The notes under the pieces are model-generated. The model saw only the letters and a program-made list of their open reading frames with translations, did no database searches and was not told the origin of the DNA. The position numbers and the translations under genes were made by a program. Shown here in pieces: positions 1 to 30,390 of a DNA stretch of 30,390 nucleotides (its first letter is position 1; each line of letters starts with the position of its first letter). Where the stretch lies: IMG/VR virus record IMGVR_UViG_3300025732_000186, positions 1 to 30,390 of that record; one strand, written 5' to 3'. This DNA is from a virus.

Positions 1-755
1 ATCGCTTCCTCGAGCGCGGGCTTGAAGTAGAGGTCCCATCTCTCGATTGTCCTAGCGTTCCCCAGATCGAAGAAGGGAAAGCGGACCTTGTACCTGGGCG
101 TCGTCTTCACGAACGCGAGGACGGCTCTCTTGGCCTCGCCCATAGCGAAGCTGTGCCGCTCAAAAAGCAGCCTTGCCGCCCCTGAACGCTCCCCGTCAGG
201 ACGGAAGTAGGTGTAACCGGAGAACGAGCCCCTACGCCGTCCCTTGCGCTTTATAGAGGCATCGGTCGTGTTCTGGTATTGGTCGCCCTGAGCCCCGAGC
301 TCCGAGAGCACCTTGTTCAGCCACGGCCCTGAGATATTGCCGTAGCGATCCATTGGCGTGTCCCGGGTAGGCATCACGAACCGACCCTTGGGCAATATCC
401 CCGCATAGTCCAGCCGCCGCTCGAACCGCTTGAGATCGCGAGCCCCCCCGAAGATCTGGGGGGCCAGGTACTTCGCCGCGGGAGTGCCTTTGCCGATGAA
501 GTCCTTCAGCCATACCTCCGCCGACTGGGTCTTCTTCGTCGCCGCCTTCATGTAGACCGAACGCTGTGTGAACGGGGTCGGCCTGTCGAACCGCTTCGGG
601 ATCTCTCGCGTCAGATCTTCCTTCGCGTCCTTAGCGATGCGCGTCAGTGTGAGCGCCGTGGCAAATGGGAGCTGCCGCCTCGCGAGGTCGTCCAAGAACT
701 CGGGGAGCCTTTGAGTGATGCCTGTGAGATCGACGCGAAGCGTTCGCTGAGCCAT
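1..755 (-). CDS. Phage virion-assembly (minor tail / tail completion-like) protein, 3' end outside window
   Basis: The reading frame opens at ATG 755-753 and stays open to the left edge, so about 251 N-terminal residues are visible and the C-terminus is missing. It begins MAQRTLRVDLTGI and is basic, with segments such as FDRPTPFTQRS, GKGTPAAKYLAPQIFGG and LKRFERRLDYAGILPKG. From memory these resemble a family of small structural proteins found among head-tail joining and tail genes of Burkholderia and Pseudomonas phages. The exact role is not known to me, and tail completion or minor tail protein is an inference. It is divergent from the phosphoesterase gene. In a circular genome it would precede the tail genes that re-enter at the right edge. 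Confidence 0.7.
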   Translation of the reverse strand, partial: MAQRTLRVDLTGITQRLPEFLDDLARRQLPFATALTLTRIAKDAKEDLTREIPKRFDRPTPFTQRSVYMKAATKKTQSAEVWLKDFIGKGTPAAKYLAPQIFGGARDLKRFERRLDYAGILPKGRFVMPTRDTPMDRYGNISGPWLNKVLSELGAQGDQYQNTTDASIKRKGRRRGSFSGYTYFRPDGERSGAARLLFERHSFAMGEAKRAVLAFVKTTPRYKVRFPFFDLGNARTIERWDLYFKPALEEA

Positions 756-833
756 GTCTAGAGCCTATCTCCGGGGATAGACCTCTTGCAAACTCGCTTG
801 CTATCGCCGCGGTATGCCTACAGCATCAGGTTA

Positions 834-1796
834 ATGACGGACACTCTCCACGAGTTGGTTACAGCCCTGAAGGACTTCGCCCTCGAGCTCGGAAGGACTC
901 CCACGAAAACGGAGTTCTGCAATCGCGTATCTGGAGCGGACTATCGCCTCAAGAAAGTCGGAGGATTCACCGTCCTGCTAAAAGCCGCGGGGATGCCTAC
1001 CTACGACGACCGCCGCACGAAAGACCGTGTGCGGATCACGAACAAGATCTTCGAGCGCGATATCGAAGAGCACCTGGAGCAGTACGAGCCCCGAGCCAAG
1101 CGCGAGCGACAGATCTGGCCTCGGATCGCCGTGATCTCGGACATTCACTGGCCGTTTCATAGCCAGAAGGTGATCGACGCGTTCCTCGAGTTCGTCAAAA
1201 AGAATCAGCCTGAGCATGTGATCATCAACGGAGACGCATGGGATCAGTATTCCCATAGCAAGTATCCGCGGAGTCACATGATCTTTAACCCGAAGGAAGA
1301 GCAGCAACTCGCGAGGAGAGCGAACGAGCAGTTCTGGAAGGACGTTCAGTCAGCCGCGCCTAAAGCAAAGTGCTGGCAGCTCCTCGGTAATCATGACGTG
1401 AGACCGCTTCGGCGCGTGCTTGAGAGCTACCCCGAGGCCGAGCACTGGATCGAGCAGATGATGAAAGAGCTCTTCACCTTCCCCGGCGTGACGACCATTC
1501 ACGACTCCCGTCAGGAGCTCATGCTTCCCGGGGATATCGCCGTCCACCACGGCTACCGATCGAAGCTCGGGGAGGCCCGGGATTTTTCCAGATTCAATAG
1601 CATCGCGGGCCACACCCATGTCGGAGGCGCCAGCTATCGTCAGATCCGGGGCGAAGTTTTGTGGGAGCTGAACTCCGGACTGGCAGGAGATCCCGAATCG
1701 AAGGGATTGACCTACACTCCGCAGCGGATCACGAACTGGACGCCCGGGTTTGGCTGGGTCGACGAGTACGGCCCTCGCTTCATCCCAGTGTACTGA
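834..1796 (+). CDS. Metallophosphoesterase with N-terminal HNH-repeat-like DNA-binding domain
   Basis: A 320-residue protein. The C-terminal two thirds carry the calcineurin-type metallophosphoesterase motifs in order: SDIHWPFH (near residue 102), GDAWDQ, GNHD, HHG and AGHTH. These supply the two-metal site for hydrolysing phosphomonoesters or diesters. The first ~50 residues (ELGRTPTKTEF ... LLKAAGM) look like the homing-endonuclease-associated repeat, a small DNA-binding helical unit, so the enzyme may be directed to DNA. I chose ATG 834 because the conserved N-domain begins right after it; an in-frame TTG at 786 lacks a good ribosome site. Its 3' end abuts the U-tract of the oppositely oriented terminator at 1795-1832. 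Substrate unknown; a DNA-end or nucleotide repair role is speculative. Confidence 0.85.
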   Translation: MTDTLHELVTALKDFALELGRTPTKTEFCNRVSGADYRLKKVGGFTVLLKAAGMPTYDDRRTKDRVRITNKIFERDIEEHLEQYEPRAKRERQIWPRIAVISDIHWPFHSQKVIDAFLEFVKKNQPEHVIINGDAWDQYSHSKYPRSHMIFNPKEEQQLARRANEQFWKDVQSAAPKAKCWQLLGNHDVRPLRRVLESYPEAEHWIEQMMKELFTFPGVTTIHDSRQELMLPGDIAVHHGYRSKLGEARDFSRFNSIAGHTHVGGASYRQIRGEVLWELNSGLAGDPESKGLTYTPQRITNWTPGFGWVDEYGPRFIPVY

Positions 1797-1832
1797 AAAA
1801 CAGAAAGGGCCAGGAGCCGAAGCCCCCAGCCC
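1795..1832 (-). terminator. Rho-independent terminator for the beta-helix gene
   Basis: On the minus strand an 11-bp stem with G-U wobbles (arms 1822-1832 and 1807-1817) is capped by a UUCG loop (1818-1821) and followed by TTTCTGTTTTT. It lies 27 bases past the stop of the beta-helix gene. Its U-tract overlaps the stop codon of the convergent phosphoesterase gene. Confidence 0.85.
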
Positions 1833-1858
1833 TCCCGCCCAGTCTCTTGATCCCCGGA

Positions 1859-3238
1859 CTAGAGGAGCGTGAAGTCGTATCCGACGACCGAATCGATCTC
1901 GTCTCGCTTCACCACCAGCATCTGCGAACGATCAGAGTTCGCGATGATGATCTTGTGGAGCTGGAACTGAGACCCGCTCGGAGCAGACTGCCGGATCTTC
2001 ATCTGCTTGGTAGCAGTGAAGTCACGGAAGGTCGAATACATCCGGGTCACGCCGTTTGCCTTCTTGTAGATAAAGCTAACGTGCGCCCAATTCGCGTAAT
2101 CCGAGAAGACCACGCTCGCCTGAACCTTCGGGAGATCCATCACGAGCTCCTTCGTCATGAAGATGGATAGCGACTGACCGGCCGCTGCTTGGGTCGCCTG
2201 AACCAGCGGCTGAGTGAGGTTTTGGTTCCCAGTATTGACCGCGCCAGCGCCCGAGATGAGGAGGCCCGCAGAGCTATAAGCTCCGAACGAGTAAATGGTA
2301 TTGTCCTCGACGACCGCGTTCGCGCCGCGGACTCGAATACCGTACCCATATCCAGAGACGCACTTGACCACGTTGTCCTGAACGATCGCCCCAGCCGGAT
2401 CGATCGTGCAAGCCGTGTTGAACGACGGAGTCCCGTCCGCTAACAGTCCACCAGTGATCCCTTCGATCACGTTCCCAGTGAACGAGCATCCGACGTTAGC
2501 CGATTGAACCGTCACGAGCTGACGCGGTACATTCGGAACCGTGAACTGATTCCCGACCCCTGGGTACGTTCCGACGAACGTCTTCCCAGTGATCTTGTTG
2601 TTTCTGATGGTGATGTTCTGCACGTTAGCGATCGCGTCGGTCAGGATCGCGTATTCGCCGTCAGCAACTAGCCACGAGTCCTCGAGGATCTGGTTGGTTG
2701 CAGCCGCAGATCCGGCACCGGTGTTGCGGTAGAAAACCGCCGACATTTCCGAAGCCGCCGACGGACTATCGAATCCGATCACCTTCAGCGCCTTGATCGT
2801 TCCGCCAGATCCGCGAACCCGGATGGTCGACTCGACGGTTGGCATCGTTGCGTTTGTCGCCGTATTGCGAGCCGCAGTCGTTGCAGCACTGATCGTGATC
2901 GAGTTCGCGCTGACAGACGCAATTCGAGCGTTCGCAGGAATCCCTGTTCCAGTGATTAGCCGACCCTTCTTTAGTCCCGTCGTTCCTCCTGCCATCGACA
3001 GCGTTGTGCTGCCGAGCGCGCAGGTGAAGCTGCGAACGACTGAAGTTTCGAGCGCACCCTGAATGATGCTCACTTCTCGCCCAGCACCTTGAAGCGTGAC
3101 GCCTTTGTAGAGGTCGATGTTTTCCGAAAAAGTGCCAGCTTCGATATCAATCGTGTCGCCTGCGGCTGCGTCATAGATCGCAGCCTGAATCTCGGTGTGC
3201 GTACCCGAGCCGTCTTTCCGCACTGTCATGATTGCCAT
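1859..3238 (-). CDS. Right-handed parallel beta-helix virion protein (tailspike / pectate-lyase fold)
   Basis: A 459-residue protein. After MAIMTVRKDGSGTHTEIQAA it has the typical opening of a phage beta-helix: DTIDIEAGTFSENI, then VTLQGAG. Repeated short strands follow with N and G at turns (ILEDSWLV, ITIRNNKI, CSFTGNVIEG, VVEDNTIYSFG), giving stacked rungs from about residue 20 to 330. The last ~120 residues form a separate C-terminal domain, probably for trimerisation or receptor contact. The family includes tailspikes that bind or cleave surface polysaccharide. I cannot identify catalytic residues, so enzymatic activity is unproven. The start is supported by AAAGGA eight bases upstream of ATG 3238. 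It lies just downstream of the tail-fibre gene but behind a strong terminator, suggesting separate or read-through expression. Confidence 0.8.
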   Translation of the reverse strand: MAIMTVRKDGSGTHTEIQAAIYDAAAGDTIDIEAGTFSENIDLYKGVTLQGAGREVSIIQGALETSVVRSFTCALGSTTLSMAGGTTGLKKGRLITGTGIPANARIASVSANSITISAATTAARNTATNATMPTVESTIRVRGSGGTIKALKVIGFDSPSAASEMSAVFYRNTGAGSAAATNQILEDSWLVADGEYAILTDAIANVQNITIRNNKITGKTFVGTYPGVGNQFTVPNVPRQLVTVQSANVGCSFTGNVIEGITGGLLADGTPSFNTACTIDPAGAIVQDNVVKCVSGYGYGIRVRGANAVVEDNTIYSFGAYSSAGLLISGAGAVNTGNQNLTQPLVQATQAAAGQSLSIFMTKELVMDLPKVQASVVFSDYANWAHVSFIYKKANGVTRMYSTFRDFTATKQMKIRQSAPSGSQFQLHKIIIANSDRSQMLVVKRDEIDSVVGYDFTLL

Positions 3239-3268
3239 TCAAAAATCCTTTCGGGCCATAAGGCCGAG

Positions 3269-3304
3269 AAAAAATAGGCCCCACCCGGTTTCCCGAGCAG
3301 GGCC
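3269..3304 (-). terminator. Rho-independent terminator between tail fibre and beta-helix genes
   Basis: On the minus strand a 12-bp stem (arms 3293-3304 and 3277-3288, several G-U pairs) is closed by a GAAA tetraloop and followed by TATTTTTT. It lies just after the stop of the fibre gene and 31 bases before the next start codon, so the beta-helix gene is expressed by read-through or from its own promoter. Confidence 0.9.
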
Positions 3305-3311
3305 AAAACAA

Positions 3312-4862
3312 CTACGCGAGCTTAATGATCTTGTAGTTCGGTCCATCGGCGACGAGGAAGTAATCACCGGACTGACCGTTGAGAATAGCGCCCCATCCAG
3401 CCGCTTCGATGTAAGCCTCATCGACCTGGTTCAAGCCGACATTCGTGAAGGTATTGCCGTTTCCATTGCTATTGAACAGAGTGAACAGAATGTTGTGACT
3501 TGGGTTCCCAGTTCCGACAGGTCCAGATTGCTTAGGACCGCTCCAGATCTCAGATCCGGTTGCGCCGAGCTGAAACGTGAAGAAGTACTGCGTCGATGAA
3601 GCGACGTTATACATCTCAATCGCCTGACCGTTTGCGCTCAGAGCGAAGTATGGCTCGCTGCTACCACCACCACTACCGCCGCCAGAGCCGCCACCGCCAG
3701 AACCACCGCCGCCAGAGCCGGAGCTGAACGCAGCCTTGCTCTTCATGTACCAGACGTGAACAGTGTCACCGACCACGAGAGCGTTTTCGCCGCTCGCGAA
3801 CTCGCCAGCAAGCGAAATCCTGGAGCCCGAGTAACTGAACTCGACGTTCGGTCGACCCATGACCCCGTCCACCATGATCCATGGCATGCCGATCATTGCC
3901 GCAGCGGTGTCGACGTACTGGTTCACAATGTCCTGAGCCGAGAGGACGAACGCCTCATAGGTCTGTTCCGGGATCGAAAGCGCCTCGATCACGTCCAGAC
4001 GACCGTCGAGGGCAGAGTCTGCGTCCTGACGAGCCTGAACTTCAGAATCGAGAGCGGACTGAGCAGCCTTCGCAGCGACCGCAGTCTCGAGGGAATTGAT
4101 ATCCGACTCAGCGGTATCAAGACGTCCGTCGAGGTCATTGATCTGGGTCTGGATCCCGCTCGCGTCGTAGGTCGGCGAGAGGAGCTCCTGCCAGTTCGCG
4201 AGAACGCTCGGATCGCTTCCAGCGAGGATGAACGACTTCGCGAGGTCGGAACGAACGCAGACGTCGCCCTTCTCAGCGACGAGCTCGAGCATCTCGGCTT
4301 CGGTGTCGACCACGAACGTGTCGGTGATCGCGATCGCGGGCACCTGACTGAGCGGAATCTTGCCGTCGACGAGAGAAGCGACAGAGACGCCGACCGCGGA
4401 CGAGTCCAGCTTCTGGCTGACGCTCGTCTCGAGGTTGTCAATGTCCTGCTCCGCTGTACCGACGCGAACAGTCACCGCGTCCAGATCGTCGCGCAGGTCT
4501 TCCTGGTAGGCGATCTGATCGTCGAGATCAGCCTGAGACGCCTTGGTAGCCATCTGCGTCTGTAGCGTGTCGATCTCGCCTTCAGCGGTAGAGATCCGAG
4601 TCTCGAGATTGGTGATCGCAGTGCTGGAGCCTAGTCCGGCCACCGCTTGATCGAGGTCGATCTTGCGAACCGGATGATCGTCAGCGGTAGGAGCCGAAGG
4701 GAGCTTCGGCATCGCGATGAACTCGAGCTGATCGCTGGAGTTCAGTTTGACGAGTTCCTGTTCGGACCCGTCGGCCTTCTTTGCCACTAGCGCCTGGTTG
4801 TTTTCTAGGCGCAGCTTGGACCCGTCGAGGACGGGCACAAACTTCTTCTTTAAAATTGCCAT
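3312..4862 (-). CDS. Phage tail fibre with coiled coils and Gly/Ser linker
   Basis: A 516-residue virion fibre. The N-terminal ~75 residues (MAILKKKFVPVLDG ... HPVRKIDLDQAV) look like a fibre attachment segment. Two long heptad-rich coiled coils follow (about 80-155 and 235-300, e.g. LETRISTAEGEIDTLQTQ). They flank a conserved fibre module (LSQVPAIAITDTFVV ... VCVRSDLAKSFIL ... LANWQELL). A glycine/serine hinge of four GGGS/GGGGS-type units lies near residue 380 (DNA 3662-3727). The last ~120 residues are a distinct C-terminal domain ending DGPNYKIIKLA that probably contacts the host. Coiled coils imply a trimer. ATG 4862 has AAAGGGG upstream. It follows the 172-residue tail protein by 17 bases, in the same transcript. 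Confidence 0.85.
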   Translation of the reverse strand: MAILKKKFVPVLDGSKLRLENNQALVAKKADGSEQELVKLNSSDQLEFIAMPKLPSAPTADDHPVRKIDLDQAVAGLGSSTAITNLETRISTAEGEIDTLQTQMATKASQADLDDQIAYQEDLRDDLDAVTVRVGTAEQDIDNLETSVSQKLDSSAVGVSVASLVDGKIPLSQVPAIAITDTFVVDTEAEMLELVAEKGDVCVRSDLAKSFILAGSDPSVLANWQELLSPTYDASGIQTQINDLDGRLDTAESDINSLETAVAAKAAQSALDSEVQARQDADSALDGRLDVIEALSIPEQTYEAFVLSAQDIVNQYVDTAAAMIGMPWIMVDGVMGRPNVEFSYSGSRISLAGEFASGENALVVGDTVHVWYMKSKAAFSSGSGGGGSGGGGSGGGSGGGSSEPYFALSANGQAIEMYNVASSTQYFFTFQLGATGSEIWSGPKQSGPVGTGNPSHNILFTLFNSNGNGNTFTNVGLNQVDEAYIEAAGWGAILNGQSGDYFLVADGPNYKIIKLA

Positions 4863-4879
4863 CGTATGGTTCCCCTTTG

Positions 4880-5398
4880 TTATTCGTAAACGATCAGGAG
4901 CTTGTCTCCGGATTCAAGCAAGCCTTCCAGCGGTCCACCGGACCACCGGATTGTTTGCCCTTCCAGAAAGAAGTCCTCGTTCACAAATTGTGGGGCACCG
5001 TTTCCGCCAATCTCAAACACAATCGAGCCGGGGTTTGTCACTGGGAAGGAAAGCGAGATCTCTCCAGCATTTGCCTCTGCTTCCGTGATCTCGCGCCGCT
5101 CGACGCGACGTTCTGGGAGTGAGAACGGGACCCATGCAGTCCCGTCCCATCGCATTACCTGACCGATCTGGGGCGGAGGATCTATCCGAACGCGCTGCGC
5201 TTCCGCGTCATAGCTCAGCGGAGGAACGAACTCGATCTCGGTGAGATCCGCGCCGCCGCCGCCTCCACCTGGGCCGGGGATCCCGGCCTCTTGAATCACG
5301 ATCCTCGCGACGCGACGATCGACGCAGGATCCAGCGATCGAGCTCGCGTCCTCGACGATCAGCCGCTCGACTTCCGTTCCGTTCACGGTCACGCTCAT
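4880..5398 (-). CDS. Tail fibre-associated protein
   Basis: A 172-residue protein starting MSVTVNGTEVERLIVED. A glycine tract (PGPGGGGGGADLTEIEF) separates an N-terminal domain from a segment with QVMRWDGTAWVPFSLPE, a motif seen repeatedly in phage tail-fibre proteins next to collagen-like or Gly-rich stretches. The C-terminal part (ISLSFPVTNPGSIVFEIGG ... LLESGDKLLIVYE) resembles a small beta-sandwich domain of fibre or baseplate accessory proteins. The ATG at 5398 overlaps the TGA of the 32-residue gene (ATGA), which decides this start over any upstream codon. Virion location is inferred from sequence style and from neighbours on both sides. Confidence 0.7.
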   Translation of the reverse strand: MSVTVNGTEVERLIVEDASSIAGSCVDRRVARIVIQEAGIPGPGGGGGGADLTEIEFVPPLSYDAEAQRVRIDPPPQIGQVMRWDGTAWVPFSLPERRVERREITEAEANAGEISLSFPVTNPGSIVFEIGGNGAPQFVNEDFFLEGQTIRWSGGPLEGLLESGDKLLIVYE

Positions 5399-5493
5399 GC
5401 GAGCCCAAGCCTCCCGAGGATGAGAACGATCTCGTCGCCGTTTTCTCCGCCCGCTTCGACGAAGATCTCGTCGCTCTCCACGAGGATGATCAT
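5395..5493 (-). CDS. 32-residue acidic peptide coupled on both sides
   Basis: The short frame MIILVESDEIFVEAGGENGD...LGRLGLA is unusually well supported for its size. Its ATG overlaps the TGA of the upstream Ig-like gene (ATGA at 5490-5493). Its own TGA overlaps the ATG of the downstream tail protein (ATGA at 5395-5398). Ribosomes would therefore pass through all three genes. The predicted peptide is acidic with two short hydrophobic strand-like stretches. No family recognised. It may be a small tail-associated protein, or simply the translational link between its neighbours. Confidence 0.6.
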   Translation of the reverse strand: MIILVESDEIFVEAGGENGDEIVLILGRLGLA

Positions 5494-5861
5494 AGCGTGA
5501 CATTCCTCGTGACTTGAAACTTGCCCTCGAGGAGTCGGGTCACTGAATCCACCGAAGCCACGAGCTCGAGGTCGTACAGAAAGAGTCCGATCTGGAGCGT
5601 CTCCGTGACCGTCGCCCCGATCTCGAGCATGAGAACTCCGTTTTCCGCGTCGATCGAGATGCGCCCGTTCTCCGTCGTCAGGGAACAGATCAGCGTGTTC
5701 CGCTTGGGATCCCGGATCTGCATCCTCGCGGTGTAGCCCGCGAGGTTGACCGCGACTCGATCTGGATCCAAAAGCGTGACCTTGCGCCGAAAGGTCGCCC
5801 CTTGTTCACAAGCCGTCCTAGATCTCGCCGTGTTCTGAAAGTTGTAGACGCCCGAAGCCAT
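5490..5861 (-). CDS. Ig-like phage tail/baseplate accessory protein
   Basis: A 123-residue protein with the layout of a common phage family: a start such as CEQGATFRRKVTLLDPD, then VNLAGYTARMQIRDPK, TTENGRISIDAENGVLMLEI, LFLYDLELV and TRLLEGKFQV near the end. These alternating strands form an Ig/Ni-like beta-sandwich found in upper-baseplate or fibre-connecting proteins. The start at ATG 5861 is taken from similarity. The stop overlaps the next start (ATGA). It stands between the lipoprotein gene and the fibre genes, supporting a place in the virion. Function beyond structure is unknown. Confidence 0.75.
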   Translation of the reverse strand: MASGVYNFQNTARSRTACEQGATFRRKVTLLDPDRVAVNLAGYTARMQIRDPKRNTLICSLTTENGRISIDAENGVLMLEIGATVTETLQIGLFLYDLELVASVDSVTRLLEGKFQVTRNVTL

Positions 5862-5867
5862 ATCCCG

Positions 5868-6140
5868 TCACCGTGCCTCTCCGCAGTTTGGCCGCCACCG
5901 CTCGCAGCATCCGACGAACGTGTCGAGGAGCTTCGCCTGATCCTCTAGCGTCATGCATCCGAATGAATCGAACTTTTGATCCGAGCACCTGAGGACTTCG
6001 CCCTGAGAACTGACGATCCCGGATTCCTGACTCGATCCGAGCCACTGTTTAACCCGCACCGAGGGAGGAGTCCCGCAGCTACTCGCTCCGCTCAGAAGCG
6101 TCGCAGCGAGAATCAGGGCTGACAGTTTTTTCAATCGCAC
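5868..6140 (-). CDS. Small cysteine-rich lipoprotein, overlapping start (possible o-spanin)
   Basis: A 90-residue protein starting (GTG) RLKKLSALILAATLLSGASSCG: basic N-terminus, hydrophobic helix and lipobox-like ASS-C, so a probable signal-peptidase II substrate destined for the outer membrane. The mature part has five further cysteines, including CC near the C-terminus. GTG 6140 is preferred because AAAGG lies six bases upstream; an in-frame ATG at 6161 has no ribosome site and adds MRNERPH. The start is inside the preceding gene in another frame, as in Rz/Rz1 gene pairs. That makes an outer-membrane spanin plausible, but the mature part is not proline-rich as Rz1 usually is. Alternative: a lipoprotein that alters the host surface. 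Confidence 0.6.
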   Translation of the reverse strand: MRLKKLSALILAATLLSGASSCGTPPSVRVKQWLGSSQESGIVSSQGEVLRCSDQKFDSFGCMTLEDQAKLLDTFVGCCERWRPNCGEAR

Positions 6141-6324
6141 ATGCGGCCTTTCGTTTCTCATCGATCGTCTTTGCCTGCTTTGCCTGTTCGATCGCGTCGG
6201 CTACTGCCTTGCGACGCTTCGTCGTCGCGATCTCCTCGAGCTTCTTCTTCCCTTCGACGACTGCCAGCTCGATCAGCTCGAGGAGCTTGAGCGCGAGCTT
6301 GATCAGGGCGAGAAAGCCGCCCAT
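6079..6324 (-). CDS. Small protein with hydrophobic N-terminal helix and charged coiled coil (possible i-spanin)
   Basis: An 81-residue protein starting MGGFLALIKLALKLLELIELAVVEG. The first helix is hydrophobic but carries two lysines, so it may be amphipathic rather than a true membrane span. A lysine/glutamate-rich helical stretch follows (about 25-65), as in the periplasmic arm of Rz-type inner-membrane spanins. ATG 6324 follows the TAA of the upstream gene directly (TAAATG), with AAGGAG before it. The downstream lipoprotein gene starts inside it. The three-gene arrangement of small membrane protein, this gene and overlapping lipoprotein suggests a lysis cassette; the spanin call is inference from architecture. 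Confidence 0.5.
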   Translation of the reverse strand: MGGFLALIKLALKLLELIELAVVEGKKKLEEIATTKRRKAVADAIEQAKQAKTIDEKRKAACAIEKTVSPDSRCDASERSE

Positions 6325-6543
6325 TTACTTCTCCTTGCGCTGGACCGGAGCGAAGGACTTCACGACCTTGAGCAAAGCGCCCAGTCCGGGAGTCGCCTCG
6401 AGCTTCGCGAACCACGCGTCGTCATCCTGAGTCGGCGTAATCGCGACGTAGGTCTGACCGAGCACGACCAGGCCGCCGAGGACCGTGAGCACGAGCGGGA
6501 TCGCCGGATGAAGCGCGGCAATGATCGGGATGAGAGTTTCCAT
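6325..6543 (-). CDS. Small membrane protein (holin-like)
   Basis: A 72-residue protein METLIPIIAALHPAIPLVLTV... with one clear hydrophobic span at about residues 5-36 and a polar C-terminus containing DDDAWFAKLEATP and a basic end (VQRKEK). Similar single-span proteins with a W-x-x-L motif after the helix occur in phages of proteobacteria, usually unannotated. AGGAG precedes ATG 6543 by about nine bases. It precedes two more membrane or secreted proteins, so a lysis-related role is possible, but another holin candidate is encoded at 20480-20794. Confidence 0.55.
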   Translation of the reverse strand: METLIPIIAALHPAIPLVLTVLGGLVVLGQTYVAITPTQDDDAWFAKLEATPGLGALLKVVKSFAPVQRKEK

Positions 6544-6546
6544 GAC

Positions 6547-7050
6547 TTAGCGTCTCCTATTGGGTTGAGAATGACTGACCGCCTTGGTTCTCACAAATTT
6601 TTTTTGATCGGGCAACCTCGAATTGCGCTTTTGACGCGCCAGCTCACGCCGAGCCTTGCAACTCTGACAGACTAGCCGGACGACGCTCTCCTGATCTGGG
6701 AGCGTCTCCAGATCCAGATCCTCGACGCTCTCGCAGTGGTAGCAGGAGTCCGTCTGGATGCTCATGAGGGCACTCGCCCGGGGAGCGTCGAAGCCGATCA
6801 TGAACCCATCCCCCGCGGAGAGCGGACGCGGTCCCGGGTTGGTCCCCTGATACGCCCGGATGAGCCTCTTCGCTTCCGAGAAGTAGAACTCCCCGATGGA
6901 CTCCAGGAGCTCCGGATCCGAGCTCTTGATCGCCCGCTCGATCTTGTCCAGCATCGCCGCCCACGGATCCGGAGTCCGCTTCGCATAGAACTCGATCGTC
7001 CCCGGGTGATATATCTTGGCCACTTCGACTATTGCCTCGGAGAACTTCAT
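6547..7050 (-). CDS. Hypothetical protein with Cys4 zinc-binding motif
   Basis: A 167-residue protein. Residues 1-90 are helical and begin MKFSEAIVEVAKIYHPGTIEF. Near residues 104-130 a CYHC ... CQSC pair of CxxC motifs forms a likely zinc ribbon, followed by a strongly basic tail (RRELARQKRNSRLPDQKK ... PNRRR) suited to nucleic-acid binding. ATG 7050 overlaps the stop of the helicase gene (ATGA) and is preceded by GAGGAA, so it is coupled to the replication genes. No family recognised. Position suggests an accessory to replication or recombination, but nothing in the sequence proves this. Confidence 0.65.
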   Translation of the reverse strand: MKFSEAIVEVAKIYHPGTIEFYAKRTPDPWAAMLDKIERAIKSSDPELLESIGEFYFSEAKRLIRAYQGTNPGPRPLSAGDGFMIGFDAPRASALMSIQTDSCYHCESVEDLDLETLPDQESVVRLVCQSCKARRELARQKRNSRLPDQKKFVRTKAVSHSQPNRRR

Positions 7051-7886
7051 CGCTGTTCCTCGAATCTCGCGTCCGCGTAACTGAACCAGACCGGTCGCCC
7101 GACGTTGTAGCCCCGTTTGCGGATCTTCCGAAACACGAGCTCCCGATCCGTCGCTGTGCGGTTCCCCCGCTCGACGTCCTCGGGCTTAGGCCGGTTGAAT
7201 AGGACGACGTTCGACGCCTCTTGGACCGCCGTCGAGGAGCCCTTGATATCGAACTCATTCTCGACGCGCCCGCCCTCTGTTTTTCGTGGGTGAACGATTA
7301 GGATCACATGGATCGGTATCCGCTTTGCAAGCATCACGAACTCGTGGATCGCCCTGTCCATCTCCGCCTTTTCCATCTGCGCCGAGACGACGTCGAGGAA
7401 GAAGTTCAGGTTGTCCAGTAGCGCCACGCGGATGCCATGCTTCTGGTGCATGTAGGTCAGCTCTTTGATCATCGTGTCGACGGACACTCGGTTGTCATGC
7501 GTCGCGACGTAAAGCGGAGCCTTCGCGATCACACCCGCCGCCAGATTCGTGACGCGAGCCAGAGCGACCTCCCTGACTGGATCCCCGTTGTTTAGATCCA
7601 CGCCCGCGAGAGCGGACGTCACCCTGACGACGAAGTCCTGATCCCCCGTCTCAACGGGAGCGACGAAGTGAGGGACGTTCTGGACGCATAGTTGCGCCGA
7701 GAGCTGCCCGAGGAGGGTCGTTTTTCCAGCCCCAGTCGGAGCGCAAAGAAGCGTGAGTTCGTTCGGCCGAAGCCCCCCGATCATGTTCGTGAACTGAGGC
7801 CACCACTGGAGCTCCACGCCCTGCGGGGGTTTGCAGACCGCCTCCATCGCGTCGATGAACAGCTCGGACGCCTTATGGTACTTCAC
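7047..7886 (-). CDS. DnaB-like replicative helicase (RecA-fold domain)
   Basis: A 279-residue RecA-fold ATPase. It shows Walker A APTGAGKTT (near residue 54), a Walker B-like strand ALLDNLNFFL, a hydrophobic strand IHVILIVHPRK, and the DnaB-family D-x-KGSSTAVQEASNVVLF segment near residue 215. The C-terminal VFRKIRKRGYNVGRPVWFSY resembles the arginine-finger region of DnaB/gp4-type helicases. The N-terminal collar domain of full-length DnaB is absent, as in some phage helicases. GTG 7886 is chosen because AGGAGGAGA lies immediately upstream and the GTG overlaps the initiator's TGA (GTGA); an in-frame ATG at 7907 lies in the upstream gene. Expected role: unwinding at the phage origin, loaded by the initiator upstream. 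Confidence 0.85.
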   Translation of the reverse strand: MKYHKASELFIDAMEAVCKPPQGVELQWWPQFTNMIGGLRPNELTLLCAPTGAGKTTLLGQLSAQLCVQNVPHFVAPVETGDQDFVVRVTSALAGVDLNNGDPVREVALARVTNLAAGVIAKAPLYVATHDNRVSVDTMIKELTYMHQKHGIRVALLDNLNFFLDVVSAQMEKAEMDRAIHEFVMLAKRIPIHVILIVHPRKTEGGRVENEFDIKGSSTAVQEASNVVLFNRPKPEDVERGNRTATDRELVFRKIRKRGYNVGRPVWFSYADARFEEQR

Positions 7887-8842
7887 GCTTTGTTCTCCTC
7901 CTGCCAAGCCTTGAGACTCGCCTCGATCGCTTCACGGTTTCCGCGAGCCGCTTGTGGAGCCGTTCGCTTCGCCCCTAGCGTCATGAGGTTGTCAAAGATT
8001 TGACGCCTTCTCGGGTCCTGGTACGCAGTCAGGATCCGACTCACGCTCGCTCCCTCGCTGGGTTTGAAGTTCGGATACTCCTGTTCGTATCGCTGACCGA
8101 TCAAAACTGTCCTAGCAGCCTCGAAGCCGACTCGCTGGAGGAGCTTCGCGATCGAGATCTCTTCGAGCCGAGCTTGCTTCGGAATTCGGAAGTGATCCAG
8201 CGTCTCTTGCCACACTCTCAAAAGCTCGCCCATATCTTCCAGAGTAATTCGCTCAGTCTTCTTCCTACTGAGATCTGTGTGTGTGTGTGTATTCTTAGAG
8301 TAGAGATTAGAGAGTAAAGATTGTTCGGTGTCGTTCGGGAGATCTCGAACGGGCCGTTCGGAGTCGTTCGAGGTTCGTTCGGGAGCCAATACCCGACTGG
8401 TTTCCTCTTTTGGAGACGTTTTCCCCAGGTTTTCCCCCGAACGAGCCGTTCGGAGTCGTTCGGAGTCGTTCGACGTTTGTAACGCTCCGGGTTGAGCCGT
8501 CCCGAGCCTCTCGCGACGAGCTTCCGCCGACTTCCTACCAGCCGCGCTCCGCTGAGTCTGTCGCCTTCGGATCCACTCGTTTCGCTCTCGAGCTCCAGAG
8601 AGATAGACCCCGCCCTCGACCCGCTCCGCGAGCCCTGACTTGAAGAGCGCGTCGCTGAATGACCCACGGAGCCAGAGCTCGTCAGGGATCAGATCCAGAC
8701 CGTCGAGCGCGCATTGTTGTGCCAGGAGCCACGCGTCGACGACTTCGCCGATCGCGAGCCGACGAGACCCGAGAAGGATCTGTAGTTGTGAGAATCGAGG
8801 ATCTGACCAGAGCTTTGACTCTAGCGTGATCGGATATGCCAT
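7883..8842 (-). CDS. Phage replication initiator / helicase-loader (lambda O / DnaD-like layout)
   Basis: A 319-residue protein. Residues 1-95 (MAYPITLESKLWSDPRF...) resemble the winged-helix N-domain of phage replisome organisers (LGSRRLAIGEVVDAWLLAQ, LIPDELWLRGSF). A low-complexity linker (about 95-195) rich in S, R, E and T contains two copies of TSNDSER. The C-terminal domain (195-319) may contact the helicase. The linker coding DNA holds 10-bp iterons and an AT-rich tract, so origin and initiator share the same DNA as in lambda O. ATG 8842 has AAGGGG six bases upstream; an in-frame ATG at 8860 lacks a ribosome site. Coupled to the helicase gene by GTGA. Confidence 0.75.
   Translation of the reverse strand: MAYPITLESKLWSDPRFSQLQILLGSRRLAIGEVVDAWLLAQQCALDGLDLIPDELWLRGSFSDALFKSGLAERVEGGVYLSGARERNEWIRRRQTQRSAAGRKSAEARRERLGTAQPGALQTSNDSERLRTARSGENLGKTSPKEETSRVLAPERTSNDSERPVRDLPNDTEQSLLSNLYSKNTHTHTDLSRKKTERITLEDMGELLRVWQETLDHFRIPKQARLEEISIAKLLQRVGFEAARTVLIGQRYEQEYPNFKPSEGASVSRILTAYQDPRRRQIFDNLMTLGAKRTAPQAARGNREAIEASLKAWQEENKA
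8276..8475. other. Predicted phage replication origin with iterons inside the initiator gene
   Basis: The unit GTTCGGAGTC occurs at 8356-8365 and in tandem at 8448, 8458 and 8468 (the last copy partial). A variant, GTTCGGTGTC, is at 8323, and extra GTTCG cores lie at 8333, 8366, 8373 and 8377. Inverted CGAAC copies are at 8346 and 8438. Copies are spaced 10 bp, one helical turn, which is not a multiple of three, so the repeat is not explained by protein repeats. Two GTTTTCCCC repeats lie between the clusters (8418, 8429). An AT-rich stretch (8291-8322) next to a (TG)7 run at 8276-8290 looks like an unwinding element. Layout as in lambda ori inside O. Confidence 0.75.
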
Positions 8843-8862
8843 TTGCCGCCCCTTCGACATAC

Positions 8863-8892
8863 TTGTTGCGCTGGAGAGGGACGTGGTCTAAT
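8863..8892 (+). promoter_or_regulatory. Candidate promoter for oop-like RNA
   Basis: A -10 hexamer TCTAAT (8887-8892, five of six matches) lies 18 bp after TTGTTG (8863-8868, a weak -35). It points away from the initiator gene, in the gap between initiator and nuclease genes. Transcription would start near 8899. Confidence 0.45.
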
Positions 8893-8898
8893 ACGAAC

Positions 8899-8973
8899 GC
8901 AGTTTTCCACGCCATGCCCCACCGCATGGTTGCACTCAAGAGCCGTCCGGAGCCCATCCGGGCGGCTTTTTTC
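8899..8973 (+). ncRNA. Candidate oop-like small antisense RNA
   Basis: A predicted RNA of about 75 nt. It contains a perfect 6-bp hairpin (CCATGC-CCCACC-GCATGG) near 8913-8930 and ends in a 9-bp terminator stem (GCCGTCCGG / CCGGGCGGC with one G-U) followed by TTTTTT. The terminator works only on this strand, because the opposite strand has no U-tract. No convincing coding sequence lies on the plus strand here. The end just reaches the stop codon of the minus-strand nuclease gene. Lambda oop occupies the same position: it starts beside O, runs away from it and ends over cII. Existence as a transcript is inferred. Confidence 0.5.
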
Positions 8974-9328
8974 ATAGGCGCCGGGTCTTACCCTCGCGAA
9001 GCCAGTCAGTCAACCGAACCGCGATATAAAGCTCGGAGCGGTTTCGCTTGAATGCCAGCGCTGCCGGGAACGGGTTTAATCCCTCCCCGCGATGACTTTC
9101 CGCTTGACTCAGCGCCTCCCAGATATTGAGCCGCTCGACGTTCTTCACTTCCCAGACCCACGGGTAAATCCCTCGAGCCTTCGGGGAGAGCCAGAGATCC
9201 TCCCCGGGGGCACTCGTCGTCTTGACCTGAATGTCATCGGGATGAAGATCAGGAGCCGCTTGTAGCAAGGCCTCGCGAAGCTCTTCGACCGCTCTTCGTC
9301 CTTTGGCCTTCGCCGATCTTGCCTTCAC
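8972..9328 (-). CDS. Predicted PD-(D/E)XK nuclease-like protein
   Basis: A 118-residue protein. The core GEDLWLSPKARGIYPWVWEVKN has the D ... E-x-K spacing of the PD-(D/E)XK nuclease fold, followed by a helix (RLNIWEALSQAES) and a strand ALAFKRNRSELYIAV, as in small phage resolvase- or Vsr-like nucleases. GTG 9328 (codes VKARSAKAKGRRAVEEL) is preceded by GGGAGGAG, so it is the start. It overlaps the HTH gene by 80 bases in another frame and ends where the candidate oop-like RNA terminates. Likely role: branched-DNA resolution or end trimming in replication. The fold call is from motif spacing only. Confidence 0.65.
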   Translation of the reverse strand: MKARSAKAKGRRAVEELREALLQAAPDLHPDDIQVKTTSAPGEDLWLSPKARGIYPWVWEVKNVERLNIWEALSQAESHRGEGLNPFPAALAFKRNRSELYIAVRLTDWLREGKTRRL

Positions 9329-9566
9329 TCCCGACTCCTCCCATCGCGTCTTCTAGGTCGATTGACGCGACCGCTTTCTCCATACGAACGAGGACGCTCT
9401 CGAGCTTCTCGATCGTTCCGATTGTTGGATTCGTACCGCCCAGACGCCAGAGCGCCAGGGTTGCGCGTGATACGCCAGCGCGGCGACAGAGCTCGGAGAG
9501 ACTCCATCCGACTGCGCGTGATCGCTTCTGAAAGCGCAGGAAAAGTTCTAGCGATGTGATCTTCAT
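9249..9566 (-). CDS. Cro/CI-type HTH transcriptional regulator
   Basis: A 105-residue protein whose first ~70 residues are an XRE-type helix-turn-helix: LSELCRRAGVSRATLALWRLGGTNPTIGTIEKLESVL. The recognition helix would be SRATLALWRLGG. The C-terminal third is basic and low in structure, with no CI-type LexA protease domain, so it is the size of Cro or a simple phage repressor. It starts the minus-strand replication operon and faces RecE across a ~100-bp gap containing an inverted repeat, the likely operator. No Shine-Dalgarno is evident upstream of ATG 9566. Whether it represses lysis, lysogeny or both cannot be told. Confidence 0.75.
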   Translation of the reverse strand: MKITSLELFLRFQKRSRAVGWSLSELCRRAGVSRATLALWRLGGTNPTIGTIEKLESVLVRMEKAVASIDLEDAMGGVGSEGKIGEGQRTKSGRRASRGLATSGS

Positions 9567-9668
9567 GCCGGGAGGTTACTCGATAAAAAATTCCTATTGC
9601 AATACGAGATCGCTGTATATTTGATCACGACCCAATGCTATGCCGTGATCATACGGGGAGGAAACAGA
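9567..9668. promoter_or_regulatory. Divergent control region with operator-like inverted repeat
   Basis: This gap separates the HTH gene (minus) and RecE (plus). Arms TGATCACG (9622-9629) and CGTGATCA (9644-9651) form a perfect inverted repeat with 14 bp between them, centres 22 bp (two helical turns) apart. TGATCA is itself palindromic, so each arm could hold a dimer. The region also contains a TATTGCAATA palindrome near 9595-9604 and an A-tract. No single promoter matches both consensus boxes well, so promoter boxes are not assigned. RecE has GGGGAGGAAA before its ATG. Confidence 0.65.
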
Positions 9669-10514
9669 ATGGAAATGAACGCAATGCATCAGGCGGTATT
9701 CAGAGAGAACCTTGAGCCGCAGAAGGTTCTCGGGCTACCGGACCCGACCTATCGCGCCTTCAAGGCAGTCTCGAAGTCTGGACTCGACTGGATGGACGTA
9801 TCGCCCGCCCACTATAAGCACGTCATCATCGACGGGAACGCCCCGGATCCGACGCCGTCCATGATCATCGGATCAGCTTTCGACTCTCTGCTACTGACCC
9901 CTGATCAGTTCGAGAAGGACTTCGCCGTCGCGCCGAACATTCGCCGCGGGACGAAGGCATGGGATGAGTTTGAAGCACAAGCCGGCGCGAAGCGCGTGAT
10001 CAAGTCCGAAGACTTCGAGCGCCTCCAGGAGATGCGGGATTCCGTCATGTCGAACCCTCTTGCCCGGAGCCTGATCTCCGCCGGCGAGCCGCAAGTGAGC
10101 TACAAGTGGCAGGACCCGACGACTGGGATCCTCTGCAAGTCTCGAGCGGACTTCGTTCGCTCCGATAACATCATGCTTGACGTGAAGACGACGGGAGAAG
10201 GTGGAGCGAGGATCTCAGACTTCGGTAAGACCGCCTTCAATTTCCGCTATCACGTCCAAGCCGCCTTCTATTCGGACGGAGCCGCACTCGTGGACAAGTA
10301 TCCCGACGCCTTCGTCTTTCTCGTGATCGAGCGAGAACCGCCCTACCTCTGCGCCGCCTTTCATATCGATCAAGACCTGATCGCACTGGGACGCAAAGAG
10401 TACGAAAAGAACCTCGACCTGTACGCACGGTGCCACGCGGAAAACAACTGGCCCGGATATCCGACCGAGATCCAGAAGCTCTCATTGCCTGCGTGGGCGC
10501 TGAGAAACCTATAA
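9669..10514 (+). CDS. RecE-type 5'-3' exonuclease (PDDEXK_12 family)
   Basis: A 281-residue exonuclease that would resect double-stranded ends to make 3' tails for RecT. Visible family features: an N-terminal YRAFKAVSKSGLDWMDVSPAHYK, the IGSAFDSLLL motif (the usual histidine position is Asp here), CKSRADFV, LDVKTTGEGG with the catalytic D and K, and YHVQAAFYSDG with the Q/Y helix. These match the phage RecE/DUF3799 nuclease domain, without the long N-terminal part of Rac RecE. ATG 9669 has GGGGAGGAAA upstream; an earlier in-frame codon at 9597 would run through the operator and is rejected. RecT follows after 23 bases. Confidence 0.85.
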   Translation: MEMNAMHQAVFRENLEPQKVLGLPDPTYRAFKAVSKSGLDWMDVSPAHYKHVIIDGNAPDPTPSMIIGSAFDSLLLTPDQFEKDFAVAPNIRRGTKAWDEFEAQAGAKRVIKSEDFERLQEMRDSVMSNPLARSLISAGEPQVSYKWQDPTTGILCKSRADFVRSDNIMLDVKTTGEGGARISDFGKTAFNFRYHVQAAFYSDGAALVDKYPDAFVFLVIEREPPYLCAAFHIDQDLIALGRKEYEKNLDLYARCHAENNWPGYPTEIQKLSLPAWALRNL

Positions 10515-10537
10515 CAAAAAGAACAGGGAGCACACTT

Positions 10538-11356
10538 ATGTCTCAAGCTAACAATGCACTTGCCGTTAAGCCGGGTAATATCAACACGCTTCTGCTCAAG
10601 AACCGTCAAGCAATCGAGTCCGCATTGCCGCGCCACATGAGCGCCGACCGACTTCTCCGAATCGCCCTCACTGAGGTTCGCAAGAACCCAGACCTCGGGC
10701 AGTGTGAGCCGATGAGCTTCCTCGGAGCCGTCGTTCAAGCCGCCCAGCTCGGACTCGAGCCCGGATCCGCGCTCGGTCACGCCTACCTGGTTCCCTATAA
10801 CAACCGAAAGACCGGGAAGAAGGAATGTCAGATGATCCCCGGCTACCGAGGGTTCATCGACCTCGCCCGCCGCTCCGGTCAGATCGTCAGCATCACCGCG
10901 AAAGCAGTTTATGACTGCGACGCCTTCTCATTCTCGTTCGGTCTGACCGAGAAGCTCGAGCACTCCCCAGCGACGACCCGAACGAAGAACTCCCAGCTCG
11001 TCGCCGTGTATGCAATCGCCCGCCTCAAAGACGGCGGTCATCAATTCGAGGTCATGAGCCGCGAGGAGATCGACTTGATCCGCAAGCGATCGAAGTCAGC
11101 CGACTTCGGACCGTGGGTCACGGACTTCGAGGAAATGGCGAAGAAGACCTGCGTCCGACGCCTCTTCAAGTATCTCCCAGTCAGCGTCGAGATTCAGAAA
11201 GCCGTCACCCTCGATGAGCAGGCAAGCGCCGGACTGGGTCAGGATAACGACCTCCTCGTTCTTCCTGCCGACGAAGAGCTAAAGCCAACCGCATCGGATG
11301 AACTAACAGACCTTAACCAGAGATTCGCTCAAGAGCTGGAGGCTCGTGGCAAATGA
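10538..11356 (+). CDS. recT: RecT single-strand annealing protein
   Basis: A 272-residue RecT-family recombinase that anneals complementary single strands produced by RecE. The hallmark stretch is clear: LLRIALTEVRKNPDLGQCEPMSFLGAVVQAAQLGLEPGSALGHAYLVPY, followed by a variable KKECQMIPGYRGFIDLARRSGQI, then WVTDFEEMAKKTCVRRLFKYLP. The C-terminal ~40 residues are acidic and probably contact host SSB or the nuclease. ATG 10538 has GGGAG seven bases upstream. The TGA overlaps the next start codon (ATGA). Together with RecE it supports replication by recombination or genome circularisation after infection. Confidence 0.92.
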   Translation: MSQANNALAVKPGNINTLLLKNRQAIESALPRHMSADRLLRIALTEVRKNPDLGQCEPMSFLGAVVQAAQLGLEPGSALGHAYLVPYNNRKTGKKECQMIPGYRGFIDLARRSGQIVSITAKAVYDCDAFSFSFGLTEKLEHSPATTRTKNSQLVAVYAIARLKDGGHQFEVMSREEIDLIRKRSKSADFGPWVTDFEEMAKKTCVRRLFKYLPVSVEIQKAVTLDEQASAGLGQDNDLLVLPADEELKPTASDELTDLNQRFAQELEARGK

Positions 11357-11577
11357 CCAACCTTCTAACCGACGATAGCGCGGAATATCTCACGCCGGTT
11401 GATCTTGTCAGTCGATGGAAGAATCAGGTGAGCACTCGAACGCTTGCAAACTGGAGAGTGCAGGGTCTCGGGCCCGAGTTCGTGAAGATCGGGAACCGCG
11501 TCCTGTACGCTCTCCGAAGCGTCATCGCGTGGGAGCAGTCGCGTCAGATGAAGCAGACCGCCAAGCGCGGTCCGTAG
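11353..11577 (+). CDS. Excisionase / AlpA-like HTH protein
   Basis: A 74-residue protein with the pattern YLTPVDLVSRW ... TLANWRVQGLGPEFVKIGNRVLYALRSVIAWEQS. This is the MerR-like winged helix of excisionase and AlpA-type DNA-binding proteins (helix-turn-helix, then the G-P-x-F-x-K-I-G-x-R-V-x-Y wing). It is coupled to RecT by ATGA and is the last gene before a strong terminator. As the phage has a tyrosine integrase, an Xis role is plausible although the genes are 8 kb apart. A transcriptional regulator of the AlpA type is the alternative. Confidence 0.75.
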   Translation: MTNLLTDDSAEYLTPVDLVSRWKNQVSTRTLANWRVQGLGPEFVKIGNRVLYALRSVIAWEQSRQMKQTAKRGP

Positions 11578-11601
11578 GTAATTATGAAGTCTCCTCCCTC
11601 C

Positions 11602-11634
11602 GGGGGGCCAGGGAGACCGGCCCCCCATTTTTTC
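11602..11634 (+). terminator. Rho-independent terminator of the RecET operon
   Basis: An 8-bp stem, GGGGGGCC (11602-11609) with GGCCCCCC (11619-11626), and a 9-nt loop, is followed by ATTTTTTC. It lies 25 bases after the excisionase-like gene. Confidence 0.92.
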
Positions 11635-11636
11635 GT

Positions 11637-11664
11637 TTGTTCTTGCCAAGTCACCCAATAGAAT
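11637..11664 (+). promoter_or_regulatory. Candidate promoter for the endolysin operon
   Basis: TTGTTC (11637-11642) and TAGAAT (11659-11664, five of six matches to the -10 consensus) are 16 bp apart, directly behind the RecET terminator. Predicted start near 11671, with the first ribosome site (GAGAG) about 15 bases further on. Confidence 0.55.
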
Positions 11665-11684
11665 CCGAGAAAGAGAGTCAGAGA

Positions 11685-11936
11685 ATGGAATCGGTCATGG
11701 ATAACGTCACCGCGATGAATACGAAGCTCGTCAGAGTCACTCCGGATCAGCTTCGCGCACTCGCAAACCGTCTCGAGATCCAAGCCCGCGAGAACAGTCT
11801 CCCCGGAGACGTCGTCCTCGTGGACTTCACGCGCACGATCACTCTGATCTATGACCCCGAGCTGCGCTTTCATCACTGGAAAGGGTCATCGCTTGAAGTC
11901 CAAGCCAGCGACGCAGACGCGCTCCCGATCCAGTAG
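11685..11936 (+). CDS. Hypothetical protein, 83 residues
   Basis: First gene of the endolysin operon. Starts MESVMDNVTAMNTKLVRVTPDQLRALANRLEIQARE, a helical N-terminal half, followed by strands VVLVDFTRTITLIYDPELRFHHW. ATG 11685 is preceded by a GAGAG tract. A second ATG at 11697 has no ribosome site. The 3' end overlaps the next gene by 44 bases. No family recognised; a small alpha/beta protein of unknown role. Confidence 0.65.
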   Translation: MESVMDNVTAMNTKLVRVTPDQLRALANRLEIQARENSLPGDVVLVDFTRTITLIYDPELRFHHWKGSSLEVQASDADALPIQ

Positions 11937-12177
11937 GAAGCCGAACGAGTTCGAGCGTCTCGTCCTGCTCGAGACCGCCCGGGAGATCATGAGGACCGCG
12001 GAGCGCGATCCCAGACAGACCCTCAGAGCCCTCTATGGGTTTATCCAGCTTCAGTCGCTTTCCGTCGCCCAGCTCTATGACTTCATCACGCGATGGAAGG
12101 AAAAGCGTTTGTGGAACGACCCACGACTTCAGATGCTAACCCGAGGCATCGGATACAAGCCCCGAGGAGAAGCATGA
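11893..12177 (+). CDS. Hypothetical helical protein, 94 residues
   Basis: The frame encodes KPNEFERLVLLETAREIMRTAERDPRQTLRALYGFIQLQSLSVAQLYDFITRWKEKRLW, a charged, all-helical small protein with a basic start and end. The start is uncertain. TTG 11893 has AAGGG eight bases upstream and is preferred; an ATG at 11851 lies further inside the previous gene without a ribosome site. The stop overlaps the next ATG (ATGA). No family recognised. Repeated basic helices suggest nucleic-acid or protein binding, but this is a guess. Confidence 0.6.
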   Translation: MKSKPATQTRSRSSRKPNEFERLVLLETAREIMRTAERDPRQTLRALYGFIQLQSLSVAQLYDFITRWKEKRLWNDPRLQMLTRGIGYKPRGEA

Positions 12178-12416
12178 AGCCCAAGTCCCCCAGCTCGAAG
12201 AAAGTCTCAGCGAAAGGCTCGAACCTCAGGTGGGCCAGCGTGTACCTCCTGATTAGCGAGGACGCTCGAGAGATCGCGGTCGTATCGATCGCCGACGCGC
12301 CGCAACGGATCCAAGACTTTCTAAGCTCGATCGAGAAGTGGCTTTCCGTTATGAGGGAGCAGGCGGACGCCGTCGATCAGCTCCAGAAAGAGTCCGAGGG
12401 AGAGAGCATCCAATGA
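12174..12416 (+). CDS. Hypothetical protein, 80 residues
   Basis: MKPKSPSSKKVSAKGSNLRW leads into strands ASVYLLISEDAREIAVVSIADAP and a helix RIQDFLSSIEKWLSVMREQADAVDQLQKE. It has a lysine-rich N-terminus and an acidic C-terminus. ATG 12174 overlaps the previous stop and has GAGGAGA in front, one of the best ribosome sites in the operon. The stop overlaps the endolysin start (ATGA), so its translation is tied to endolysin production. No family recognised and no membrane span that would suggest a holin. Confidence 0.7.
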   Translation: MKPKSPSSKKVSAKGSNLRWASVYLLISEDAREIAVVSIADAPQRIQDFLSSIEKWLSVMREQADAVDQLQKESEGESIQ

Positions 12417-12943
12417 ACGCGAAGATCGTGAGCAGCCCAGACTGTAGACCGCGCCGCGAGAAGATCTGGACCGGGATCGTCATCCATCACACCGGGATCC
12501 CAGACTCCGAGCCGAAGGATCCGAGCGCCTGGGCGAAGTTCGGAGACGCTATGACCTCATGGATGAGCACGAAGGACGACAACTACCTCTCCGCCCACTA
12601 CCAGATCAATCGAGACGGATCGATCGTTCAGCTCGTGGACCCCGCCACGCACGAGTCCTTTCACGCGGGCAAGTCAGCCTATTGGCACCCAGATCGTCGT
12701 CAGGTGCTCGAGGACTGGAACCGCTACTCGATCGGGATCGAACTGATCGGAGACGGGAACCGGATCGCATATCACGATTTGCAATATCAGGCGTTGGCTG
12801 ACCTATGCCGCGAGCTCATGGAGCGTTTCAGGACGATCCACCCCCTCGCGATCGTGGGTCACGAGCAGATCGCCCCGGGACGGAAGTCGGACCCCGGAGC
12901 GTCGTTCGACTGGAGACGATTCTTTCGCCTGTTGTACGCATGA
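12413..12943 (+). CDS. Endolysin, N-acetylmuramoyl-L-alanine amidase (Amidase_2)
   Basis: A 176-residue zinc amidase that cuts the bond between MurNAc and the stem peptide. Family motifs are in order: GIVIHHTG (first zinc histidine), SAHYQINRDGSIVQLVD, HAGKS, N-x-YSIGIELIGDG, YQALADLCRELMERF and IVGHEQIAPGRKSDPG (second histidine and the acidic or cysteine-position ligand region). No signal peptide or SAR helix is present, so a holin should be needed for release. ATG 12413 has GAGGGAGAG upstream and overlaps the previous stop. It is placed with small early-looking genes rather than with the late structural genes, and far from the holin candidates. Confidence 0.9.
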   Translation: MNAKIVSSPDCRPRREKIWTGIVIHHTGIPDSEPKDPSAWAKFGDAMTSWMSTKDDNYLSAHYQINRDGSIVQLVDPATHESFHAGKSAYWHPDRRQVLEDWNRYSIGIELIGDGNRIAYHDLQYQALADLCRELMERFRTIHPLAIVGHEQIAPGRKSDPGASFDWRRFFRLLYA

Positions 12944-13131
12944 AGAAGCAACCCAAGAGGGGCGACCCGTGTACCGGGTGCGGACGCCTCGGATATTACA
13001 AACTCGGTAAGTGCCTCGACTGCCTCAAGTCGAAGTGTCCTGGTTGTGATCAGGTCAAGATTTTGCGCTCGAAGAAGACTTGCTCCGGGTGTCGCCGGAA
13101 GAAACGCTATCAGCGCGTGAACGAGATTTAA
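12940..13131 (+). CDS. Small zinc-ribbon protein with four CxxC motifs
   Basis: A 63-residue basic protein, MKKQPKRGDPCTGCGRLGYYKLGKC..., with CxxC pairs at residues 11/14, 25/28, 33/36 and 48/51. Eight cysteines could hold two zinc ions in tandem ribbons. The C-terminus (CRRKKRYQRVNEI) is strongly basic, suggesting DNA or RNA binding. Its ATG overlaps the endolysin TGA (ATGA). The 3' end overlaps the convergent CsrA-like gene by 77 bases. No defined family; similar small zinc proteins are frequent in phages. Confidence 0.75.
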   Translation: MKKQPKRGDPCTGCGRLGYYKLGKCLDCLKSKCPGCDQVKILRSKKTCSGCRRKKRYQRVNEI

Positions 13132-13321
13132 GCAGAGCTCCGCGGAGGATCTGGAGAGCTCGAGGAGCCCGGATCGCCAGCCCGACTCGACTTCCTTCAA
13201 TGCGCTTTAGAACGATCTCGATGATCCCGCCGATGACGATCCGCTCGTCGACGCGCATCGTAACGCCGAGCGAGCCCAAGTCGTCCAGATTCAGCCCTTC
13301 CACCTTGTTTTGTGCGTCCAT
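13055..13321 (-). CDS. CsrA/RsmA-like RNA-binding regulator
   Basis: An 88-residue protein. Residues ~23-67 (TMRVDERIVIGGIIEIVLKR ... VGLAIRAPRALQILRGALL) follow the CsrA fold: R-x-x-E-x-I-x-I-G, I-x-I near the centre, G-x-x-V-x-L-x-I-x-A-P, and I-x-R at the end of the fifth strand, where CsrA has its key arginine. A 22-residue N-terminal and a ~20-residue Ser/Arg/Lys-rich C-terminal extension are not in host CsrA. CsrA dimers bind GGA in hairpin loops over ribosome sites. ATG 13321 has no Shine-Dalgarno and sits right after a promoter-like sequence, so the mRNA may be leaderless. Identity is by eye. Confidence 0.7.
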   Translation of the reverse strand: MDAQNKVEGLNLDDLGSLGVTMRVDERIVIGGIIEIVLKRIEGSRVGLAIRAPRALQILRGALLKSRSRADSVSSGDTRSKSSSSAKS

Positions 13322-13330
13322 GCTGGAAAC

Positions 13331-13360
13331 AGTATGCAAAGCGGGCGAGCCTTGTGTCCA
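13331..13360 (-). promoter_or_regulatory. Candidate promoter giving a leaderless csrA-like mRNA
   Basis: On the minus strand TGGACA (13360-13355, five of six matches) and CATACT (13336-13331, four of six) are 18 bp apart. The expected start of transcription is within about 5 bases of the ATG at 13321, leaving no room for a ribosome binding site. Confidence 0.5.
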
Positions 13361-13370
13361 TGATTTACTT

Positions 13371-13457
13371 GCGGGCGTAGCTCAGCGGTAGAGCGGCCCT
13401 GAAAATCGACGACGGTCGCAGGGCAGGCCGCGGGTTCGACCCCCGTCGCCCGCGCCA
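13371..13457 (+). tRNA. tRNA-like gene with a 19-nt anticodon loop
   Basis: A complete cloverleaf frame is visible: acceptor GCGGGCG/CGCCCGC, T8-A9, D-arm GCTC-AGCGGTA-GAGC, a 5-nt variable loop, T-arm GCGGG-TTCGACC-CCCGT, discriminator G, and encoded CCA. The anticodon stem GCCCT (13396-13400) / AGGGC (13420-13424) encloses 19 nt instead of 7. The excess can fold into a small hairpin CGAC-GACG-GTCG. The loop contains CTGAAAATC, which resembles the Phe (GAA) loop, but no normal stem supports it. A stronger alternative fold pairs GCGGCC (13393-13398) with GGCCGC (13426-13431). It may be a tRNA mimic or a decayed tRNA rather than a decoding tRNA. Confidence 0.7.
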
Positions 13458-13502
13458 CTCCAGGAGGGAGTGTCCGTCTGGCAGAGCTGGACGTAAAACA
13501 GG

Positions 13503-13535
13503 AAGCCCCGACTCCAAGGACTGGAGCCGGGGCTT
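13503..13535. terminator. Bidirectional terminator hairpin
   Basis: AAGCCCCG (13503-13510) pairs with CGGGGCTT (13528-13535). The stem continues, after one A-C mismatch, with CTCCA/TGGAG around a 5-nt loop. Short T-runs lie on both sides. It separates the plus-strand tRNA-like gene from the minus-strand small-gene operon that ends at 13550. Confidence 0.7.
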
Positions 13536-13549
13536 TCCCTTGGTAGGTC

Positions 13550-13717
13550 CTAGCGAGACCGCTTCTTTCGTTTCTTCGCCGGATGAGATAGGACGGAGAT
13601 CTTCTTCTCCGGTTCGTTCGCTTTGGGTTTGGGAAGGTAAGCGACGAACACGAGTCCCCCGACGAGGATGAAAGTGGTGAGCCACGCTAGGAGTTCGACG
13701 AGATCAAGTTCTTGCAT
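13550..13717 (-). CDS. Single-span membrane peptide, 55 residues
   Basis: Starts MQELDLVELLAWLTTFILVG, with a hydrophobic span at about residues 7-29 and a highly basic cytoplasmic-type C-terminus ending HPAKKRKKRSR. By the positive-inside rule the N-terminus would face the periplasm. It is the last gene of the minus-strand run of very small genes, 46 bases after the coiled-coil protein, and is followed by the bidirectional hairpin. No family recognised. Size and topology fit superinfection-exclusion or membrane-associated regulatory peptides as well as lysis accessories. Confidence 0.6.
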   Translation of the reverse strand: MQELDLVELLAWLTTFILVGGLVFVAYLPKPKANEPEKKISVLSHPAKKRKKRSR

Positions 13718-13763
13718 CGTTCGATTAGAGCCGCCGATCTCACGATAAGCAAGCCGCTCCGCG

Positions 13764-13973
13764 TCACTTGTCGCGATTCATTCTGACCTGATACTGGACG
13801 AGCTCCACTCTCGTCCGGAGCTCGCGGATCTCGTCGCGAAGCGCGTCCAGACGCCCGATCTCCTCGACCGCGAACCGAATATGCTCCAGAGCCTCCGCCG
13901 CCTCCACGTCGCCGTTTTTCCGCTGCTCCACTGTCCACGCCGCCAGCCGCTCGAGCCGATCTTTCCTGTTCAT
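13764..13973 (-). CDS. Small coiled-coil protein, 69 residues
   Basis: MNRKDRLERLAAWTVEQRKNG is followed by an uninterrupted helix EAAEALEHIRFAVEEIGRLDALRDEIRELRTRVELVQYQVRMN with a regular heptad of L, I and V, so a dimeric or trimeric coiled coil is likely. ATG 13973 overlaps the TGA of the upstream zinc peptide (ATGA) and is preceded by GAGGAGGGCAAGGA, a good ribosome site. No family recognised. Confidence 0.65.
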   Translation of the reverse strand: MNRKDRLERLAAWTVEQRKNGDVEAAEALEHIRFAVEEIGRLDALRDEIRELRTRVELVQYQVRMNRDK

Positions 13974-14098
13974 TCCTTGCCCTCCTCGTCCCTGATCCCC
14001 GCGTAGCAGGGAAAACAGACCCAGACGACCGCGCCGCGGGTGTCTTCCGCACGGCAGAGTTGCCCACTCTCTCCACACTCTTGGCATTGCGAGATCAT
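13970..14098 (-). CDS. Zinc-finger peptide, 42 residues
   Basis: MISQCQECGESGQLCRAED ... VWVCFPCYAGIRDEEGKE. The two CxxC pairs (CQEC, CFPC) plus an extra cysteine make a one-zinc ribbon. ATG 14098 is preceded by GAGGAC. The stop overlaps the start of the coiled-coil gene (ATGA). The gene sits in an unbroken chain of six tiny minus-strand genes, three of them zinc proteins. No family recognised. Confidence 0.65.
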   Translation of the reverse strand: MISQCQECGESGQLCRAEDTRGAVVWVCFPCYAGIRDEEGKE

Positions 14099-14100
14099 CG

Positions 14101-14298
14101 TCAGTCCTCCACTTTCGTCAGAGTTTCAGCCTTGAGGCATTTCACCGTCTCGTTCCCTGAGCTGTTTCTCAGGAGAACCTTCACCGACTTGCCCAAGACC
14201 TCGAGCACGGTTCCGCGGAAGACGTTCTCGTATTTCTGCGTCGCGTTCCGCGTGTAGACCACTTGATCGCCCGGAGCGAAGTTCTGGATCTCGCTCAT
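14101..14298 (-). CDS. Small SH3-like beta-barrel protein, 65 residues
   Basis: MSEIQNFAPGDQVVYTRNATQK ... FRGTVLEVLGKSVKVLLRNSSGNETVKCLKAETLTKVED. The pattern F-x-P-G-D-x-V-x-Y, G-x-V-x-E-V, V-K-V, then a final strand is that of a KOW/SH3-like five-strand barrel. Such folds bind RNA polymerase, ribosomes or DNA. It is coupled to the Fis-type gene upstream by ATGA. A transcription- or translation-modifying role is a reasonable guess but not shown. Confidence 0.65.
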   Translation of the reverse strand: MSEIQNFAPGDQVVYTRNATQKYENVFRGTVLEVLGKSVKVLLRNSSGNETVKCLKAETLTKVED

Positions 14299-14633
14299 GA
14301 CGCGATCCCCCTCGCCTCAAGCCTTTTGCGCTCGTTCCTTTGTCGATAACACTCAAGACACCGCCGCCGCGGACGACCCTTCGAGGCATAGTGATAGGTG
14401 TTCGCCTCGTCGAACAGATGCCCGCGAAGGCATCGCGTCGGATCCAGCTTCCGATCCATCGGAGAGGGATCCATCTTGAGCCCGTGCTTGCGGATCTTCA
14501 TGAGGAAGGTCGAACGCTGGAGCCCCAGGAGCCGAGCCGCCTCCGTTCGGTTGTTGTTCGCACTCGCCAGAGCGCGGATCAGATATTTTCGTTCGAGCTT
14601 GTTCTGGAGCTCGTCCAGCGAAAAGGACTTCAT
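14295..14633 (-). CDS. Fis-type HTH fused to zinc-finger, regulator
   Basis: A 112-residue protein. Residues 1-53 (FSLDELQNKLERKYLIRALASANNNRTEAARLLGLQRSTFLMKIRKHGL) are a textbook Fis/NtrC C-terminal helix-turn-helix. Residues ~68-100 contain a second unit, CLRGHLFDEANTYHYA ... RRRCLECYRQRNERKR, the C ... H ... C-x-x-C pattern of HNH-like or zinc-finger modules in phage proteins. No AAA+ or response domain is present, so it is not a sigma-54 activator by itself. ATG 14633 shares a base with the upstream TGA (TGATG); GTG 14636 is an alternative. Probably binds phage or host DNA as a regulator. Confidence 0.75.
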   Translation of the reverse strand: MKSFSLDELQNKLERKYLIRALASANNNRTEAARLLGLQRSTFLMKIRKHGLKMDPSPMDRKLDPTRCLRGHLFDEANTYHYASKGRPRRRCLECYRQRNERKRLEARGIAS

Positions 14634-14815
14634 CACTCGTCCGCCGTGAAGATCTGATCCCAGACCGCGAGCTCCGCGAGCCTCTGGCGCAGGACCGGAT
14701 CATCGCCCTGGCCCCTGATCTTCCCCGTCCCGTTGCACTTCTCACAGGGCTCTTGGCGGATCAGGATCGCGTCCCGGCACCACCCGCTGCCCTCGCACCT
14801 CTTGCACGTCTCCAT
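14633..14815 (-). CDS. DnaJ-type CxxCxGxG zinc-finger protein, 60 residues
   Basis: METCKRCEGSGWCRDAILIRQEPCEKCNGTGKIRG has two C-x-x-C-x-G-x-G repeats, as in the DnaJ cysteine-rich domain, holding one zinc. The remaining ~25 residues are helical. ATG 14815 is eight bases after AAAGGAG; the upstream in-frame GTG at 14824 lies too close to that site. It is the first gene of the minus-strand small-gene operon, directly behind the GGTATACC palindrome. A stand-alone DnaJ-type finger could bind protein or RNA. Function unknown. Confidence 0.7.
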   Translation of the reverse strand: METCKRCEGSGWCRDAILIRQEPCEKCNGTGKIRGQGDDPVLRQRLAELAVWDQIFTADE

Positions 14816-14828
14816 GCCCCACACTCCT

Positions 14829-14842
14829 TTCGGTATACCAAA
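14829..14842. promoter_or_regulatory. Palindromic operator candidate
   Basis: GGTATACC (14832-14839) is a perfect palindrome, extended by TT and AA with one mismatch pair. It lies between the divergent starts of the DnaJ-finger gene and the plus-strand gene, 14 bases upstream of the former, in an A/T-rich gap where promoters are expected. Confidence 0.45.
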
Positions 14843-14879
14843 AGCACTAGCCGACTTTTTTCTAGTTTCAAAAGGAAAA

Positions 14880-14918
14880 ATGCCGGGTTCCCTTGACTGG
14901 AGCGCCGGGAGAGAATGA
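14880..14918 (+). CDS. Possible 12-residue leader peptide
   Basis: AAAAGGAAAA precedes ATG 14880 and the frame MPGSLDWSAGRE ends with TGA four bases before the next ATG (14923). The ribosome site of the following gene lies inside it. It could couple or time translation of the 69-residue protein. There is no run of a single amino acid, so classical attenuation is not indicated. Confidence 0.3.
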   Translation: MPGSLDWSAGRE

Positions 14919-14922
14919 ACTC

Positions 14923-15132
14923 ATGGGCGTGTCAGATTTCAGCGCGTACTTGAAGAGGGCTAGGAGGATGGAGAAGCTCGAGATCGTTCTGGATCGTGCG
15001 AAGGAAGTCTTCGCAGCCTCCCAGTATGGTCAGCCCGCGGAGCGCGTCTGGGAAGCCTTGGCGAAGCTCAGGGAAGCGATCGGAGAAGCCGACCGCACCC
15101 CACCCCCTCACGACTCGAGCAAGGGCCCATAA
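14923..15132 (+). CDS. Hypothetical helical protein, 69 residues
   Basis: MGVSDFSAYLKRARRMEKLEIVLDRAKEVF... is mostly helical and charged, with a proline-rich, probably disordered end (DRTPPPHDSSKGP). GGGAGAG precedes ATG 14923. It is alone on the plus strand between two minus-strand operons and is followed by an imperfect hairpin (about 15139-15170) without a U-tract. An in-frame TTG at 14893 is possible but less likely. No family recognised. Confidence 0.5.
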   Translation: MGVSDFSAYLKRARRMEKLEIVLDRAKEVFAASQYGQPAERVWEALAKLREAIGEADRTPPPHDSSKGP

Positions 15133-15199
15133 AGCAAAGCGGCCCCGAGATCCGAAGATCCCGGAGCCGCCGATCACGCCCAGTCGGGTAGGAGCCGAC

Positions 15200-15424
15200 C
15201 TAGCGCGAAACCCCATTCCGTCGCGCCTCGTTCCACGCGTTGTCCATCATGTCGTCGAAAGCCTCGAGCCGATCCTCGGGGATCAACCTACGCTGCGAGC
15301 ACGTCCAGACCGGGACGATCCCAGTCCGCGACGCGAAGACTCGCCCGAGCTCCTCGACGTCCGCGATGATCGTCCGATGCCCCCAGAGCGGATGCCTGTC
15401 CGCGTCGATCACTTTGATCTTCAT
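15200..15424 (-). CDS. Hypothetical protein, 74 residues
   Basis: MKIKVIDADRHPLWGHRTIIADVEELGRVFASRTGIVPVWTCSQRRLIPEDRLEAFDDMMDNAW... appears to be a small alpha/beta protein: two strands, a helix, two strands, and a C-terminal helix. ATG 15424 overlaps the previous stop (ATGA) with GGAAGGA in front. Last gene of the methyltransferase operon. No family recognised. Confidence 0.6.
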   Translation of the reverse strand: MKIKVIDADRHPLWGHRTIIADVEELGRVFASRTGIVPVWTCSQRRLIPEDRLEAFDDMMDNAWNEARRNGVSR

Positions 15425-15666
15425 TCCTTCCTCCCGTGAGTGATGTTCGCCACCACCACGAGCTGTAGCATGGTGAGCCAGTTGCGCGGCTTCTCCTTGT
15501 CCAAGAACCAGCGGTTCGCCGCCATCTCGAACGCCGACCGATCGAGCGAGTCGTTCCGAGCGATGAACTCCTCGATCAGTCGCAGCTCGTCCGCCTTGAG
15601 TTTGTCCGCGTGTTTCTTGTGCGGGTAACGCGTCATCGCCGCCCGCATCGCCTCGAGCCGAGTCAT
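15421..15666 (-). CDS. Hypothetical helical protein, 81 residues
   Basis: MTRLEAMRAAMTRYPHKKHADKLKADELRLIEEFIARNDSLDRSAFEMAANRWFLDKEKPRNWLTMLQLVVVANITHGRKE is all-helical with a tryptophan-rich C-terminal third. Both ends are coupled: ATGA with the 128-residue gene upstream and ATGA with the gene downstream. It belongs to the modification operon but shows no known catalytic motif. Confidence 0.6.
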   Translation of the reverse strand: MTRLEAMRAAMTRYPHKKHADKLKADELRLIEEFIARNDSLDRSAFEMAANRWFLDKEKPRNWLTMLQLVVVANITHGRKE

Positions 15667-16049
15667 GACTTCACCGCCTTCCTCTTCTTCTTCCCGCCCT
15701 CGAGCGAGACCCGCCCCTCTTCCGTGGTCTGGAAGACGAAGAGCCAAGCCCCCCGAGGATTCGGACGATCCTCGAGCCTCTCCGCCGCCCAGCCGATGAG
15801 CCTCACGCTCGTCGACCCAGTCCCGCGCTCGAGGACGTAGTCCTCGCCCTCGTGGATGAGCGTCCGATTCAGCCAGAGCGTCGTCCAGTCCTTCGGGATC
15901 TCGAGCGGGAGCGCCATCTCGAGACCTGAGATCCGCCCGCGGAAGAGCTCCCGGGAGAACGACTCGTCGATCGTATGGACCGCGTAGCTTGGAAGCGCGT
16001 CGAACTCGAACCCGAGCTGATCCGGAGAGCTGTAGATCGCCCGTTTCAT
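15663..16049 (-). CDS. Hypothetical protein, 128 residues, in modification operon
   Basis: MKRAIYSSPDQLGFEFDALP leads into a beta-rich middle (GLEMALPLEIPKDWTTLWLNRTLIHEGEDYVLERGTGS...) and a basic end (GGKKKRKAVKS). ATG 16049 overlaps the methyltransferase stop (ATGA). An open frame extends far upstream of this ATG, but that part only mirrors the methyltransferase on another frame. No family recognised. Direct coupling to the methyltransferase suggests partnership in DNA modification or in control of it. Confidence 0.6.
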   Translation of the reverse strand: MKRAIYSSPDQLGFEFDALPSYAVHTIDESFSRELFRGRISGLEMALPLEIPKDWTTLWLNRTLIHEGEDYVLERGTGSTSVRLIGWAAERLEDRPNPRGAWLFVFQTTEEGRVSLEGGKKKRKAVKS

Positions 16050-16969
16050 AGACCGGCCCTCACCTGTTCGATCACGCCGCGAGCGACCGGAGGACAGACC
16101 GCGTTGCCGAGCATGTGAAGCGCCAGCGCCCGGGACTCCGGGAGGACGTAGTCGACCGGGAATCCCATGATGATCCGAGCCTCGCGACTCGTGAGCATCC
16201 TCATCCGATCGCCGTCGACGAGAGCGAAGCGATCCTTCGTCGTCAGCGTCCCGAACGGCTTGTCCATGTCGCGACCCCCAGTCTCGGAGCCATAGAACGC
16301 GAACATGCAGCGCGAGCCGAACCGCTTCTTCGCGTTCGCGATCCGCTCGAGCGTCTTCGGAGCGCGTCCCTTCCTCCTGATCGGACTCCAGTTCCCAGTC
16401 TCCCACTCGATCACCGAGCGAGCCGAGCGATGAGCCATCCGGGGAGACTCGATCTCGATCTTCCTCGTCTGAGTCCCGACCACGAACAGACGCTCGCGAG
16501 CCTGAGGGACTCCGAAGTCCGCCGAGTTCAGGACGTTGAACGTGAGCTTGTAGCCGTACCGCTCGAGCGCCGTCCGCCAGAGATCGAAGAGCTCCCACTT
16601 CTGGAACTCCGGGACGTTCTCGACGACGATCGCCTTCGGACGATTCACGGCGACGCAGTCGATCACCGCCCAAGCCGTCTGCCTCGAGTCGTCGTGCTGG
16701 GGAGAGTCCTTCCCACGAGCCTTCGAGTGGCCCTGACAGCATGGAGACGCGAGGAGAATGTCGTGAGCCGGGAGCTCCGTCCAGTTCGCCTGCCTGAGAT
16801 CCTGACAAGCGTGGACCGTCTGGGGATGGTTCTGAGCGTGAGCGTCGACCGCCTCCTTCCAGTGATTCGCCGCCCAGAGGACGCGGACTCCAGCCTGGGC
16901 AGCTCCAGTCGAGAAGCCGCCAGCGCCAGCGAAGAGATCGATTGCAGTGGTTTTGTTGTTCTTCTTCAT
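16046..16969 (-). CDS. C5-cytosine DNA methyltransferase
   Basis: A 307-residue enzyme transferring methyl from SAM to cytosine C5. Visible motifs: I DLFAGAGGFSTG (residues 10-21), motif IV ASPCCQGHS with the catalytic cysteine in an SPCCQ variant of PPCQG, VI VVENVPEF, VIII QARERLFVVG, IX/X region LTSREARIIMGFP and GNAVCPP near the C-terminus. The target domain between VIII and IX is short (~80 residues), so a short site is likely; specificity is not readable. No restriction partner is nearby, as expected for a protective phage enzyme. Its Shine-Dalgarno is in the loop of a hairpin shared with the upstream gene. Confidence 0.93.
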   Translation of the reverse strand: MKKNNKTTAIDLFAGAGGFSTGAAQAGVRVLWAANHWKEAVDAHAQNHPQTVHACQDLRQANWTELPAHDILLASPCCQGHSKARGKDSPQHDDSRQTAWAVIDCVAVNRPKAIVVENVPEFQKWELFDLWRTALERYGYKLTFNVLNSADFGVPQARERLFVVGTQTRKIEIESPRMAHRSARSVIEWETGNWSPIRRKGRAPKTLERIANAKKRFGSRCMFAFYGSETGGRDMDKPFGTLTTKDRFALVDGDRMRMLTSREARIIMGFPVDYVLPESRALALHMLGNAVCPPVARGVIEQVRAGL

Positions 16970-16974
16970 ATCGA

Positions 16975-16991
16975 CGGGCCTCCTACGCCCG
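16975..16991 (-). promoter_or_regulatory. SD-in-loop hairpin before the methyltransferase
   Basis: On the minus strand CGGGC-GTAGGAG-GCCCG forms a 5-bp G/C stem presenting AGGAG in a 7-nt loop, five bases before ATG 16969. The same 17 bases occur before the PP-loop gene. A protein that binds GGA in loops, such as CsrA, could block ribosomes here. Confidence 0.65.
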
Positions 16992-17024
16992 ATTGGTTGA
17001 CTCGCCTTCGTCAGTCGCGGAGTT

Positions 17025-17987
17025 TCAGTAGCCCCCAGATCCGCATCCGTGATTCATCTTCCAGTCGTTCAGCATCGCCCCCAGCGCCTCGCCGCTCATG
17101 TGCGCGTACTTCGCCTTTACCTTCTCGAGCTTCTTGGTCAGCGTCTCTTTCGAGTTGAAGACCCCGTGGTTCTTCTCGCTTCCAGCGTACCGACCGAGCT
17201 TTCTCTCCTCGATCCGGACCCATTCGTCGAACTTCTCCGGAGCGTTCAGATGGAGCCAGTAGAGCTCCTCCGGACTCATGTACGGGCAGCGCATGCAGTT
17301 GCTCGGTAGGACCGTGAACCCGTGATCAGCGATGAGCTTCTGACAAGCGACGCGATCCAGAGAGAGATCGATCAGCGGGAACTCGCGCTCGATGTGCTTC
17401 CAGAACGAGTCCTCTTCCGCCGCATGCTGTTTCTCTTCGAGACGCTTCGACTTCTCCATGCGTCCTTCCTCGCCTTTCGCGAAACCGATCAGGACGCGGA
17501 TCCTTCCGTTCTCCTGACCGAACCTCTTGATCGCCCTCTTCCCGCATCCACGGGACTTCGCACTCACGTCGAACCCGTATCCGAAGCGATCGTTCACGAA
17601 CTCGTCGAGGAACTTGTAGATCGGATCGAGCTTGAGCTTGAGGGTGCAGGTCTTCGTCCCGAGCTGGACGAGCGTCGGCTTGAACTCGCCGCCTTCGTCC
17701 CGGAGCTGGGGAGAGATCAGATCCGGCCAGCTCTCACAGTGAAAGCCTTGGTCCTTCGTCAGATGGAAGAACGGGATCTTGTGGACGGCGCACAGCTTCT
17801 TGGTCTGGATGACCCAGTCTTTCGTGTGCGGGTGTTCGTCGCCGGTATCACTCATGACGACGATGAACTCGCCGTCCGCATACCGACTACGGAAGGAAGG
17901 ATCGGAGACGTAAAGAAGCAGAAGCGCCGCACTATCTTGCCCGCCTCCGTAGCTAAGCACCGTCAGCTTTTGACGCGCATGATTCAT
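17025..17987 (-). CDS. PAPS-reductase-like PP-loop protein
   Basis: A 320-residue member of the adenine nucleotide alpha-hydrolase superfamily. The PP-loop is SYGGGQDSAALLLL (residues 12-25), followed by VVMSDTGDEHPHT, the typical second strand that binds adenylate. Cysteines cluster as in DndC/PAPS-reductase-like proteins: TCTLKLKLDPI (near 114), RGCGKR, SNCMRCPYMSPEELYWL (near 232) and HGCGSGG at the C-terminus. Such enzymes activate a substrate with ATP and handle sulphur or modify bases; DndC acts in DNA phosphorothioation. Whether this one modifies DNA, tRNA or sulphate is open. It leads the operon containing the methyltransferase. AGGAGG before ATG 17987 is inside a hairpin loop. Confidence 0.8.
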   Translation of the reverse strand: MNHARQKLTVLSYGGGQDSAALLLLYVSDPSFRSRYADGEFIVVMSDTGDEHPHTKDWVIQTKKLCAVHKIPFFHLTKDQGFHCESWPDLISPQLRDEGGEFKPTLVQLGTKTCTLKLKLDPIYKFLDEFVNDRFGYGFDVSAKSRGCGKRAIKRFGQENGRIRVLIGFAKGEEGRMEKSKRLEEKQHAAEEDSFWKHIEREFPLIDLSLDRVACQKLIADHGFTVLPSNCMRCPYMSPEELYWLHLNAPEKFDEWVRIEERKLGRYAGSEKNHGVFNSKETLTKKLEKVKAKYAHMSGEALGAMLNDWKMNHGCGSGGY

Positions 17988-18016
17988 GGACTCGGGCCTC
18001 CTACGCCCGTAAGTCC
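17988..18016 (-). promoter_or_regulatory. SD-in-loop hairpin before the PP-loop gene
   Basis: On the minus strand GGACT-(TA)-CGGGC-GTAGGAG-GCCCG-AGTCC forms two stacked 5-bp stems with a 2-nt bulge. AGGAG is in the loop and the stem ends directly at ATG 17987. The inner 17 bases are identical to the element before the methyltransferase. Confidence 0.7.
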
Positions 18017-18126
18017 ATTATCCCATTGGCATATTCGATTCCAAAGGAAATTAGTCTGGTATTAACCCCGAGCTTTCGCGCACTTAGCTATGAGTGGTCC
18101 AGTAGCTCCAGATCTGGAAAGAGACG

Positions 18127-18156
18127 GGGCCCAGACCCCGAAGGATCTGAGCCCCC
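18127..18156 (-). terminator. 13-bp UUCG hairpin, terminator or stable RNA end
   Basis: On the minus strand two 13-base arms pair fully (two G-U pairs) around a UUCG tetraloop, followed by GTCTCTTTCC, a poor U-tract. It lies about 50 bases downstream of the tRNA-Gln-like sequence and would end or protect that transcript. Confidence 0.65.
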
Positions 18157-18204
18157 AGCCGTATCGGCCCCGCAGGCCCACGGCTACACGAGCGGGGGGC
18201 CTTG

Positions 18205-18272
18205 CACGTCAGGCGGGAGTCGAACCCGCGTTCCCCGAGCCAGTCGGGATCCTGCCGCTGAACGACTGACGC
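18205..18272 (-). tRNA. tRNA-Gln-like sequence with a 5-nt anticodon loop
   Basis: A 68-nt cloverleaf: acceptor GCGTCAG/CTGACGT with a weak G1-U72 pair and G73 (both Gln-like features), D-arm GTTC-AGCGGCAG-GATC, T-arm GCGGG-TTCGACT-CCCGC, and no encoded CCA. The anticodon stem CCCGA/TCGGG encloses only CTGGC. A normal Gln(CUG) loop would read CTCTGGC, so two bases (CT) appear to be missing. An alternative register gives a 7-nt loop with TGG but no U33. Either way it departs from a decoding tRNA. It may be a pseudo-tRNA or a structural mimic. Confidence 0.6.
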
Positions 18273-18341
18273 GTCTCGGATCTCAGAGAGATCCTAGAAA
18301 AATGCTAGAGCGACTCTCGACCAAAGACTAGCCCGCATGGA

Positions 18342-18512
18342 CTACGTCTCGAGCGACGACGGACCCGATCGCCTGACTCGCGCTCGTTCCCGCGGAGGAC
18401 GCTTGAACCTCGGAGCGCATCGCTTGCAGACGAGCGTCGCGATCCCGCCGACCATTCGATAGGAGCCCAGCCGCGAGAGCTTTCGACAGATGAAGCAGAG
18501 GAACAAGCTCAC
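18342..18512 (-). CDS. Small zinc-finger protein, 56 residues
   Basis: (GTG)SLFLCFICRKLSRLGSYR ... LVCKRCAPRFKRPPRERARVRRS. The two CxxC pairs (CFIC, CKRC) form one zinc site, and the C-terminus is very basic (a dozen R/K in 25 residues), so nucleic-acid binding is likely. GTG 18512 overlaps the stop of the upstream gene (GTGA), which fixes the start. Frames further upstream mirror the neighbouring gene. No family recognised. Confidence 0.6.
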   Translation of the reverse strand: MSLFLCFICRKLSRLGSYRMVGGIATLVCKRCAPRFKRPPRERARVRRSGPSSLET

Positions 18513-18805
18513 CCGCAAGCGGACTCGAGATCCGCCTTCATGTGTTCCAGGTTGAGGTAGCTCATGCAGCTCCCGACCGCAGCCGGCACGACGACGCGCA
18601 TGCACTGACCTTGAACCTCAGGATCGTCCGCCAGCGCCGAGCACCGATCCGCCGCCGCCTTCTCGCCCAGCCCCTCGCAGAAGTCCCGAGCGAGGGAGAC
18701 CTTCGCCTCGAGCCGGATGCAGGCTGGTTCCTTGTTCTGGAAGAGCTTCACGCCGAGCCCCCCGATGAGAGCCGCCGAGATCAGGAGAAAGATTGATCGC
18801 TTCAT
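18509..18805 (-). CDS. Exported or membrane-anchored cysteine-rich protein
   Basis: A 98-residue protein with an N-terminal signal or anchor (MKRSIFLLISAALIGGLGVKL). The exported part contains six cysteines (PACIRLE, DFCEGL, DRCSAL, GQCMRV, GSCMSY, SACG) that could form three disulphides in the periplasm. AAGGGGG precedes ATG 18805. A similar design (anchor plus six cysteines) recurs in the 69-residue protein at 21538-21747. No family recognised. Position beside the integrase suggests a lysogenic-conversion or superinfection-exclusion role, which is inference. Confidence 0.65.
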   Translation of the reverse strand: MKRSIFLLISAALIGGLGVKLFQNKEPACIRLEAKVSLARDFCEGLGEKAAADRCSALADDPEVQGQCMRVVVPAAVGSCMSYLNLEHMKADLESACG

Positions 18806-18848
18806 GGATACCCCCTTGTCAGGATATCCCCGAAGCTCGGAGCCTGCC

Positions 18849-18971
18849 CTAGCTATCGTCCCAGTCGTCAGGGAGCGTGGGCTCGAGGAGGACGATGTAG
18901 ACGAGGATCCCAGTCACGAAGCCGAGCCCCCACATGATCAGACGCTCAGCGATCAGCTCTTCCCCGTACAT
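18849..18971 (-). CDS. Single-span membrane peptide, 40 residues
   Basis: MYGEELIAERLIMWGLGFVTGILVYIVLLEPTLPDDWDDS: a short charged N-terminus, one hydrophobic span at about residues 11-30, and an acidic tail. ATG 18971 has only a weak purine stretch upstream. The frame stays open far upstream, through the att region, but that portion has no coding character. No family recognised; may act in the membrane with the neighbouring exported protein. Confidence 0.5.
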   Translation of the reverse strand: MYGEELIAERLIMWGLGFVTGILVYIVLLEPTLPDDWDDS

Positions 18972-19016
18972 CACTTGAGCTTGAGACCCCGCGGGATCCC
19001 GGTCAATCGTTCCTAG

Positions 19017-19291
19017 CAGCTCCCCCCGAGCTCCCCCGGGATTCTCGCCGCGGATCCCGGATCGCCGATCGTTTCTGTAGCTCTTTGATTCGTTGAGTGC
19101 CCGGAGCCGGAATCGAACCGGCACGCTCTTTCGAGCAAAGGATTTTAAGTCCCTGCGCGTGGGTTCACGCCGCTCCCCCGCATTGTCACGCCGGATCACG
19201 TTTCCGCGCTGCCTCAATGGTTTACTGTTCACGCGGAATCCCTTACGGTCGGTCGTGATACCATCCGACAGCTCCCCCCGAGCTCCCCCGG
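19017..19291. other. Probable phage attachment site attP with arm repeats
   Basis: The core (19098-19160) is, on the minus strand, the 3' ~63 nt of a tRNA-Leu(UAA): end of the D-arm (ACGCGC), anticodon region GGGACTTAAAATCC, long variable arm, T-arm GCCGG-TTCGATT-CCGGC and 3' acceptor strand. The 5' acceptor strand and D-loop are not tRNA-like. Identical 23-bp direct repeats flank it at 19017-19039 and 19269-19291. Each is two tandem AGCTCCCCC(C)G half-sites, and a single half-site lies at 19172-19180. These look like integrase arm sites. The right repeat ends in the integrase Shine-Dalgarno. Confidence 0.75.
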
Positions 19292-19299
19292 AGAACCCT

Positions 19300-20598
19300 A
19301 TGGCATCCGTCAAACTCACCCGCGCACTGATCGATTCCACCCAGCCGGACCCTGACCGCGACGTCTGGATCTGGGACGTCACCCTACCCGGATTCGGAGT
19401 CCGAGTGAAACCGTCAGGAGTGAAGTCCTATCTGATCCAGTATCGGACCCGTCAAGGACTCGGTCGGAAGATGACACTTGGATCCGTTGACCTGATTCCC
19501 CTCCAGCAAGCCCGGGAGCGAGCTCGCAAGCTCTTGGTAGGGGTAAGGGACGGTGAGGACCCGCAAGGCGGTCTAAAAGCCGAACGCGAAGCTATTACGC
19601 TGAACCAAGCGTTCGACCGACTCGACGCGGAGCACATCCGACCGCACCTGAAGCCCAGCACCGGGGAGAGCTACCGCGCCCTCTTCGACCGCTACGTCCG
19701 GGAGTCGCTCGGGAAGAAGCCCCTCATGGCGATCACCCGGAGCGATCTGATCAAGTTTCACTCCGCCCTCGCGGACTCCCCCTACTCCGCGAACCGGATT
19801 CTCGCCGTCCTCGTGAAGATCTTCAGCGTCGCCGAAGCCGACTGGGAGATCCTCCCCGATGGGAACCCAGCCCGACGCCTGAAGAAGTTCCCAGAGCAGA
19901 AGCGCGACCGGATCCTCGACCGCCCCGCACTCGCCGCCCTATGGACCGCGCTCGACGAGTTCTCCGAGCTCTATCCGCACCGAGCCCCCCTCGCGGATCT
20001 CTTCCGCCTGACGCTTCTGACTGGAACTCGCAAGGGAGAGTGGCTCTCCGCGAAGTGGTCCGACGTGGACCTGGAGCGAGCCCTCTTGATCCTGAAGGAC
20101 TCGAAGACCGGAGCCAAGATCGTCGAGATCTCGAGCCCAGCCGTCGCAATCCTCCAGCGCATCCGATCGCGCTTCCCTGAGGGGTTGAGCTACTTCGGGG
20201 AGCTATACGTCCTAAGCCTCGACGGAGGGACGAGTCCGATCAAATATCCCTACACCGCATGGCGCGAGATCCTCGAGCTCGCCGGACTCCCCCGGGATCT
20301 TCGGATCCACGACCTCCGCCACGTCTTCGGATCCTACGCCCACCGACTCGGAGCTTCTCAGCGCACGATCGCCGAGCTCTTGGGTCACAAGACCCTCGCC
20401 ATGACAGACCGATACATTCAGGGATTTTCGGACTCGAGACGACTCGCCGCGGACACGACCGCCCGCGCAATTATCGAGGTCACTTCAATAGATTCCGGAG
20501 ACTCTTCATCGCCTCAATCGGACGAAGCCCGAACTGACGCGAAAGCCGAAGGACTCCCATCAGCACGTCCTCGCCAGCGAACGACGCCAGCCCGATGA
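19300..20598 (+). CDS. int: Tyrosine-family phage integrase
   Basis: A 432-residue recombinase. Residues 1-100 are an arm-binding N-domain of the P4/DUF4102 type (DVTLPGFGVRVKPSGVKSYLIQYR...GRKMTLG). A SAM-like core-binding domain lies at about 105-195 (STGESYRALFDRYV...SANRILAVLVKIFSVA). The catalytic domain has R in LLTGTRKGEWLSAKW, H-x-x-R in IHDLRHVFGS, LGHKTLAMTDRY with the nucleophilic tyrosine, and an unrelated ~45-residue Ser/Glu/Arg-rich tail. ATG 19300 has GGAGA upstream; an in-frame ATG at 19093 would run through the tRNA core and is rejected. It integrates at a tRNA-Leu. Its end overlaps the convergent holin gene by 119 bases. Confidence 0.92.
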   Translation: MASVKLTRALIDSTQPDPDRDVWIWDVTLPGFGVRVKPSGVKSYLIQYRTRQGLGRKMTLGSVDLIPLQQARERARKLLVGVRDGEDPQGGLKAEREAITLNQAFDRLDAEHIRPHLKPSTGESYRALFDRYVRESLGKKPLMAITRSDLIKFHSALADSPYSANRILAVLVKIFSVAEADWEILPDGNPARRLKKFPEQKRDRILDRPALAALWTALDEFSELYPHRAPLADLFRLTLLTGTRKGEWLSAKWSDVDLERALLILKDSKTGAKIVEISSPAVAILQRIRSRFPEGLSYFGELYVLSLDGGTSPIKYPYTAWREILELAGLPRDLRIHDLRHVFGSYAHRLGASQRTIAELLGHKTLAMTDRYIQGFSDSRRLAADTTARAIIEVTSIDSGDSSSPQSDEARTDAKAEGLPSARPRQRTTPAR

Positions 20599-20794
20599 TG
20601 AAACCCTTGAAGGGCTCAGAGAACGAAGATTGTTGAAGCGCGAGAGCCGTCATCGCGCCAACAAACCCGGCAAGGAATAGCCCCTGAACGAACTGTCCGA
20701 ACGACCGTCGTTCACCGCTTGTCACGCTTCTCGCGACTCCAGCCGTTAGTGCGATTCCGATCGTGATCCAGATTTTGCGCCATTCCTCGCCCAT
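20480..20794 (-). CDS. Holin-like membrane protein (LydA-type)
   Basis: A 104-residue protein with three hydrophobic helices: WITIGIALTAGVARSV, LFLAGFVGAMTALAL and FIIGLASFAGEDVLMGVL. The G-x-A-S-F-A-G-E-D-x-L signature in the third helix is characteristic of LydA-type and related phage holins. The end is basic (RQFGLRPIEAMKSLRNLLK). It would permeabilise the inner membrane so that the endolysin (12413-12943) can act. It follows the tail-collar gene on the late strand. GAGGG lies very close to ATG 20794. Its last 119 bases overlap the integrase C-terminal coding region on the opposite strand. Confidence 0.75.
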   Translation of the reverse strand: MGEEWRKIWITIGIALTAGVARSVTSGERRSFGQFVQGLFLAGFVGAMTALALQQSSFSEPFKGFIIGLASFAGEDVLMGVLRLSRQFGLRPIEAMKSLRNLLK

Positions 20795-20833
20795 CCCTCA
20801 ATTCTCACGAGAGACGACGATGAATTGCAAACC

Positions 20834-21541
20834 CTACGTCGGCATGACGTAGAAGCCCGCCCGGATTATGAAATTCACGTTGGCGTTTTTTGGTCGGGTT
20901 TCAGTCCCGCCAGAACTTCCGGTCGCTACGTTGTACGTCACGCCCTGAGGCGAACCGTTTGAAGCAGCCGGTGGAGTCGTGTTGTCGTCGTTGTTGTCGC
21001 CCAGCGGAATGCTTGTCGTGTGAGTGTGCGCCTTGTACTGATCCGACTGGAGCGAGCCCACCGCGTTTCCAGTATTCCCGCCTTCCTCCTGGGCAGTTCG
21101 GGAAGCCGCGTCCGGATCATTCCCTGAAGCGCCGGAAACCCCACGGAGGAATCGACCGCGCAGGTCTGGGATATTGAAGAAGCCTTCGCCGCCTCCCCAC
21201 GAGTAGCCGATCGCCGCAAACAGCTCAGGAGCATCTCCAGAGAAGAAAGACCGGCCATCGCAGAGAAGCCAGCCGTCCGGCATCGTCGATCCCGCGTAAG
21301 CCTGAATCGATCCGACCGGAACGCCGCCTCCAAAGAGCTGAGTCAGCGCCTCGAGTAGCTGGGTCGTGTTTGATCCCGATTGATCGAGAGAGATCCCAGC
21401 CGATTCGACGACCGCCGCGACCTCTTCCTGAATCGTATTCAGCCAAGACGCCGAGACGCGAGTTGCAGGGACCCCCTCGATTGGAGATCCTTCCGTGAAC
21501 AGTCCAGGAGCCACCGCTCCAGTCGAATCGATGCGTTTCAT
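20834..21541 (-). CDS. Tail fibre with phage Collar domain
   Basis: A 235-residue protein. The N-terminal ~65 residues (RIDSTGAVAPGLFTEGSP ... VSASWLNTIQEEVAAVVESAG) match those of the fibre at 24705-25655 and are probably the baseplate docking domain. The rest is a Collar domain: GSIQAYAGSTMPDGWLLCDG, then FNIPDLRGRFLRGV, and AHTHTTS with an H-x-H that in related fibre tips binds iron. The end is NVNFIIRAG, the usual Collar terminus. Likely a short receptor-binding fibre. ATG 21541 overlaps the previous stop (ATGA). Confidence 0.88.
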   Translation of the reverse strand: MKRIDSTGAVAPGLFTEGSPIEGVPATRVSASWLNTIQEEVAAVVESAGISLDQSGSNTTQLLEALTQLFGGGVPVGSIQAYAGSTMPDGWLLCDGRSFFSGDAPELFAAIGYSWGGGEGFFNIPDLRGRFLRGVSGASGNDPDAASRTAQEEGGNTGNAVGSLQSDQYKAHTHTTSIPLGDNNDDNTTPPAASNGSPQGVTYNVATGSSGGTETRPKNANVNFIIRAGFYVMPT

Positions 21542-21747
21542 TCGGCTTTCTCACACTCGGGGCAGTATTTAGACTTCCACGTCTTCAGGGCCTCAGCGCA
21601 GCGATCTGGCTGGACCCCTAGGTCGCACAGTTTTCGCTCGGTAGCACATGCTGGCGTGTCGAAGTTCACAGCGACGCAGTCGTTCTGTTGCGTCTGCTGG
21701 TTCAGAAGAAAGCCTCCCAGATATCCCATGAAGAAAATGACCAGCAT
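21538..21747 (-). CDS. Small anchored cysteine-rich protein, 69 residues
   Basis: MLVIFFMGYLGGFLLNQQTQQNDC...: an N-terminal anchor or uncleaved signal at about residues 1-15, then an exported part with six cysteines (NDC, PACATERKLC, DRC, KYCPEC). It is coupled by ATGA to the collar fibre gene, inside the tail module, yet looks periplasmic rather than virion-bound. Compare the 98-residue protein at 18509-18805, which has the same plan. No family recognised. Confidence 0.6.
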   Translation of the reverse strand: MLVIFFMGYLGGFLLNQQTQQNDCVAVNFDTPACATERKLCDLGVQPDRCAEALKTWKSKYCPECEKAE

Positions 21748-21756
21748 CGTTCCCCC

Positions 21757-22512
21757 TTATTTCAGAACCCGCTCTTCGACGAACTTGATCGCCTCGAGCT
21801 GTCCGGTTGTCGCGTCGCTCTTGAACTTTTCGAGAAGCCCGGCCTGCTTTGCCGTCTTGTAGGAATGAACCGCGAGCGAGATCAGGTTCCCGCGCTCTGC
21901 GCTGTCCGTGGTGTGCGGAAGCGCCTGAAGGTTGTTCATCGCGGCAAAGAACATTGAGCTTGCCTCGCCCTCGTTCTTCGACCAGATCTCTTCCTCACTC
22001 ATTCCAGCTCCGCGCATCTGCGCGAGCAGGTCGGTCTCGATCTTTTGCCAGCCCTTGACCTCGTCCATGCGGTACTTCATCGCAATTTGCATCTGCTTCA
22101 GCTCGTACTGCTTGAACTGAATGTCGATGCTGATGCGCGCGCGCTTGATGTTGTCGCGCTTAGAGTCACCGAGCTCTTCTAGGTCGCACTCAAGCTCTTG
22201 GATCTCGAGCTTCTTCATCTCGAAGTCCTTAGCCAAGTACATTGCCTGATCGAACTGGACCTTCTGCTCCAGCATCGCTTGGTGGAACTTCGCGTGAACC
22301 GTCGGGAAGTGGTAGTCGTTGATGATGGAGACCTTCTGCGCGTCGGTCCTCCACATGTGCGTATTCTCAAGAACCGCCGCAAGGTGCTTTGAGTTCTCTT
22401 GAAGGAATCCGACGTCCTCGGCCTTCATGATCGGGAGATTCTTGACCGCCTCAATAATTCCAGTGACGGTCTGCTCCCCCAATAGGACGGGAAGGTTCAT
22501 TGCGCTACTCAT
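21757..22512 (-). CDS. Hypothetical helical protein of the tail module, 251 residues
   Basis: MSSAMNLPVLLGEQTVTGIIEAVKNLPIM... followed by long charged helices (residues ~75-175, e.g. LEIQELECDLEELGDSKRDNIKRARISIDIQFKQYELKQMQ) that should form a coiled coil, and a globular C-terminal ~70 residues (SMFFAAMNNLQALPHTTDSAERGNLISLAVHSYKTAKQAG). No signal peptide or membrane span. It overlaps the 77-residue gene by eight bases. Location between fibre genes suggests a fibre chaperone or assembly factor, but no motif proves it. Confidence 0.65.
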   Translation of the reverse strand: MSSAMNLPVLLGEQTVTGIIEAVKNLPIMKAEDVGFLQENSKHLAAVLENTHMWRTDAQKVSIINDYHFPTVHAKFHQAMLEQKVQFDQAMYLAKDFEMKKLEIQELECDLEELGDSKRDNIKRARISIDIQFKQYELKQMQIAMKYRMDEVKGWQKIETDLLAQMRGAGMSEEEIWSKNEGEASSMFFAAMNNLQALPHTTDSAERGNLISLAVHSYKTAKQAGLLEKFKSDATTGQLEAIKFVEERVLK

Positions 22513-22738
22513 TCGACGTCATCTCCTGAAGTGTTTTTGGGACGACAGTCTCGCCCTCGACCTTCAGTAAACACCGATTGCCCTCGACTTCAAGAACTTC
22601 TACCGGGATCTCCGGAATGAGGTCGAATGTGAACGTCGACCAGATCCCGAGGCCTTGATAGTCCTGACCGCCCTGGCCTTCATCCATGCCGATTGCGATC
22701 ACGTCGTTTGATTCATTTGCTTTGACGCAGCGGTACAT
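22505..22738 (-). CDS. Hypothetical protein, 77 residues
   Basis: MYRCVKANESNDVIAIGMDEGQGGQDYQGLGIWSTFTFDLIPEIPVEVLEVEGNRCLLKVEGETVVPKTL... is beta-rich and acidic, with the alternating pattern of a small barrel or sandwich. It follows the kelch fibre by 11 bases and overlaps the next gene by eight. It may be a fibre cap or assembly helper. No family recognised. Confidence 0.6.
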   Translation of the reverse strand: MYRCVKANESNDVIAIGMDEGQGGQDYQGLGIWSTFTFDLIPEIPVEVLEVEGNRCLLKVEGETVVPKTLQEMTSNE

Positions 22739-22749
22739 GATGATCCCCC

Positions 22750-24705
22750 TTATGCCAGCGGCACAGTGCTTTCGATGAATGCGTTGTAGAAAGCCGAAGG
22801 CCTAGTCGTGACTAGCCGCTTCTCAGTCACAGCCGATGCAGAGCCAGTGAAGCCTCCGCACACAGTCATCGACTGACTCGAACCAGCTCCAGCCATTCCA
22901 CGCCTCGCGGTGTTGAGAGTGACTGAAGTTGACCATGTCGAACCGTTGAACAGATAGTTCTGAGCAGTGAAGTTTGATTCGAACCCGCCGCAAAAAACGG
23001 TATCGGATTGAGTTCCACAAGATGCCGATTCCCGAGTTGCTACAGGAAGCGCCGCTCCGGCAGACCACACCGTGCCGTTAAACTGCTCGGTGTTGGCATT
23101 GTTCACGCCGTTGAACCCGCCAGATGCCAGTGCGGAGTTCTGCCCTCCTGACGCTGCAATTGCGTTGCGAGCGAGCAAGAGAGATCCCGTGGCCGACCAG
23201 GTGGTTCCGTTGTATTTCTCGCAGACACTTGAATAGGCTCCAGAAAATCCTCCGATCGAAAGCGTTGCGCGCTGAGATCCGACGCCGGCAACGTTGTTTC
23301 GAGCGGTGTTCATGGACGCGATCGAGGACCAAGCAAACCCGTTGTAAAGCTCAGCGGTCGCCAGATTTGCCCCAGAATGCTGTCCGCCAAATTTCAGTGC
23401 TGCGTTGATGAAACCAGAACCCCCATGGCTGTACGCCAGGACGCTAGACGCCGAAACCACAGACCAGGTCGAGCCGTTGAATCGCTCATTTGTCCCAAGT
23501 CCAGCGGTGCCAGTGCTGTTTCCACCAAAAGCGAGCATCGCGTCGCGCGACCCACAGCCGGCAAGGTTTTGCCTTGCGGTATTCAAGTTTCCGCTAGATG
23601 CCCAAGCCGTGAGATCAGTCAGTCCAAGATCAGTGTGGTCCTCAAGAGCTTCCGGCAAAAGTTTTTGCGTGATCGAAAAAAGCCCTCCTCCGACTACAGA
23701 GGAACTTAGATCGGAGTAAGGAATAGCCGCGACTTGTGTTGCGACCAAGTACGATGAAAAGAATTTTTCCGCGGTGGAGTACCAGTTAGTTCCCATGAAG
23801 TTTCCATCGTAACCACCATAAGCCATCGCGGCAGTTCCGGTTCCAGAGCCAGCACAAGAGGAACGGGACGTCCCAAGATTCGTTGAGGCTGAAAATGCTG
23901 ATCCGTTGAATTTGTATACCCCGGCGCTGTTTCCTCCAATGACTCCACCGCCAAAGAACATGCACGCCGCTCTGACGCCAGAGCTACCGCCTTGCCCAAG
24001 AGCGACTGGCATGGAAGGCCCGGATGACCAGGAGGTTCCGTTAAAAAGTTCTGTTGCGGCTGTTGGGGTCGCATTGCCATCCCAACCAGCGGCGACGAAA
24101 GCCGTCGTAAATTTGCCGACGGCTCCTGGACCGTTGTGAGCTGCAAGCATATTTGCGCCAGTGCTCCAAACTGTTCCGTTAAAATAGTCGGTGCTGGCTC
24201 CCATGGATCCACCGCTTCTAACTCCGCCAACAATCAGTGCATTATTTCTAGCGCCGATACCTCGAATTGCCCTTCGGGTTACCGGCAACGCAGGACCAGA
24301 TGACCAAGCAGAGCCATTGAAGAACTGGACATTAGCAATGTCAGCAAAAGATGAGTTTTGGCCTCCAGCCACACACGCGGCAGTGAAAGAGCCAAAGACT
24401 CCGGTGTATCTGGAGTTAGCCACGAGGTTCGGCAAACTTGCCCAAACCGTCCCGTTAAATCGTTGGGTGGATAAATGGTCGTTATTGTTTCCAGGAAGTG
24501 CAATAGCAGACTGCTGAGTCCCTAATCCTTGGGCCTCAAGTCGCGCCACGGACATTGATCCAGTCGCCGCCCAAACATCACCGAAAGAAACGGACGAGGC
24601 AGTCTGACGAACGATCGCCTCGCAGCTCGAGCCGAGCGGAGTCTGGAACTCGGTGTAGTCCTGTGTGATAGCGCGAAGGGTTTTCGGGAACGTAACGGAA
24701 GCCAT
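22750..24705 (-). CDS. Kelch-type double beta-propeller tail fibre / adhesin
   Basis: A 651-residue protein built mainly of kelch-like repeats. Each ~50-residue blade has a GG (GGQNSS, GGVRSG, GGYDGN, GGNSTG, GGFNGV) and ends with FNGxxWS (e.g. FNGSAWSSG, FNGTVWSTG, YNGTTWSAT). Blades fall into two sets of about six (residues ~45-325 and ~365-630), separated by VAAIPYSDLSSSVVGGGLFS, so two six-bladed propellers are likely. A 40-residue N-terminal segment (TFPKTLRAITQDYTEFQ) is probably the attachment part. Propellers bind glycans or proteins; a host-recognition role is inferred. Base composition differs from its neighbours (fewer GATC, more A/T), suggesting acquisition. ATG shares a base with the upstream stop (TAATG). 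Confidence 0.8.
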   Translation of the reverse strand: MASVTFPKTLRAITQDYTEFQTPLGSSCEAIVRQTASSVSFGDVWAATGSMSVARLEAQGLGTQQSAIALPGNNNDHLSTQRFNGTVWASLPNLVANSRYTGVFGSFTAACVAGGQNSSFADIANVQFFNGSAWSSGPALPVTRRAIRGIGARNNALIVGGVRSGGSMGASTDYFNGTVWSTGANMLAAHNGPGAVGKFTTAFVAAGWDGNATPTAATELFNGTSWSSGPSMPVALGQGGSSGVRAACMFFGGGVIGGNSAGVYKFNGSAFSASTNLGTSRSSCAGSGTGTAAMAYGGYDGNFMGTNWYSTAEKFFSSYLVATQVAAIPYSDLSSSVVGGGLFSITQKLLPEALEDHTDLGLTDLTAWASSGNLNTARQNLAGCGSRDAMLAFGGNSTGTAGLGTNERFNGSTWSVVSASSVLAYSHGGSGFINAALKFGGQHSGANLATAELYNGFAWSSIASMNTARNNVAGVGSQRATLSIGGFSGAYSSVCEKYNGTTWSATGSLLLARNAIAASGGQNSALASGGFNGVNNANTEQFNGTVWSAGAALPVATRESASCGTQSDTVFCGGFESNFTAQNYLFNGSTWSTSVTLNTARRGMAGAGSSQSMTVCGGFTGSASAVTEKRLVTTRPSAFYNAFIESTVPLA

Positions 24706-25655
24706 TAGAGCGCCTCGCTTTCAAGGACTAGGACAAAGTCGTTCGGAACTCCGTCTGGGATCGACTCGACGTCGAGCCGGAAGATATCAGTCGATGCGTA
24801 GGCGGTCCCAGTGTTAGAGATCACAGCGTTGGAGCTCGACGCGTAGTCCCCAGCGGATCCGGACACCGACGGCTTGTTCGCAAAGATTGACGTCCAAGAA
24901 CTTCCCCCGTTCTGGGAGACTTTGACGTCCACCTGGAGCGTCCCGCCCGTTCCGTTACGAGTGAGATACAGCTTCGCACCGAGGATCTTTCGCGACTGTT
25001 TCGCCCGCTCATACAGGAGCCCAGTTTGTACGCTCCCGCCGACGTAATACGGACCGTTCACTTCAAACAAAACCTGCTGGCGCGGCGTCACGCTTTGCCA
25101 TGCGCCGTTTATGTAGATCTGGAACTGAGCCGATTCAGTGTTGAAAATCAGGAGAGACGACGCGGGAGCGACGATTGCATCGCGCTGCGCCTGGGTCATT
25201 CGCGGAATCAGAACGCCCTTCGAGGAGGACTGAAGATCTAGGATCGCGCTCGGATCCTTTGAGGAGATCGCCGCTCCAACCGTTAGAGAAACGAGCCCCC
25301 CCATATTGTCGGAGCCGTCGATTGCAGCCGACGCCGAGCTTGTCACGGATCCGTCAATCTGAGTCCTGACCACTCGATCCGCCGTCGTTCCGACGGAACC
25401 CGCAATCGAGTTTGCAGTAATCAGCGCGAGGACCGCCTCTTTGAGCTGATCGCTCGTCGCCTTATCAAGCGATAGTCCAGCCTCGAGAATGACGTTCGAG
25501 ATCTCTTCTTGAACCGCGTTCAGCCACGCCGCGGAGATCACGGTTCCGGGAGTCCCCGTCAGCGCGTCGCCGTCCGTGAAATAGCCGACGAGCGCCCCTT
25601 CTGGCGGCGGAATCGGAGCTGAAGCGACTGTCCCGTCTGTATCGATTCTATGCAT
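24705..25655 (-). CDS. Tail fibre with shared N-terminal docking domain
   Basis: A 316-residue protein. Residues 1-75 (RIDTDGTVASAPIPPPEG ... VISAAWLNAVQEEISNVILEAGLSLDKA) align with the N-terminus of the Collar fibre. The middle (SLTVGAAISSKDPSAILDLQSSSKGVLIPRMTQAQRDAI) is a module common in phage and surface proteins just before variable C-domains, followed by LLIFNTESAQFQIYINGAWQ. The last ~120 residues (VLFEVNGPYYVGGSVQTGLL...) are a beta-rich tip. It follows the gp48-like baseplate gene by 19 bases, where the first fibre gene of Mu-like phages usually is. Confidence 0.82.
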   Translation of the reverse strand: MHRIDTDGTVASAPIPPPEGALVGYFTDGDALTGTPGTVISAAWLNAVQEEISNVILEAGLSLDKATSDQLKEAVLALITANSIAGSVGTTADRVVRTQIDGSVTSSASAAIDGSDNMGGLVSLTVGAAISSKDPSAILDLQSSSKGVLIPRMTQAQRDAIVAPASSLLIFNTESAQFQIYINGAWQSVTPRQQVLFEVNGPYYVGGSVQTGLLYERAKQSRKILGAKLYLTRNGTGGTLQVDVKVSQNGGSSWTSIFANKPSVSGSAGDYASSSNAVISNTGTAYASTDIFRLDVESIPDGVPNDFVLVLESEAL

Positions 25656-25674
25656 AACTCGTCACCCTACTTTG

Positions 25675-26250
25675 TCACTCAAAGCCCACGAAGGCAATCG
25701 CCTGAGCTGGTTTCGACTTCTGAAGCAAGCAATACAAAAAGCCCGCCTCAAAGGTCCTGATTCGATCGCCAGCTCGAGCAATGCCCGCTTGCGCCTGATT
25801 CGCTCCAGCCGCGATCACCACCGAGAACGCGTTTTGCCACGCCTCGTCATAGAGAGGTTCCCCAGCCTTGGAGCCGGCGACGAACATGCTGAACTCGGCA
25901 ATCCTTGCCGTGTAGCCCAGCGATTCCGCGAGCGCCTGGTAAGCATCTCGAGACTGACTCGCTATCCCGGAGAGCTTCTGAAGGAGCTGAGTCCGTTCGT
26001 CCTCGACAGTGGTCGCTAGAGCACTACAGGAGTCCGGGATCCCTGCGAGCTGAAGCCACTCCCCGAAGATCTCGTCCGCCGTCCGAGGATCCGACTCCTC
26101 GATCACCGCGTCCCCTCGAGCGTCCAGTCGAGCGAGCTCTTGAGCGAAGGCATCGATCAGATCAACGTGAGTCGAGCCAGCCTCCCGGCTATACGCTAGA
26201 CCCGGAGGCAGGAGCTGAAGCAGGAGCTCTTTGTAATCAGAAGCGGTCAC
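25675..26250 (-). CDS. Baseplate protein, Mu gp48 / YmfQ (DUF2313) family
   Basis: A 191-residue protein starting MTASDYKELLLQLLPPGLAYSREAGS. The sequence pattern LLQLLPPGLAY near the start, ELARLDARGDAVIEESDPRTADEIFGEWLQLAGIPDSC in the middle, and RTQLLQKLSGIASQSRDAYQALAESLGY is typical of the YmfQ/gp48 family, which completes the baseplate wedge and attaches fibres. ATG 26250 overlaps the gp47 stop (ATGA), matching the conserved order gp45-gp46-gp47-gp48 of Mu-like phages. Confidence 0.9.
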   Translation of the reverse strand: MTASDYKELLLQLLPPGLAYSREAGSTHVDLIDAFAQELARLDARGDAVIEESDPRTADEIFGEWLQLAGIPDSCSALATTVEDERTQLLQKLSGIASQSRDAYQALAESLGYTARIAEFSMFVAGSKAGEPLYDEAWQNAFSVVIAAGANQAQAGIARAGDRIRTFEAGFLYCLLQKSKPAQAIAFVGFE

Positions 26251-27308
26251 GGAATTGCCTCGAAAGTGATCGTCCCGAGGACTGGGAATGATCCAGCCGG
26301 CACCGAGATGTTGCCTGTCGGACTGACGAGGACGTGATCCACTTCCCCAGCACTCGTCGAGACGACCTCATTCAGATGGCTGATCAGAATCGTTCCACCG
26401 ACCTCCGCCTCGCGCTGGAATAGAGACTGGATCTCAGCCGTGACAGCCGATCGAACCGCAGCTGTATTCGGATCGAGCTGGATGGTGAAGTTCACCGTGA
26501 AAGCGTTCGGAGCGAAGACTTGAGGAGTCGCCGTGACCGGCCTGAGCTCGTCGATATATTCCTGAACCTCCGCAACCTTTGCCGCGTTCGGAATTGGATC
26601 CAGCGGATCCGGACCCACGATAAAGATTGCGACCGTTCCTGGGCCGAAGTAGAGCGGAAACACGAACGCACGGTCCACCCCAGAGATCGAGGTTGCCCAC
26701 TGCTCATAATCCGACGCCGCTCCACCCTGAGGCGGCTGCTGGATCCTAGCGATCAGTCGCTCTCTTAGGGCCTCGTCGTCCTCCGACTCGATTCCGTTCG
26801 TCAGCCCGTCGAGCCCTACGGTCGCAGATCCAGAGATCCCAGCGATCGGGGCCAGGAGCGAAAGACTCACGCCCGAGTCCGAGTTCCCAGATGCGCCCGC
26901 TAAAACGGCCGTCACCGGCACAGTTGCAGTCCCCGAGCTGATCGTCCCGTCCTCGTCGGTCGTATATTCGACTTCGTCGGAGCGACGGAGGACCGTTCCC
27001 GACGGGATGACGCTGCCATCGGACCCTGCAAAAATTACAGACCCCTGCGCGTAATCCGCGGCCCGCCGCGTCACTCCCCAGATCTGAGCGTGGCGCTCGA
27101 GGTAATCCGCGTCAGCCGTGTCGATGATGATTTGCTTGGAGATCCATTCCAGATGCCCGTGCAGGAGATGAACCGCGCCGCCGTATGCTTTCGCTAGGAC
27201 GCTGACGTTCGAGCGCCGAAGCGAAGCCCCAGTGAGCCCCAGCCCGCTCTCCATGTCCGTTTTGATACGCTCGACGATCTCGCTGAGCTTCGGTCTACTG
27301 AACGCCAT
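26247..27308 (-). CDS. Baseplate J-like protein (Mu gp47)
   Basis: A 353-residue baseplate wedge protein. N-terminal MAFSRPKLSEIVERIKTDMESGLG, then ISKQIIIDTADADYLERHAQIWGVTRRAADYAQGSVIFAGSDGSVIPSGTVLRRSD. This is the conserved first half of the gpJ/gp47 family (membership of the ring that contacts the sheath). The second half, GAASDYEQWATSISGVDRAFVFPLYFGPGTVAIFIVGPDPL, is equally typical. It follows gp46 by two bases. Baseplate_J proteins trigger sheath contraction on host binding. Confidence 0.93.
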   Translation of the reverse strand: MAFSRPKLSEIVERIKTDMESGLGLTGASLRRSNVSVLAKAYGGAVHLLHGHLEWISKQIIIDTADADYLERHAQIWGVTRRAADYAQGSVIFAGSDGSVIPSGTVLRRSDEVEYTTDEDGTISSGTATVPVTAVLAGASGNSDSGVSLSLLAPIAGISGSATVGLDGLTNGIESEDDEALRERLIARIQQPPQGGAASDYEQWATSISGVDRAFVFPLYFGPGTVAIFIVGPDPLDPIPNAAKVAEVQEYIDELRPVTATPQVFAPNAFTVNFTIQLDPNTAAVRSAVTAEIQSLFQREAEVGGTILISHLNEVVSTSAGEVDHVLVSPTGNISVPAGSFPVLGTITFEAIP

Positions 27309-27310
27309 GT

Positions 27311-27772
27311 TTAACCCCCGATGACCCCGCTCCAGAGATAGTCGAACTTGAACTCGCTTCGATCTCCTCCTGGGCGATATATTTCGACCGCGATCCCGAG
27401 CATCCCACGCGATGGGAATGACGTCGTCACGTTGACCTTCTCAGCGATCCCGTCCTCGATAAGCCACGCGAGCGCCTCTTGGCAATACTCTCGAGCCCGC
27501 TCCGCCACCGACTGAGTCTGCTTCTCCCTCATGAGAAGCCAGAGCTTCGATCCGTGCTTATCGTTCTGAACTTCAGACAGCTCGTCCGCCCAGAAACCAC
27601 GCCTCGAGCTCTCGCCGACCGGAAGCTCATCGCTCTCGACGCGCTGGTCCGTAAAAAGAGACAGAATCACCGCCGTCTTCAACCCAGAATCGACGACTAG
27701 GTCGTTCTTCTCGACCTTCATGTCGATCGAGTTGTAGGAGATATCAAAGAGCCCCAGATCGCCGATCGTCAT
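27311..27772 (-). CDS. Baseplate wedge protein, Mu gp46 (GP46 family)
   Basis: A 153-residue protein of the gp46/gpW-like wedge family: DLVVDSGLKTAVILSLFTDQRVESDELPVGESSRRGFWADEL, the family's most conserved segment, followed by GSKLWLLMREKQTQSVAERAREYCQEALAWLIEDGIAEKVNV. In Mu and relatives it links the central hub to the J-protein. It stands in the standard place between spike (gp45) and J (gp47). Confidence 0.9.
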   Translation of the reverse strand: MTIGDLGLFDISYNSIDMKVEKNDLVVDSGLKTAVILSLFTDQRVESDELPVGESSRRGFWADELSEVQNDKHGSKLWLLMREKQTQSVAERAREYCQEALAWLIEDGIAEKVNVTTSFPSRGMLGIAVEIYRPGGDRSEFKFDYLWSGVIGG

Positions 27773-27781
27773 ATCCCTACA

Positions 27782-28345
27782 CTACCCCTTCACCTTCAGC
27801 GTTGTCGACAAATGGGCAGCCGTACTCGGAGCATTTGGGGGGCTTGTCGGAGACCCCGGAGACGTCGACGTATGGACGTGGGAATTGAAGAAGCTCTGAA
27901 AGCTCTCTCCCATGATCGCCTTCTCTAACGCCCCGCTTCCAATCTCGACCTCGGGAGAGTTCACCACGACCTTCGCCGCGGACTTGATCTCGATAGTTCC
28001 GCCTCGCTTGAGATGGATAGAGTCGCCCTCGTCCGTGTAGAGCGCGACCTCCCCCTCCTGGAGCGTCTTGAGCCTGTAGCGCCGATCGTCGACAGCGATC
28101 ATTAAGCCGAACTCCCGACTCCCGTTCGGGAATAGGACCACGCACTCCGCGCCAGCCTTCGGGAGACTCGTGAAGCCGTACTCCTGCACCCGCTCGACGT
28201 TGTCCCGGACCTCGTCCGCCATTAGCTTGACCTGAAACCGCTGGTTGGGAGTCGTATCCTTCGAGAGCTGGATGAGCCCGCGGCTGATTAGCAGCGAGAC
28301 CCGTCGACGAAGTGGTTCTATGATCCGAGCGATCTGGTCGATCAT
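27782..28345 (-). CDS. Baseplate central spike protein, Mu gp45 (gpV-like)
   Basis: A 187-residue spike. The OB-fold N-domain includes IDQIARIIEPLRRRVSLLISRG and VQEYGFTSLPKAGAECVVLFPNGSREFGLMIAVDDRRYRL. A beta-helical shaft follows (GEVALYTDEGDSIHLKRGGTIEIKSAAKVVVNSPEVEIGSG), and the tip HVHTSTSPGSPTSPPNAP carries the H-x-H that coordinates iron in gp45/gpV spike apices. A trimer would pierce the outer membrane. ATG 28345 overlaps the previous stop (ATGA), fixing the start against an open frame extending upstream. Confidence 0.92.
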   Translation of the reverse strand: MIDQIARIIEPLRRRVSLLISRGLIQLSKDTTPNQRFQVKLMADEVRDNVERVQEYGFTSLPKAGAECVVLFPNGSREFGLMIAVDDRRYRLKTLQEGEVALYTDEGDSIHLKRGGTIEIKSAAKVVVNSPEVEIGSGALEKAIMGESFQSFFNSHVHTSTSPGSPTSPPNAPSTAAHLSTTLKVKG

Positions 28346-29415
28346 GCGATGGAGTTCTCCCGAATCAGCTTCTTGAGAAGGTCGACCTCGTTCTTCTTCG
28401 GGGTGTATTCCGGACGATATGCGTCCTTGCGCGTGAACTTGAGATCCGCGACCGTCCCGCTCATGGAGATCGTCAGCGTCAGATCCTCGAGGAGAAGCTC
28501 CTGATCCACGCCGATCCAAGGGCTCTTGATCTTGTAGAGTCGATTCGGCTCGAAGATGGATCCGTCCTTCAGCCTCCAGCCCTGAACTTTGGCCGAGACC
28601 TTGACGCTTTCGCCCTTCCGATGAACGGACTCCCACTTCGCCCGGGTCTGACAGAGCTCCGGAGCGTTCGATTGCTCCGCCGTGACCACGAGCAGCCGGG
28701 ACCTCGAGACCTCTGAGTCGAACGCCTTGCCGATCGGCTGGAAGCCTTGGATCTCGTCCAGCCCCTCGAGCCCAGACTGGGAGATGACCCTGTATTCTTT
28801 GAACCGATTCTTCATGGAGAAGCTCGAGCTCGCCGCGAGAATGTTCTCTCCCTCGATGAGCTGGGCAGCCGCCGTCGACTGACCGACCTTCTGGATCACG
28901 AGCGTTCCCTTCCCGTCACTCGTGAGAAGTAGCCCGACCTGTCGAGCCGATCGGTCTAGGACCGAGAAGATCGTGTCCCCCGGGTTGATCGATACCTTCT
29001 CGAGCTTCCGAGTCGCCCCGGACTCGTTCTTGACCTTCACTCCGACCGGAGCGGAGAGCTTCTTCGCGAGCTCCGTGAGCGAGATATTCGTCAGCTCAGC
29101 CTTCTCCGCGTAGTCCACCGAGCAGTCGACGAGATCCCCAGTCCGCTCCCTACCGCTGACCGTGATCGTCCGCTGTCTCGCGTCATAGCTCGTTTCCACG
29201 TCCTCGACGTAGCCCTTGAGAACCGTATCCCCGTTGCTCTTGATCTCGCAGGAGTCGCCCGGGATCAGGATCCAAGGCTTGTCCGCGCCGCTCCAGTTAT
29301 CAGTCAGCGAGAGCGAAAAGCTCGCCGCGACCGCCTTGATCGATCGCGTGATCGTGACCTGCTTCCAGCCCTCATAATTCTTGCCGCGGACCGTTAGGGT
29401 CACGTTCTCAGCCAT
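28342..29415 (-). CDS. Baseplate hub protein, Mu gp44 (gpD / gp27-like)
   Basis: A 357-residue hub protein starting MAENVTLTVRGKNYEGWKQVTITRSIKAVAASFSLSLTD. It continues with IPGDSCEIKSNGDTVLKGYVEDVETSYDARQRTITVSGRERTGDLVDC and FSVLDRSARQVGLLLTSDGKGTLVIQK, the usual succession of the gp44/phage late control D family (tandem T4 gp27-like barrels). It joins tail tube and spike as a trimer. Starts eight bases before the end of the gp43-like gene. Confidence 0.92.
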   Translation of the reverse strand: MAENVTLTVRGKNYEGWKQVTITRSIKAVAASFSLSLTDNWSGADKPWILIPGDSCEIKSNGDTVLKGYVEDVETSYDARQRTITVSGRERTGDLVDCSVDYAEKAELTNISLTELAKKLSAPVGVKVKNESGATRKLEKVSINPGDTIFSVLDRSARQVGLLLTSDGKGTLVIQKVGQSTAAAQLIEGENILAASSSFSMKNRFKEYRVISQSGLEGLDEIQGFQPIGKAFDSEVSRSRLLVVTAEQSNAPELCQTRAKWESVHRKGESVKVSAKVQGWRLKDGSIFEPNRLYKIKSPWIGVDQELLLEDLTLTISMSGTVADLKFTRKDAYRPEYTPKKNEVDLLKKLIRENSIA

Positions 29416-30390
29416 TGAGGGCCTTCAGCCTCTCTCCGGCTGGAATGAACCCCGGATGCTCGATTCCGTTCCGAGAAATGAGATCCGCCTCGTTCTCGAT
29501 CGTCCCGAAGTTCTCGTAGGCCAGGAGCAGCGACGGAGTCGTCCGGGATACCTGGAGCTCGATCTCCTGAGCGAGCGTGGTCCCCGGAGCTGGCACCGCT
29601 CGAGTGATCGCAACCCTCAGAGCTTGAAGAGCGATGTAAGTCTCGTCGTCCGCGTTCTCCATGATCGAGTCGATCAGATCAAGCGTCGCATCGCGCTCGA
29701 GAGCCGCCTCCTGAGCGGATTCCCAGTCTCGATCAGCGAGCGCCTCCGCTTGATTCGCCACAGCCACCGTTCGGACGAACGAGTCCATCGCTTCCGCGTT
29801 TTCCGCGACCTGAGCCTGAGACGAAACCAGAGCGGGAGCGTCGATCTGCGCCTGAATCAATGTAGGAGTCAGAAAAAAGCCCTTCAGGATCTTGGTAGCG
29901 TCCTCGTTCCCGCCGTCGCCGCCCTGAAATGCAGTCAGGAGAAGACTGAACGTCGAGTCGATCTCTTCCGCGAGCTCGTCCGGGGCCGAGACGATTCGAC
30001 TGATGTTCGACCTGATCTTTCGGACCTTGAAAGCGAGCTCCGCGACCTCGCTCAGAGCCCCGCGGACCTTCTTCTGAGCGTTCTCCACGTTTTCGAGAAC
30101 CGATCCCGTGACCTCTATTGCGCGATCTGCCACGAAGGTCGCGTAACCCACGACGGCCCATGCCTTCGAGAACTGAGCCTTCGCCTTGTCCAATACGCTT
30201 GCCTTAGCCTCGAGGAGCTGGGTAGTCGCGTCGACCTGAGGAGCTGGAGCAGTCGGATCCGTCGTCTCGACGAACTTCAGAGAGAAGCGAGCGAGCCCCC
30301 CGTCCCTGCTATTTTCGCGGACCGTGATCTCGGTACAGACGACATAGATGCGACCGAGGTACGGGTGAATCAGCTCTCCAGCGCCCTCCT
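29408..30390 (-). CDS. DNA circularisation-type baseplate protein (Mu gp43/gpN), 5' end outside window
   Basis: The frame runs in from the right edge, so the start codon is not visible; about 327 codons are seen. The first visible residues, EGAGELIHPYLGRIYVVCTE followed by ITVRENSRDGGLARFSLKFVET, match the C-terminal half of the DNA_circ_N domain. Helical segments follow (VENAQKKVRGALSEVAELAFKVRKI) and a C-terminus ending RNGIEHPGFIPAGERLKAL, the latter typical of Mu gp43. Despite the family name, the Mu protein is a baseplate or tail assembly protein. An internal TTG at 30193 is not the start. Confidence 0.88.
   Translation of the reverse strand, partial: EGAGELIHPYLGRIYVVCTEITVRENSRDGGLARFSLKFVETTDPTAPAPQVDATTQLLEAKASVLDKAKAQFSKAWAVVGYATFVADRAIEVTGSVLENVENAQKKVRGALSEVAELAFKVRKIRSNISRIVSAPDELAEEIDSTFSLLLTAFQGGDGGNEDATKILKGFFLTPTLIQAQIDAPALVSSQAQVAENAEAMDSFVRTVAVANQAEALADRDWESAQEAALERDATLDLIDSIMENADDETYIALQALRVAITRAVPAPGTTLAQEIELQVSRTTPSLLLAYENFGTIENEADLISRNGIEHPGFIPAGERLKALNG

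What the first reader, a model, noticed from the sequence alone, without database searches (positions are those of the whole stretch)
16975..18016. Duplicated hairpin with the Shine-Dalgarno in its loop before the PP-loop gene and the methyltransferase
The same 17 bases (CGGGC-GTAGGAG-GCCCG on the minus strand) precede both start codons; in front of the PP-loop gene a second 5-bp stem ends exactly at the ATG. Two identical structured leaders one kilobase apart in one operon point to shared translational control. GGA in the loop of a GC hairpin over a ribosome site is the classic CsrA target, and a CsrA-like protein is encoded about 3.6 kb away. A phage CsrA that times its own DNA-modification genes would, as far as I know, be new; the link is inference.
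Basis: partly seen in the sequence, partly recalled or inferred. Interest (0 to 1): 0.75.

Follow-up and report, generated by a model that had tools for sequence, protein, structure and literature searches.

The report
Phage ribosome-site hairpins, not CsrA targets
Two neighbouring phage genes each start with the same small RNA hairpin that holds the ribosome-binding sequence in its loop; the same design, with different stem sequences, turns up before genes of many unrelated phages, so it looks like a general phage translation signal rather than a target of this phage's CsrA protein.

Summary
CGGGC-GTAGGAG-GCCCG occurs exactly twice, each copy 5 nt before an ATG (PP-loop/PAPS-reductase-like gene; C5 cytosine methyltransferase), and a genuine CsrA-family ORF lies 3.65 kb away.

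The useful result lies outside the window. I fixed only loop, inner two pairs and start-codon spacing in scans of 2.9 million viral contigs. The three outer stem pairs completed in 11/74 (GTAGGAG) and 18/98 (ATAGGAG) distinct sites, against 1.5 and 1.8 in shuffles (0 of 20,000 reached either value). They completed in 0/62 without the ATG and 0/80 without the Shine-Dalgarno (SD) loop. Stems differ between phages, and some phages repeat the element before 5-10 genes. This is a recurrent, compensated RNA element tied to translation starts: a hairpin that presents the SD in its loop.

The CsrA link is not supported. CsrA was found in 0 of 37 other records carrying the motif and in 2 of 40 comparison records. 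Four csrA-positive reference phages lack the hairpins, the loop reads UAGGA rather than ANGGA, and phage csrA is already published. CsrA or another loop-binding protein remains possible but untested.

Best reading: a structured, SD-presenting ribosome-binding site. Whether it raises, insulates or regulates translation is inferred.

The parts
17993..18009 (-). SD-loop hairpin 1, CGGGC-GTAGGAG-GCCCG, before the PP-loop gene
   Evidence: predicted unpaired probability of the SD 0.96
17985..18018 (-). extended inverted repeat AUGGACU..AGUCCAU around hairpin 1, including AU of the start codon; its outer 5' arm is probably not transcribed from the predicted promoter
   Evidence: fold (-18.9 kcal/mol, z -4.6); promoter position
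18017..18044 (-). sigma-70-like promoter TTGGAA-16-GATAAT with extended TG; predicted start near 18010
   Evidence: 1 found, 0.5 expected in shuffles, so weak on its own
18126..18155 (-). intrinsic-terminator-like hairpin upstream of the PP-loop unit
   Evidence: 13 pairs, tail GTCTCTTT
17025..17987 (-). PP-loop / PAPS-reductase-like gene, 320 aa
   Evidence: phrog_424 8.6e-22; Pfam PF01507 below cut-off
16975..16991 (-). SD-loop hairpin 2, same 17 bases, before the methyltransferase
   Evidence: predicted unpaired probability of the SD 0.74
16046..16969 (-). C5 cytosine DNA methyltransferase, 307 aa
   Evidence: PF00145 9.6e-52; TIGR00675 159 bits
13055..13321 (-). phage CsrA-family protein, 88 aa, with N-terminal extension
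   Evidence: PF02599 38.8 bits over cut-off 27; matches solved CsrA chains weakly, 5dmb 9e-4; NCBIfam csrA models below cut-off

Best explanation
Each 17-base repeat is a structured ribosome-binding site: a 5-bp GC stem that holds the Shine-Dalgarno AGGAG unpaired in a 7-nt loop at a fixed 5 nt (AGGAG at 10 nt) before the ATG. Its most likely job is to present the SD to the 30S subunit in a constant, context-independent form, and at hairpin 1 also to cap the mRNA 5' end. The two adjacent genes would then get defined initiation whatever sequence flanks them. Shown: the hairpins; the same design with different, compensating stems before genes of many unrelated phages; dependence on both SD and start codon; predicted SD accessibility. 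Inferred: the effect on translation and its sign, and the 5'-end role.
For: Stem completion to 5 bp or more in 11/74 and 18/98 distinct SD-loop+ATG sites, against shuffle means of 1.5 and 1.8 (0/20,000 reach the observed value); 0/62 with ACG for ATG; 0/80 with a non-SD loop. 28 of the 29 completed sites precede ORFs of at least 50 aa, against 64/143 of the others. Serial use with varied stems: L043 has 6 copies just after a shared promoter-like repeat; G027, G025 and G021 have 9, 10 and 5 copies with stems ATGGC/GCCAT, GTAGC/GCTAC, TATAGC/GCTATA and loops AATAGGAG, ATAGGAG, ATGGGAG, AAAAGGAG, AGGGAG. The SD is predicted unpaired at 0.73 in hairpin sites against 0.50 in other sites with the same SD (p 0.0009). 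In the window, the promoter places the start at hairpin 1.
Against: No expression data. Window leader 2 folds no better than shuffles over 66 nt. Relatives of the PP-loop gene (37-61% identity) lack the hairpin, so it is not conserved with the gene. The L006-type leaders, and the extended hairpin 1, partly pair the start codon, which suggests regulation rather than plain presentation. The scans saw only sites with inner GC pairs and [GA]TAGGAG loops.
Confidence: 0.55

Rival explanations
1. The hairpins are translational operators for a loop-binding protein other than this CsrA (phage- or host-encoded), so that both modification genes are repressed or released together, as with the MS2-type coat-protein operator hairpin.
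For: A constant SD loop with free, compensated stems is what a loop-reading protein would select. Two identical copies lie in one operon. Start-codon pairing in the L006-type leaders and in extended hairpin 1 allows repression.
Against: The constant loop is the SD itself, which needs no protein to be conserved. Loops vary from 6 to 8 nt within one genome. No common protein was looked for or found. Nearly every gene of one cluster carries the element in G025/G027, which suits a general signal better than a specific operator.
Confidence: 0.22
2. The phage's own CsrA-family protein binds both GGA loops and times expression of the two genes.
For: A CsrA ORF is present with the residue equivalent to R44 kept. 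GGA lies in a hairpin loop over the SD. AGGA satisfies the looser A(N)GGA rule (PMC6028588). In leader 1 an ACGGA lies about 50 nt further on in the coding sequence.
Against: 0 of 37 other motif-bearing records have CsrA against 2 of 40 others. Four csrA-positive phages lack the hairpins. The loop is UAGGA, not ANGGA. There is one such hairpin per leader, whereas CsrA dimers favour two sites 10-55 nt apart. Two PP-loop relatives sit in records with CsrA-like matches but no hairpin was seen before their PP-loop genes. Other residues of the RNA-binding edge differ (L4 to V, R6 to M; own gap-free reading).
Confidence: 0.12
3. The hairpin is mainly an mRNA 5'-end or processing stabiliser; the SD sits in the loop so that a tight 5' cap does not block ribosomes.
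For: Predicted start at the base before hairpin 1. In L043 the stem follows the -10-like box by a few bases in 6 genes, and a seventh leader has a GAAA-loop hairpin there instead. In G025/G027 a second hairpin lies directly upstream.
Against: Hairpin 2 has no promoter nearby. Structure in the 40 nt upstream is no stronger at hairpin sites than at others. A stabiliser would not need the SD in the loop, yet completion fails without it.
Confidence: 0.2
4. The inverted repeat around hairpin 1 is a DNA operator for a repressor or the methyltransferase.
For: A long dyad spans 18018-17985 next to the -10 box.
Against: The same 17 bases recur at leader 2 without a promoter. Elsewhere the arms change and the asymmetric centre stays, the reverse of an operator.
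Confidence: 0.06

Closest known systems
CsrA/RsmA target hairpins (e.g. glgC, hfq leaders)
   Same: GGA in the loop of a short hairpin overlapping the SD
   Different: UAGGA instead of ANGGA, one site per leader, found in many phage records without csrA
MS2/PP7-type phage translational operator hairpins (from own knowledge)
   Same: hairpin just before or over the start codon that includes SD bases
   Different: here the SD is wholly in the loop, the stems are free to change, many genes per phage carry it, and no binding protein is known
T4 RegB-sensitive SD sites (GGAG)
   Same: GGAG in the SD; the GGA unpaired and the fourth G constrained fits RegB's structural preference (PMC3014915)
   Different: the A-rich sequence 3' of GGAG in strong RegB sites is absent; no RegB found in 22 records, but that search lacked a positive control
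RNA thermometers (fourU, ROSE)
   Same: hairpin at the SD
   Different: SD is in the loop, predicted unpaired at 37 C, not in the stem
T7-type 5' stem-loop leaders (from own knowledge)
   Same: short hairpin near the 5' end of phage mRNA
   Different: SD is inside the loop instead of downstream

Membership tests
CsrA target site | GGA unpaired in a hairpin loop | tested here: met
   folds
CsrA target site | ANGGA consensus in the loop | tested here: not met
   GUAGGAG reads UAGGA; only the looser A(N)GGA form fits
CsrA target site | two sites 10-55 nt apart for one dimer | tested here: inconclusive
   leader 1 has an ACGGA about 50 nt downstream in codons of the conserved PP-loop motif; none seen in that range in leader 2
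CsrA target site | bound by CsrA | not testable with these tools
   needs gel shift
CsrA target site (as the general explanation) | hairpins co-occur with a csrA gene in the phage | tested here: not met
   0 of 37 records against 2 of 40; csrA-positive phages without hairpins
CsrA protein family (ORF 13055-13321) | PF02599 above curated cut-off | tested here: met
   38.8 bits against 27; NCBIfam equivalog models not met
RNA thermometer | SD sequestered in the stem at low temperature | tested here: not met
   SD in loop, unpaired probability 0.74-0.96
Rfam families | match at gathering score | tested here: not met
   only a tRNA in the window; nothing in L043, L006, L061
RegB target | RegB encoded by the phage | tested here: inconclusive
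   0 of 22, but no control genome rang

The most novel reading that the evidence does not exclude
The SD-in-loop hairpin is a distinct, widespread class of phage translation-initiation element that arose repeatedly and serves as the standard ribosome-binding site of whole gene clusters. In some leaders (L006 type) it is joined to a second conserved hairpin and start-codon pairing, as a riboswitch-like or protein-controlled translational switch.
Probability: 0.35. Interest if true: 0.75.

Novelty: new variant of a known kind. Interest (0 to 1): 0.58.

Why it matters
If confirmed, phages carry a compact, transferable structured ribosome-binding site that can be recognised from sequence. That would help annotate start codons in phage genomes, and it opens a direct test of whether such hairpins raise, insulate or regulate translation. 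It also takes the CsrA explanation off the shortlist for most cases.

Tried and rejected
CsrA co-occurrence was tested and not supported. Conservation in PP-loop relatives: no hairpin in L005 or L014-L020. A contig from the same phage (L004/L008) is 100% identical and gives no covariation. Relatives in annotated phages: none for the PP-loop or CsrA proteins. The genome contigs protein scan found no confirmed relative; a pattern scan gave two hits, one with a full 5-bp stem before a 159-aa ORF in a Nitrospirae MAG (L112) and one with a 5-aa ORF. L007's copy of the 17-mer lies antisense inside a coding region of a GC-rich phage and is taken as chance. Myxococcus phage Mx8, related to L115's replication region, shows no such hairpins above slid controls. 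Stronger upstream structure as a shared feature: rejected (p 0.36). RNA thermometer: rejected because the SD is unpaired. Literature searches in open papers found no description of this element, which is weak evidence of novelty.

Full report
Observation. The window is a 30,390-base IMG/VR virus record with no host assignment. The 17-base sequence CGGGC-GTAGGAG-GCCCG occurs exactly twice, at 18009..17993 and 16991..16975 on the minus strand, and nowhere else within three mismatches; no shuffle of 100 had two. Each copy ends 5 nt before an ATG. The first opens a 320-aa PP-loop protein that matches phage PAPS-reductase-like proteins (phrog_424); the second opens a C5 cytosine methyltransferase (PF00145). 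The two genes are 55 nt apart on one strand. The flanks of the two copies are unrelated, so the 17 bases plus the spacing are what is shared.

Folding. Hairpin 1 with its outer arms folds at -18.9 kcal/mol (z -4.6), and the outer stem takes in the AU of the start codon. Hairpin 2 is a bare 5-bp stem at -9.5 kcal/mol (z -1.1). A sigma-70-like promoter with an extended -10 ends at 18017, and a terminator-like hairpin lies at 18155-18126. If that promoter is used, the RNA starts at about 18010, immediately before the 5-bp stem; the outer arm would then not be transcribed, and hairpin 1 would be the 5' end of the message. The promoter match alone is weak (0.5 expected in shuffles). In predicted ensembles the SD is unpaired at 0.96 (leader 1) and 0.74 (leader 2).

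The exact 17-mer elsewhere. A scan of 2.9 million viral contigs gave three contigs. L008 is a fragment of the same phage, 100% identical. In L006 the 17-mer again lies exactly 5 nt before an ATG, of a 14-codon frame that overlaps the TTG start of a replication-type gene. L007 is an antisense chance match in a coding region.

The decisive test. I then fixed only the inner two pairs, the loop and the ATG spacing (GC[GA]TAGGAGGC-N8-ATG) and left the three outer pairs free. All three outer pairs are Watson-Crick in 11 of 74 distinct GTAGGAG sites and 18 of 98 distinct ATAGGAG sites. Shuffling the 3' arms among sites gives 1.5 and 1.8 on average and never reached the observed values in 20,000 trials; sliding the arms also removes most of the excess. 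The completed stems carry 8 and 11 different outer-arm sequences. Two control scans settle what the completion depends on: with ACG in place of ATG it is 0 of 62, and with ATG but a non-SD loop it is 0 of 80. Of the 29 completed sites 28 precede an open frame of at least 50 codons, against 64 of 143 others. So the hairpin is under selection in connection with a Shine-Dalgarno and a start codon, in many unrelated phages.

Serial users. Reading more of some records shows phages that use the design gene after gene. In L043 six genes, each preceded by the same promoter-like repeat, begin with (T)GTAGC-[GA]TAGGAG-GCTAC or TGTTAC-TAGGAG-GTAACA; one further gene has a GAAA-loop hairpin at the same place. 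In G027, G025 and G021 there are 9, 10 and 5 copies in a row with stems ATGGC/GCCAT, GTAGC/GCTAC and TATAGC/GCTATA, and loops AATAGGAG, ATAGGAG, ATGGGAG, AAAAGGAG and AGGGAG, usually behind another hairpin and a conserved AGTGTCT. Stem changes within one genome are compensated, loop length varies from 6 to 8, and GGAG never changes.

CsrA. The CsrA ORF is genuine by Pfam and aligns without gaps to solved CsrA chains over about 45 residues. But CsrA was found in none of 37 other motif-bearing records (26 with stems of 5 bp or more, one of which is the fragment of this phage) and in 2 of 40 comparison records, both of them records with PP-loop relatives and no hairpin before that gene; one of these matches is below the Pfam cut-off and the other is cut by the contig end. 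Records are mostly fragments, so absence is not proof. Four reference phages known to encode CsrA show no hairpins above slid controls. The loop lacks ANGGA. Phage csrA is published (PMC7366521: 30 of 2517 phages; PMC9144972: phage JC1 with CsrA and PAPS reductase), and 85 annotated records match the E. coli protein.

Mechanism. The simplest account is a structured ribosome-binding site that keeps the SD single-stranded at a set distance from the ATG. Hairpin sites have higher predicted SD accessibility than other sites with the same SD (0.73 against 0.50, p 0.0009), with no difference at the AUG. A 5'-end cap role fits hairpin 1 and L043 but not hairpin 2. A translational operator for an unknown protein is a serious rival, mainly because in the L006-type leaders the start codon is partly paired while the SD stays open. 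No step after RNA folding is shown; sign and size of the effect are inference.

Novelty. Hairpins at ribosome sites are a known kind of thing. I found no report of SD-in-loop hairpins as a recurrent phage element in the open-paper library, and Rfam has no match; subscription papers were not searchable. I file it as a new variant of a known kind.

Noticed in passing
L006, L061, L115, L199, L206 (about 75 nt before the ATG; alignment A2): Five phage records share a longer leader: a -10-like AATAGGCGG, a variable long 5' hairpin, conserved CCTSACC, then the SD-loop hairpin and ATGGCT, with the start codon predicted partly paired. It looks like a regulatory 5' leader; no Rfam match for L006 and L061.
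   Followed up: partly
L239 (G025) 12,400-16,500; L233-L234 (G027) 22,500-26,000; L235-L236 (G021) 10,600-13,100: Gene clusters in which each small gene is preceded by a variable hairpin, AGTGTCT and an SD-loop hairpin, as if built from interchangeable gene units.
   Followed up: partly
L043 1480-7200: Each gene has its own promoter-like repeat (CACGTAAGTATAT...TTGCATATAAAGTGT) and its own terminator, an unusual monocistronic layout.
   Followed up: partly
window 13371-13457 +: tRNA-like gene (Rfam tRNA 50.4 bits) with a four-base anticodon call (gaaa), on the strand opposite the CsrA ORF and right beside it.
   Followed up: no
window 15172-15199: Third GTAGGAG with a 5-bp stem (GTCGG/CCGAC) on the plus strand, with no start codon behind it; probably chance.
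   Followed up: no
L006 3591 +: A second hairpin CGCGC-GTAGGAG-GCGCG about 150 bp from the first, on the opposite strand, without a start codon.
   Followed up: no
L252 (G074:48603-48737), L251 (G075:134532-134618): CsrA-like matches in two large phage records that also carry a relative of the PP-loop gene; phage JC1 has the same pair of genes (PMC9144972), hinting at an association of CsrA with PAPS-reductase-like genes.
   Followed up: no
L112 3608-3631 -: A Nitrospirae MAG gene (159 aa, secreted-protein-like) has the full hairpin GGGGC-GTAGGAG-GCCCC before its ATG, so the design is not limited to phages.
   Followed up: no
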